Position numbers and translations under genes: made by a program
From: Mya arenaria
Lineage: Eukaryota; Mollusca; Bivalvia; Myida; Myidae
Assembly: GCF_026914265.1 (NCBI RefSeq)
Contig: NC_069124.1
Coordinates: forward strand, 55,097,589 to 55,161,588
Length of the DNA: 64,000 bases
Direction: 5' to 3'
Notes under the pieces: model-generated
Seen by the model: only the letters and a program-made list of their open reading frames with translations
Database searches by the model: none
What the model was told of the DNA's origin: nothing
Shown: piece by piece, positions 1 through 64,000 of the stretch
Layout of the letters: the number at the start of each line of letters is the position of its first letter
Position numbering within the stretch: the stretch's first letter is position 1

Positions 1-2
1 AT

Positions 3-308
3 GAAGGCAATGGATACCATGCACTCAGTGGATTTTTCATTGCACCACAACCTGGAATTTACATGTTTACGGTGACTTTGTTTAAACGAAATGGAGGTCC
101 TGCATTGAACGCTGCAATTGTACACAGCGGAAACGAAGTCGCGCGACTGCAAGCTGATGACCTTCAATGGGAACAGTGTAGTCAGACCGTGCTTCTAAGG
201 GTCAACAAGAATGACGATGTTTGGGTCAGAAATATATTGACCGAACATGATGACGTCTGGGGAAATGAATATTCTACATTTGCTGGCATTCTTCTCTGGC
301 AATTTTAG
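3..308 (+). CDS. C1q-domain protein, C-terminal part
   Basis: Only the last exon, or part of it, is inside the window; the reading frame is open from base 3 to the TAG at 306-308 (101 residues). The protein matches the second half of a C1q/TNF-like jelly roll: an aromatic-glycine strand (GYHALSGFFIAPQPGIYMFT), a central Asp-Asp-Leu-Gln-Trp strand, and the closing Tyr-Ser-Thr-Phe-Ala-Gly-Ile-Leu-Leu strand typical of the family end. Secreted C1q-domain proteins are hugely expanded in bivalves, where many act as soluble lectins in innate recognition; that role is family knowledge, not shown here. No collagen stretch is visible because the N-terminal part is missing. The ATG at 63 is internal to the domain, so it is not the true start. 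Confidence 0.9.
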   Translation, partial: EGNGYHALSGFFIAPQPGIYMFTVTLFKRNGGPALNAAIVHSGNEVARLQADDLQWEQCSQTVLLRVNKNDDVWVRNILTEHDDVWGNEYSTFAGILLWQF

Positions 309-420
309 CCTTAGCGAAGAAATGATGGCTCTATAGATGTGCGATATGTCTTGGACAGTCGGCATAAACTAGTTTAAGTCATTTGCTGAATTATAACTTA
401 ATGTTATTGTAACGAAATGA

Positions 421-426
421 AATAAA
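421..426 (+). promoter_or_regulatory. Polyadenylation signal of the C1q gene
   Basis: AATAAA lies about 115 bases after the C1q stop codon, at a usual distance for the end of a short 3' UTR. Confidence 0.6.
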
Positions 427-1490
427 AAGCATAAGCAGATTTTTCTTTATTTGAAAGGGAGTATTGAACACACAAATTCATAATGTGCTGATAATATTGA
501 TATGTTATTAAACATTATCGACATGAGTCTTTTGGATGACCAAACCCGATTTCTTATAAAATCTAGAATTTGAACAAGCCCAAAAAGCATTTTACTAAGC
601 TAAGTTGATTCACATCAAGATATCCCTGCTATGCTCCAAAGTTACCACGCACTCAATCTCCTTCTTCCGATGGTTTCTGTGCCCCTCCCCCCCCCCCCCC
701 TTGACCTTTCTGTTGATTCGGTTGCTGCATGAAGATGACCGCTGTCAGTACAGGCTGAGGACCTCATCCACGACAAGCCAATCTTCTGGAACTTAAATAT
801 GACGGACTACAAGAGGAATGACAAAAAGGCACGTTATGGGATGACTAGGTACAGCGAATTGGCAAGACCTTCTAACTCCTTAGGCGATGGCTTAAGTCAC
901 TCAAAGACATCCACACACGCCCTAACAAGAAAAAGAAAGAATGTTGATGGTATTCATGAGCTCACAGAGAGGGAGGAATGAAACTGTTACGTAAACCTTC
1001 ATGCCGACGTAACTCGGCCTCTGTATCCAGCAACTTATACCAGCTTATAACACTGTATTCAGTGTAAATCTTTATTGAGCTTAAGACTCTGATCAAGTAG
1101 TTAATTAATTGTTTGTGTGTGTTCAATGATTATGGCTTCTTTTAAAAGCGTGCTGAAAAAGAAGTAAATGGTCGGAACTTTTCCATATAAGGCTCAATTA
1201 AAGACGATATCCTTGGACACTAGAGAGCACTAGACACTAGATCTTATGCATGTTTTTTTTCACTTTAGCATTAAAAAGAAGTTATTTCGAAGATTAGAAG
1301 TCAAGTCGTTTATTCTATGGAATGAATGCACGGCATGAAAATATTGAGGTATATAATAAAAACAATGTAACGCAGAGGGGCTAATGACTTAAAGAAAATA
1401 TTATACGAATTTTGCTCTAATAAAAATACCAAATAAATTTAAATATATAATCTATATCAGGGTTATTAAAAAGTGTTACGCTATCATGAG
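427..1490. other. Intergenic, no recognised gene
   Basis: Two short open frames (605-796 and 799-981) run through this stretch but match nothing I recognise and cross a 14-base C run at 687-700. No splice-bounded coding pattern was found. AT-rich sequence otherwise. Confidence 0.4.
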
Positions 1491-1497
1491 GTTTATT

Positions 1498-1570
1498 TCT
1501 TCTTCTTCTTCTTCTTCTTCTTCTTCTTCTTCTTCTTCTTCTTCTTCTTCTTCTTCTTCTTCTTCTTCTT
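1498..1570. repeat. (TTC)n microsatellite
   Basis: About 24 uninterrupted TTC/CTT units, followed by a T run. Confidence 0.97.
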
Positions 1571-2235
1571 TTTTTTCTTATTTAGTAATGCAATGGGAGA
1601 GTCATACGGTATACATTCTATAAAATAAAAATGCATGTACTTACAATTTAATATTTGTGAATATTAATTTTAACAATATACATTATAAATGAAATATATA
1701 ACAAGAAGGAGTTATTATCGATTTTGTCCGATAATAACTGCCATTTTACCCAGAACCAAAACACCTGTGCCATTATTCGTATTAAATTATTTCTCCAGCT
1801 TATTCATATTTTGATGTCTGTGGAAAAATGACTTTGGAGTTTAATAAAGATACTTTCATAGCCACATGATAATTTTTAAGCCTTTATAGAAATGATTGTT
1901 GCCTGATTTTTTAACTAGTGATATATATTAATATAATAATGCTTAAAACAGATCTTATATAATCATTTATATGGTCAGCATTTTTTAAAAACCTTCTTCA
2001 CCTTTGTCGTCAGCAATATTTCTCTATTATATACCATCAATTAACTGGTCAGAAGTTGGGTACGTGCCGCTTTACATAGAATCTTTATATCAAACGGTTT
2101 TAAGCATTCCAGTTCATAATTAAGTGGATATCCCGATTCCGGTTGAAAAATAGCGGTATTTCGGATTCACGGAGTTGGGACGGGATAACAGCTCCATAGG
2201 TAACCAGACCGTTGTTACCACTACCGACGTTTTCG

Positions 2236-2249
2236 GTTGCCATGGAGAC
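2236..2249 (+). promoter_or_regulatory. Candidate RFX X-box
   Basis: GTTGCCATGGAGAC fits the palindromic RFX X-box (GTTGCCATGGNAAC) in a locally GC-richer patch (2100-2260). It lies 1.3 kb upstream of the exon-like blocks starting near 3.5 kb and could belong to their promoter. RFX sites mark ciliary promoters in animals, but function here is inference from the motif only. Confidence 0.35.
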
Positions 2250-2603
2250 CTACACTAAAAGATGCAATACTGTATATTCAAAGTCGGTAATGTGATAAAA
2301 AACATTAGCTCAATGAACTAGTTTTCGACATGAATTACAAACATACAGAACATAACAATAAATTGCTGACCTGGAAATAAAAGCATATAGGTTTAAATAG
2401 GTTACACACGGGGCAGTTATTACCAAAGCCGTTTACATTCACTCCGACAATTACAAAAAGTAAGATGGATCTGAGCACTGTATACAATGATTACATCAAC
2501 TACTTTTCCTGGCTGTATGACTAGTTCACACTCGTACGGTTCCGCTAGTTGGCATATCACTGTAAAAGGGTTCTTTCAAGAATGTAAATACAGAAGAATT
2601 ATA

Positions 2604-2604
<1 letters not shown>

Positions 2605-2662
<58 letters not shown>
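2605..2662. repeat. (TA)n microsatellite
   Basis: About 29 TA units in a row. Confidence 0.97.
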
Positions 2663-2666
<4 letters not shown>

Positions 2667-3527
2667 TTTTAAACAGCAAAGTTGTAAGTAGCATTATGTA
2701 TATAGGAATTGTGGCATAGTATAGTAATGTGTAGCTGGTAAAAAACGTTATTCAGTTTTACTTTAGCCTAGTAGAAATAAATGAATGTGGGAAGTAGTGC
2801 TAAGTGAAGAAACTGTATTTGAGAGTGAAGTATCATTTGCATAATTGTAAAGGCTGGATAAATTAAGAAAATAAAATATATCAATGGTAAAACCAGAAGC
2901 GGTCCAACGATGGAACCTTGGGGAACACCCTTACCAATATTAGCCCAAGAACTAACTATGCATTTGGTTTTATTAAATATATATTGTATTCAATCTGTTA
3001 GGCCAAAACAATAACACTCAACCGATATTTAGTGAAGTGTTAACCAAAAATCAGACTTTATCACTGAAGCACATTAATCAGCTGTTTTTATAAGCATCGC
3101 CATGATATAGTTGAAAGAGGCCGAACACAGAAGAAATGTATATTCTACGCGTCCAAATACAATGTGGGGCAAATATGAACATCGTTGTCATCTTTTTATG
3201 CAAAATGTGAAGTTGGTATTATAAAATATTAGTGTGACCTTTAAACCAGATTTTTAAAATTTGTTATGTCCACTATTATTTTTTCTGAAAAATGTTCAAG
3301 GAATTTACAAACTTTTAATACTAATTAGGACAGATAAAGAAATATGATTTTTTGCTTCTTTCTGTTTGTTTTCTCTCTTCTTTTTTATTGCTTGATGCTG
3401 ATGATATTGTTCTTATGTCAAAACAAATGAAATGACTCTTATGTAGAATAAATTGTGTTCATGCAATGTTTCTGTCATTTCTTTTGTGAATTCAAAATGG
3501 GATAAAAAAAATAAGCCAGATGAAAAA

Positions 3528-5934
3528 ATGAGCGCTCCCTCCCCATTTGTTAAGAAAGTTCCTGAGAATCTAAAGTGTATTGTTTTGGCCTTAGATGCAA
3601 ATGCAGGAGCAGGTAGCAGGTTCAGGTTACTGATAGATTGGCCAAAAAAGCGGGATCTGTGAGTCGGTAAATAAACAGTATTTTTGGCATAAATATTAAA
3701 GAAATTTGCGAAAACGCTACTAGTTTGTGCTTGTTGAGCGATTGCACCTTGGAGATAACTTCCTTCTGAACATGCATGTGACGTATACAGTTGTTTTATT
3801 GAAAGAATCTTGTAGATCTGAGCTCGTTTCCATACATATGTCTCAATCCGAAATCTGCTAACCTTCATAACTTGTGAATGATAAAGATTGTATGAAATTT
3901 TAAAATATTTAATATGTAAAAAGAAACGGCTTAAAGTGGGTTATTTGTCTATTATGTGTATCATAGAGTACTAGAACACTTGTTATGATTCTCGGTCCAA
4001 TAAATCACCCTAGGGACCAAATTGCTCGAATCAGGTAGCTTGACTGGCCAAAAATGCTGTCCAAATACCAAGTTGCTGTGCTATTCACAACCCTTACAAG
4101 TGTACTTTTCCACAAAAATTGGACAAAACAATTACAATTAGTTTTTATATTTCTTTTTTCTCTCGCAACTTTTAAACAGGTCAACAAGTACAGTTTATTT
4201 TAAATGCGTTTCTAATCTCTACAAATTCTGTATTTAGAAGTGTTTTGCTTCGTTTGAAATATACTAAAACAAATTAACAATTTAAGGCTTTTTACACAAT
4301 TTTGGAGGCCCTGGCCCCGTTCACAAAAACATGATAAAACACTGATACTTAATCAGTTAAGTGCCTTAAAGATTAATTAAATATATTTGTGAATTTGCTT
4401 TAATGTTTAAAGGATAAATAATGTAAAGATTGTAAAAGGACCGTGACAGGAAATTGTAATACTCATACGCATGTATTTGTTCTTCACAAATGTTTTTGTT
4501 TTGGTGTTTCAGGGCAAGGTAAATATAATGAGGACTACTTTGCGACTTTTACACAGCAAGCCGTACAATTATTCTACCTGAACCTGTCCACCAGTGAAAT
4601 CTTGGCCAGACGTAGGAATCTTAGGAATGATGTTTCGTTCGCCAATGATGTCTTAACACTAACTGTGAGTGCAGTGTTTAAAATTGAAACTCATACTCAC
4701 TTATAAAGGTAGTTCTCTGATAGCTCCATTAACCTTATTATTCAATTGTAATGCCTGGTAACTCCATACAAACTTGTCTGAAAGGTATTTGTCATGTTCA
4801 TGTCAGGCTCTTGTTCTTATTATTTTATTTTATTTATACAATTTCCTTTTGATAATAACCATAAAATTAAGTTTATCTTATTTTTTTTGTCGTTCCAGAT
4901 GACTATATGCTCGTGTTTTTGGCGCCCTGCAGCTTCAAAGAACTGCCAAATGTTTTCTGAGGCTCTTTACGATGCAGACATTTCCTTGGGTATGTCCATG
5001 GGAACCACTACTAATGTGTGATGGCCATGGATGCTGGCTCGGTATGTGACGTTATCTTTTCATGCCATAATTAGTATGCTAAGCCGTCCCAAATTATTTT
5101 CTTAGCATTATACTTTCTTTGGAAATATAATAAAATGCCGTGGACACACCAATGCCTATAAACTACATTAGACTCTTTAGTGTTTGATAAATTAACAAAC
5201 CTTGAATAACCTGGCCTGACAAAGTTCAAATTAGTATAATGTGAACTGTTCATTTCTATATAAATTATAGTGTTATTGATAAAACTGTCTTGTTCTACTT
5301 ATTTTTTGTTCGGGACATAACTTCAAAAATCTTGGATGTATTGACTTCAAACTTTATATACAAATGGATGCCATTTAGGAGAATTGTCATGCACAAGGAC
5401 CATAACTCCAGGTGCAATATCATTTTAATAATTGCCCTTTGTTAATTGTTACAGTTTTTTTTGTCTAGCATACACATGTAATATAAAATTTTAAGGTATC
5501 AACTTAAAACTTCACATTCTTTGTTATCCTTTGTCGTAATACTCATTCCGAGTGTTCTTAATTCGGCAGAGATATGGCAGTCAGTCATTGATTCATGTAT
5601 TTATTCACTTATCACTCACTCAATCTCTCACCAACTTATTTATTATAATCATTAATTAATGTATTTGTTCAATCACTCATTAATTGATGTAATTGTTTAT
5701 TTGTTTTTTCATTCATCAGTTTTTATTCATTTATAACATGTTTTCATATTGATATGATTTTTTTATAAAGCTCACCTGTACCTTGGTCATCACTACAACC
5801 AGAGGTCAACTCGTCCATTCAATGGTCCTCCAATGAGCTCATGTTCGACATTCCTGTAGTCCCTGACACCTCCCCAACTGGCTACCTGATGCACTCCAAC
5901 ACCCCTTTCACAGTTTGCAACAGCTGCCTTTGAC
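3528..5934 (+). CDS. Unrecognised gene, tentative exons
   Basis: Four blocks look like exons. Block a runs from an ATG at 3528 to about 3658 (reads MSAPSPFVKKVPENLKCIV onward to DWPKKRD, then GTGAGT). Block b is 4513-4664, between TTTCAG and GTGAGT (NEDYFATFTQQAVQLFYLNL...). Block c is 4899-4989, between TTCCAG and GTATGT. Block d starts near 5772 and ends at a TGA near 5934 (...TSPTGYLMHSNTPFTVC...). Blocks b and c join in phase 0. Block a does not join b in frame, and c joins d only in a shorter alternative frame, so an exon is missing, a site is misjudged, or the gene is decaying. I do not recognise the product. Block d is the founder-like copy of the tandem cassettes that follow. Confidence 0.35.
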
Positions 5935-8900
5935 AACAGTAGCAACGAAAGATAAGTTTCATTTGGTTAAATGTTTTCAATTTTTGCAGCATCTAGTGGA
6001 TCTTATTAGTTTTCATGAAACAGTTTAGCTAAAGATGAATGTAAAACTTAATAGGTCACATTATAATAATACAACGAAACCTACAGGGACAAGCCCAGTG
6101 TTCGAGGATTAACAGGTCTCAAGCCACAGGTACTGACATCAACTTGTGTTTCAACACTTCTTCTGACTGAAAACCCTGTTCTGTCGATCCCAATGCCAGT
6201 GGAATTTTGGATAATCTATGGAGTTTGTGTCAAATAGCTAGTGTTTTTAACCAAAGCGACTTGACATTTTTTCGTTGTTAAGACGAAATTCTTCCTTGGG
6301 AGCGCCCTTAGAGGTTCCGAATCTTTTTTTCATCATTGGCATCGTAAGAACAATTAGGGGTTTCAGTTGAAAACAGTTGACCATCGGTTGCTGTGACGAA
6401 GCTACAGAGTAACACTTTACTATCTAACGTTTGGGCTTGTGTGCATTCAGTTTTTTTAATGTCTTATGTAGAATGAAATATATTATGTTCTAATTTAATC
6501 AGGCATACTAATTATCAAACATCTCTTATAGTTTATACCCTGATGTCTCCCAAACTGGCTACCTGGTGTACTCCAACACCACTCTCACAGTTTGCACCTG
6601 CTGCCTTCGACAACAATTGCAATGAAACAAATGTTTCATTTTGTTAACTGTTTTTGATTTTTGTAACACCTAGTGGATTATCTTATTTTTAATGAAAACT
6701 GGTTAGCTAGAAATGAATGTTTAACTTAATAGGTCACTTTATTTGTTATAATAATACATGAAAACTACCGGGTCAAGCTAAGAACTCGAGGAATAACAAG
6801 TCTCAAGCCGCAGGTACTGACATCAGCTTGTGTTTTAACTCTTCCTCTGGCTGAAAACCCTGTTTGTTCTGTCGATTCCAATGCCAGTGGCATTTCGGTT
6901 CATCTATGGAGTTTGAGTCAGATAGCTAGTGTTTTTAACCAAAGCGACTTGACACTATTTCGTTGTTCTGACGAAATGCTTTCTCACTCACTCACTCGAC
7001 CACTCACTCGCTCGCTCACTCACTCGTTCACTCACTCACTCACTCACTCACTCACTCACTCACTCACTCACTCACTCACTCACTCACTCACTCACCTTTT
7101 CTTTTTACTTATATCATAATTATGATTCATGTATTTGTTCAGTCACTCATACAATTTTATTCATTTGTTTATCTATTTAGTATTTTTATTTATTTACATT
7201 TTTTTTTTAAATTTGATTTCTTTTTTAAGCTAAACTGTTCCTTGGTCAATACAACAACTGGACTGTTCAATGACATCATCATAGTCAACTCATCCATTCC
7301 TTAGTTCTCCAAGTAGCTCATGTTTGATGTCACCATAATCTGTGATGTCTCCCCAGCTGGCTAACTGATGCGCTCCAGCACCCCTCTCACAGTTTGCACC
7401 AGCTTCCTTGGAGAACAGTTGCAATGAAAGATAAGTTTAATTTGGTTAAATGTTTAAATTTCTGTAGCATCTTAGTGGATCTTCTGAATTTTTATGAAGT
7501 TTAGCTAAAAATCAGTGTTCAACTTAATAGGTCCTTTCATAATAATACGATGCAAACTACAGAGACAAGCCCAGAATTCAAGGATTTACAGGTCTAAAGC
7601 CACAGGTACTGACCTAAGCTTGTGTGTCAACACTTCTCTCAGACTGAAAACCCTGTTTGTTCTGTCGATCCCAATGCCAGTGGCATTTCAGTTCATCTAT
7701 GGAGTTTGTGTCAGATATCTAGTGTTTTTAACCGAAGCGACTTGACATAATTTTGTTCTTCAGACGAAATGCTTCCTCAGAGGCGTCCATAGAGGTTCCG
7801 AATCTTTTTCATCATAGTCATCGTAAGAACAATTGGGGGTTTCAGTTGTAGACATGTTGTGTGGCTTAATACTGGCTTCAGTTATTCATGGGTTGCTGTG
7901 AAAAATCTACAGAGTTACAGCTATCTAAAATTTGGGCTCATGTGCATACAGTATGTTTAATGTCTTATGTAGAATGCAATTCATTATGTTCTAATATAAG
8001 ATACCTGATGCACTTTAACACCCCTCTAACAGTTTGCACCAGCTGCCTTGGCCAACAGTTGCAATATAATATGTGTTTTATTTGGTTTAATGTTTTCAGT
8101 TTTTGCAACAACTAGTGGATCATCTTAATTTTCAAGAAACAGTTTTAAATTAGCTAAAAATGAATGTTAAACTTTAAAGGTCACTGTATATGTTTATAAC
8201 GATAGATGAAAACTACAGGGACAAGCCATGCATTGAGGTATTTACCCTGTCTCATGACACAGGTACTGCCAGCAGCTTGTATTTCAACTTCTGTCAGACC
8301 GAAAACCCAGTTTGTTCTGTTGATCCCAATGCCAGTGGCATTTCGATTTATCTATGGAGTTTGTGTCAGATAGCTTGTGTTTTTAACCGAAGCGACTTGA
8401 CAATATTTCGTTGTTCAGACATAATGCTTCCTTTGAGGCACCCATAGAGGTTCCGAATCTTTTTTTTCATCATTGTCACAATTGGGGTTTCAGTTATAGA
8501 CAGTTGACCATGAGGTGCTATGACGAGATACAGAGTAACGACTAACTTATGTTTGGGTTTGTGTTCTTACAGTTTAATAGTTGTGTTATGTAAAACAAAA
8601 TGTATTATGTTCTAATTTAATCATAAGGCATACTTATAATCAAACATCTCTTGTAGTTTATACCATAATGTCTCCCCAACTGGCTACCTGAAGCACTCCA
8701 AACACCCCTCTCAGAGTTTGCACCAGCTGCCTTTGACAACAGTTGCAATGAAACATAAGTTTCATTTTGTTTAAGTTTCATTTTGTTTTATAAATTTTAT
8801 TTTGTTAACTGTTTTAATTTTTGTAACACCTAGTGGATTATCTTATTTTTAATGGAAACATATTAGCTAGAAATAAATGTTGAACTTGATAGTTCACTTT

Positions 8901-9330
8901 GTATTTTTATAACAATACATGGAAACTACTGGCGGAACACTTCCTCTGACTGAAAAACCTTTTGTTCTGTTGATCCCAATGCCAGTGGCATTTCAGTTCA
9001 TCTATGGAGTTTGTGTCAGATAGCTAGTGTTTTTAACCGAAGCGAGTTGACATTATTTCGTTGTTCGGACGAAATGCTTCTTCGGCGGCAACCATGAAGG
9101 GTCCGAATCTTTTTTTCATCAATTTCATCATAAGAACAATGTGGGGTTTCAGTTGAAGACACGTTATGTGGCTTAATACTGGCTTTAGTCGACCATGGGT
9201 TGCTGAGAGAGATCTACAAAGAAACGACTTTCTAAGGTTTGGGCCCATGTGCATACAGTCTGTTTAATGTTTTATGTATTGTTCTTAACCCCAATCATTG
9301 GGCATACTACGTATCAAACATTTCTTGTAG
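5585..9330 (+). repeat. Tandem array of five degenerate exon cassettes
   Basis: A unit of about 650-800 bp recurs five times. Two landmarks show it. The words around CACAGTTTGCACC fall near 5909, 6586, 7389, 8030 and 8714. The words around CCAATGCCAGTGG fall near 6191, 6878, 7671, 8326 and 8979. Each unit carries a remnant of block d (the TGYLMHSNTPLTVCTSCL-like peptide) and a conserved noncoding part ending in a TTTTTTTCATCAT stretch and a TTGTAGTTTATACC junction. Units starting near 5585 and 6965 are long forms that keep the upstream exon part; the others are shorter. Stops interrupt most copies, so they are probably pseudo-exons. Confidence 0.8.
6979..7095. repeat. (CTCA)n microsatellite
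   Basis: Imperfect then perfect TCAC/CTCA repeats. They sit inside a long-form cassette and account for its greater length. A short degenerate version occurs at about 5600-5640, in the matching place of the first cassette. Confidence 0.95.
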
Positions 9331-9546
9331 TTTGTAGAATGTGTGGCTACATCAGTTCAGCAAGAAGTTGGAATTCAATGGACAAGATGCTCTGCATGTA
9401 TTGGTTTTGCAGGAATGATGTGCATTCTGCGGCAGAAACATCCAGTCCTATGTGCTGCTGGCGAATCCATGTTACTGGAAGCGTCCCTCCCTGCAACATC
9501 AAATGATACCATTTGCAACCGTTGGGATGTCCCTTGCAAACGGTAG
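9331..9546 (+). pseudogene. Exon-like remnant after the cassette array
   Basis: After TTTCTTGTAG, an open frame of about 71 codons reads FVECVATSVQQEVGIQWTRC onward with five or six cysteines and ends at a TAG at 9544-9546. Its first bases coincide with the junction that ends each cassette, so it may be the exon that followed the ancestral cassette. No family recognised and no clear donor seen. Confidence 0.3.
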
Positions 9547-9983
9547 TGATGCCCCTTGCAACCGGTAGTTGATATCATTCATTCTAAGTGCAAAATAACC
9601 ATGACTCTGGCTACAGTTTTTTTTTTTATTGTGGAAACACAACTTTCCAAGCAACGTCAGTTTGGAAAAAAATTCAATGTTGTGTGACCATGGAGAGTCA
9701 CGTGATCAAAATGGACCAGCCAACATTATTATTGTAAAATAAAACTATAAAATATCTTTGATAAAAAGCAACCGTCATGAACAAATACATTGTAATTGTA
9801 TTAAGAGATTAAAGAAAAAAGAAACATCAAGATACCAAAAAAATATCTTATGTCTTCTACCATTTTTACAAACCTTTGGGCACATTGGTTATTTAATTAT
9901 ATGTCCCCAAACTACATTTACATTACTAAAAGATACTGGGACGGGGACTTAATAAAACACACACCATTTTTTCTACTTTCCAG

Positions 9984-10325
9984 TCATTGGCGGGAATTGC
10001 TGATAATGAAAATCTAGTGGATGAGGGTTGACTGGTGTTTGAGAGTACTGATGATATCATTGATATCAGCATGGAGAGTGAAAAGGAGGCTGCAGGTATA
10101 TATATGTTTTTCCAAGCAGTTATTGTGTAGTGGGTAATGTCAGGTGGACGAGGGTCAACTGCTGTATGAGAGCACTGATGATGTCATTGATGTCTGCATG
10201 GAGAGTTAGAATTAGGCTGCATGTATATACATGTACTTCCTAAACAGTTATTGCGCAGTGAGTAGCTTCAGGTGGTCGAGGGTCGAGTGCTGTATGAGAG
10301 TTCTGATGATGTCATTGATCTCGGC
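9984..10325 (+). repeat. Three tandem copies of a ~121-bp exon block
   Basis: The first copy (9984-10095) is bounded by TTTCCAG and CAG/GTATAT like an exon and reads LAGIADNENLVDEG, stop, LVFESTDDIIDISMESEKEAA. Two further copies (about 10143-10225 and 10264-10325) keep GTCGAGGGTC...GATGATGTCATTGAT and the same intronic tail but carry further stops. The encoded motif is acidic (STDDIIDI). All three copies look non-functional; the gene of origin is not recognised. Confidence 0.65.
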
Positions 10326-10565
10326 ATAAAAGCACAAATAACACAACAACATCATATCACAGACTAAATTACAATACCTGAAGCAGTCTCAAATTAAGAA
10401 TTAAAGAGGTAAGCAACAGATCCAAAACAATGGAACATATCATTTAAATATTTAACTATGGACCAGCATCAACATAAAGTACATTTGTACACCTCTAAAT
10501 GTTATAAATTTCAAATATCAACATCTTTGAATTAAAATAAAAATCAAGTATATTATTTGTTTTAA

Positions 10566-10742
10566 AGCTGCACTCTCACAGATTGAACGTTTTGACATCC
10601 GTTTTATTTTTTGTCTTGGAACGAGCCAATTTATGCGAAAATCCATGGAAACCAGTTATATAAGACCGCTCTTAAAACATTAGACTGCAGATATTTATAT
10701 TAAAAAAAGTTGTAAATATGGTATATCTGTGAGAATGCAGCT
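10566..10742. mobile_element. TTAA-flanked MITE (piggyBac-like)
   Basis: The inverted ends are AGCTGCACTCTCACAGAT and its mate ATCTGTGAGAATGCAGCT. TTAA flanks both sides (10562-10565 and 10743-10746). The duplicate segment B has the matching unfilled place as TTCAAA near 31833. At 177 bp it has no coding capacity. The superfamily is inferred from the TTAA target. Confidence 0.85.
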
Positions 10743-10746
10743 TTAA

Positions 10747-12320
10747 ATGTCTACAATCAATGTTATACTCCTAGTTTGCAACAAAAGATAACACAACGTA
10801 AAGGCAAGATACTATTATTCGAAGATTTAATTAATGATGGTGAGGCAACCTTTATCCAAACAGCAATGCTAAATACATGTAGAATACCCACTGTGTATAA
10901 TATGACTAGGGGATGTTTTCTTCAATGGGAAACAATCCTGTCAACTGTCCCTGCTGAAAAATATATTTGCTATAAATGTGATTATATGTATTCTCAGACT
11001 AATATGTGGAGAAAAGTGTAGAATAAACAGTGCAACAGTGAACAACATATCAAATCTAGATTAAATATGATGAAAATATATGTCTTCTGTTTAAAATACA
11101 TGTTTTTTTGGCGAATCACATGAAATACTTGACGACATTCCATATACAACAATAAATGTTTTATCTACACACATAAAAAATATAATTGCAGCGAAAGGAG
11201 ATTCACTTGAACATGTATTTCACACAGCAAGGATTTTCTATACATTTTCAGACACATAAATACAATTGTAATTGATTTTAAACTAAAGCATGCTAACAAA
11301 AAACATCAGCAAAATGAGATCAAGAAATCAAGACATACAGAGATAGTCAAACAAAATGCAATAAATGAAACATAAACATACTTAATAAAGTATTCAATAA
11401 GACTATTTTAGTTAAGGATGTGTGTACTAAATAGAACAACTTCTTATATCGAGAAAATAAAAGATCCTAACAGCAAGTAAAACCACATTAAGTCATGGCA
11501 TTCAAGATCACCATAATAGCATAGCTAATGTAAGTATCTAGTAAATACAATAGTCATGGTCACATTTACAAAACATACATGTATACCATTGCTCAATACA
11601 CATAAAGCCATTAAGTCTTTCGAAACTGTTTTAGCATTTCCTCCTAGCCTGGTAAATATGTATCAAAATCAAAATCTTTGTATGAATACTGGCCCCTTTT
11701 ATGTCAAGCAAAAAAACAGATTGGTTAAATAGTTTATTCCAAATTGACCAATGCCTACTAAAGTAAAATTTGTCTTACACTATTATTTATGAAAAGACAG
11801 TAAATATTATTATATATAAATTCTTTCTCTGATGTTAACAAATGAATATGTAGTTGTTGTATGCAGACTATTAAAGAGACTTTGAGACTGGTACACGTAA
11901 CTGTAAACACTCTATTAAGCAGACACGTGTGTTCGCAAAGTTAAATGAGACATACACTGTACTTCTGGCTAATGTCAACAACAGGTTCTACAATATTTCA
12001 AAACAACAGAAACTACAATAACAATATACCCCTTTTTTATATCTTTCAAACATTTCATTGCTAATTTAAAGAAAATATATGTCCAATTTACTGAGAACAT
12101 AAACACAGATTTATATCCACCAGAAAAACAACTATTTATACTTAATGATATAATGTTAAGGTACATGAACCTTGCAAAATAACTCTGTTAAATTGTCAAA
12201 CCAGTTCATCAATAATGCAGACAAATGCACCACTGGTCATCAATTTACTCGTATAATCATAGCATTTGCTGGTTCTTAAGGGGAACCAATCTACCCTAAA
12301 TGTTGTTGTAGGTTCCCAGC
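10747..12320. other. 3' flank of FAXDC2-like copy A
   Basis: AT-rich noncoding sequence closely matched in segment B (31840-33369). It probably includes the 3' UTR of the minus-strand gene just to its right. No gene seen. Confidence 0.6.
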
Positions 12321-15300
12321 TTATTCAGGTTTTTTCTTGGGTTCTGCTGGGTACTGGGAATTCAGGGGAACCGTATTTAGCAACATGACATGGCGCTGGT
12401 ACTGTTTACTGGCACGGAACTGGATGTCTGTCCCATGAAGACGGTCCAGCACACCAAGCACTCCAAAATTTTGGTTGAATCTGAAAAACATACATGATAT
12501 TTTTATAATACAACAATATGTAAAAAGTTAAGATTTGATAAGCTGATTCCCATATCTCAAACACCCAGTTAACCTAACATTTCTTATATTGCTTTCAAAG
12601 AACGTGGACATCCATACTTGGGTACAGACAAATAACTGTTAATTAAAGCACAGTACTAAAAGCAGCTACTTTGAAAGCTTATGTCTAGAAAATGTCTAAT
12701 CATTTCTTATATGTTTTCTTCGGGGAAATATCATGTAATTTTCACTGCTCTTACAGATTTCGGTTCCAGAGTTGCTTTTTAAAAGTTAAGTTCATAGAAC
12801 TGGGTTTAATTCGTTTCAAATGACTACATCAAAATTGCATTGACATATGATGTTGTTTTTCTCGCAAATTTCCCAATTAAGATTTTTCTTGCCCTTAAGC
12901 ATAAAGGAAACAGGAAAGTTTCGTTGCAAGATCAAAATATATAGTATGACTCATTAAAACACTGCTTTCTGTGATCAGTTAGTGAAATAAATTGCAGTTT
13001 CACACCTCTACTATACTGATGTTATGTTTTGTTGCAATTTCCTTATATGGTAAAACAATACTATGATATGTATGATATGCTAAAATAAAACTTTGGCCTA
13101 CTTGAGGTGGTGGTAATCGTGAGCCTCGGGTGAAGGCAGGAGAGGAAGGTGGTAGCCACAGTGAGAGATCGTCGTTGACAGGAATGCCAGGATGAACCAC
13201 AGCCATGCAGTTGCTGTGAAAGTATAGAAATGAAACATTCGATCTATGGGAAATAAAATAACTTCAAACAAAAGCATTATTTAACAGATATTAGTGCCAG
13301 AGTTATGTGCTTTGCTATGCATGCATGTACTGTCATTGGCAGCATGGGTACAATGTTACATTTGAGTTACATTTGAATATCTTCAATGTTTTTTTTTAAT
13401 TACTGGTAAGATAAAGCTTTTGCTTGACAATGCAGACGATGACACCAAGGCTATCAGACCATTTTCTTTTTTAAATACAGACAATGTGACATTTTAATTT
13501 GTGTATCACGTGTAACTGCTGGAGGGGTGGATATGATAGCTACAGTGGGGGATTGTGGTCAACAGCAACCGAAGGCTGAACAACAGTCACGCAGTTGCCA
13601 AGCAAGTATAGAAATTCAACTATTTGAGCTACACCATAGACATCCCCATTATACATCAGAATTTCGGACGTGACTTATAAAATGCACTTTGCACAATGTA
13701 CCAAACATTGTCACAGACCACACAGACCATAACTCCCGATGTAAACAACAGCACCCAAGTCCTCATGCACACTTAGGTTTAGAGGTACAATTCTAAAAAT
13801 GTTTTGCTCCATTATCTGATTTAATACATAGTTATAATTTAACAAATTCATTTTAATCAGTCATATCGATAATTCAGTCATGTGTATATTTCTTCATTCA
13901 ATGCTAGCATAAATAGATGATTTTGAACAACAACTAGTAATTCAACTATTTTTATACAAATAATCAAATGCCCGCAAGCATTGGTCTAGTCAATTGTTTA
14001 CCGAGCTTTTTCACATTCTGGAACTAATATATATTTATATATGTGTAACAACATATCTTTAGCCATATATTAATGCAAGAATTGGAGCGTGTTCATCAAA
14101 ACGTCTATTCGATGAGTGATCTTAAACAACATACCAAGATGTGAGGCCATGATGAGGGGCCCGAGGGTTGGCGGGAGAAAGCTGCTGATCACATGCTCCA
14201 CTGGGTGGGTATACACGGCAACAATACTTATGGGGGCCGTCCACTCATGGTGGAGCTTGTGGATGTGCTTGTACAGTCGAGGGTGGTGAAGCAGCCTGGA
14301 AAAATATTGTTTTATTTAGATCTGTTACACATTAGAAATTCACAATATGATTTATATTAAAATATAGTGCAATCTCCTTTATGTTCAATCAGAATACTAG
14401 TGATTAAAATAACCAAAAACCTTCATTTGAAAGAGGTCTTTAAATTTAAAATTTAAAATTGATTATATATCTGCAATATAAGATTCATTGCTGTATACCA
14501 CAGACGTCTTATATCCTTTAACACTCTGTCTTACCTATGTGAGTAATAGAAGCAGAACTCTTCCACAAAGGAGAATATAAGAATCTCCAGCATGACCCAG
14601 GTGAACGTTGGCAGCTCCCCGCCTATTGTCGACGACCCTCCTCGTAACTGGAAGAGGTAGGATGCCACAAAAATAAACGGCACTCCCACAACGAGCATGT
14701 TGAACACCACCTGTCTGACTGCCTTCCACAGTTTCGGCATTTCCACCTGGTAAATTACAATAAAAATTCAATTACATAATTCAAACCTCAGTTATATCGA
14801 TGACATGACTTTTGTACATCAAAGTTTCAATCAATTTTCAGAATTGCATCTTTAACCAGTTGTTTTACTATTTGTTCAGTACTCTCTGCTTTAACCAAAT
14901 TTCTTGGGACTGACTTAAGAATAAGTGCAAATTTATAGAGGATAATTGTTTGTTTCAGTGAAAATTCCCTATATATTTTATTTTAGTGAGTACTTAAACC
15001 TAGGTTAACGAGTGGCTTTGTCACATTTGAAATACTTATGGACAAGGTTAAAAAGCGTTTTAATGAAATGGCCATAGCCAAACTATTTTTTTCTTTGAAA
15101 AACAGACTAGCTAAAAATAACATTGTAAAATTATATACTTTAACATCCTCCTGTATTTTGTACTTGAGTAGACATGCTGGCACACCATAGACATCCAACA
15201 GCATAAAGAAACTGTTGCCAAGCCAAAACACTCCTTGTGTCACTACAAATGTTCCTAAAATGAAAAAGAAAATCCATTATAAATTGTAAAAGGGATTTGA

Positions 15301-17825
15301 ACAGCTGGAAGAAATGCTTCTATTGCCGTTTTGGGTTTCATATTTGATTTACAAGTTCATTTTTATTATTTAGGGTTGAAGAAAGATGAGGACAGCGACA
15401 GAGAAGTGATGAGATTCAATATTCTCTCGATTCATTCCCCTATTCAATTTCATGTTATTTAATCAAGACAATGGGCAGCACAAGCAGATGCTAATGCTTG
15501 TCTTTTTCCAGTCATCAGAGAGAATAACTTAACTTAATTGAAAGTAAATTTTAACAGGGCTTCCATTAAACATCAATGGCACCTTAGCATATTCACAACC
15601 TATATCATTATAAATACGCTAGAGTGCCGAGGATGCCATTCAAGGAAGTTTGGATGTATATTACTCCTAAGAAATAAGATTTCTGATAAAACTTACAAAG
15701 GAGAAAGCTTGGAAGTTCAAAGTAATGAATAAAATCTTAGACTTGAACTTCTATGTTTGAGAGAAAAACTTCTAAAGCTGATGACAAGGAAGCTCAAACT
15801 TTCACTTTCAAATTCTTAATGTAAGCCCCGAACTGTAAAATATAAAACAGAGTTATGGGTCTTTCTACATAAAGTAAAATTCCGGTCGTTCGAACAAGCG
15901 GTCGTTCGGGAACCGGCAGTCCCTCGAGGCTGGAGCTTGGTCCCAAACATTTTTCCTTCTTTTTTCATATAAGTATACCAACTCTGCATCGAAACCTAAG
16001 TATGTCGAGGAGTCGAGCAATATAGTCTGTCCCAAGTGCATAAATAATGCACAAAACCTTATGGCTCCCTAGAGGTAATAATTTCACACTTTTATTCCAA
16101 AATAAACTAACAATAGCTAGGTGTTAAATTTTTCGCAAGTTGTAAAAATTGCAATTAAAGTTGAAAGGCAATTTGATAAGGTGTGAAAACCCATTTATGC
16201 ATGACCGATAGTAGTTGATAAGGGCATTTAAGAAGTTTATGAGGAGAAGTTAATTGTGGGAAATCTAAATGAGTAATAAAAATATGAATAAGCGCTACTA
16301 TATCGAGCCAACATCGGAATCTCTGAAAAGAATTCCTGCTTGTCACTTTGCTTTTCAATATGGCAATTTTGTAAAAAAATAAACATTTGTATTTATTCAT
16401 TTATCGATATATCTTTTACATTTTACATTTAGTATACTTTCAATATACGACAGCCTTTGAACATATGAGCAATTTCCACAAAGCAACACATATTCGGTGT
16501 CTTAAAACAGTCGGTTTGACGGCTTCAAACTTAAAATACGAGAGAGAAAAACGTGTGCATGATTCAAAAACATTTCTGCGAAGATATGCTTGAGTAAGTG
16601 AACAATTTATGAACTGGATCATAACTACCGATGAAACCTGACACTAAATGTGCTTAATGCGATATCCACGTTTTCTAGAGGTATGTATTCGAATGTTTAT
16701 ACACAGTGGATTATGCGCCATGAAAAGTGTGTCAGTGATGATGAGAAACACTTCGAAAAAAATGTGACGCTTTATGAGCGCAACGTGATTGAAGTCATTG
16801 GACATCGCCGGTTGGGTTCATGTCATGGATTGTAATTCAGTGAATTTTTTATGTTTTGCTCTGATAATTTTAGGAAATATAACGTATATGTGATATGTAT
16901 TGTATTTAAAGTTTCTATGTTGTATGTGCAACGATATATAAATTATTAAAAAAAGTCCACGTGATTCTAGATCAACCCTCGTACACTTAAAGATATTTCA
17001 TAACAAACTGGAAAATTGAAATTTGGGTCGTTCGAAACATCGGTTCCCTCGAGGTTTTGGCTCGGTCCCCGGCGTCCTCGAGCGATCGCAGTTTTACTGT
17101 ATGTGTATTATCTCTGGCAATGGTGTTATTTAAATATCTTGAACCCTTTTTTGGTTAAGGCTGATGCGAAGAGCTTTTAAATACCAACAAAGACACCTGG
17201 AAGGCATTACCTGGACATTTTTTTCTTCCATAAACAGACAACTTAATATTATTATAAAGTTAATTATATATCTCAGAGAGTGAAATCATTCACAATTAGT
17301 TAAATCATTTATGACTCCATGAATAAATGATCCATTACCAATACAGCAGAACCAGAAGTCATTCTCCTTTCCCCAGTGTGTGTACATGTAATCCCAGCAG
17401 CTCTGCCAGAAACTTCCCGTGGCACCCCACAGACGATGGATTTGCCTGGAAATTGAAATACAGGTATAACAGGTATTTTTAGTTTTACATTCACCTAAAC
17501 AAGTGTTTATTTTCTTGTACAACAGTCAATATTCAAACATTCTAAAAGGAACACACATATATATTTCAAATCAATTGGCAAAAAAAAACAACAGTAGGTG
17601 ACAAAATAAAATAAAACGATAATTCTATTTAACATTTACCTGGTACTGTACCTACCAATGAAATGAATTTCGAGCAGCAGCAAATACCAGAAGGCATGAA
17701 CCCATAATATACAGGGCTTTCTTCACAGAGTCCATTATTCGCCCCATCTTAGGGCCCTTGCTCTGGCTCTGGCTCACCTCTGCTGGCAACCCCAAAGCTT
17801 CTGATGTGTCTCTTAAGTCAGCCAT
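12321..17825 (-). CDS. FAXDC2: FAXDC2-like fatty acid hydroxylase, copy A
   Basis: Seven exons on the minus strand: 17656-17825, 17339-17445, 15139-15254, 14535-14746, 14135-14295, 13102-13213, 12321-12480. All have GT-AG borders and matching phases and give 345 residues from MADLRDTSEALGL to KKKPE. The protein has several hydrophobic segments and the diiron histidine boxes of the sterol desaturase/fatty acid hydroxylase family: HRLLHH (201-206), HKLHH (214-218) and HDYHH (287-291). The order and the ELPTF and SHCGYH motifs fit FAXDC2, an ER membrane enzyme related to C4-sterol methyl oxidase. The family oxidises sterol or lipid carbons with O2 and cytochrome b5; the substrate here is unknown. 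No stop or frameshift breaks it. Exon 5 differs from copy B at five residues. A 1.2-kb MITE sits in intron 2 and a LINE about 430 bp upstream of the start codon. Confidence 0.93.
15872..17099. mobile_element. 1.2-kb TA-flanked MITE, pogo/Tigger-like ends
   Basis: The left end is AAGTAAAATTCCGGTCG; the right end read inward is CAGTAAAACTGCGATCG. Both are followed by TCGAG- and CCGG-rich subterminal sequence. TA flanks both sides (15870-15871, 17100-17101). Copy B has the intact empty site, CCATATGTGTATT, near 36845. The inside holds only short open frames (16387-16593, 16650-16835) with no recognisable transposase, so it is non-autonomous. It lies in intron 2 of FAXDC2-like copy A. Confidence 0.85.
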
Positions 17826-18256
17826 TTTTGCTGTAATGAAGAAATTAAGATCAGATAGAACTGTTTTGTTTATTTGTTGTTTTAAAGTTTATCTTTATAC
17901 TTTAATAATAACCCTTTAGTCATAAAAATGTTGGCACTTAATATTAGTTTTTATATATAATTATCATATTTTTAATCAAAACATCAATTATTATTTTCAA
18001 ACATTTATTGAAGTTCAAAATGCAGCAGGTCATTTTCATGTTCACTACATGTCTTAGTTGATAATGATTGTCAAGTTGATATGTGTGCAAATAACAGTGA
18101 TCAAAATCATTTGTTATTGCAGATTTTGAAATTACATACAATCATGTATGTCTAAGCTCCACTGGCTCCAATTTTTCTTACAAGCTTAAGCTATAATCTA
18201 TAAAATGTGACCTGTTTCTCAGGTACTGAGTGACTGACTGCGCAAATAAGAAAGAA

Positions 18257-18308
<52 letters not shown>

Positions 18309-18957
18309 TCTTTATTTAGAGAAGGTATAAACGCATTATGACATAATTACAGGTTCAACCATAACAACATTATATTTACAATAAAAAAAAAACAAAAAAC
18401 AAAAAACAAAATGCATTTGGTAAATCATAAAACATCTGCATCGCACTTATACATTCGTATACAAGAACCATTGATGTTTTGGATGTAATTATTCTATACA
18501 AATCCTGTTTAATTAACATAACAATTTAAGTTATTTCAATATACATCATGTACACGCCGACAGACACTCAATAAAACACAACAATTTATAAAACAACAGT
18601 TATTTCAATCTTTAAGATAATGAAAAGATAATATACCTTTTTGAAAATAATGATATGCACATTTCAAGAGGTGCACTTTGTAATTATGCTTAAATGTGTT
18701 TAACTTTTTTGCATTTCGTATTTCATCCGGAATAGTATTCCAAACCTTCATACTGTAGTACGAAAAGGAATCCATGAAATAGTTAGTTCGCGGTGTTTGT
18801 ATCAATATATATGCAAAAAGCTACAGAAACATGCTCAGTAGCAAAACGTTTAAACATAAACCCGGTTTAGTGGCAATGGGCAAACGCCAAAGACATAGAA
18901 CACAAAATCACAAACAAGAAACATACAAAATCTACAAACAGCACAGTACATAAATAC

Positions 18958-18988
<31 letters not shown>

Positions 18989-19481
18989 TTGGTATGTTTA
19001 TCAAGAGTTGTTAACCCCAAAGCTTCTGATGTGTCTCTTAAGTCAGCCATTTTTGCTGTAATGAAGAAATTAAGATCAGATAGAACTGTTTTGTTTATTT
19101 GTTGTTTTAAAGTTTATCTTTATACTTTAATAATAACCCTTTAGTCATAAAAATGTTGGCACTTAATATTAGTTTTTATATATAATTATCATATTTTTAA
19201 TCAAAACATCAATTATCATTTTCAAACATTTATTGAAGTTCAAAATGCTGCAGGTCATTTTCATGTTCACTACATGTCTTAGTTGATAATGATTGTCAAG
19301 TTGATATGTGTGCAAATAACAGTGATCAAAATCATTTGTTATTGCAGATTTTGAAATTACATACAATCATGTATGTCTAAGCTCCACTGGCTCCAATTTT
19401 TCTTACAAGCTTAAGCTATAATCTATAAAATGTGACCTGTTTCTCAGGTACTGAGTGACTGACTGCGCAAATAAGAAAGAA

Positions 19482-19530
<49 letters not shown>

Positions 19531-20175
19531 TCTTTATTTAGAGAAGGTATAGACGCATTATGACATAATTACAGGTTCAACCATAACAACATCATATTTA
19601 CAATGAAGAAAAACAAACAAACAAAAACAAAATGCATTTGGTAAATCATAAAACATCTGCATCGCACTTATACATTCGTATACAAGAACCATTGATGTTT
19701 TGGATGTAATTATTCTATACAAATCCTGTTTAATTAACATAACAATTTAAGTTATTTCAATATACATCATGTACACGCCGACAGACACTCAATAAAACAC
19801 AACAATTTATAAAACAACAGTTATTTCAATCTTTAAGATAATGAAAAGATTATATACCTTTTTGAAACTAATGATATGCACATTTCAAGTGGTGCACTTT
19901 GTAATTATGCTTAAATGTGTTTAACTTTTTTGCATTTCGTATTTCATCCGGAATAGTATTCCAAACCTTCATACTGTAGCACGAAAAGGAATCCATGAAA
20001 TAGTTAGTTCGCGGTGTTTGTATCAATATATATGCAAAAAGCTACAGAAACATGCTCAGTAGCAAAAAGTTTAAACATAAACCCGGTTTAGTGGCAATGG
20101 GCAAACGCCAAAGACATAGAACACAAAATCACAAATAAGAAACATAGAACAGCACATAAATCTACAAACAGCACA

Positions 20176-20225
<50 letters not shown>

Positions 20226-20716
20226 GGTATGTTTATCAAGAATTGTTAACCCCAAAGCTTCTGATGTGTCTCTTAAGTCAGCCATTTTTGCTGTAATGAA
20301 GAAATTAAGATCAGATAGAACTGTGTTGTTTATTTGTTGTTTTAAAGGTTATCTTTATAGTTTAATAATAACCCTTTAGTCATAAAAATGTTGGCACTTA
20401 ATATTAGTTTTTATATATAATTATCATATTTTTAATCAAAACATCAATTATCATTTTCAAACATTTATTGAAGTTCAAAATGCTGCAGGTCATTTTCATG
20501 TTCACTACATGTCTTAGTTGATAATGATTGTCAAGTTGATATGTGTGCAAATAACAGTGATCAAAATCATTTGTTATTGCAGATTTTGAAATTACATACA
20601 ATCATGTATGTCTAAGCTCCACTGGCTCCAATTTTTCTTACAAGCTTAAGCTATAATCTATAAAATGTGACCTGTTTCTCAGGTACTGAGTGACTGACTG
20701 CGCAAATAAGAAAGAA

Positions 20717-20717
<1 letters not shown>
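17789..20717. repeat. Tandem units of exon 1, 5' flank and LINE end
   Basis: A unit of about 1,224-1,235 bp starts at 17789, 19013 and 20248. Each begins with the first 13 codons of the FAXDC2-like gene (minus strand, MADLRDTSEALGL), then carries the gene's 5' flank (about 430 bp), a (TAA)n tail and the 3' end of a LINE. In the first two units the LINE is cut at about 18806 and 20030 and followed by about 200 bp of other sequence with a (TA)n run (18959-18984; 20178-20222). The third unit runs on into the full LINE. The two outer ATG copies (19048-19050 and 20283-20285) lack the rest of exon 1 and its donor. A nearly identical 65-codon open frame repeats at 17944, 19169 and 20404; it is flank sequence, not a gene. 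Confidence 0.9.
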
Positions 20718-20762
<45 letters not shown>

Positions 20763-23700
20763 TCTTTACTTAGAGAAGGCATAGACACATTATGACATAA
20801 TTACAGGTTCAACCATAACAACATCATAATTACAATGAAGAAAAACAAACCAACAAAAACAAAATGCATTTGGTAAATCATAAAACATCTGCATCGCACT
20901 TACACATTCGTATACAAGAACTATTGATGTTTTGAATGTAATAATTCTATACAAATCCTGTTTAATTGACATAACAATTTAAGTTATTTCAATATACATC
21001 ATGTATACGCCGACAGACACTCAATAAAACACAACAATTTATAAAACAACAGTTATTTCCATCTTTAAGATAATGAAAAGATGATATACCTTTTTGAAAC
21101 TAATGATATGCACATTTCAAGAGGTGCACTTTGTAATTATGCTTAAATGTGTTTAACTTTTTTGCATTTCGTATTTCACCCGGAATAGTATTCCAAACCT
21201 TCATACTGTAGTTCGAAAAGGAATCCATGAAATAGTTAATTCGCGGTGTTTGTATCAAAACTAAATATTGGTTTGAAGTTGATCTTAGAGAATAGCGTTC
21301 ATTATTTGCAAAGATGAGCAATTCAGACATATACCTCGGGGCCTTTCCATTCAGGGTATTATAGACAAGGGTTGCACAGTGATATTTACACCTGTCTGTA
21401 AACTGAAGTTCTTTATGTGCATTAAAGATGATCGTTTAGGAATTTTAAGAATGATTATTGCAGCCCTATTTTGCAAGGATTTAACTTTATGTAAGTAATT
21501 TGAGTTTCCTTTACCCCAAATATGACAACAATAATCTAAAATTGGAAGAATATATGCATTGTAAAACAAACGTTTCATCTCATCATTGAGGTAGGACAAT
21601 ATACGTTTCAAAAGTGAGGTTTTACAATTGATTTTTTGCAAACAATTTCTATTTGCGGACGCCATTTTAGGTTATTATATATAGAGATTCCAAGTAGTTT
21701 TTGCACAGTCACATTTTCTAATGCTGTTCCATCGATTGTAAGATTTAATTTACTAACTTGTTTTGTTTTATATATAATTCCGATAACCATACACTTGGCA
21801 TTAGAGGGATGCAATGACATGTTATTTATTTGGCACCAATCGACAAAGAGATTAAGATGTCGTTGTAGTTTACTTTAAATGGTGTTTATATTACTACCGA
21901 TTTCATGCAATGTTGAGTCATCTGCAAATAAATCGATGTTTATATTCGTATTACAAAGCGCAATTTCATTGATATATATATAAGAAACAGTAGTGGACCA
22001 AGAATGGATCCCTGGGGTACTCCTGATGATATTGGCAGCAAGACAGACTGTATGTTTCCGACATTAACTAATTGTTTTCTATAAGATAAGTAGGATTTAA
22101 AATACTTTATCAAATTTTCAGAAAAATGATACAAGTTTAATTTATGTATTAGTATTTTATGATCCACTAAATCAAATGCCTTTCGTAGGTCTAGAAAGAC
22201 AGCACATTTTTATTTATAACAATTTTGCCACTGTCAATATCTTTTACCCATGCATCTATTAAACTTGTTAACGCTGTACAACAGGAATGGTTTTACCTAA
22301 ATCCAGACTGTTTAGTGTGTATAATGTTTGTAGAATTGAAGTAATCTTGAACTTGGTTTGCAATGTGCCTTTCAAATATTTTTGATATTGTTGGCAATAT
22401 CGAAATTGGACGATATTTACTTGGATCATCTTTACATCCTAATTTAAACAATGGTAATACACGTGCAGTTTTCAAAGAGTATGGAAATATTCCGTTCATG
22501 ATACTCTTATTTATAATAGACGCAATGCATGGTGTGATGAAGTCACCGCAATGTTTAATTACTCTTGGGCCAATCTTATCTATCCCAGTTGATTTACTTA
22601 TATCAAGTTTATCAATGATCTGTTTTACCTCAAGTGGTGATATATAATTCAATTCGAACGTTTTGTGCCCTAATTTAACGTTTAGGTCGTATTTCAGTTT
22701 ACTAAAACGTTCGGGTTTAAAGGACGTTTTTTCTATTATATTTGATATATTGGTAAAGTGATTGTTAAGTTCATTAACAATATTGAGTCCTCCAGAAACT
22801 TCTCTATCACCAATTTGTAGTTGCTCCGGGAAAATTATCTTCCTATTTTTTCCAAATGAGAAATATCCTTTAAATTCTTCCAGATAAAGCTTGAATCCTT
22901 TTTATCCTTCACCACTTGATTAAAAAATGCCTTCTTACTTTTTTTAATTAAGGCTGTAATTTTATTTCTTAATATCTTATATTTGTCGTGTTCACCATTT
23001 CTATGGTACTCGTCTCTTTCAAATATCATTGTTTTTATTTCATCAGTAAACCAGTTAGGTTGAAAATCATGTATTACTCTTTTTTGCTTAATAGGAGCAT
23101 GTTTAGATAATACTTGATTTACAATAGAATAAAATACATTTAAAGCATCGTTCGGATTGACTATTGTTTCAATCATATCAACTCCTGATGAAATAAGATC
23201 ATTTTGAAATGACTGTTCATTGAAATTCTTAAAACATCGGTAAGATATCGGTTTGTGATCAATTCGTTCAAAAATTTTAAATTATTTATCTTATGTCTAG
23301 TGAAACATATTGGAAAGTGATCACTTAATGATAATGGTGTAACATGAACGTTAAGCACGTTTTTAATCAAATTTGTATAAATATGGTCAATTATCGTTGA
23401 TGATTTTTTCGTTACCCTAGTCGGTGTTGTAACGATATTTTTCAATTCGTATTTCACTGTAAAGTGAGACCATTTAGTATTGTCGTATTTTTTATCACTA
23501 AAGTGATTAATGTTAAAATCACCAAGAATATAATACTCTACATTAATTTACTAGTATCGGCAATGTCCCCTTGTGAGTCATACATGTCAATCCGCATTTG
23601 ACTCGAGTTTGGGGGACGATAAACAAAATTTACTAAAAACGATTTACATTGTTTTCCAATTATTTCTAACCAAATCGATTCAATATCAGCATACTCTATA

Positions 23701-23838
23701 TCATGTCGTCTATTATAGCTTATATGATCTTGTATATAGACTAAAAGTCCGCCACCCTTTTTATGGGAACGGTCTCTCCTCTCGAAAATGTAATGTGTTA
23801 TATGACGCAATTCATTCTGTTTATTTTCTGTTAAATCG
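20718..23838 (-). mobile_element. LINE, 5'-truncated, CR1/L2/Jockey-type
   Basis: A non-LTR retrotransposon read on the minus strand. From 23838 downward it encodes the end of an apurinic endonuclease domain (GGGLLVYIQDHI, FVNFVYRPPNSS-like, then SDHFPI near 23310), a linker (22835-23176), reverse transcriptase (SKSTGIDKIGPRVIK, YRPISILPTISKIFE near 22390, SGVPQGSILGPLLFL near 22000, FADD near 21925), and the C-terminal part ending near 21100. The 3' end carries a (TAA)n/(TTA)n microsatellite at about 20720-20762. It begins inside the endonuclease, so it is 5'-truncated, and several frame breaks split the ORF. The flank resumes at 23839 in perfect register with segment B, so B holds the empty site. 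The clade is inferred from motif style. Confidence 0.9.
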
Positions 23839-24092
23839 TTATAGATTTTGACCTTCGCCTGGATAAAATATGCGATATACGTCTACGCAATACTTTTTCA
23901 TAGATTCAAACGCAAAGAGTGATATGAATAATGTGAAAAGAGTAGGGATGCCAAACCTTCAGCAGGAATAAATTATTCTTGCAATGCTTAACTCTTCGTT
24001 CAATATAAATCTTTCCACAACGAACTGTCAATTTCGAAATGATAAAAAAGTATTTTGCTCGTTGTCATCCCAGATTGAAAACCCCGTACACA
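23839..24092. other. Resumed 5' flank of copy A
   Basis: Noncoding sequence matching 37997-38254 of segment B. In B it directly follows the block that in A ends at 18256. Confidence 0.85.
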
Positions 24093-24094
24093 GG

Positions 24095-24640
24095 GGCACT
24101 TATCTTGTAAATAAGTCAGGTCCGGCTGCGAATGTAACAGCAAATTGTGCTGGGCACATATCTTGTAGATAAGTCAGGTCGGGCTGCGAATGTAACAGCA
24201 AATTGTGCGGCACATATCTAGTAAATAGGTCAGGTACGGCTTCGAATATAACAGCAACTTGTGCTAGGCACATATCTTGTAAATAAGTCAGGTCCGGCTT
24301 CGAATATAACAGCAACTTATGCTAGGCACATATCTTGTAAATAAGTCAGGTCGGGCTGCGAATATAACAGCAACTTGTGCTAGGCACATATCTTGTAAAT
24401 AAGTCAGGTACGGCTTCGAATTTAACAGCAACTTGTGCTAGGCACATATTTTGTAAATAAGTCAGGTCCGGCTGCGAATGTAACAGCAAATTGTGCTAGG
24501 CCAGATCTTACAAATGATCAGTATGTCACAGTCAATTGTGTTGTTCACATATCTTGCAAATGATCAGGTCGGCTGCGTATGTCACAGCAAGTTGTGCTCG
24601 GCACATATCTTGCAAATGATCAGTATGTCACAGCAAATTG
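24095..24640. repeat. 58-bp tandem array
   Basis: The word TATCTTGTAAATAAGTCAGG recurs at 24101, 24159, 24215, 24273, 24331, 24389 and 24447, with degenerate copies near 24505, 24550 and 24605. The period is 58 bp (56 once). It is absent from the equivalent position of segment B. Its right end abuts the second LINE. Confidence 0.95.
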
Positions 24641-24724
24641 TGTTGTTCACATAAACGTGTAAATAGCGAGCTTGGCAGAATAAAGCGTGACGTTGATAAT
24701 AAATTCGATTCTTTCAAAGAGTCC

Positions 24725-25435
24725 ATGAATGCAGAGCTTACAGCAGACCTGGTTGATATACGGGATCAAATCTCATCGTTGTCTTCGTCTGTTCCCACTG
24801 TTTCTACTGGAGCACCGGAAATTTCTCAGGACAGGTCACTGAACATTGTTATTCGTAACCTACCTGAGAGTGTAAGTGAAAGTACACAGGCGAAGGTAAA
24901 TGGTATTATCAAAGATGGTTTGAGGCTATCAAATATAACCTTTAGCAGGGCTGATCGCCGCAAATCGTACACAACATCTAAGCCTGGTGTAGTCGTGGCA
25001 ACTTTGAAAACGCGGGCAGACAAACAGGCGTTAATGAAGGCCAAATCCCAGCTAAGAAACAGCCGCCAATTTTTAAATGTGTGTATAAACAATGATTTGG
25101 CTCCTGTGGAACGTGCGGCTAGTAGAAACTTTGCTACCATTTTGGGCGCTCTAAAATCGAACGATCTTGCTATGAAAGGATCTCGGGTTATACAGCGAAC
25201 CGATGATAGGCGCTGGAACCATGCACAAGATCAGGGGCCGCGCGACAATCGTAATTCACGCCGTGACAATTATAACATGGGAGATGGTCAGCGCAATAGT
25301 CGCGACAGTACTCGTGATTATCGGGATGACTGTTGCGAAAATCGCCAGTCGGACACACGGGCTCAGTGGAAAACTGTCAGCGGTCGAGGAGGTTCTCGTG
25401 GTAGCTTTAGCGGCCATAACCGTGGTCCTAGATAG
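24725..25435 (+). CDS. LINE ORF1 protein (RRM-type)
   Basis: The frame is open from at least 24641, but the first ATG is 24725. It encodes a short coiled-coil region (MNAELTADLVDIRDQISSLS), then an RNA-recognition-like fold (LNIVIRNLPESVSES, VVVATLKTRADKQALM), then an Arg/Gly/Asp-rich basic tail ending RGSFSGHNRGPR. This is the layout of type II LINE ORF1 proteins, which bind element RNA. The N-terminal part is missing. Confidence 0.75.
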   Translation: MNAELTADLVDIRDQISSLSSSVPTVSTGAPEISQDRSLNIVIRNLPESVSESTQAKVNGIIKDGLRLSNITFSRADRRKSYTTSKPGVVVATLKTRADKQALMKAKSQLRNSRQFLNVCINNDLAPVERAASRNFATILGALKSNDLAMKGSRVIQRTDDRRWNHAQDQGPRDNRNSRRDNYNMGDGQRNSRDSTRDYRDDCCENRQSDTRAQWKTVSGRGGSRGSFSGHNRGPR

Positions 25436-25444
25436 ATAAGCGCC

Positions 25445-28056
25445 GGGTTTTGGAATGTGCGAGGCTGGAAAACAGACGCTAATTCTGACAACCATATACT
25501 ACGATCTTCCTGTGTTCTAACTTTGAACTTAGATATAATAGGTATTGCCGTGAGCCATTTACTTGGTAATGAGGAGATCTATCTTGATGGCTATTCATGG
25601 TATGGCCATAATATGACACATATTCACAGGAACGCAAAGACTGGTTCCGGAGGTGTCGGTTTCTTTATTAGAAACTTAGTGAATTTAATGTATCAGTGGT
25701 TGACACTTTTAATGAAGGTATTCCATTACTGAAATTAGCTCTTAAGCATAGTGATATGGTTATTTTGCCTTGTGTCTGTTATTTACCACCCGAAAATTCT
25801 TCCAGAATGTTTGATGTAAACCATCTTTATGATTCATTAGTCTCTTTGATTTATCAATATAGAGATGTTGGAACAATGTATATATGTGGAGATTTTAATG
25901 GCAGATGTGGAGATAATGATCCATGATACTTTATCCGTGGTATTGATGATGTTATTGACCGGGAAGTTATTGACTTTACTATTAACAAGTATGGTGAACT
26001 GCTTTTAGACTTTTTAATTAATGCAAACATGTGTATTTAAATGGCCGAAATAACGCATGTAATAACTTTACTTCTGTATCGACTAAAGGAAAGTCTGTAG
26101 TTGATTATTGTTTTGTGAGCCACGAAAAGCTATCAGGTTTTGTACAGTTTAATGTAATTCAGGCCACAGATCTCATAAACAGATCGGGTATTATTATAAC
26201 AGATGGGGTGTACAATGATTGGTGTAATATTATTAGCCACAATATGAATAGTAAATTGCCAAGTTAAGTTAAACAATTTGGTTCTAATAACAAGAAACGA
26301 CGTCCCGGGAAACCTTGGTGGTCTGATACTTTAGCTGAGGTTTGAAATAACGTATGTATTGCAGAGAAGGCATGGCTATCTTGCGCTTATATTGGTATTA
26401 AGAAAACTCTTAAAACTGTTTATATAGATAAACGTAAACTATTTGATCGTCAAGTACAACGTGCTAAACGGTTATACTGGTTTACATTACAAACGCAATT
26501 GCTTGATGAATGTAATGTTGACTCTTCGAAGTTTTGGAAGTCAGTGGCTAAAATAGGTGTCAACGTCACAACCAGCAAAGTTATCCCAATGGAGGTTCTT
26601 ATTCCAGATGGTTCTATTTCCAATGATGTAAATACTGTCCTTAACAAATGGAAACATGATTTTAGCTCACTGTTTAATACTTCAAATTATTTATCTGTTG
26701 GCAGTCAACGTAGTGTTAATGATCGAAATAGTTATGTTACTAATGATGGAAATATGCATCCTTGTTTCATTGATGGTATATCAGTCCTGGAAGTCAGAAA
26801 TGCATTAATGTCTGTAAATAAAGGCAAAGCATGTGGTGTAGACAATATTCCTGTAGAGGTATTGAATAATGATGTTTCTGTTTCTTTTTTTCACGTACTG
26901 TTTAGCATTTGTTTTGACAAGGGTATTGTCCCGTCACTGTGGAGTAAGTGCATCATTAATCCTATACCTAAATCGTCCACGGCGGATAAAAGAGACCCCT
27001 TATCGTATAGGGGCATTTTCCTGGCGTCATCAATGTACAAATTGTATTGTCATGCCTTAAACAGCAGGCTAAGCAAATGGTCTGAAGAAAATAATATAGT
27101 TTCTGACGAGCAGAATGGCTTCAGGAAACGTAGAAGCACGACTGATCACATTATGTCTTTATATAATATTCTTGATACAAGGAAGACGTCTCGTAAATCT
27201 ACTTTTTGTGCCTTTATTGATTTTAGAAAAGCATATGATACTATTGATAGAAATATTCTATGGAATAGGCTATCCGATCTAGGTATTGGTGGTAAAATGT
27301 TTACAGCTTTAAAGTCCATTTATAATACGGTGTCAGGGTTAATTCCCTTAGAACTGAATGGTTTGATGTAGATTGTGGCCTTAGAAAGGGTTGTATTCTT
27401 TCGCCTCTATTGTTTAATTTATTCATTAATGATTTGTCAATTTATCTCAAATCGTTTGGTGTTGGTGTGCCTGTTAATGACGACAGAGTCTGTATTATTA
27501 TATATGCTGATGACATTGTACTGTTAGCCGAGTCCGCAGACGAAATGCAGTTACTTTTGTCTGCCTTGGGTGACCGGTGTCTATAAACAATATGCATGTT
27601 AATTTTACTAAGAGCAACATAGTCCATTTTAGACCCAATTCAGTATCACGTACAACTTATAATTTTGTGTCTGGCTCTAGTCAGTTAACAACGGTAGATA
27701 GATATACTTACCTTGGTGTGGTTTTTCACGAACACTTAGATCTAAATGTTACTGTCAAGTCTGTTGCTCAAAGTGCAAGTCGAGCTCTAGGTTTACTGAT
27801 TGCTAAATGTAAGGTTGTTGGAGGACTCCTATACGATGTATTTACAAAACTGTATGACACAGTTGTTTGGCCTGTTGTTGGTTATAGCGCTCCTCTTTGG
27901 GTATACCGGTCATACGCTTGTATTGAAGCTGTACACAACAGGGCTCAGAGATTTTTCCTTGGTGTTGGTAAATATACGCCTAACGATGGGTTGGCTGGTG
28001 AAATAGGTTGGAAACCCCCGATAGTTCGCCAGTTGAAAAGTATATCACTGTACTGA
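25445..28056 (+). pseudogene. LINE ORF2 remnant (endonuclease-RT)
   Basis: The endonuclease begins with WNVRGWKTDANSDNH and continues through GSGGVGFFIRNL and GDFNGRCGDND (about 25890). Reverse transcriptase runs 26499-27550 with GVDNIPVEVLNND, FIDFRKAYDTIDR, RKGCILSPLLFNLFINDL and the YADDIVLL catalytic box near 27505. The C-terminal part to 28056 has YTYLGVVFHEHL and a downstream LWVYRSY segment. At least five stops or frame changes (near 25732, 25926, 26265, 27370 and 27585) split it. No RNase H domain is evident. The motif style suggests an I/Nimb-related group, which is a tentative call. Confidence 0.8.
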
Positions 28057-29130
28057 TCAAAGATAGCATGTATGGACGATTACAGGTTTAACAAACGCGC
28101 TGCACTTTGGGCATACAGCAATGCAACTCAACTGTGCAAGAACTGGTTTTATTATGTAAAGTCCTTTCTTTTGACAAATGACTTAAATAATAAATATGTA
28201 TTTACGTTTAGATGGTTACATTTGTGTTGGATTCGTGCAAGTTGTTGAGGAACGTGTTTATCATAATTTCAAGAGCAAATGGTATGCTAGATTGCAGAAC
28301 ATTATTGGGTCTTCTGGGCATGGTCAAAATAAGCTAAGACTGTATATGACTTTTAAGTCTGAATATGTAACTGAACAATATTGTAAAATAATTTTGCCTC
28401 TTGCTCATCGGTAAGCTTTTAGTAAATTTAGACACGGGGTTGCCCCGATTCGTATTGAAACTGGTCGGTATGAAGGCCTGAATGTTGAAAGTAGAATTTG
28501 CCCTTTTGGTGGAAATAATTCTATAGAAAGTGAGTTGCACGTTATGTTGCACTGTTATGTTTACAATGATCTAAGGGAAGACTTATATACTATAAGGCTT
28601 TAATGAAAAATAACATATTTAGTGATAAATATAATTACCTGTTTTCCAGCACAGATCCAACTATAATAAAAACCTGTGCCAAAACCTGTTACAGTATTTT
28701 ACAAAGGCGTCGTTTTTTACTTTGTAAATAAAGTTACTCTTTTTATTAGCATCTTCACTATGTATGTTTTATTATGTTGTCATGCTTTCAAACATTTTTG
28801 CTAATAAGTTAAATTATTTTAGCTAATTTAATATTGTTGTTTTTTTTGTTGTTGTTTTTTTTTGGGGGGGGGGGGGTAAAAGAAACTATTAATTTCTATA
28901 TTTTACTACTCGATATGAAATATTTAATGATTTTAGCAAATCTATTAGCTTTTAGAATACATGTACATGAATATTGTGTAGATATGTAAAATATTACTGT
29001 AAAAGGTCATGGACCATCTCTTATAATTCCGAATGGAATGGCATTGCACTGTTTTTTAATGTTATTTTTCATTGTATGTGTTTTGTGGTATGTGCAATGA
29101 TGAGATGTAAATACAGATACCAACTATAAA

Positions 29131-30640
29131 CTATCTTGTAAATTATCAGTTCTGATTGCATATTTGTCGGTGATTGAAGTGTTGAATATATTTTCATTAT
29201 ATTTTTATCATCAGTGCACATAACAGATTAAACTGACCAAACATTTTAGCATTTTCAATGCATAATATATCGCACTAGTTTGCCCATCGTATAGCAGCAA
29301 CCGTCACCTTTGAGTTAAAGGCCTTGAATTTTCAAATATGACCATCTCTACATATATTTCATCATAATTACAAATAACATCAAGTTCAATAGTAACTCTA
29401 ATAACATCAGTCATATTTTTTATCTAGTTTAATTATCTGCTCTAGTGGCGAACTGTTTGAACGAACATGATGAGAATCTGACCACAGTTTATGAAGATTG
29501 GACTGAAAATCAGATATTAAATATTTTCAGATAGTTAACACTTCTAGATCTACCTCCGACACGAGCCATTCAAGACTTTAACGCGTTCAGCACATTTAAC
29601 GTACTTAAGAATTTTCGAGAAATTGGGGCCTAGTAAAAAATATTCTTTCATCTAAAATGTTCATTTAAGGAATGAATTGCACGGTTGATGTCATTATCGG
29701 GGTATGTACGCAATTGGGCTGGTCAGTGTGTGTGGAGTCCTATATATGTCCTTATATTTACACCAATAGTTCTTTATTTCATTTAAGAATTAATTCATTT
29801 CAGTTCAGAAAATCTTTCAGTAATCCTTTCTTACCCATTCTGTAAAAAGAACGACCCGACTGTAACCGGAAACATTTTTTTTCAAATGACGTCACAATAA
29901 CGCGGGAAAAGATCAACCACTTTAACTGACTTTTAAACGTAAAATTGAAACCCTTATGGCAACAATACATTTAAAATATAATAAATTAACACTTTCTAAA
30001 ATGTTGATTTATATTTTACGGGACCTGCTGTCACAATACAAACAATAACAAGATCAATAGTTTTCATATATATTGGTATGCATTGAATTGCGATCCGAAC
30101 ATATCGAATTGCCGTTCATATTTTAAGGAATGGAAGTTGAGGTGTAAATATTCGTTATTAAATTGATTTAACCTTTTTGGTCAGACATAGTCAATAATCA
30201 ATATATTCATTAAGAATGTACAGACAAACATCCACAGCAAGTTTTACAGAAATTGGTTTAAAAATGTGACACATGGACTGTTTTAGATTGAAAGATTTTA
30301 GAAAATTGGACCTCGTGACCTATTTCTCGGGACTTGACCCATAATCGAACAGGACCTAGATTTCAATAGGACACACATCCATTAGCTAGAAAATGTGTTT
30401 GCTAAAATGTTAACTAGCAAAATGTGCGCAGATGATATGCGTGCTCGCTGGCGAACAACCAATCACATTGGCTTATAATACACATCATGGAATTATAATC
30501 TTTTGGCAATTCCAAAGATTAAAACAACAAATGGAAAATGCTTGAACAAAACACATGTTTTTCTTAACTTTTAATTAATTTCCAATCAAAGCACAAACCA
30601 GAAATATTTGGACAATTGAATGAAATATGCATGGACTGAA
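29131..30640. other. Intergenic, repeat-like
   Basis: The first ~40 bases look like one diverged 58-bp monomer. Further right, a TGACGTCA site (29887-29894) is followed by GCGGGAAAA, but no gene lies nearby. The rest is AT-rich with no coding pattern. Confidence 0.4.
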
Positions 30641-31616
30641 ATGACAGCTGATTTGTCATTGGATGCATATGAGGCAGGTCATCTACTGGTCATACCTAAT
30701 CTTCATGTCAAGTTTGATGACCATAGGTCCGGGAATTGTTGAGTTATCACTCGGACAAGCTTTGGTCTTCCAACAGACCGACCGACATGTGCAAAGCAAT
30801 TATATAACCCCTCTGCTTCGAAGGGGGGCATAATTAAACTAGATGTTCACTGAAAACTGATACTTCAACTCATGCATTTAGTGACATATAAATTTCTACT
30901 GTCTACTATATAAGAAAATAAAATATGGACAATCAGAAAACCTTTTTTCAGCTTACAGTCACACTGACCTTGACCTTTGACCCACTGACCTCAAAATCAA
31001 TAGGGTTCATCTGCTGGTCATGACCAATAAGCCTACCTAGTATGAGGTCCCTGGGTCAAAGCGTTCTCAAGTTATTGATCGGAAACCGTTTTTCATGTTA
31101 AGGTCACACTGACCTTGACCTTTGACCCACTGACCTCAAAATCAATAGGGTTCATCTGCTGGTCATGACCAATACACCTACCAAGTATGAGGTTCCTGGG
31201 TCAAAGCGTTCTCAAGTTATTGATCGGAAACCGTTTTTCATGTAAAGGTCACACTGACCTTGACCTTTGACCCACTGACCTCAAAATCAATAGGGTTCAT
31301 CTGCTGGTGATGACCAATACACATACCAAGTATGAGGTTCCTGGGTCAAAGCGTTCTCAAGTTATTGATCGGAAACCGTTTTTCATGTAAAGGTCACACT
31401 GACCTTGACCTTTGACCCACTGACCTCAAAATCAATAGGGTTCATCTGCTGGTGATGACCAATACACATACCAAGTATGAGGTCCCTCGGTCAAAGCGTT
31501 CTCAAGTTATTGATCGGAAACCATTTGGTATTCCGACCGACCGACAGACAGACCGACCGACCGACCGACCGACCGACATGTGCAAAACAATATACCCCAC
31601 TTTTTTCAAAAGGGGG
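30640..31616. repeat. Tandem-core element with (CCGA)n ends
   Basis: Outer parts at 30775-30835 and 31530-31616 share GACCGACCGACATGTGCAAA followed by a short hairpin and GGGGGCATAAT. Between them lie four 145-bp repeats. The (CCGA)n run is at about 31534-31577. The layout of a tandem core plus a terminal hairpin fits bivalve non-autonomous helitron/helentron-type (HINE, pearl-like) repeats; this placement is inference. Confidence 0.6.
30960..31525. repeat. Four 145-bp tandem repeats with nuclear-receptor sites
   Basis: Units start at 30960, 31105, 31250 and 31395, an exact 145-bp period. Each contains TGACCT directly followed by TGACCTTTGACCC (30971-30983 in unit 1). Read on the other strand this is a DR1 site (GGGTCAAAGGTCA) and an extended monomer site (TCAAGGTCA). 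The copies are nearly identical. Confidence 0.9.
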
Positions 31617-34600
31617 CATAATAACACATCATATCACAGACTAAATTCACAATACCTGAAGCAGTCTCAAATTGACCAGATTAAAGAAGTAAGCAACAGA
31701 TCCAAAGCAATGGGGCATATCATTTAAATATTTAATTATGGACCAGCAACAACATCAAGTACACCTCTAAATGTTACACATTTCAATTATCAACATATTT
31801 TCTTTAATATTTTTTCAATTATATTATTTTTTCAAATGTTTACAATCAATGTTTTATTCATAGTTTGCAACAAAAGATAACACAATATGAAGGCAGGAGA
31901 ATACTTTTGTTGATTTAATTAATGATGGTGAGGCAACCTTTTTCCAAGTATCAATGCTAACTACATGTAAAAATTCCCACTGAGTAAAATTTGACTAGGA
32001 GATATCTTTCTTCAATGGAATGAAATTTCTGTCAACTGTTGCTTCTGAAAAAATCTATTTGCTATAAATGTGATTAAGTGTATTCTAAGACATATATGTG
32101 GAGAACAGTGTAGAATTAACAGTGCAACAGTGAACAACAACATATCAAATCTAGATTATATATGGTGAAAATATATGTTTTCTGTTTAAAATTCAAGCTT
32201 TTTTGGCGAATCACATGAAATACTTGACGACATTCCATATACAACAATAAATGTTTTAATCATCTACACACATAGAAATGATAATTGCAGAGAAAGGAGA
32301 TTCACTTGAACATTTATTTGACACAGCAAGGATTTTCTACACATTTTCAGACACTTAAATATAATTGTAATTGATTCTAAACTAAAGCATGCCTAAACCA
32401 ATCAGCAAAATGAGATCAAGAAATCAAGACATACAGAGATAGTCAAACAAAATGTAATTAATGAAACATAAACATACTTAATAAAGTATTCAATAAGACT
32501 ATTTTAGTTAAGGATGTGTGTACTAAATAGAACAACTTCTTATATCAAGAAAATAAAAGATCCTAACAGCAAGTAAAACAACATAAAGTCATGGCCTTCA
32601 AGATCACTATCATAGCATAGCTAATATAAGCATCTAGTAAATACAATAGTCATGATCACATTAACAAAACATACATGTATACCATTGCTCAATACACATA
32701 TAGCCATTAAGTCTTTTTGAAACTGTTTTAGCATTTCCTCGTGGCTCAGTAATTAAAAATCAAAAGTAAAATCTCTGCATGTACATCTTTTATATAATTT
32801 AAAAAAATGGTTACATGGTTTATTCCAATGCCTACTGAAGTAAAACTTGCCTTAAATATTGTTTCTGAATGGACAGTCAATATAAAAATATGTAAATTCT
32901 TTCTGTGATGATAACAAATGAATATGCAGTTATTGTATGCAGACTTGGAGACCGGTACAAGTTACAATAAACTCTCTATTAAGCAGACTTGTGTGTTCAT
33001 AAAGTTAAATGAGACATATATTGACTTCTGTCAACAGCAGCTTCTACAATATCCAGAAACTACAATCACAACATATCTTTTTTTTATATCTTTCAAACAT
33101 TTCGCTGCTGATTAATAGAGCAAAAATATGTCAATTTTACTGAGACCATAAACATAGCTTTATGTCCACCGAGAAAACAACTATTTATACTAAATGATAT
33201 AATATACAGGTACATGTACCTTGCAAAATAGCTCTGTTTAATTGTCAAACCATTTCATCAATAATACAGACAAATGCACCACTGGTCCCCAATTAACTGG
33301 TATAATCATAGCACTTGCTGGTTCTTAAGGGGAACCAATCTACCCTTAATGCTGTTGTAGGTTCCCAGCTTACTCGGGTTTTTTCTTGGGTTCTGCTGGG
33401 TACTGGGAATTCAGGGGAACCGTGTTTAGCAACATGACATGGCGCTGGTACTGTTTACTGGCATGGAACTGGATGTCTGTCCCATGAAGACGGTCCAGCA
33501 CCCCAAGCACTCCAAAATTTTGGTTGAATCTGAAAAACATACATGATATTTTTATGATACATCAATATGTTAAAAAATAAGATTTGATAAGCTGATTCCC
33601 ATTGCTCAAACACCCAGTAAACCTAACATGTCTAATATTGCTTTCAAAGAACATGGACATCCACACTTGGGTACAGACAAATAACTGTTAATCAAAGTAC
33701 AGTACTAAAAGCAGCTACTTTGAAAGCTTATGTCTAGGAAATGTCTAATAATTTCTTTTATGTTTTTTTCGGGGAAATATCATGTAATTTTCACTGCTCT
33801 TACAGATTTTGGTTCCAGAGTTGCTTTAAAAAAGTTAAGTTCATAGAACTGGGTGTAAATTGTTTCAAATGACTACATCAAAATTGCATTGACATATGAT
33901 GTTGTTTTTCTCGCAAATTTCCCAATTAACATTTTTCTTGCCTTTAAGCATTTATAAAGGAAACAGGAAGTTTCGTTGCAAGATCAAAATATATAGTATG
34001 ACCCGTTAAAATATTGCTTCCTGTGATCAGTTGGTGAAATAAATTGCAGTTTCACACCTCTACTATACTGATGTTATGTTTTGTTGCAATTTCCTTATAT
34101 GGTAAAACAATACTATGATATGTATGATATGCTAAAACAAAACTTTGGCCTACTTGAGGTGGTGGTAATCGTGAGCCTCGGGTGAAGGCAGGAGAGGAAG
34201 GTGGTAGCCACAGTGGGAGATCGTCGTCGACAGGAACGCCAGGATGAACCACAGCCATGCAGTTGCTGTTAAAGTATAGAAATGAAACATTAAATCTATG
34301 GGAAATAAAATAACTTTCAAACAAAAGCATTATTTAACAGATATTAGAGCCAGAGCTATTTGCTTTGCTATGCATGCATGTACTGTCATTGGCAGCATGG
34401 GTACAAATTTGCATTTGAGTTATATTTCAATGTCTTCAAGGTTTTTTTTAAATTACTGGTAAGATAAAGTTTTCGCTTGGCAATGCAGACAATGACACCA
34501 AGGCTATCAGAACATTTTCTTTTTTAAAGACGGACAATGTGAAATTGTAATTTGTTTATCTCGGGTAACTGCTGGAGGGGTAGATATGATAGCTACAGTG

Positions 34601-37600
34601 GGGGATTGTGGGCAACAGCAACCCAAGGCTGAACAACAGCCACGCAGTTGGCAAGCAAATATAGAAATTCACCCATTTAAGCTACACCATAGAGATGCTC
34701 GATGAACATCAGAATTTCTGAAGTGACTTATATAATGCAATTTGCACAATGTAACCAACATTGTCACAGAACACTAAGACCATAACTTTCGATGTGAACA
34801 AGAGCACCCAAGTAGATGCCAGTACTCATCCAAACTTTTCAGTTGGTTTAGGGAAATAATTCTATAAACATTTTTCCGCTGCGTCCTATCTTTTGTTTTC
34901 TCACCAATTTTTAACATAGTTATGATTCTAAAAATATTGCTCCATTAACAGATTTAATACATAGTTATATTTTAATCAAATAATCCATAATTCAGTCATG
35001 TGTATATCTCTTCATTCAATACTGGCATCAATGGATGACTTTGAACAACAACAGGTAATTTAACTAATTTTATACACAATTTACAATGATGGAAACTATC
35101 AAGAGCCTGCAAGCACTGGTCTGTTCAATTGTTTACAGAGCTTTTTCACATTCTGGAGCTAATAAATATATATATATATGTGTAACAAGATATCTTGAGC
35201 TATTAATACAAGAATTGGGGCTTGTTCAGCTAAACGTCTAATTTTGAAGACTGATCTTACACAACATACCAAGATGTGAGCCCATGATGAGGGGTCCGAG
35301 GGTTGGCGGGAGGATGTTGCTGATCACATGCTCTACTGGGTGGGCATACACGGCAACAATACCTATGGGGGCCGTCCACTCATGGTGGAGCTTGTGGATG
35401 TGCTTGTACAGTCGAGGGTGGTGAAGCAGCCTGGAAAAATATTGTATTTTTTAGACCTGTTAAACATTAGAAATTCACAATATGATTTATATAAAAATAT
35501 AGTGTAATCTCCTTCATGTTCAACCAGGATACTTGTCATTTAAATAATCAAAAACCTTCATTTGAAAGAGGTCTTTAAATTTAAAATTAAATATTGATTA
35601 TATATCTGCAATATAAAATTCATTGCTGTGTATCACAGAAGTTTTGCATCCCTGCACCTTAACACTCTTTCTAACCTATGTGAGTAATAGAAGCAGAACT
35701 CTTCCACAAAGGAGAATATAAGAATCTCCAGCATGACCCAGGTGAACGTTGGTAGCTCCCCGCCTATTGTTGACGACCCTCCTCGTAACTGGAAGAGGTA
35801 GGATGCCACAAAAATAAACGGCACTCCCACAACGAGCATGTTGAACACTACCTGTCTGACTGCCTTCCACAGTTTCGGCATTTCCACCTGGTAAAAAAAA
35901 AACAATAAAAATTCAATTGATTCAAACCTCAATTATATCGATGACACGACTTTTATACACCAAAGTTTCAACCCATTTTCAGAATTGCATCTTTAACCAG
36001 TTGTTTTACTATTTGTTCAGTACTCTCTGCTTTAACCACATTTCTTGGAACTGACTTAAGAGTAAGTGCAAATTTATAGAGGATCATTGTTTGTTTAAGT
36101 GAAAGTTACCTATATATTTTACAAAGTGAGTACCAAAACCCAAGTTAACAATGGCATTGCCACATTTGAAATACTTATGGACATGGTTAAAAAGTGTTTG
36201 AATGAAATGGCCTTAGCCAAACTTTTTTTCTTTGAAAAACAGATTTATAGCTAAAATCAACATTGTAAAATTATATACTTTAACATCCTCCTGTATTTTG
36301 TACTTGAGTAGACATGCTGGCACGCCATAGACATCCAACAGCATAAAGAAACTGTTGCCAAGCCAAAACACTCCTTGTGTCACTACAAATGTTCCTGAAA
36401 TGAAAAAAAAAATCCATTATAAGTTGTTAAAAGGATTTGAATAGCTGGAAGAAATGCTTCTATTGCCGTTTTGGGTTTCATATTTGATTTACAAGTTCAT
36501 TTTCAATATTTCAGGTTGAAAAAAGATGAGGACAGTAACAGAGAAGTGATGAGATTTAACATTCTCTCAATTCATTCCCCTATTCAATTTCATGTTATTT
36601 AATCAAGACAAGTGGCAGCACAATCAGATGCGTATATATGCCAATGCTTGTCCCAGTCATCAGAGAGAATAACTTAACAACAATTAAAGTGGAACTTAAT
36701 TGAAAGTGAAAAATCTTAGACTTGAACATCCATGTTTGGGAGAAAAACTGCCAAAGCTGATGGCAAGGAAATTCAAACTTCCACTTTCAAATTCTTAATC
36801 TAAGCCCTGAACTGTAAAAAGCCAGAGTTATGGGCCTTGCTCCATATGTGTATTGTCTCTGGCAATGGTGTTTTTTCAATATCTTGAACCTTTTTTTTGT
36901 TATGGCTTAGGGAAAGAGCTTTTAAATACCAACAAAGACACCTGAAAGGCAATACCTGGACTTTTGTTCTGCCATAAACAGACGACTAAATATTATTATT
37001 AAGTAAATAATATAACTCAGAAAGTGAAATCATTCACTATTAGTTAAATCATTTATGACTCCATGAATAAATGATCCATTACCAATACAGCAGAACCAGA
37101 AGTCATTCTCCTGTCCCCAGTGTGTGTACATGTAGTCCCAGCAGCTCTGCCAGAAACTTCCCGTGGCACCCCACAGACGATGGATTTGCCTGGAAATTGA
37201 AATACAGGTATAACAGGTATTTTTAGTTTTAGAGTCAATATTCAAACATTCTCAAAGGAACACACATATGTATATTTCAAATAATAAATTAATTTACATA
37301 TCAATGAAGCACATGATTTACAATATATTTATTCAAAGGTTACTAAAATTCCCATGTATATTATCAAGCATAATGTGCTAAAATCAATAGGCAAAAAAAC
37401 AGTAGGTAACAAAATAAAAATAAACCGATAATTATATTCAACATTTACCTGCTACTGTACTTACCAATGAAATGAATTTCGAGCAGCAGCAAATAGAAGA
37501 AGGCATGAACCCATGATATACAGGGCTTTCTTCACAGAGTCCATTATTCGCCCCATCTTAGGGCCCTTGCTCTGGCTCTGGCTCACCTCTGCTGGCAACC

Positions 37601-38254
37601 CCAAAGCTTCTGGTGTGTCTCTTAAGTCAGCCATTTTTGCTGTAATTAATAAATTAAGATCAGATGGAACTGTTTTGTTTATTTGTTGTTTCTAAGTTTT
37701 CTTTATACTTAAAAAATGACCCTTTAGTCATAAAAATGTTGGCACTTTATATTATTTTTTATATATAATTATCATATTTTTTTGAAGATCAAAATGCAGC
37801 AGGTCATTTTCATGTTCACTGTACATGTCTTAGTTGATAATGATTGTCAAGTTGATATATGTGTGCAAATAATAGTGATCAAAATCATTTGTTATTGCAG
37901 ATTTTGAAATTACATACATGTATGTTTAAGCTCCTCTGGCTCCAATTTCTCTAACAAGCTTAAGCTATGACCGACTGCGCAAATAAGAAAGAAAAACGTT
38001 ATAGATTTTGACCCTCGCCTGGTAACGATAAAATATGCTATATACTTCTACGCAATACTTTTTCATAGATTCAAACGCAAAGAGTGATATGAATAATGTG
38101 AAAAGAGTAGGGATGTCCAACCTTCAGCAGTCATAAATTATTCTTGCCATGCATAAATCTTCATTCAAAATAAATCTTTCCACTGCGAACTGTCAATTTC
38201 GGAATGGTAAAAGAGTATCTTTCTCGTTGTCATCCCAGATTGAAAACCCCGTAG
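31617..38254. repeat. Segmental duplicate B
   Basis: Direct-orientation paralogue of 10336-24092. It has none of the three insertions found in A and so preserves their empty target sites. Intron 1 has an extra stretch (about 37280-37390) not found in A. Confidence 0.9.
33370..37634 (-). CDS. FAXDC2: FAXDC2-like fatty acid hydroxylase, copy B
   Basis: Seven minus-strand exons: 37465-37634, 37083-37189, 36279-36394, 35676-35887, 35270-35430, 34154-34265, 33370-33529. Each has exactly the length of its partner in copy A, giving 345 residues with no break. The histidine boxes HRLLHH, HKLHH and HDYHH are kept. Known differences from A include Ser/Pro at residue 8, Lys/Gln in exon 2, Arg/His in exon 7, and five in exon 5, where B has Gly225, Ala231, Asn240, Ile241 and Gly252. 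As I recall the vertebrate FAXDC2 sequence, it has Gly, Ala, Asn and Gly at four of these, so B looks more conserved. The upstream 620 bp are free of insertions. The role is as for copy A: an ER-membrane diiron oxygenase, substrate unknown. Confidence 0.93.
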
Positions 38255-38955
38255 TAAATTACATTATTACGTTAACATACTCATACCAACACTGAACTTT
38301 GTGGATGAAAGAAGAATAAAGGATTGAGATTTTTAAGGGAAACACTATTTAAATGAAATACTCTGCACTATTTAAAGAATTATATTGGCTCTACAGATCG
38401 CACCGTACTACACTGTGTACGGCGAACAAATAGTACACTAGCACGGGAAGTAGCAGATGGCCAATGTGGTAAAGGATTGTGGAAAAAATTTTAATGAAAG
38501 GCGATTTAAATAGATTTATGTATAAGTGTAAGTAATTATGTTTTCCTTACTTATTACTTTTATTCGATTCGAATGCTAGTAGTAGTAGTTACTTGTACCG
38601 TTGCTTGTTTTACACAAATTACTGATAGGGTTTAGTCAAAACGTCCACGTCTAGTATTGATCGATATGTTGATCAAGATCAATACAAATTCCAGAGTTAT
38701 AGCCCTTGAATTTTGATTGTTTCAATGTATTTTAGTGTTATTTGTTTTAAAACTTATTGACTTCTAGTTGATTTTGGCTCTGATAAGCCTTATACGTACT
38801 TTTACTCTTGCTAACAAGTAAAATTTTTCATAATTGACGTATGAACTGTACAGTACTCGTTCAGGAGCAGTATTTTTCTTGGCAAATGTGTTATATAAAA
38901 TATGTGTTTTCTTTGCATCAAATGTTCAAGAAACATCTGAAGCATTTACCTTATT
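38255..38955. other. Intergenic between copy B and the SINE-like repeat
   Basis: No coding pattern. A GC-richer patch at 38390-38470 could be promoter or 5' UTR of either flanking gene, but nothing in the sequence decides this. Confidence 0.3.
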
Positions 38956-39420
38956 TTTAAAGTAAGTCGCTCATGGTTTGTAAATTGCACTTTTTTTTTA
39001 ATTACGAAATAAAGTGTGGCAAATTATAAGGAGTGTTTAAAACAAAAATACCAAAAGCTGGAACCCTTCAGCAAATGCTGATATTTGCTCAAATATGGTC
39101 TTTGAAGACCACAATCTGCATAAGCATTAATAACACGATTGAAAATTAATTACAGCTGTGGTGTTGCGTGATCGGCTGATTGATATTTATAATCACATGA
39201 TGTTATTAATATATCGTTAACAGGTCAACATATCCACCACTTTTGGTGGCCATGTGGACTAGCCAGCTGTTTTATACTTTTTTTCTTGACTTTACCAGTG
39301 TGAGTTCGAAACCCACTTAAACCAAAATACTTTTTTATGCTATAACTGTATTTGTTTCTGCAATTTGGATTTCATACAGTAAAATAATGAGAAAATAAGT
39401 GTTGTCAGATGCATTACCTC
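38956..39420 (+). repeat. tRNA-like-bearing repeat, copy 1
   Basis: About 465 bp that recurs in inverted orientation at 63083-63549. The middle holds a tRNA-like unit (39238-39315): GGTGGCCATGTGGACTAGCC (A-box region) and GAGTTCGAAACCCAC (B box and T arm). It is probably a SINE or SINE-containing repeat. Ends were set from where the two copies stop matching. Confidence 0.7.
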
Positions 39421-39922
39421 TTAATGGTCATGTGAATATCATGTCACAATCTCCAGTATCGGCATTTCATAAATTTGCTTGTAAGACATAACTCCTGATA
39501 TTCATACAAAACTTTTTAAACATGTTGCCATAGACTAAACCCACATGTATATTGTATAGCAATGCTGTTCATTTATTGAGCTATGCCTCTCATTTGACTG
39601 AGAAAAAAACATAAAAGCATTGGCAGTCGCTTATTTCAGTGTTTTTCATTGCTGATTTCATTGTCCGAGCCTTTCAACTCACACCATCTAATTAGCTTTG
39701 ATGCATTATTGTTTTTTTTCATGTTCACCTTGGTGACCGGAGGAATGGATTGTATTAACATTAACCAAAATGCTTTAAATCACCCAGCATACACTTTCAG
39801 AGCACTCACACGATTCTGTGAATGGGAATTGCAAAAAGAATACTTGAATATTGTCTTTTTTTTAAAATATAAGACTTTATATGAAGTCATCATCAAAATT
39901 ATTTTTAGCTCACCTGAGCACA

Positions 39923-40396
39923 AACCTAAAGGAAAATGTCAACAATTGGTTATAATCATCTTCTTCTCCTAAACCGCTTGGACAATTTTGATGAAACTTC
40001 ATAGGAATGATCCTTGGGTGGTGCTTTTTTCAAAATTGTTCAAAGAAATTAATTCCATGCAGAACTCTGGTTGCTGTGGAAACCTAAAGGAAAATGTCTA
40101 CAATTGGTTATAATCATCTTCTCCTAAACCGCTTGGACAATTTTGATGAAACTTCATAGGAATGAACCTTGGTTGGTGCTTTTTCAAAATCATACAAAGA
40201 AATTAATTCCATGCAGAACTCTGGTTGCCATGGCAACCTAAAGGAAAATGTCAACAATTGGTTATAATCATCTTCTTCTCCTAAACCGCTTGGACAATTT
40301 TGATGAAACTTCATAGGAATGATCCTTGGTTGGTGCTTTTTTCAAAATTGTTCAAAGAAATTAATTCCATGCTGAACTCTGGTTGCCATGGCAACC
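39923..40396 (+). repeat. ~157-bp tandem repeats with X-box palindromes
   Basis: Units start at AACCTAAAGGAAAATGTC, positions 39923, 40081 and 40235, with a partial one at 40393. Each junction carries an RFX X-box-like palindrome: GGTTGCTGTGGAAACC (40069-40084), then GGTTGCCATGGCAACC twice (40223-40238 and 40381-40396). Confidence 0.9.
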
Positions 40397-41067
40397 TGAA
40401 GGAAAAATTACAAAACTTTTTTGGCAAATACTATGAAGCCTAGTGCTTAAATCTTTGGTGTGTAACATTGTCTATTGGTTATCTTCCATGTTTATTCAAA
40501 TAATGCCGCTGGAGAAAAATTGGCCTCACCCCGTGGGTTACAAGTTCATTATAAACCCATTTTGTTAAAATCGGATAGTTATGTAAAGTTTACCCGTGAA
40601 GAAAGGGCAGCAAGTCTTGCTATATGGTCTCTCTTTTTGTTGGAGATTCCACTACTTTCTATTTTTAGTAAAAATGGAATAGATTTTAAATTTTATTAAG
40701 TCTTCAACTAAGGTTATTATTGTTCTTTTTTCATCTATTCAAATAATTATTATACACTTTATTCTTTAGAAGAAATTTAATTTTTACTTAATGATAAATC
40801 TAATAATCAGACTTTTCCATTGAACTTCATGTAGATTATTGTAAAATTCATGTAGATTATTCTAAGCTAAAATCTTCTGTGTGGATAGTGAATAAGCCTT
40901 ATATCAAGAAACATAGGGAAATTGATGTTGTCTTAGATGGATGCAGTGATAAATATTAGTTGAAGGTGCTGAATGTGTTCTGATATCTGATTTTTAGAGC
41001 TTAAGGAAGTTTATTGATTTTATTGGATGTTGCACTGTTTGTTGTTTGTGTATCTATACTAAATGTT

Positions 41068-41490
41068 TTTTTAGTGTGCAAGCAATTTAACATAGTTTTT
41101 TCAGTGTGCAGGCAATTTAACGAAGTCCTGTCAGGTTGCAGGCAATTGAACAAAGTCCTGTCAGTGTGCAGGTAACTGAAAAAAGTCCTGTCAGTGTGCA
41201 GGCAACTGAAAAAAGTCCTGTCAGTGTGCAGGTATCTGTACCAAGTGCTGTCAGTGTGCAGTCAGTTAACAAGTCCTGTCATTGTGCAGGCAACTGAACA
41301 AAGTCCTGTCAATGTGCAGGTATAAGAATAACATTCTGTCAGTGTGCAGTCAATCATCAAGTCCTGTCAGTGTGCAGGCAACTGAACAAAATCCTGTCAG
41401 TGTGCAGTCAATCATCAAGTCCTGTCAGTGTGCAGGAAACTGTGACAAGTCTTGTCAGTGTGCAGGCAACTGTGACAAGTCCTATTCAGG
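41068..41490 (+). repeat. ~31-bp tandem array
   Basis: Repeats of GTCCTGTCAGTGTGCAGGCA plus an AACTGAACAAA-like segment, about 13 copies with small length changes. An open frame at 41282-41554 (CQCAGNCDKS repeats) is a by-product of the array, not a gene. Confidence 0.93.
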
Positions 41491-41656
41491 CAACATGTTT
41501 GACCAGTATGTTTTTCAATATTTTTTGAGAACAAATATCAAGCTATATGGATAACAAAGGTTAAACTCTTTTACTCAGGTGAGCGATTTAGGGCCATCAT
41601 GGCACTCTTGTTTGAAAATTTGTTCATGGATGTATCTTGAAGCATGGGTTACAATA

Positions 41657-42409
41657 CAGTCGAAACTCGATGGCACGATATTCTAGGGACCGGCCAAAAT
41701 ATTCCGAGCCTCGAGAATATCGAGCCAAGCGGGATTGCTTACAGAATGTTTTTTTTATTCGTTACAAAAAGTCCTGTTTACCTCGTTTGTTATTGGCTAC
41801 ACTATCTCCGCAAGAGAAGAGAAGAGTATTTATTGGACATAGTTACGCATTGTAAAGTTTGTAACATGACTTATTCGATACATGGAAAATATCATTTTTT
41901 TTTTTTTATTTATTATAAAAATACATTGATGCGAAAACAACAAACAAGCAATTTTAAACAGTGGGTAACACAAACATAGCTTATAAGTTATATCAAAATG
42001 CATAGAAATTTATGGATGGATAACAATTAGAGACAGAACTTAAAGTGATGACATGTTTATTTAAACTGTTTAACCTTTTAAATTTGATAATAATTATAAT
42101 ACAAGTCAAGCAATTTTATCGATTAGCGCCTAATGTGCTAAATGAAGCCAATCAAACAAATCAATGTGTTAGATTCCTAACTGAACCTGCGAAAATGACA
42201 TCGACCTAAGCAAACAAAACAAAGAGTGAAATTCTTACTTGGGACCGCGAAAATGACTTCGAGCGTGGAGAAATATCGACCCTCAAGATACCAAGCCATC
42301 CGATCGAATTTTATATGAACAAAGAGTAAGAAAAAATTGGTCCTTTTTATCTGGTTCGAGCCAACGAGGATATCGAGCCATAAGATACCGAGCCAACAAG
42401 TTTCGACTG
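41657..42409. mobile_element. 753-bp TA-flanked MITE, pogo/Tigger-like ends
   Basis: The left end is CAGTCGAAACTCGATGGC; the right end read inward is CAGTCGAAACTTGTTGGC. TA flanks both sides (41655-41656, 42410-42411). Subterminal ATATCGAGCC words recur inverted (41715-41735; 42370-42395). No transposase ORF. The open frames at 41637-41979 are chance frames. Its ends resemble those of the 15872-17099 element in style but differ in sequence. Confidence 0.85.
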
Positions 42410-42657
42410 TACTTCACAAAATGCTTGATATGTCTTTGAGAATTGTTGTAATGATAAAATCTTTCTATATGTTAAATTTCATCAGTTAATCCAAATTCCC
42501 TTGAGAATGTGTGTAATGATAAAAGAAGTGCTCTATATTTCAGATTTTAACAATAAAAGGAGCAGAACGTTGATTGAAATCAGCCTACATAATGTACATC
42601 TAAATATTGTGATAAACTTTATGTTGTTATTTATTTGTTTTCTTGTTGTCTTTTCAG

Positions 42658-45600
42658 ATGAAGTTTTACCTCCACTGCAATGAGCCTGAAGTAACTACAG
42701 TTTTTAACTGGGATCTAGAAGATCTTACTGTGCAAAATGCAGTTGATAACTTCCAGACAAAACTGAATGAAACCACCCCGGAATTGAAAGTTACAGTTGT
42801 TAGAGACTGCCATGGTAAAAATGTATCTTTCACGAAGAAGTTATCAGATGCTGTTAGTAAAACCAAAAATGATCTGTTTGTTATTGTTTCAAAGACAGCA
42901 GATATTGGAGATGATGGTCATGAAATTGAAAGATGTCATATAGTTGAGAAGCAGGGATCTAGCACATGCAAGTCTTTACACCAGACAAATGGTGAAAGTA
43001 ATGATCTCAAAACTAAAGATAAAAACATTATAGAACAATCATCAACTCAACAGAAACTAAATGCGGCCGTGATCCACATGGGAAATGAAAGGTATAGAAA
43101 AGCAATAGAAATATATGTTGAAATCTTAAAGCAAGAAGGTGCAAATAGGTCAGCGCATGAAGGATTGATTGATGCATATTTAAGAGCAGACAGATACAAA
43201 GAGGCTAATGTTGCACTTAAGAAAGCTTTTAAAGTGTATCCGAATGACTTGGTTTTTCTAAGATTAGCAGGGGAAGCATATATTGGATGTAAGGATGGTG
43301 AAGCTGCAGTAGAAATGTTGATGAAATGTGCAAAACTAGCTAGAAATGAGGGAGGAATGGGCAAAGGAAGCAAGCAGGACCTTCAGGTTCTTATGGCAAA
43401 GGCATACCTCATTAAAGATGAAAAAGACATGGCGATAACCATTCTGCAGGGTGTTCTGCGTGAAAATATGGGGCATGATGATGCACTTACAGAGTATGCT
43501 AGTCTTCTTTTTCCTATTGGTACTGGTCAGGCAGAGGAAGCTGTGTCTGTCATTCTAGGGGTTCTAGCTAGAAAACCGAATGACAAAAGAGCAAGGGAAG
43601 TATTTGCTAAAATGATGAGTGAAAAATCTGGAATGAAAGTTCTAAGGCAAGTAGCATCTGGTGTATTTCTTGACTCAGCGGCTTTGGTCTTCCTGGGTTC
43701 TTGTTTGAGAGATCATAGTGTTCTTAAAGAAAGTCTTGAACTATTTGAAGAAGCTCTTAAAGTTGATCCTAAGAATCCCAGTATTGCACTAATATATATT
43801 CATACATTAGAACTCGTCAACACACCATCGAAGATCTTTGAGGTTGTTACAGCATTTTTAAACGGGTATGGATCAAAATGTTTGGGAAATGTACCATGCT
43901 CCCTTTTTCATCGTTACTTCACTTCTGTTGTATCACTTATTGGTAATGAAACACTGCAGGACATTGACACTCTGGAACATTTATTTGTTGACAGTTTTGA
44001 CATTTCTGATGACAAACAATATGAACATGTATACAGTGAGGATGAAAGATATTTCTTAGCCATACTTTTCACAACTGTGAAGGTTATGTATGTTTTGGGA
44101 AACTTGGATCTATTGAAGCCACTGTTGAATGTGCTAGAGCCTCTGTATTTGGGTAGAGAACTGCACAAGACCAACATCAGAAATGAGGCAGCTTATTTCA
44201 ACTGCATCAATGAGGGAATGAAGTTGTTTCCATTCATTCCTGCTGTAAAGAAAGTTCCAGAGGAAGAATATGTCTACCTGTTAGGGGACAGTCATTGCAT
44301 TCCAGCAGCATGGAGACAGATTCAAATTCAGGTATTAAAAGAAAAATTCAAATTCAGATATTAAATCCTTTGCAGAATTCTGTCCGTTTAATGAGCTGGG
44401 CTACAATTAGCCGACTTTGATTAGTTTTGTTGTAATGGATGCATATAAATTTATTATACCTTACAATATATGGCACAAACAACGTAGCAGGGCCTGATTT
44501 TAAGGACTTGTCTTCATTAAGTGACAATCAGAATCACAAGTGGAGATTATGTCCATTCAACCAGTACAAAAACTTCGTAATCGTTAAACAATTCCACATA
44601 ATAAATTCAAATAATTCTACAATGTCAATGTTTAAGCAAAACTCAGTTTTATTTGTAATTCCACTAGAATCATCATAGCAGCGTACATTTATAGACAGTG
44701 CTAGTGTGCTGTAGTGTGCTTTAATTTACATTTCCAGGACAGATCCACGATGATAAAACCTGCCTTGTCCACTGGAACAAAGATTTGGCATCTACGACAA
44801 GAGAGTACCTTTTACCCTAAAGCCAACTTCATCTCTGCTGTTGATAACATTCCATATGACTCAACTGTGATAGTTTGTTTTGGAGAAATAGACTGCAGAG
44901 AAGCATTATTGAAGTGCTGGGAGAAAGCAAGGTATGTTTTTTTTTCTGGCATAGAATTTGCTTTGACTACATATACCATAACACGTTGGGTCACTTTTAG
45001 GTAAATTTTGTAACCATGAAATATTTAATGTCTTTCTCTTAATAGATAAACTAAGTCATTAATCCTTTCATTAACATAGCTCAAACGTTTTTTAATAATC
45101 TGAGATTTTTCTGACACCCATCAAAGGTATTTGAAATATTAATACTAATGTATTAATCCATGAACGATCACAGAAAACATTGTAAATGACATTATATTCC
45201 ACTTTGTCTAATGAATAAAACTACTACAACACCAGGCTTCCTTGAAAAAGAAGTATTGTACACTGGTAAATATTTGATCTACCAGACAATGATTGCTTTA
45301 TTCAAACATTTTAACTTTGCTTTTTTATTTATTTTTCAAGGTATGACCGGATTGAAGATGGCATGGACACAATTATAACGATATATGTGCGTGTCCTCAA
45401 GGAACTTCAGGCCAAAAGAGGTTGGAAAATATTAGTCCATCCAGTGATGCCTGTACTGGACGTCACTCGTCCAATTGTGATGCAGTTTAACAGGATCTTG
45501 GCTACCAGGCTGCTTGCTGAACCTGCTCTGTACTGGTTGAACTTCGTAAATGAACTGCTCACTGAAGATGGACAAGCGTTAAAACCAGAGTTTACATTTG

Positions 45601-45671
45601 ACGGAACACATGCAAATCCAAGTTACGTTCAATTGTTAGCTGAGTCTTTAAGCCAGGTCATTGACAATTGA
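42658..45671 (+). CDS. TPR protein with C-terminal SGNH hydrolase domain
   Basis: Three coding exons (42658-44331, 44738-44931, 45341-45671) join in phase to give 732 residues. An acceptor (TTTTCAG) lies directly before the ATG, so at least one 5' UTR exon lies upstream. Residues 1-80 form a small alpha/beta region that could be ubiquitin-like. Residues about 130-400 hold tetratricopeptide-like helix pairs (for example NERYRKAIEIYVEILKQ, DRYKEANVALKKAFKVYPND, LKESLELFEEALKVDPKNPS). The C-terminal third has SGNH blocks: LGDSH (Ser545), GEIDCR (607-612, in place of the usual GxND) and DGTHAN (Asp710, His713). The family hydrolyses ester or acyl bonds; substrate unknown. TPRs suggest a scaffolded or sugar-protein-related role. 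No signal peptide is seen. I know no gene symbol for it. Confidence 0.88.
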
Positions 45672-46739
45672 GTTTTTTAATCAACATGTCCACAATACTG
45701 AAAGATCATTATCCTCATAGTATAATGCTATAAAGATTTTTCATGCAACATATCAATAAAACTTTTTCCTTTATTGTTAGTACTATGCCTCTTTTTACCA
45801 AGCAAGTTGAAAATGGAATTATTCAGCAGATTCATGTATATTTTTGCATTTACATGAACATGTATTTCAAATTCAGTGGTTCACTGTTAAATAATCTAGT
45901 TCCATTGTTTGGAATGTTCTATTTATTCTATATTCTTTTAGAACTTGAGAGAAAGTTTTTGATGATTTTGTGGTATTTTATGGAACATTCTTATTTGGTA
46001 CATGGGCAAACTTCTCTGATCTTGGGTCTTTGGATAAAATTAAAGTTTCAATAAAAGTTTCACCAGTGCTAAACTTTTGGATTTTATTTGTCTCAGGATT
46101 ACATTTCAACTGTTGTGGAAATTGTTCTGAGTGTTGTGCCCATATAGTTTCAGTATTTCATGTAGATTTAATTCTGTGGACATTAAATTACTAGTTCACT
46201 GAAGATATTTTTGGACATTTTAGCCAATAGGTAATATTTAAATATTAGCATTACTTAGTTGAAATTTGTTTTGTAAAACTGTTTATTAGTGAATATATTG
46301 TGTTGTTGTTTAGTTTGTTACTCCAGGTTTCTTTTTTCTTTGATGAGTTTGGTGGTTGTAACAGCTAGAATGCATGTATACATTCTAGTATTTTTTCTGC
46401 TGTTATTTCAAATTTTAAGTTCTAAAGCTTTGTGCAGAATGGAACTTGATTTGAATCCCTTTCAGAAATATCTGACTGTATGTTTCACTTTAAAAAATAA
46501 CATTCACCAGTGTGAATTGTTTTTATAACTCTTATAATTCAATAACAGACCATTGTTATAATAATAATTGTTAAAACATACACTCAAATAAATTTTTATC
46601 GACCTCTGGAGATATAAACATGTGTATATTTTGGCAATTCAATTCTTAACATGAATTATACTTAATGAACCTGCATGTTTTGCTCTTTTTCTGGTGATTT
46701 CTTTCTTAGACAGGTATGGTATTGGTATATTTTTGTTGC
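45672..46739 (+). other. Probable 3' UTR and intergenic region
   Basis: AATAAA-type signals occur near 45758, 46051 and 46588, so the 3' UTR of the TPR-SGNH gene may end at one of these. No coding pattern. Confidence 0.4.
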
Positions 46740-47540
46740 TATGCCCCCAAAGGGCAGCATATAGTTATCAAACTGTCTGTCCATTCCCTTTGTTTTTGAT
46801 CAAATTATTCAAAAATGCTTAGCCACAGGAACCTCAAACTTGGTAGGCAGGTTGGTAATGACTAGCATATGAACCCTTTTGATTTTGAGGTCAAAGGTCA
46901 AGGCTGAGTTTTTGAATGGAATCTGTTTTTATATTTAAGTAATAGCGATATTCAATATACATACCCAAACTGCAATCCCAAGTTTCTTCTCCACAAAAGC
47001 TTGCCACATACCAAATTTCATTTCTGAACATCACTCCTAACTAAAAGTATCAAGCGTTTTTTTTTTATGTGTTCATGACAGTGACCTTGATAATGACTTC
47101 ATATGCACAAATGCATTCCGAGTATATATCTCCATGTGAGCTAGCTTATACCAATTTCATTCATACATGTCACTAATAACTTAAGTTCTTGAAAGGAATC
47201 ATTTTATACTTTTAGTAACGGTGACCTAGACATTACATGCATGTTAGTATCCATGTAATTTTCAATAACTTAATGTCAGTCCAAACTTCACATGTAATGT
47301 TATTGAGTGGAAACCATTTCATTTTTTTTTAGTACTAGTGACCTTGACTCGGCATACCCCAAATGCAATACTAAGTGAGGTATGTCACCACAATTTATTG
47401 AGTGGAAACCATTTTTCTTATTTTAGTAACCTTGGCCTAGAACCACCATACCATTAGACATGAAGTTCCATCACGTCATTCCAAACTTAGGATATCGAGT
47501 GGAAAAACAACAGTTTGAAGCCTGCCTGGATAACCAAAAC
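46740..47540. repeat. Repeat with nuclear-receptor DR1 site
   Basis: It starts with TATGCCCCCAAAGGGCAGCA, resembling the GGGGGCATA ends near 30.8 and 31.6 kb in inverted sense. It carries a perfect DR1 word, AGGTCAAAGGTCA (46888-46900), and diverged, roughly 120-bp internal repeats built on AGTGACCTTGA-like and GAGTGGAAACCATTT words. Confidence 0.5.
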
Positions 47541-48054
47541 CTCGTTCTTAAAACTTGTCTTTCATTAAAAACCAGGTTAATAAAAACATGTAAATAACCA
47601 TCATAGTTAAATTGCAAAGCAGTTATTACCGTACACAGAACTTGCAATCACTTTTTGACATATCTGAGACCTTTGTAAGGTTGTGTTGTTTCCTGAACCT
47701 TGGACAATGAATGTTGTTTTTATGATTTGCTAATCTATCCCAGTTCCAAAAAGATGAAGAGTTCTGTCAGGAACAAAACAGGAACATTACATTTTATTTG
47801 TTGATGTAGTTAGAATGTCTAATTTTATTATTTAGTTAAATGTGATATATATTACACTTAATTGCCAATAATTGTGTTAACTGTTTTTAATGTCTTATCA
47901 TATACCAAAATAAATATGCATTTAGTCAATTGTTGTTTGACACTTAATAGTGGTATTTTTAAGATATCATCAAGAAATGGGAATAATTTTTGGATTTGTT
48001 ATAACATTTGTCGCTTAAGAAGCTGATAGTTATAACAAAATATACCCGTTTGGG

Positions 48055-48440
48055 ACACAAGTTTGGTGATGATTGGTGTTTAGACGAAGAGACAATGACA
48101 ATTTTGTTAATTCAAGGTCCATAACTTCAGAGTGACAAAGCCTTTATAATTAATCATTGAAGTTGTTGGGAGATGATTTGTCCATTCCCGGTGTTACATG
48201 ATAGCTGGTATATATAAACAATGACCAAGATAGGTGATGATTGGTGTACATTTGCCAAAGTTGGAGAGTGGATACTGGGAATTACTTACATTTTTGTCAA
48301 TTGAAAGGTCGTAACTCTGGAGAGATAGGGTCTTCACGGCTGGATCTTGTACTACCAGTACATGTTGTTTAAGATATTTTGTCCATTACCATTGACCAAG
48401 TTTGATAGCAGGTTATTGCCTGTCATATAATGTCAACAGC
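48055..48440. repeat. Two to three degenerate ~180-bp repeats
   Basis: AAGTTTGGTGATGATTGGTG (near 48059) and AAGATAGGTGATGATTGGTG (near 48228) start two related units. Each is followed by a CATAACTTC/CGTAACTCT word, with a partial third. Confidence 0.55.
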
Positions 48441-49381
48441 ATTCTCATTTTCTTCCGATGTCAATAAACTTGGTCAGAATGTGTGTATTTCTGAAATCTA
48501 GGTAATGTTGAATTTTTTCCATGTCCTACAATGCCTTTTGGAATTGAAAAAATATTATATGTGCCAAAATAAATTTAAGACAAATATCAAATAGTTGCAA
48601 GTATATATTTCAAATATCACATAAAAGCAAGTATACTTCAAATATCACATAATCATAAGACTATTAAGTATATATCGGAATAGATCTTACTAAGTTCTGT
48701 CATATATGTTGACAACCGAAGCATACATATGAATAAAAAAAACATTACTGCGTATAAGTTTATATACCTAACATCATAGTAACATGAAATGATAGTATAT
48801 GAACATGAATACATTGTTCAGTGATGACCAAATTGAAATAAATATATGCATTTCTAGCATATACATTTATGCATTAAGCTCACACCATCCTTTCATATGT
48901 TCAATCTACAAAATATTTTGATACCAAATTTAAAAGATGTTCCTTTTTTGCTCTTATATGAAGCTGTTTCCGCATAAATCCTACTTTTGGTTTAATAAGA
49001 TTACTTTATTGACTGATCTCTGTTAGTATTACTTTGATCTCTATAAGCATGACTTTATCAATTTATTTCAACACATTACTTTCTAGTCCAACATACATGA
49101 GTATCTATAAATATAATACAACCATGAAAAGCAACTATTATGGCAATATCATTCAACAAACCAATACCATCTCCATCTAGCTGCCTACATGTAAATCACA
49201 ATGGCCATGTTTAAACATATTGGCAGAATCATCATCAAACTATTAAAAACTCCAACAGAGTGGTTGACAATGAAGTTATATTGATTTGAATCTGCACAAT
49301 GACGTATGTATATGCTTGTCACTCCAGAGGTCAACATTGTTTGCGTATCACAGACTATACGGTGCCCTCAACAGTCTTCGT

Positions 49382-52300
49382 CTATGACAGCTTGATACGC
49401 CGTAGGGTTTTGGCGTACACTGGTTCCATAGCGTGGGTGACAAGGTATGCTACAAGGCCGATAACCAGGAATAGTGCACATCCAGCTATCAGTAAGGAAC
49501 GGTAGATGACAGAATAGTCGTATATCTGAAACATACAAAAACATTTATAACTCATGTTTTCTGCAAAGAAAAAGTTGAGGCATTGTCATAGCCTTGGTAT
49601 TGGCCTGCATAAATACTATAACCTTGGCCATAACTCAAACAACAATACATTCAAAAAAGACAAGGCTATTATTAGCATCTTCCTATGCTCAATTTCGAAG
49701 AAAAAATATAATTTAAGTAGCCATAAAAGATTTCTCAACCCTTTACAACCACATATAAACACTGTATTTATATTTGGCTTTTGGGGAGGGGACGCACTTC
49801 TTCACTTAAACTCCCAAAGAGCCCCCCCCCCACCCCATTCATATGGACAACAACACTCAAGAGTCAAGACTAATGCTATATCTGACAACACATGGCATGC
49901 TTCTTTGAGTACACTGTTTCAGTCAGTTGTTTTATTTAAATATTAAAGTGAACATGCATATAAACATTTCCTCGATTGCTATTTTTTTCCAGTCAGGTTA
50001 GTGTGTTAGTTTAAACTAGTTATACAGTGACCCATAGCAAATGTGCTAAAATCAGACTTATCATAAATCATCGACATACAAATAAACTGAAACTTAACTC
50101 AGAATGTGCTTATTTAGTTTATTGCAATTTATTAAACATAATTCTCAAAATATGTGACATTAAATGTGAGTAAAAGTGGCTGTTGACTGTGGGTAATTAA
50201 ATGAAAATAATACACAAATACCTTTGATGGTCCCTAACATACAGAGGTAAAATAATTATAAGACAACTCCAAAATACACAGCATAATGCACCAGTCAATT
50301 GTAACCATGGCTCCCCCAGGTCCGGGGGTATACCCAGGATAGCCGGGGAAATGGGCCGTGTTTTTACCTTTCATATGATCCTGCAGTGCCGGGTGAATGC
50401 GGTGTTTTTGTCTTTGCGCCAAATATAGGGGGGATGGGCCTTACCTAGGGTCTCTGGGCTGCGGGGGCATTTGGCAGAGATTTTACCATCAGTTTGTCTC
50501 GGCAGGGCGGGGATTTTACACAGGCTTTGCTGGGCCAAAAGTCAAAATCCCCGCTTTTCCCCGGACCTGGGGAGGCCGTGGTTACAATTGACTGGTGCAT
50601 AAATCAGATAACATCTGAATAACATATAACAAAATTTGGTAACACTCAGTATTGTTTAGTTTTAAAATCATGATATCAAGACATATATATATGATATATT
50701 TACAGAACAGGTAAGAATGTATTCATCAAAATTGATAATGGCAAATAAATCTAAATTAGAATAAATCAGATCTACACAAGCATCATAGTATAAAACCTAC
50801 ATTTCTGGTATCACTAAATGTCAAATAAAAACAGAAAACACTTCAAAACATGACACTATTCTTTATATTGCTGGAAATAAGATTGACCTTTCAGACAGTT
50901 CAGGAGAGAAAACCACAAAAAACATTTACCTTAGTTGAAGGCTGACTAAAATCTTCTCTGGGCAGCACCAGCAATATAATACTGAATAATATTGCTACAA
51001 GAATAAGAGCTATTCCAACATTCCTGCAATATACAAAATACAAACTTCTGTATCTTATGTATAACATCTTCATTTTTTGAACTGCAATTTATGATATATA
51101 TTTATATATACATTGTATATATAAAAATATTTAAAACAATTGAATAGATCTTTAAATAGGTTTACTTGCAATTTTAAATTGTACTGGAATTCAATTATAA
51201 TCAAGGTAAAATTAAAAAAGGAAATCGATAAAAGCCCGGTTTCAAACTTGTTAAAAAAACAACTTATTGTTACCAATAACATAGGCTGATGTCTCAACCA
51301 ACAAGAGCCATCGTAAGACAGCGCGCTCGACTACGCCGCTTTGATTTAGAATACAATAACGATGTAATAATACCAAGTTTGGTCTCTTTATGTCAAACCT
51401 AACTAAAATTATTTGATACATAAGGTGACTTTGATGCTGCCCTCCCACCAGCCCGCCCAAACAATGACGCAAGTCATTCAAATAACTTGATTTCCCAATA
51501 TGAAAATGTGGTTAAGAATATAAAAATATGCCTTTCAAAGGAAATTTTAAAAAAATCAGGGGCCATAACTTGTATTTAGGCTTAAAACGGAGTTATGTTT
51601 CTTGTTGTAAGATGGTCGTAAATAATTTTGAATTTTATTAAGTGCATTTAATGAACGGTATAGAAGTTTTTTTATTAAAATCCCAACTTGCCCTTAACTT
51701 TTACTTGCCTAAAACATTAACCTAAGACAATCAGGGGCCATAACTTGTATTAAGGATATGGAGTTATGTAACCTCATTGGGTGATGGTCCTGAACAATTG
51801 TGTGAAGTATTAAGTCAATTGAATGAAGGGTATAGAAGTTATTAAACAATATCCCAACCTGCCCTAAAACTTTAACCTAAGTTCCATAGTCAATCAGGGG
51901 CCATAATTTGTATAAAAGATAATACGGAGTTATCTAACCTCCTTATGTGATGGCTCTGAATATCTGTGTGAAGTATTAAGTCAATTGAATGAATGGTATT
52001 GGAGTTTTAAGTGAAAATCCCAACTTGCCCTAAAACTTTAACCTGCGCTAAAACTTTAACCTAAGTCAATCAGGGGCCATAACTCAATTGAATGTAAGGT
52101 ATTGGACTTATAAGTGAAAATCCCAACTTGCCCTAAAACTTTAACCGGACGCCGATGCCGGGGCGAGTAGTATAGCCCACCTATTCTTCGAATAGTCAAG
52201 CTAATAAAATGGCCTGACACATTCTCATTTGATAATTTAGAGAGCCTCTGATAAAAAAACCCAAAACAATTGGCAATATTACATTAATTCAAAAACTGAA

Positions 52301-54436
52301 ATTCTTAAGTTTATTGACATTTTGCGCATGCAAATTATGACTTGAAATGAAAAATTCTCACAAACACTAAGAAAATTGTTATTTATTTTTGTTTTGCTGG
52401 GTCCAGAACTCTAACCACTGCTTAAAAGCGACGCTTATAGATTGGCACCAAAATGCATTAGCTAATGAAAAGAACATTAAAACACTTAAAATGAATATGT
52501 GTGTATATTCACTGTTTTGTTTCAGACAAAAGACACAGCAATTTATTTTTTTGTTTGTCAGAATTTTGCCAAATAATTTGGAGGGAGCAGTCAGAATAAA
52601 TTTACAAATATATTGTTTTCGTTAAGTTCAAAACTGGACTTCGGATGAAGTGAAACTGTTTATTTCCATTACAAAATTTAATATAGATCATAATGACTTT
52701 TTTTCATTACATACACTAAATATATACTTCTGCGAAAATGATTCCTGTTGAAATATTCACTTTATTATAAAAAAAGTATTGTAAAAAACCCAGCTGATAT
52801 GATTTGAAACAATCTTAAAATAATGAATAAACTAACATTCAAAATTTGTTAAAAAGCTTTAAAAAGAAGCTATAATTGATTGTCTCCATTGATCACAAAA
52901 AAGGAAGGGTCCCTTTATCCTTAACAGGACTGATTTTCCAAAGCTTATTGAGATGTTTAATGCAATAATTACTATGCCAAAATTTGTTTTCAGCATTTAA
53001 GAGTTTAAAAACATGCTAATCATTTAGACTCACACAACTTTATCAAACCTTCTAAGGAAATATGGGAATGGTCACTAAATATATTCACCACGTTTGAAAA
53101 ATTGTCCATTCTACAGATAAATGAGCATTAGTTTTGAAGATATAAATGAACCAAACATTGAGGTATCAAATTTTTAATTTGACACTTCAAATCAATGCTT
53201 GGAACACACATTTAAATGGAATGTGAGGACCTGCAGTGTGAGGACCTGCTGCTGTGCCTTATTGCCAGGATGGTCTAAGTACTGAAAGTATTGTTACATG
53301 TACAGGTAACTGTGAGTGTACATCCAATTTTATCCCAATGCACTATGGAGGTACTAAACAAGTTTAAAGTCGAGGACTTGATTAATTATATAAAAAAATA
53401 ATGTATTGAGTAAGCTTTCACATTTTCCTATAGTCTAAAATAATAGACGTGTTATACGGGATTCTTCAAATCCATAACGTCTAAACGGGAATGTGCAAAA
53501 AACGGGGGCGTTTTAAAAATATTGAAATTGTTTTAAGTGAAGTATTTTATGGTTGAAATTGATCATAAAGAGTTATATTCATATTTTACCATGTAAGTGA
53601 AATGTTATTTTGCACTAAACAAGCATTTAATGCATTAAAACAAGTTGTTTACCTTTCCAATAAAACGAAAGTTGACTGACACAGACAACAATTATGCGAA
53701 GGGGAACAACTCGATACAATTGTAATACCTCGGCCTCCTCCGACAAAGCTTCGAGATAGACCTCGTTATACAATCGTAACATCTCGGCCATGGCCGAAAT
53801 GTTCCGAGCGATTTAAAACTGTGCCCTAAAGCCTTGCAGGTGCCCTTCATGTATATATCGTTATGTTTTGACAGAATGAAATGAAAAAAGCCGTCAAACT
53901 CATAATTATAAGTTGGATATTTATTTTTTTGTGTACGGAACTAATATAAAATAACATTATCTGGTAATATTTCTTGTTTTTATGATATTTTATAGACGCT
54001 ATATGCTTTAACCCGGAATCCTGATCGGAACAACTACCCACTTTTGATACTAAACAATTTGTATGTGAAGGATTTGCCATATCAAAAATCTAAAAAAAAT
54101 CTGTCAACGTACAATTATTTGGACTAATTTTCCTATAGCCAATCTGTGAGGGATACCCTTTAAACAAAAAGATTGCACTGAGACACTGCATTTAAATATG
54201 TGGATAGAGTGCATGGCATCTTGTAGTGCTGATGTCATGATCAAATTAAGTTTTAACGGTCAAATATACTCAGTATAAATAATAAACTCGAAACTATACA
54301 AAAATATGGTCAATACTTACGATAACGCACCAGTTGCCCTCGAAAATGCAATACATAGGAATAAAGCCAATACCCACACGAGTATTATCAAAAACAAGCC
54401 AAGGCCAATTCCCATAATAGTATTATGTGAAGTCAT
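49382..54436 (-). CDS. TMEM218: TMEM218 (transition-zone membrane protein)
   Basis: Three minus-strand exons (54321-54436, 50930-51023, 49382-49525) join in phase to give 117 residues, close to the human length of about 115. The order is an N-terminal hydrophobic segment (LGLFLIILVWVLALFLCIAF, 12-31), a second one after the exon 1/2 junction (VGIALILVAILFSIILLVLP), a short loop (REDFSQPSTKIYDY), and a third segment (LLIAGCALFLVIGLVAYLV). It ends with the family signature MEPVYAK before a basic tail. TMEM218 is a three-pass membrane protein of the ciliary transition zone (MKS module) and is mutated in human ciliopathies. Intron 1 is 3.3 kb and holds a tandem repeat. No break is seen. Confidence 0.93.
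50287..50599. mobile_element. 313-bp MITE, TAA-flanked (PIF/Harbinger-like)
   Basis: TGCACCAGTCAATTGTAACC stands inverted at both ends, with TAA on each flank (50284-50286, 50600-50602). The inside is unusually GC-rich for the region, with repeated GGGG/CCCC and CCGGGG words that are also partly inverted. It sits in intron 2 of TMEM218. The superfamily is inferred from the 3-bp TAA target. Confidence 0.85.
51540..52200. repeat. ~163-176-bp tandem repeats, TMEM218 intron 1
   Basis: The word CAGGGGCCATAACT recurs near 51557, 51733, 51896 and 52072, each followed by a CCCAACTTGCCCTAAAACTT-like segment. The array ends in a GC-rich tail (52144-52200) with GACGCCGATGCCGGGGCGAG and the near-palindrome ATTCTTCGAATAG. 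The tandem core plus GC-rich hairpin tail resembles HINE-type repeats. Confidence 0.8.
53690..53800. repeat. Two ~57-bp repeats in TMEM218 intron 1
   Basis: CGATACAATTGTAATACCTC GGCC and CGTTATACAATCGTAACATC TCGGCC lie in tandem, GC-richer than their surroundings. Confidence 0.5.
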
Positions 54437-55140
54437 TTTGTCTAAATAAACTAATAATCTTTCATAAAAAACAGGTCAAGACAAAATGGTCACGAATGTA
54501 CACAAACTTGCTGAAATATTTTGAAAGCTTTGTTTTTATTGGTTAATGGTGCACACACTGTCCAATAGCATTTCAGTTAAAGAAAAGCTCGCGGTTAGAT
54601 AATACCATTTTTAACTAAAAACTTATTATTCATTTTGCGGTCGGGTCACGGGTGTTATCTGTTCGCGACGCTATTATCTAAGATCTTAATGCTAATGGAA
54701 AGTTTGTGTTTTTTATATATATAATCGTATTAGTAAAACCTATTACATATTTGTAAGGATTAAAAATACTCTGAATAGGTACAGTACCGTCAGGGTGATA
54801 GTGATCTAGTGGTATTTTCGTGTACATGTAGGTGTAAGCCTACATGTGCATGAGCTCGACTAATTAATATGTATATGGTGTGTTCATTCCTCACCAGGGC
54901 GAAGCAGTGCTGGTTTCTAACAAAAAAATGACTCGAGAGTGACTCCTGTAAGCTTTCCGCTGTCTTCACAATCGAATTTAAATGAATTAGTGAATAATTA
55001 TATTGTTTATTGGGCTACTGACTGCGGTGAACTCTCTTCACGGAATAAAATGCTGGAATAGACAAAAGTGCCCCTTTCGCCAAAATGCGTTGGTTATAAA
55101 GGTCATATCCATTCTTGCCTGGAAGATGGCGACCTCGATG
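54437..55140. other. Upstream region of TMEM218
   Basis: Presumed 5' UTR and promoter of the minus-strand gene. No X-box or other clear motif was found. No further gene seen. Confidence 0.4.
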
Positions 55141-55147
55141 GCTGATC

Positions 55148-55550
55148 CTACCTCACACCGTGGCCTAGTGGTTAAGCGTCCGCCTACGGAGCGGGAGGTC
55201 GTGGGTTCGATCCCTGGCCGCGTCATACCAAAAGACGTTTAAAGTTGGTACAAGTAGCTCCCTTGCCTGGCGCTCAGCATTTACAGGGTAGTGCTTGGAA
55301 AAGTGGTGTTCTCAGTACTGGTTTAACCCAGGAAAGTTGTACCCCGTGTATCGGTGCTTTACACCGAGCACGTTAAAGAACCAAGGGGTCTCTTCAAAAA
55401 AGAGCTAAGGTATCACACCGGACTTCCTTGTATCCCACCACTGTCTCTTCAGCGTGCGGTCTCTTCAGCAAAAAAACAAAGGACCCCGTTGGAAATAAGT
55501 GCTTGCACTTTCACGGGTTATCCTTGACCGCAAGGTCTAAAGCAAAAAAA
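55148..55550 (+). mobile_element. tRNA-derived SINE
   Basis: The head (about 55148-55226) has an A box (TGGCCTAGTGG), an anticodon-arm-like hairpin with loop CTACGGA, and a B box (GGTTCGATCC), so it derives from a tRNA. The body includes GGCGCTCAGCATTTACAGGG and ACACCGAGCACGTTAAAGAA, which recall conserved SINE core words. The right end is uncertain and no clear tail repeat was found. Confidence 0.75.
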
Positions 55551-57830
55551 TACATAGATCTCCGTGGAGTGTTTAGTCTTTGGAATGACGGTGTTTATGG
55601 TGCTCCGTCGGAGGTACATGTATCATTGGAGACATCGTTGCTCTGCTCCAGTATCGCAGTTGATTCATCGGTAAATACGGCATTCGCCAAAATTAAGTCA
55701 TTGTCCGCATGGATTAGCTGCTGGCAAAACTGCATCCGCATCTCTTTGGTTACGTATCGTACCATCTAGCCGTATTAGAAGGATAAGATCGTGAACCAAG
55801 GGATTTGATGACACGGGGTGTTGTTGGTTTAGTTTAAACATATTTATTTTAAAGCGATTGTGAAACAAGTTATTACAACATTATATTAATCACTCTCGTT
55901 GGCCTGATTTTACGCGAATGTGTGGTCTTGTTTTGTGGGGAGAACCGGAGAACCCGGAGAAAACCCATTTGTCCGGCTAGGTGACCACGAACCAAACTCA
56001 CATGCGCCCGACGGGGTGTTGTTGATATGGAGTGCGCATCGCCTTTAATCACCAGATCAATATGCTTAGACAGACAAGATTGAAGCCCATCGAGGATCAA
56101 GTTCTTCTCCATATTGGTCGGTAGCCTCGTCACTCACAGACGCGAAGCTCGGCACGACCCCACTTGCTTCATCATTGTTTTGCAACAAACCGGTCTAGTG
56201 TGTATACTGCAATATCCAATATCTTATATTAATTATCACTCGATATGTCACTTTGACAGTGTCCTCTTAAGTATTTTACCATCCTGGTAGAAGATTATAT
56301 ATATCCGTTTTTGTGCAGGCTTACTCTCTCAAACCTCTTTAAATGCATGACAATATTATCTAGAATGCGGTAAACACAAATGATATGTAGCACCTTATGA
56401 TATGCTCAACGTACGCCATAACAAATAACGACTTTGCGCTAAGAACCTGTCCAAATCATCCTACTCTCAGATAACAATGATGAAAAACAACAATGTATCG
56501 TGTTTTATTTTAATATTACCGAAACCAAAGGCAATAAACGATGCCATACAGGTCCGTGATGGTGATGCAGGTTTATTCATTACTTAAAATATTAGTCGAA
56601 TGGTAATTAAATAAGAAATTTTAATAGAATATATATAGTTATGTTCTACTTTTTACAAAAGAGGAAATAACGAATGTGAGCATAACATACTTATTAAATT
56701 AATAACTTCCCATGTAATCATTTAATATCAACAGCAGTAATGCATCAGACGCGGAGTTTCGCTGCGAGGTCACTAAATCAATACGATTTTTTAGCGATGA
56801 AGACAGGTTGTCGCTTCATGAAAGGGGACCCTTTCATTTGACAGGTGGTATGTAGCCTGTTTAATGCTATTGGGCAGAAGGTTTTGATCAAGCGCCTGAC
56901 CACACCGAATCGACCTTGAACTTGTCAGCACAATTTGACAGCAAAACAGTTTTCGGAAGTATTTTTCGATATCATGCTATATTGGATGCCTTTTTCTCAT
57001 TAACGACCATGTAGAATTCTGTGAGTATACTCATTCTGTACAGAAACTTTAAAAAACCCCTATTCTTTGGACACCTTACAATAGAGATTTCCTGAATATT
57101 CAGTACAGTATCTGTCAAGTGCCACACCACTAAAACAACACAGTATTTTTTTAAATGCTATTCATTGAATTGTACGATTTTAATTGTACATTGTATCAAA
57201 ATAAATCGGCTGTATATAAAATCTGTCTGCGAAAAAATCAGAGTAGTTGAGTCTGAGAATCCAAGAATCTGACGTGGGCTTTTAGGTTTTTAAGTCCGTC
57301 ATCCACTCTGTGAACTCGACAAGATGGGGGGGTTTTATGCAAATTTGATATATGTTATCCTCTGAATGGCTTAAATCCATAAATGTGTTGATGAATGTAG
57401 GTTGTATTAACAATGGAATTATTCCAATACACTCTCAGACCACAGGGCAGAGTGTGTTGTTTATGCCTCACCCCTATGGCCACGCCCCCTCCCCCACATC
57501 CTAATACTTTTTTTAACAATATTATTCTTTAATCTTTCTAAAATGAACTGACTTGCCCCTGTATGTCCCTATATTTGATGAGACAACCATGTTCAAGAGG
57601 CCATAACTTTATGAACTCTTAAACAAACTCAACAATTTTGGACTTTCTTGGAGAGTTACTATCAATTTTTAAGAAAAAGTTCACGTTTACCATTGCCATT
57701 TTACCTTTAACATGAACACCATATCATACTGGGGATGATTTAAACATGCCATTCGACTAACCAACCAAATGCTAATTTCACCATATTTCTAGTATGATAC
57801 CTGCAAAACTTACTTTCTTTCATTTACCAG
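55551..57830. other. Intergenic, repeat-like parts
   Basis: A GC-richer block at 55900-56150 contains ACCGGAGAACCCGGAGAAAA, a word typical of dispersed animal repeats. A minus-strand frame of 86 codons there is not convincing as a gene. The region 56740-57300 may hold the FHIP1 promoter, but no defined site was seen. Confidence 0.35.
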
Positions 57831-59601
57831 GTCAGCTGTAATCAACTGCTGTTGACAATATGAGTTGGTTCAACAAGATAAGGAGTGATTCCCGTACGTC
57901 ATCCGATGTAGGAAGTGAAGGGTCTGCTGAACGCAGATCGCGACGAGACACAGACCCAGGGACATGTCTTGAAGTTTTCCAAAACCACTGGCATCAGGCT
58001 TACAAAATCATTGAGCGAGATGTTGAAAATGCTGAAAAATCAACTGATGATGAGATTAATGCAGTGAGTCACAATTTCGAACAGATGGTGACTTTACTTG
58101 CAGAAGAAGATGGTGAGGATGGACAAGGAATGCCTGGGCCTATTCTGCATTTTCTTCTTGAACAAGAAATACTGGAGAAATTTTGTGGATGGTGCCATAG
58201 ATACCATACTGCCAGAGACAACCTTGTAAATGAAGAGTTACGCATGTTTGAAACTCTGATTAGCCAGTCACACCAACTTCTTTTAATCCATAAGCCAGTC
58301 ATTAGACCATTATTAAATCTACTTGCATATTGCTCGGATGGTTACACCACACCAGGAGTAGAAGAAAACATGGTACTGGTTCTGCATCAGTTATGTGTTT
58401 GTATTTCAAAAGAGAGAGTCATTCTAGAAAGCTTCTTCAACATGAATGCAGACCATGGGGCGGCAAAGTTCTTGATATTTTCCTTGTTGATTCCCTTCAT
58501 ACACAGGGAAGGCAAGGTTGGACAGCAAGCCAGGGATGCCCTTCTGTTGATTATGACATTGTCAGCTAAATACCCATACATTGGCCAATACATTGCAGAC
58601 AACTCTGATTTTTGCCCAGTAAGTCTGTCAGGACTTTGTGAGTTTCATTTATTTTTCTTTAACATGCACATTGAAGCTTACAAGTCATGTGCATTTAGAA
58701 TGTTTCTTTTACCTTCAAAGTCTAAATTACATGACATCACCATAAATAATGTAGAACATGTCCTTTGAATGAATGAATATTTTAAATTTTTCAAGATATT
58801 TTAGACTTTCAGTATTTTTACCTGAACAATTGTGCATGTACTATTACAATTTTCAGGTGTTGGCGACAGGTCTAAGCGGTTTGTACTCTGATCTGCCCCG
58901 TAAGATAGTGATCCCCAGGGAGGACTGGTGTCAGATGACAGACGAGGATGTCCAGAGGATGCCAACGATGGCCATGTTCCTAAACTCTCTAGAGTTCTGT
59001 AATGCTGTTGCACAGGTAGAGTGTCATGAAGTTTTCCAAATAGACTTAACTATTTTGTTATGATATTAATAACATTCTACAAGTTGTCTTGATTTTTAAG
59101 TTAGATTATTTGATGTTTTGTTCAAAAGCTATTTGCTGATATTTTGCATCACTAAACATGATGAACTTAAACTCTGTACCAGGTATTTAGTGACATTCCA
59201 TTTAAATATTTTGATGAAACATTCACATTATAGATAAATATTTTTTTACTCTATGATAAATTTACAGTATGAGCAATGCATGACATACTATTCTGTACCC
59301 CCAAACTGCTTCTTTCTATCAGCATTGCAATTTCTATCCATTCTTTAAAGATTTGCCATATATGCATTACACAATCAAAAATACTTTTGCATGAATAAAG
59401 CCCGTTATTTACATGTAGAGTTCCTATTATACCTGTAGAAAACTTAGATAGTAATTTTGTTTGTAAACCAAACAGTATCAAGAATGTTGGAAACATGCTG
59501 CATGTTATTTGTAGATCGCCCACCCGCTCGTCCGAGACCAGCTCATCAAGTTCATATACAACGGTTTCCTAGTGCCTGTTCTTGGTCCTGCCCTTCATCA
59601 G
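57831..59601 (+). CDS. FHIP1: FHIP1/FAM160A-like protein, 5' exons
   Basis: The exons are 57831-58618 (ATG at 57860), 58857-59015 and 59515-59601. All join in phase 0 and give 335 residues so far; the rest lies beyond the window. The first exon follows a TTTACCAG acceptor, so a 5' UTR exon lies upstream. The sequence MSWFNKIRSD...CLEVFQNHWHQAYKI, the helical LVNEELRMFETLI region, LATGLSGLYSDLPRKI, FLNSLEFCNAVAQ and IAHPLVRDQLIKFIYNGFLV match the N-terminal retinoic-acid-induced-16-like region of FHIP1A/FHIP1B. In animals FHIP proteins join FTS (AKTIP) and Hook proteins and link dynein to early endosomes. Start choice is supported by the family MSW beginning. No break is seen. Confidence 0.9.
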
Positions 59602-60692
59602 GTCAGTAATGCATGTGTCTCTGTGTCTCCTTCATGTAAACTAGATCTATGTCATAGATTGATATGTCTTGTAAATGTATCTATGCCATGGATGATTATC
59701 TAGATCTACATCTTTGACTAGGTTCTAGAGAAAAGTATGTGCTGCAATTTTGTGTATTAATGGTTTTGGTTTGTGGTTTCGATGTTCAAATTTTTAAAGC
59801 ATGTTCAGTTTTTAAACTGGTCTCAATTATAGACAAAATATACCGTAAAACATGAAGGTGCTTAAGAAACTGATTAAGAAATTTTACACTGAAATTAACC
59901 ATTATTTTTCAAAATGTTGTATTGTTGCATATTAATGAAAACTGACAATTCTGACTGATCTTGAAAGTAAATATTGTATAAGAATTGTAAATATGGGGAT
60001 TTTTTTTTTCAATAATAGAAAGCATTGCGTATTCTCCAATCTTAACTAAGTAGTTATTTAAATTTTTGGTGTCTGATTTTTGTTGTGCAAAAACTATTCA
60101 AGACTTTCAAATGAAACTTGGTTCACATGTTGCAGTCATCGAAAAATAGACTTTTGGATGAACAAGCCCTAATTCTATTACTATTGCTTGGCATCAATTT
60201 TTTTAACAAGCACTGCTAAGACATTTTACCAGTACAGGGCTTGCGGGCTTGTGTTTATTTCATCCACTGAATGTTGCCAGAGATGATAAGCACATGTACA
60301 GCAAGGGGTTAACCTCTGTTTTAAATAATTATATAGTTATGCCCTTGTTTGACTGAAAAAAAGAAAAGAAGAGCATCAGCATTCTTTCTTCAGTGCTCTT
60401 GTAATATCAGATTGGCAGCCCTGTCTTCTTTCTGCCAAATAAGTTGTGTTATAGTCCATTCTTATGATTATATATATATATATATATATAAATGTGTATT
60501 AAATTTTTCTTTTCAATTTCATCTATGGTATTACCTTTAATATTTGTCACATTTTCAAATGTTCATGTTTGTAAGTTACCAAAAAAAACAACAGAAAACC
60601 AAGAAAGACACATCAATGGCTATTAAACTAAACAATATCCATTAAAAAAGACTCCATTTATTCCATTATCAGCTTATATTTTGTTTTTCTAG

Positions 60693-60707
60693 GAAATAAC
60701 GAGTGAA
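60693..60707 (+). other. Candidate 15-nt microexon in FHIP1
   Basis: GAAATAACGAGTGAA is flanked by TTTGTTTTTCTAG and GTATGA. It is in phase 0, so it could add EITSE after the last visible exon (…LHQ). Short length makes chance likely. Confidence 0.3.
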
Positions 60708-60947
60708 GTATGAATACTCCCCATCCATGTATTTTCTCTCTTTTACCCTGTTCAAGCTTCAAATTGTAAACATTGTAAACATTTTCCTGTAGACCTCACT
60801 TGCAATTACATGTATATAGCTAGAGCTATAGAGACCATATAGGAATTAGTTAACACTGTATACATGTAATACTTTAAAATTCTTAATTCTTTACCCATAT
60901 ATTTTAAAAACTAGTGACTGTTTGGAACTGTTGGTTGTTTAGATGTA

Positions 60948-60972
60948 TGTGTGTGTGTGTGTGTGTGTGTGT
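60948..60972. repeat. (TG)n microsatellite
   Basis: About 12 TG units. A shorter (AT)n run lies at 60470-60491. Confidence 0.9.
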
Positions 60973-61504
60973 TAAAACTTCATTGATGTACGGTATGATT
61001 ATTGATTATATTGAAGGACTTTGATGAAAGATTTACTCAATATTTCAAACACCCGGAGGCAAGATTTGGCACGTAGCAGCACACATTTAAGAAAACAATA
61101 TCTTTAAATTTGATTTGCATTTTAACATGTTTTAAGGTCCACCTGATTTTAACAATGTATTGTTCTGCCAGTTGGTGTTGACGGACTGTTTTCTTGGATC
61201 AGTACATGTATATTACAGTTTGTTTCAAGGTTATACGAGTACTCAAGACTGGTTGAACATCGGCACTATTGAGTATTCTATCAGACACTGAACCCTAATT
61301 CCTTGTTGGCAAATTGCTAAAGGTGGATTTCAAACAAATTTGGGTTTAAAAGGAGTAACGGGTACTGATATTCAATTCCAATACAGTTGTGTTTGTTTTA
61401 TTTTTTAATTTGTCATCACTGACATGAAGTTGTTGTCATTGATTGGTACTAAAATCTTGTATATTATTCTTTTTATAAGAGTAATGCCATATGACTGAAA
61501 GTTG

Positions 61505-61935
61505 ATTGTTGACAGTGTGTTTTGTTTGTTGTTCTCGCCCATGTGAGAGAGGCACTGCACCTTTATAAGGTATTACTTTCAAAGTTGATTATTTGGTTTG
61601 TTTGAAGGAGGGCATGTGGTTCTCTCCTATGCGAGAGCGGCACTGTACCTTTATAAGATATGACTTTCATAGTTTGTTGACTGTGGTTTGTTTGAAGGAG
61701 GGCATGTCGTTCTCTCCCATGCGAGAGCGGCACTGTACCTTTATAAGATATGACTTTCATAGTTTGTTGACTGTGTGGTTTGTTTGAAGGAGGGCATGTC
61801 GTTCTCTCCCATGCGAGAGCAGCACTGTACCTTTATAAGATATGACTTTCATAGTTTGTTGACTGTGGTTTGTTTGAAGGAGGGCATGTCGTCTCTCCCA
61901 TGCGAGAGAGGCACTGCACCTATAGGTCATGTCTC
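61505..61935 (+). repeat. ~91-bp tandem array in the FHIP1 intron
   Basis: TTTGTTTGAAGGAGGGCATG recurs at about 61598, 61688, 61780 and 61870 (period 90-92 bp), with a diverged first copy near 61520. Each unit has a CTCTCCCATGCGAGAG palindrome and TGTACCTTTATAAG. Open frames on both strands here are repeat by-products. Confidence 0.92.
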
Positions 61936-62661
61936 TTGTGGAAGGTAAGATGCATTTTGTTGCTCAACATCCATTTTGTTTGCAGAGAACTTTGTCGTTT
62001 TTCAGATATATCCAGTGTATAACTTTACTGTTTTACAATTTTGCATTGCCAATTTCAATTTTATAAACTTCCATGTTTTATATAAAATGTTTTGCTTGGT
62101 TTATATTAGTTATGGTAAAATTAAGGTTTCATATTTCTCAATATCTTTTATTCCTTTAAGCTATTAGGAATTGACCATTTGATATACTTTTAGAGCTTAT
62201 TTCATTTATTATCAATATGGTGTTAGCTAGCATTTTATTGGTTGCGAGAAAAAACATGTAAGCATGGAGAATCATTTTAAATGTTGCTGCATAATTCATA
62301 TGACAACAAATTTAAACCATTGTTCAGTTAAGTTTGTACTGTTAATTCTATTATGACAATTTTATATTTTGTTTTTATGAAGAAAAAGTAATTGAGTATT
62401 TTTGTTTCTAATGCAGTCATTAGTAATTTAATTACTATATGGTTTTTGGATGATATTTATCAGTAAAGATAATTTATTTTCGTTAAATTATAATTTGGTT
62501 GAATTAGATAAAAACTTAAAAAGATAAGAATGGTATTCAAATTTGATTTGATTAAAAATCAGTCAACATATTAAGTCTAATTCAAGGACTTGGATGAATG
62601 ATAGGCCTAGTTTGCAGCATTTTATGTTTTAGTTTCAAGAAATGTTTTCATTTTGGTACAG

Positions 62662-62709
62662 GACATTTCGGGGTTACCTACCCCGCTTCTTGATTCACCT
62701 ATGTTTTCG
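62662..62709 (+). other. Candidate 48-nt cassette exon in FHIP1
   Basis: Flanked by TTTTGGTACAG and GTCAGT, the same donor word as the previous exon. It reads DISGLPTPLLDSPMFS in phase 0 with no stop, a Pro/Ser-rich insert. Inclusion would lengthen the protein by 16 residues. Confidence 0.45.
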
Positions 62710-63082
62710 GTCAGTATTCTAGTTTCCATGGTTACTGTTATGTTCCATGTTGCTTATGAATTCCTCACCTATGATACCCTCTGTGTTGCTGTATATTTCA
62801 GTTTCAATCGGTGTTGTTGCACCATGTAAGATGAATTGTTTAGTTTTCTTTCAGTACAATGTAGTATTTCAATGTTGTATTTATTTACTTCACAATGAAA
62901 ATCTTTTCGTTTGCTTTAAGTTCTTTTGGTTTATTTAAACGTTGTATATATATCTTATTTGTATGAATGTTTTGTGAATTTTGGTTTCAGTTTAATCTTC
63001 AATAAGTATTCATTTAGTCTTGTTTAGATGTTTGCCTGACTTTAAAGTGACTTGCTCATGTTTTTGGACCAATAACTAGTTT

Positions 63083-63549
63083 TCCCGGTAAGGCATCTGA
63101 AAACACTCATTTTGTCATTATTTTATGCTATGATAACGAAAATGCAGAAAAAAATACATTTATTGCACAAAAAAAGTGTTTTGGTTTTAGTGGGGTTCGA
63201 ACCCACGCTGGTAAAGTCAAGAACAAAATAGAATACAGCCAGCTAATCCACATGGCCACCAGGACTTTAACAAAAGTGGTGAATATGTTGACATTTTAAA
63301 GATACATTAATAACATCACATGATAAGGTCAATCAACCAATCATACAACACCACAGCTGTAATTAATTTTCAATTGTGTTATAAATGCTAATGAAAACTG
63401 TGGTCTTCAAAGACAGTATTTGAGCAAATATCAACATTTGCTGAAGGGTTCCAGCTTTTGGTATTTTTGTTTTAACACTCCTTATGATTTGCCACACATT
63501 ATTTCGTAAAAAAAATGCATTTTACAAACCATGAGCAAGTCATTTTAAT
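63083..63549 (-). repeat. tRNA-like-bearing repeat, copy 2
   Basis: Inverted match of 38956-39420. Read on the minus strand it has GGTGGCCATGTGGATTAGCT and a full T arm (GTGGGTTCGAACCCCAC), better kept than in copy 1. It lies in the FHIP1 intron. Confidence 0.7.
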
Positions 63550-64000
63550 GAAACACAGAATTCTAATGTAAGCTCTTAAATTAATTTTCTTTGAAATAAT
63601 TTACACCTGCTATTTGAGTTAATACATAAACATACATGCATGTGATTATATTACAGCCTGCTTATTGTTGCAATTGTTTAAAGTTAACTGTTTTTGGTTT
63701 TATTTTGCAATCTTCATAAGAGAACATGGAGCCATCACATGTTTGGCAAACTGAGTTGCCTTGTTTTTCAACTATCTGAAATAATTGTTAAAATTTGCTT
63801 TCATTCCCAAGAAGGCTTTAATGTTGAACTTGGAAAATGCAAATATAGGTCTATAGACAGAAAAAAACAATTATTTACAATATCATATATGTAAAATGCA
63901 CAAGCGTTTTAACATCTATTATGAAAAAGATTAGATTTAAGACCATGAGTATGGAAAATCAATCATATATAGTGTATTCCTGTCAACTGAAGTACATTTG

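Follow-up and report, generated by a model that had tools for sequence, protein, structure and literature searches.

Three tandem start-exon segments, joined to a truncated LINE, at the start of one of two sister genes in Mya arenaria

The window analyzed here, a 64,000-nt stretch of Mya arenaria DNA that is AT-rich (34.2% G+C), harbors two copies of a gene, A and B, in direct orientation and both on the minus strand. Self-comparison of the window placed their homology at about 10.35-24.09 kb for copy A and about 31.63-38.25 kb for copy B. In our own exon predictions (Table 1 for copy A), each copy comprises seven coding exons that are bounded by GT/AG sites and together encode an open product of 345 aa. 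The product scored above the cut-off of the Pfam family FA_hydroxylase (PF04116; E 2.5e-23, 83.4 bits vs. a cut-off of 31), and we tentatively call it FAXDC2-like after the human protein, with which it has the fatty acid hydroxylase domain in common. FAXDC2 is reported to be a C4-methyl sterol oxidase and a paralogue of MSMO1 (PMC10940096). Searching the PDB with the gene product gave no chain at E 0.01 or better. Pairwise comparison of the coding sequences of copies A and B yielded dS of 0.078 and dN of 0.011, and the resulting dN/dS of 0.144 indicates that the gene pair has been under constraint, a pairwise value that pools the time before and after the insertion described below. The notion of copy A as a pseudogene found no support, given that in A as in B none of the seven coding exons we predict is interrupted and all have GT/AG sites. 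The open frame of copy A is consistent with a still-working gene, and the insertion may be too young for decay to show.

Several other repeats are found in the same window. A second LINE-like stretch (24620-28056, plus strand) lies between copies A and B on the strand opposite to the first; self-comparison revealed no DNA match between the two, and its frame at 26346-27371 matched RVT_1 (E 4.5e-13) while the frame at 24620-25435 matched no Pfam family. A 58-bp tandem array (24095-24653; about 7 copies to 24509, followed by related 46- and 102-bp units) begins where the homology between A and B stops (24088), and a 145-bp tandem array (30958-31526; about 4 copies, 97%) sits just ahead of the start of copy B homology at 31626. 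In addition, a set of direct repeats, 0.2-0.95 kb long, 67-86% identical and overlapping in part, occupies 5605-9336, and an inverted pair of about 470 bp (38957-39418 and 63087-63548; 83% identity, 24 kb apart) is perhaps a dispersed repeat.

Table 1. Positions of the features discussed, numbered from the first base of the window
Feature	Positions	Strand	Description
Copy A gene	12321..17825	-	7 predicted coding exons, open 345-aa product
Copy A predicted coding exons	17656-17825, 17339-17445, 15139-15254, 14535-14746, 14135-14295, 13102-13213, 12321-12480	-	
First coding exon of copy A (MADLRDTSEALGL...NSFHW)	17656..17825	-	sole start of the three with whole exon and donor (GTAGGT)
Acceptor-like tract	17831..17860	-	ends ..TTCTTCATTACAG before CAAAAATG; repeats before 19055 and 20290; weaker before 37639 (copy B)
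Unit U1	17788..19012	.	gene/flank 17788-18256, (AAT)n 18257-18308, LINE 3' part 18309-18805, filler 18806-19012
Unit U2	19013..20247	.	gene/flank 19013-19481, (AAT)n 19482-19530, LINE 3' part to 20026, filler 20027-20247
Unit U3	20248..21258	.	gene/flank 20248-20716, (AAT)n 20717-20762, LINE 3' part continuing without filler
Filler, U1/U2 junction	18806..19012	.	207 nt, contains TA run
Filler, U2/U3 junction	20027-20247		221 nt, second copy
Weak candidate donor of a 5'UTR exon in the flank	18134..18139	-	GTATGT, G at 18139; corresponds to 37917 in B, next to a 4-base indel
Top-scoring cryptic donor following the U2 ATG	18631..18636	-	AAG/GTATAT, score 1.07 (G at 18636); repeat after the U3 ATG at 19857
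Longest LINE stretch	20717..23836	-	5'-truncated, frame-broken non-LTR retrotransposon; 3' end gene-ward, in the gene's own sense
A/B homology resuming past the LINE, then ending	23837..24088	.	matches about 37997-38253 in B
Weak candidate donor past the LINE	23951..23956	-	AAG/GTTTGG, score 0.51; same place in B AAG/GTTGGA at 38121, score 0.30
Empty site	37990..38003	.	copy B, from alignment to A

Copy A carries an insert, from 18257 to about 23836, that is absent from copy B. The flanks of this empty site are joined near 37996 in copy B, where the uninterrupted sequence runs from ..AAGAAAGAAAAA directly into CGTTATAG.., as is seen directly in the sequence. Read on the minus strand, the insert has the order of a LINE, with an (AAT)n tail facing the gene (18257-18308, missing in B), then reverse-transcriptase and endonuclease regions in several broken frames, the endonuclease region starting only near the far end, as in 5' truncation. 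Two of the five LINE frame pieces scanned matched Pfam families and three did not; the endonuclease piece (PF03372; E 2.2e-5, 24.8 bits) was barely over the curated cut-off of 24.5, and the reverse-transcriptase piece (RVT_1; E 2.5e-4) was under its cut-off. Among PDB chains, the best match to the LINE had an E of 1.3e-4 (8c8j), with LINE-1 ORF2 chains from E 2.1e-4. Judged against copy B, no target-site duplication was seen flanking the LINE; LINE insertions lacking such a duplication do exist. A search for LINE relatives in viral_contigs, with one 111-aa piece as query, gave two pattern matches, none confirmed. The start codon of copy A occupies 17825-17823 on the minus strand, and the distance from it to the tail is 432 nt. 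These data bear out an earlier note on this DNA in that a truncated LINE lies about 430 bp upstream of the copy A start codon and that copy B retains the empty site.

The gene-side part of this region consists of three tandem units (U1, U2 and U3), spaced 1225 and 1235 nt apart. Each unit comprises a portion of the gene, namely 12 whole codons plus two bases of codon 13, together with its 5' flank, the (AAT)n tail and about 0.5 kb of the LINE 3' part. Counting substitutions only, identity was 98.3% for U1-U2 (21/1221 differ), 97.9% for U2-U3 (21/1011) and 97.1% for U1-U3 (29/1011), far above chance; the gene/flank part differed at 2/469, 3/469 and 5/469 positions, respectively, and the LINE part at 11/496, 18/496 and 24/496. 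U1 and U2 each end in a filler that U3 lacks, U3 running straight into the remaining LINE. This filler matches neither the gene nor that part of the LINE which is present at the locus. Over 207 aligned bases its two copies have 8 substitutions, in addition to two indels (9 nt and 5 nt), partly within the TA run. Within the window, on both strands, only weak AT-rich matches to the filler emerged (best E 2.6e-4, for the TA-rich part); a 23-base filler piece had no exact match in viral_contigs or in genome_contigs, and folding, as DNA, of a 155-nt part of the 207 nt gave an unremarkable result (z -1.54). The earlier description of a 1.23-kb unit present three times is thus upheld in number and length, while the unit holds slightly less than the 13 codons claimed for it and the filler had been overlooked; the loss of the exon's normal donor from the two distal starts, also claimed, is plain, only U1 retaining the full exon with its GTAGGT. 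Since the same flank/(AAT)n junction recurs in all three units and copy B is free of the LINE, we infer a single insertion with copying afterwards, in agreement with the order already proposed, LINE first and amplification second.

What was multiplied depends on the sequence upstream of the ATG. In U1, U2 and U3 alike, an acceptor-like site, TTCTTCATTACAG followed by CAAAAATG, ends 5 nt ahead of the ATG, the longer context being ..CTGATCTTAATTTCTTCATTACAG up to the boundary and CAAAAATGG beyond it. Scored with general splice matrices not trained on this genome, the site reached 5.61, which places it among the best 0.7% of the 3282 AG sites on the minus strand (the acceptors predicted in A and B, 12 in all, score 2.48-9.41), and its counterpart in copy B reached 3.70 (top 2.1%). 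A score of at least 5.60 within 10 nt upstream was found for 11 of 1422 ATGs on the minus strand, of which three belong to the units themselves, leaving 8 of 1419 others, vs. 6 of 1542 on the plus strand; two of these eight (14740 and 35881) follow predicted acceptors of this very gene. With the threshold at 3.69 or above, the counts were 24 of 1422 on the minus strand, four being U1-U3 and B, and 17 of 1542 on the plus strand. With an acceptor-like site right before the ATG, another exon probably precedes the ATG exon, and the tripled piece is then probably for the most part a splice acceptor with the first 13 or so codons behind it, located in an intron, and not simply a promoter. For reference, 5'UTR introns are reported in about 35% of human genes (PMC2864569).

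The note had spoken of three copies of the start codon and of a promoter; the former stands, and the promoter label is not established in view of the acceptor-like site before the ATG in every unit. Its reading was that the flank is the promoter, with U2 and U3 starting transcripts that pass through LINE and filler, thus acting as decoy promoters or yielding aberrant 5' ends. We regard this as unlikely. Between A and B, the flank from -61 to -431 differs at 12/295 positions (4.1%) vs. 267/2840 (9.4%) in introns (p 0.0012), and this lower divergence would suit a promoter there; the flank is also almost unaltered among the units, with 2-5 differences in 469. However, low divergence among units can be explained by their youth alone, the 60 nt adjoining the ATG are not conserved (5/60 differ, for 17/355 over the whole upstream flank), and the acceptor-like site lies directly before the ATG. 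Elsewhere, 26 of 753 overlapping non-exonic windows had as few changes as the flank. With the acceptor-like site present in three units, we consider a role as decoy acceptors no less probable for the extra copies than one as decoy promoters. As a separate observation, the stretch of low A/B divergence at 17886-18256 (about 37695-37996 in B) may hold conserved regulatory sequence.

The donors bear on how the three starts would be used if the ATG exon is internal. The U1 donor scored 2.88, the gene's predicted donors ranging from -2.85 to 4.99, with two of copy A's six at -0.40 and -2.85. Exon definition is an established principle, and under it U2 and U3, without the exon's own donor, would mostly be skipped; the extra gene starts are probably idle. 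Among the minus-strand GT sites in the 785-790 nt following the U2 and U3 ATGs, the best cryptic donor outscores two of the six donors predicted for copy A, and U2 or U3 may thus occasionally serve as an exon of about 0.42 kb. Unspliced, the frame open from the ATG encodes 66 aa in U2 and 65 aa in U3. The candidate donors past the LINE, at 23956 and at the corresponding place in B (38121), would end an upstream leader exon and so speak for an internal ATG exon; they are weak, yet within the range of the gene's predicted donors. Only U1 combines the acceptor, the full exon and its own donor, and it is probably U1 that makes the normal mRNA.

The number of units might in part be an assembly artefact, two haplotypes of differing unit number or sequence having been strung together. 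The units are only 2-3% different, which is a plausible difference between alleles in a highly heterozygous animal. On the other hand, at least one filler-to-exon junction must be genuine sequence, and the two filler copies differ from each other by the substitutions and indels given above; we hold this explanation to be decidedly unlikely.

Taking these data together, we favor, with reasonable though far from full confidence, an account in which a LINE entered a 5'UTR intron, a filler-joined duplication and an unequal crossover followed, and U1 is the source of normal mRNA. A gene duplication would first have given rise to copies A and B. A LINE lacking its 5' part would then have inserted ahead of the ATG exon of copy A, oriented like the gene and most likely inside a 5'UTR intron. 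Next, a tandem duplication would have linked some point in the LINE to codon 13 via about 207 nt of filler, and an unequal crossover between the two repeats would have produced three units. As a result, U1, adjoining the gene body with acceptor, ATG, full exon and donor, would yield normal mRNA, whereas U2 and U3 would be mostly skipped, any leaky use giving rise to open frames only 65-66 codons long. We infer the succession of the two amplification steps from the middle unit. At position 18024 U2 equals U3 while U1 equals B; to the right of 18425, 10 sites group U1 with U2 apart from U3, and a single site groups U2 with U3 apart from U1; and the filler is common to U1 and U2 only. A middle unit with such a chimeric pattern is what unequal crossover between two repeats predicts. 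The pattern had a permutation p of 0.046 over all 28 sites of two kinds, which became 0.16 once the A-rich tract at 18383-18401 was dropped or counted once; a rank test gave 0.16-0.20, and unequal crossover as the last step is thus weakly supported.

Conceivably, the LINE pieces of U1 and U2 derive from a second LINE copy, with the (AAT)n tail of the earlier element as the priming site of its reverse transcription, and its cDNA end was joined via the filler to a sister-chromatid break at codon 13, generating the tandem duplication; we give this reading little credence. If true, this would represent a germline fossil of a LINE-bridged duplication outside mammals. The LINE part does differ more than the flank among the units (Fisher p 0.022 for U1-U2, 0.0005 for U1-U3 and 0.0014 for U2-U3), and with the A-rich tract dropped and equal rates assumed the p values were 0.15, 0.006 and 0.0015, respectively. 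We do not favor a second LINE event because this excess shrinks once a slower rate is allowed for the flank: with the tract dropped and the flank at half rate, they became 0.48 (U1-U2), 0.18 (U1-U3) and 0.065 (U2-U3). Least credible to us is the reading that the flank is a promoter with a short 5'UTR exon ending at the donor at 18139, leaders from all units being spliced to the complete ATG exon so that copy A would have three working promoters: its GTATGT stands at matching places in A and B and is the same in U1-U3, and the flank is conserved, but in A this donor has a low score (-0.68, within the best 12.9% of GT sites, vs. 2.27 in B).

The locus constitutes a small, readable natural experiment, in which one sister gene has three tandem start regions beside an untouched sister, the coding exons being open in both. 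It is well suited to testing how splicing or promoter choice handles repeated start exons, and it teaches that one should look for a splice acceptor before naming the sequence upstream of an ATG a promoter.

Tandem duplication with filler at the junction, followed by unequal crossing over, is a textbook mechanism. The likeness here lies in the direct tandem repeats, the filler between units, the presence of more than two units and, weakly supported, the chimera-like middle unit; in contrast, the filler is long (207 nt) and the unit crosses an exon-LINE boundary. In the titles and abstract beginnings covered by a partial literature search, no account of such an arrangement was found. For human L1, PMC7058536 describes L1-mediated tandem duplication, the tandem case being somatic and of 22.6 Mb, and reports insertions of 1-33 bp at the 5' junctions of L1-mediated deletions. 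The resemblance is that the duplicated segment is on the 3' side of the LINE and that the junction holds a truncated piece of LINE whose 3' end lies at the insertion site; the difference is that, here, another LINE would have to have inserted at the very same (AAT)n site. The component mutations are of ordinary, known kinds, and their combination at this locus is neat, not surprising.
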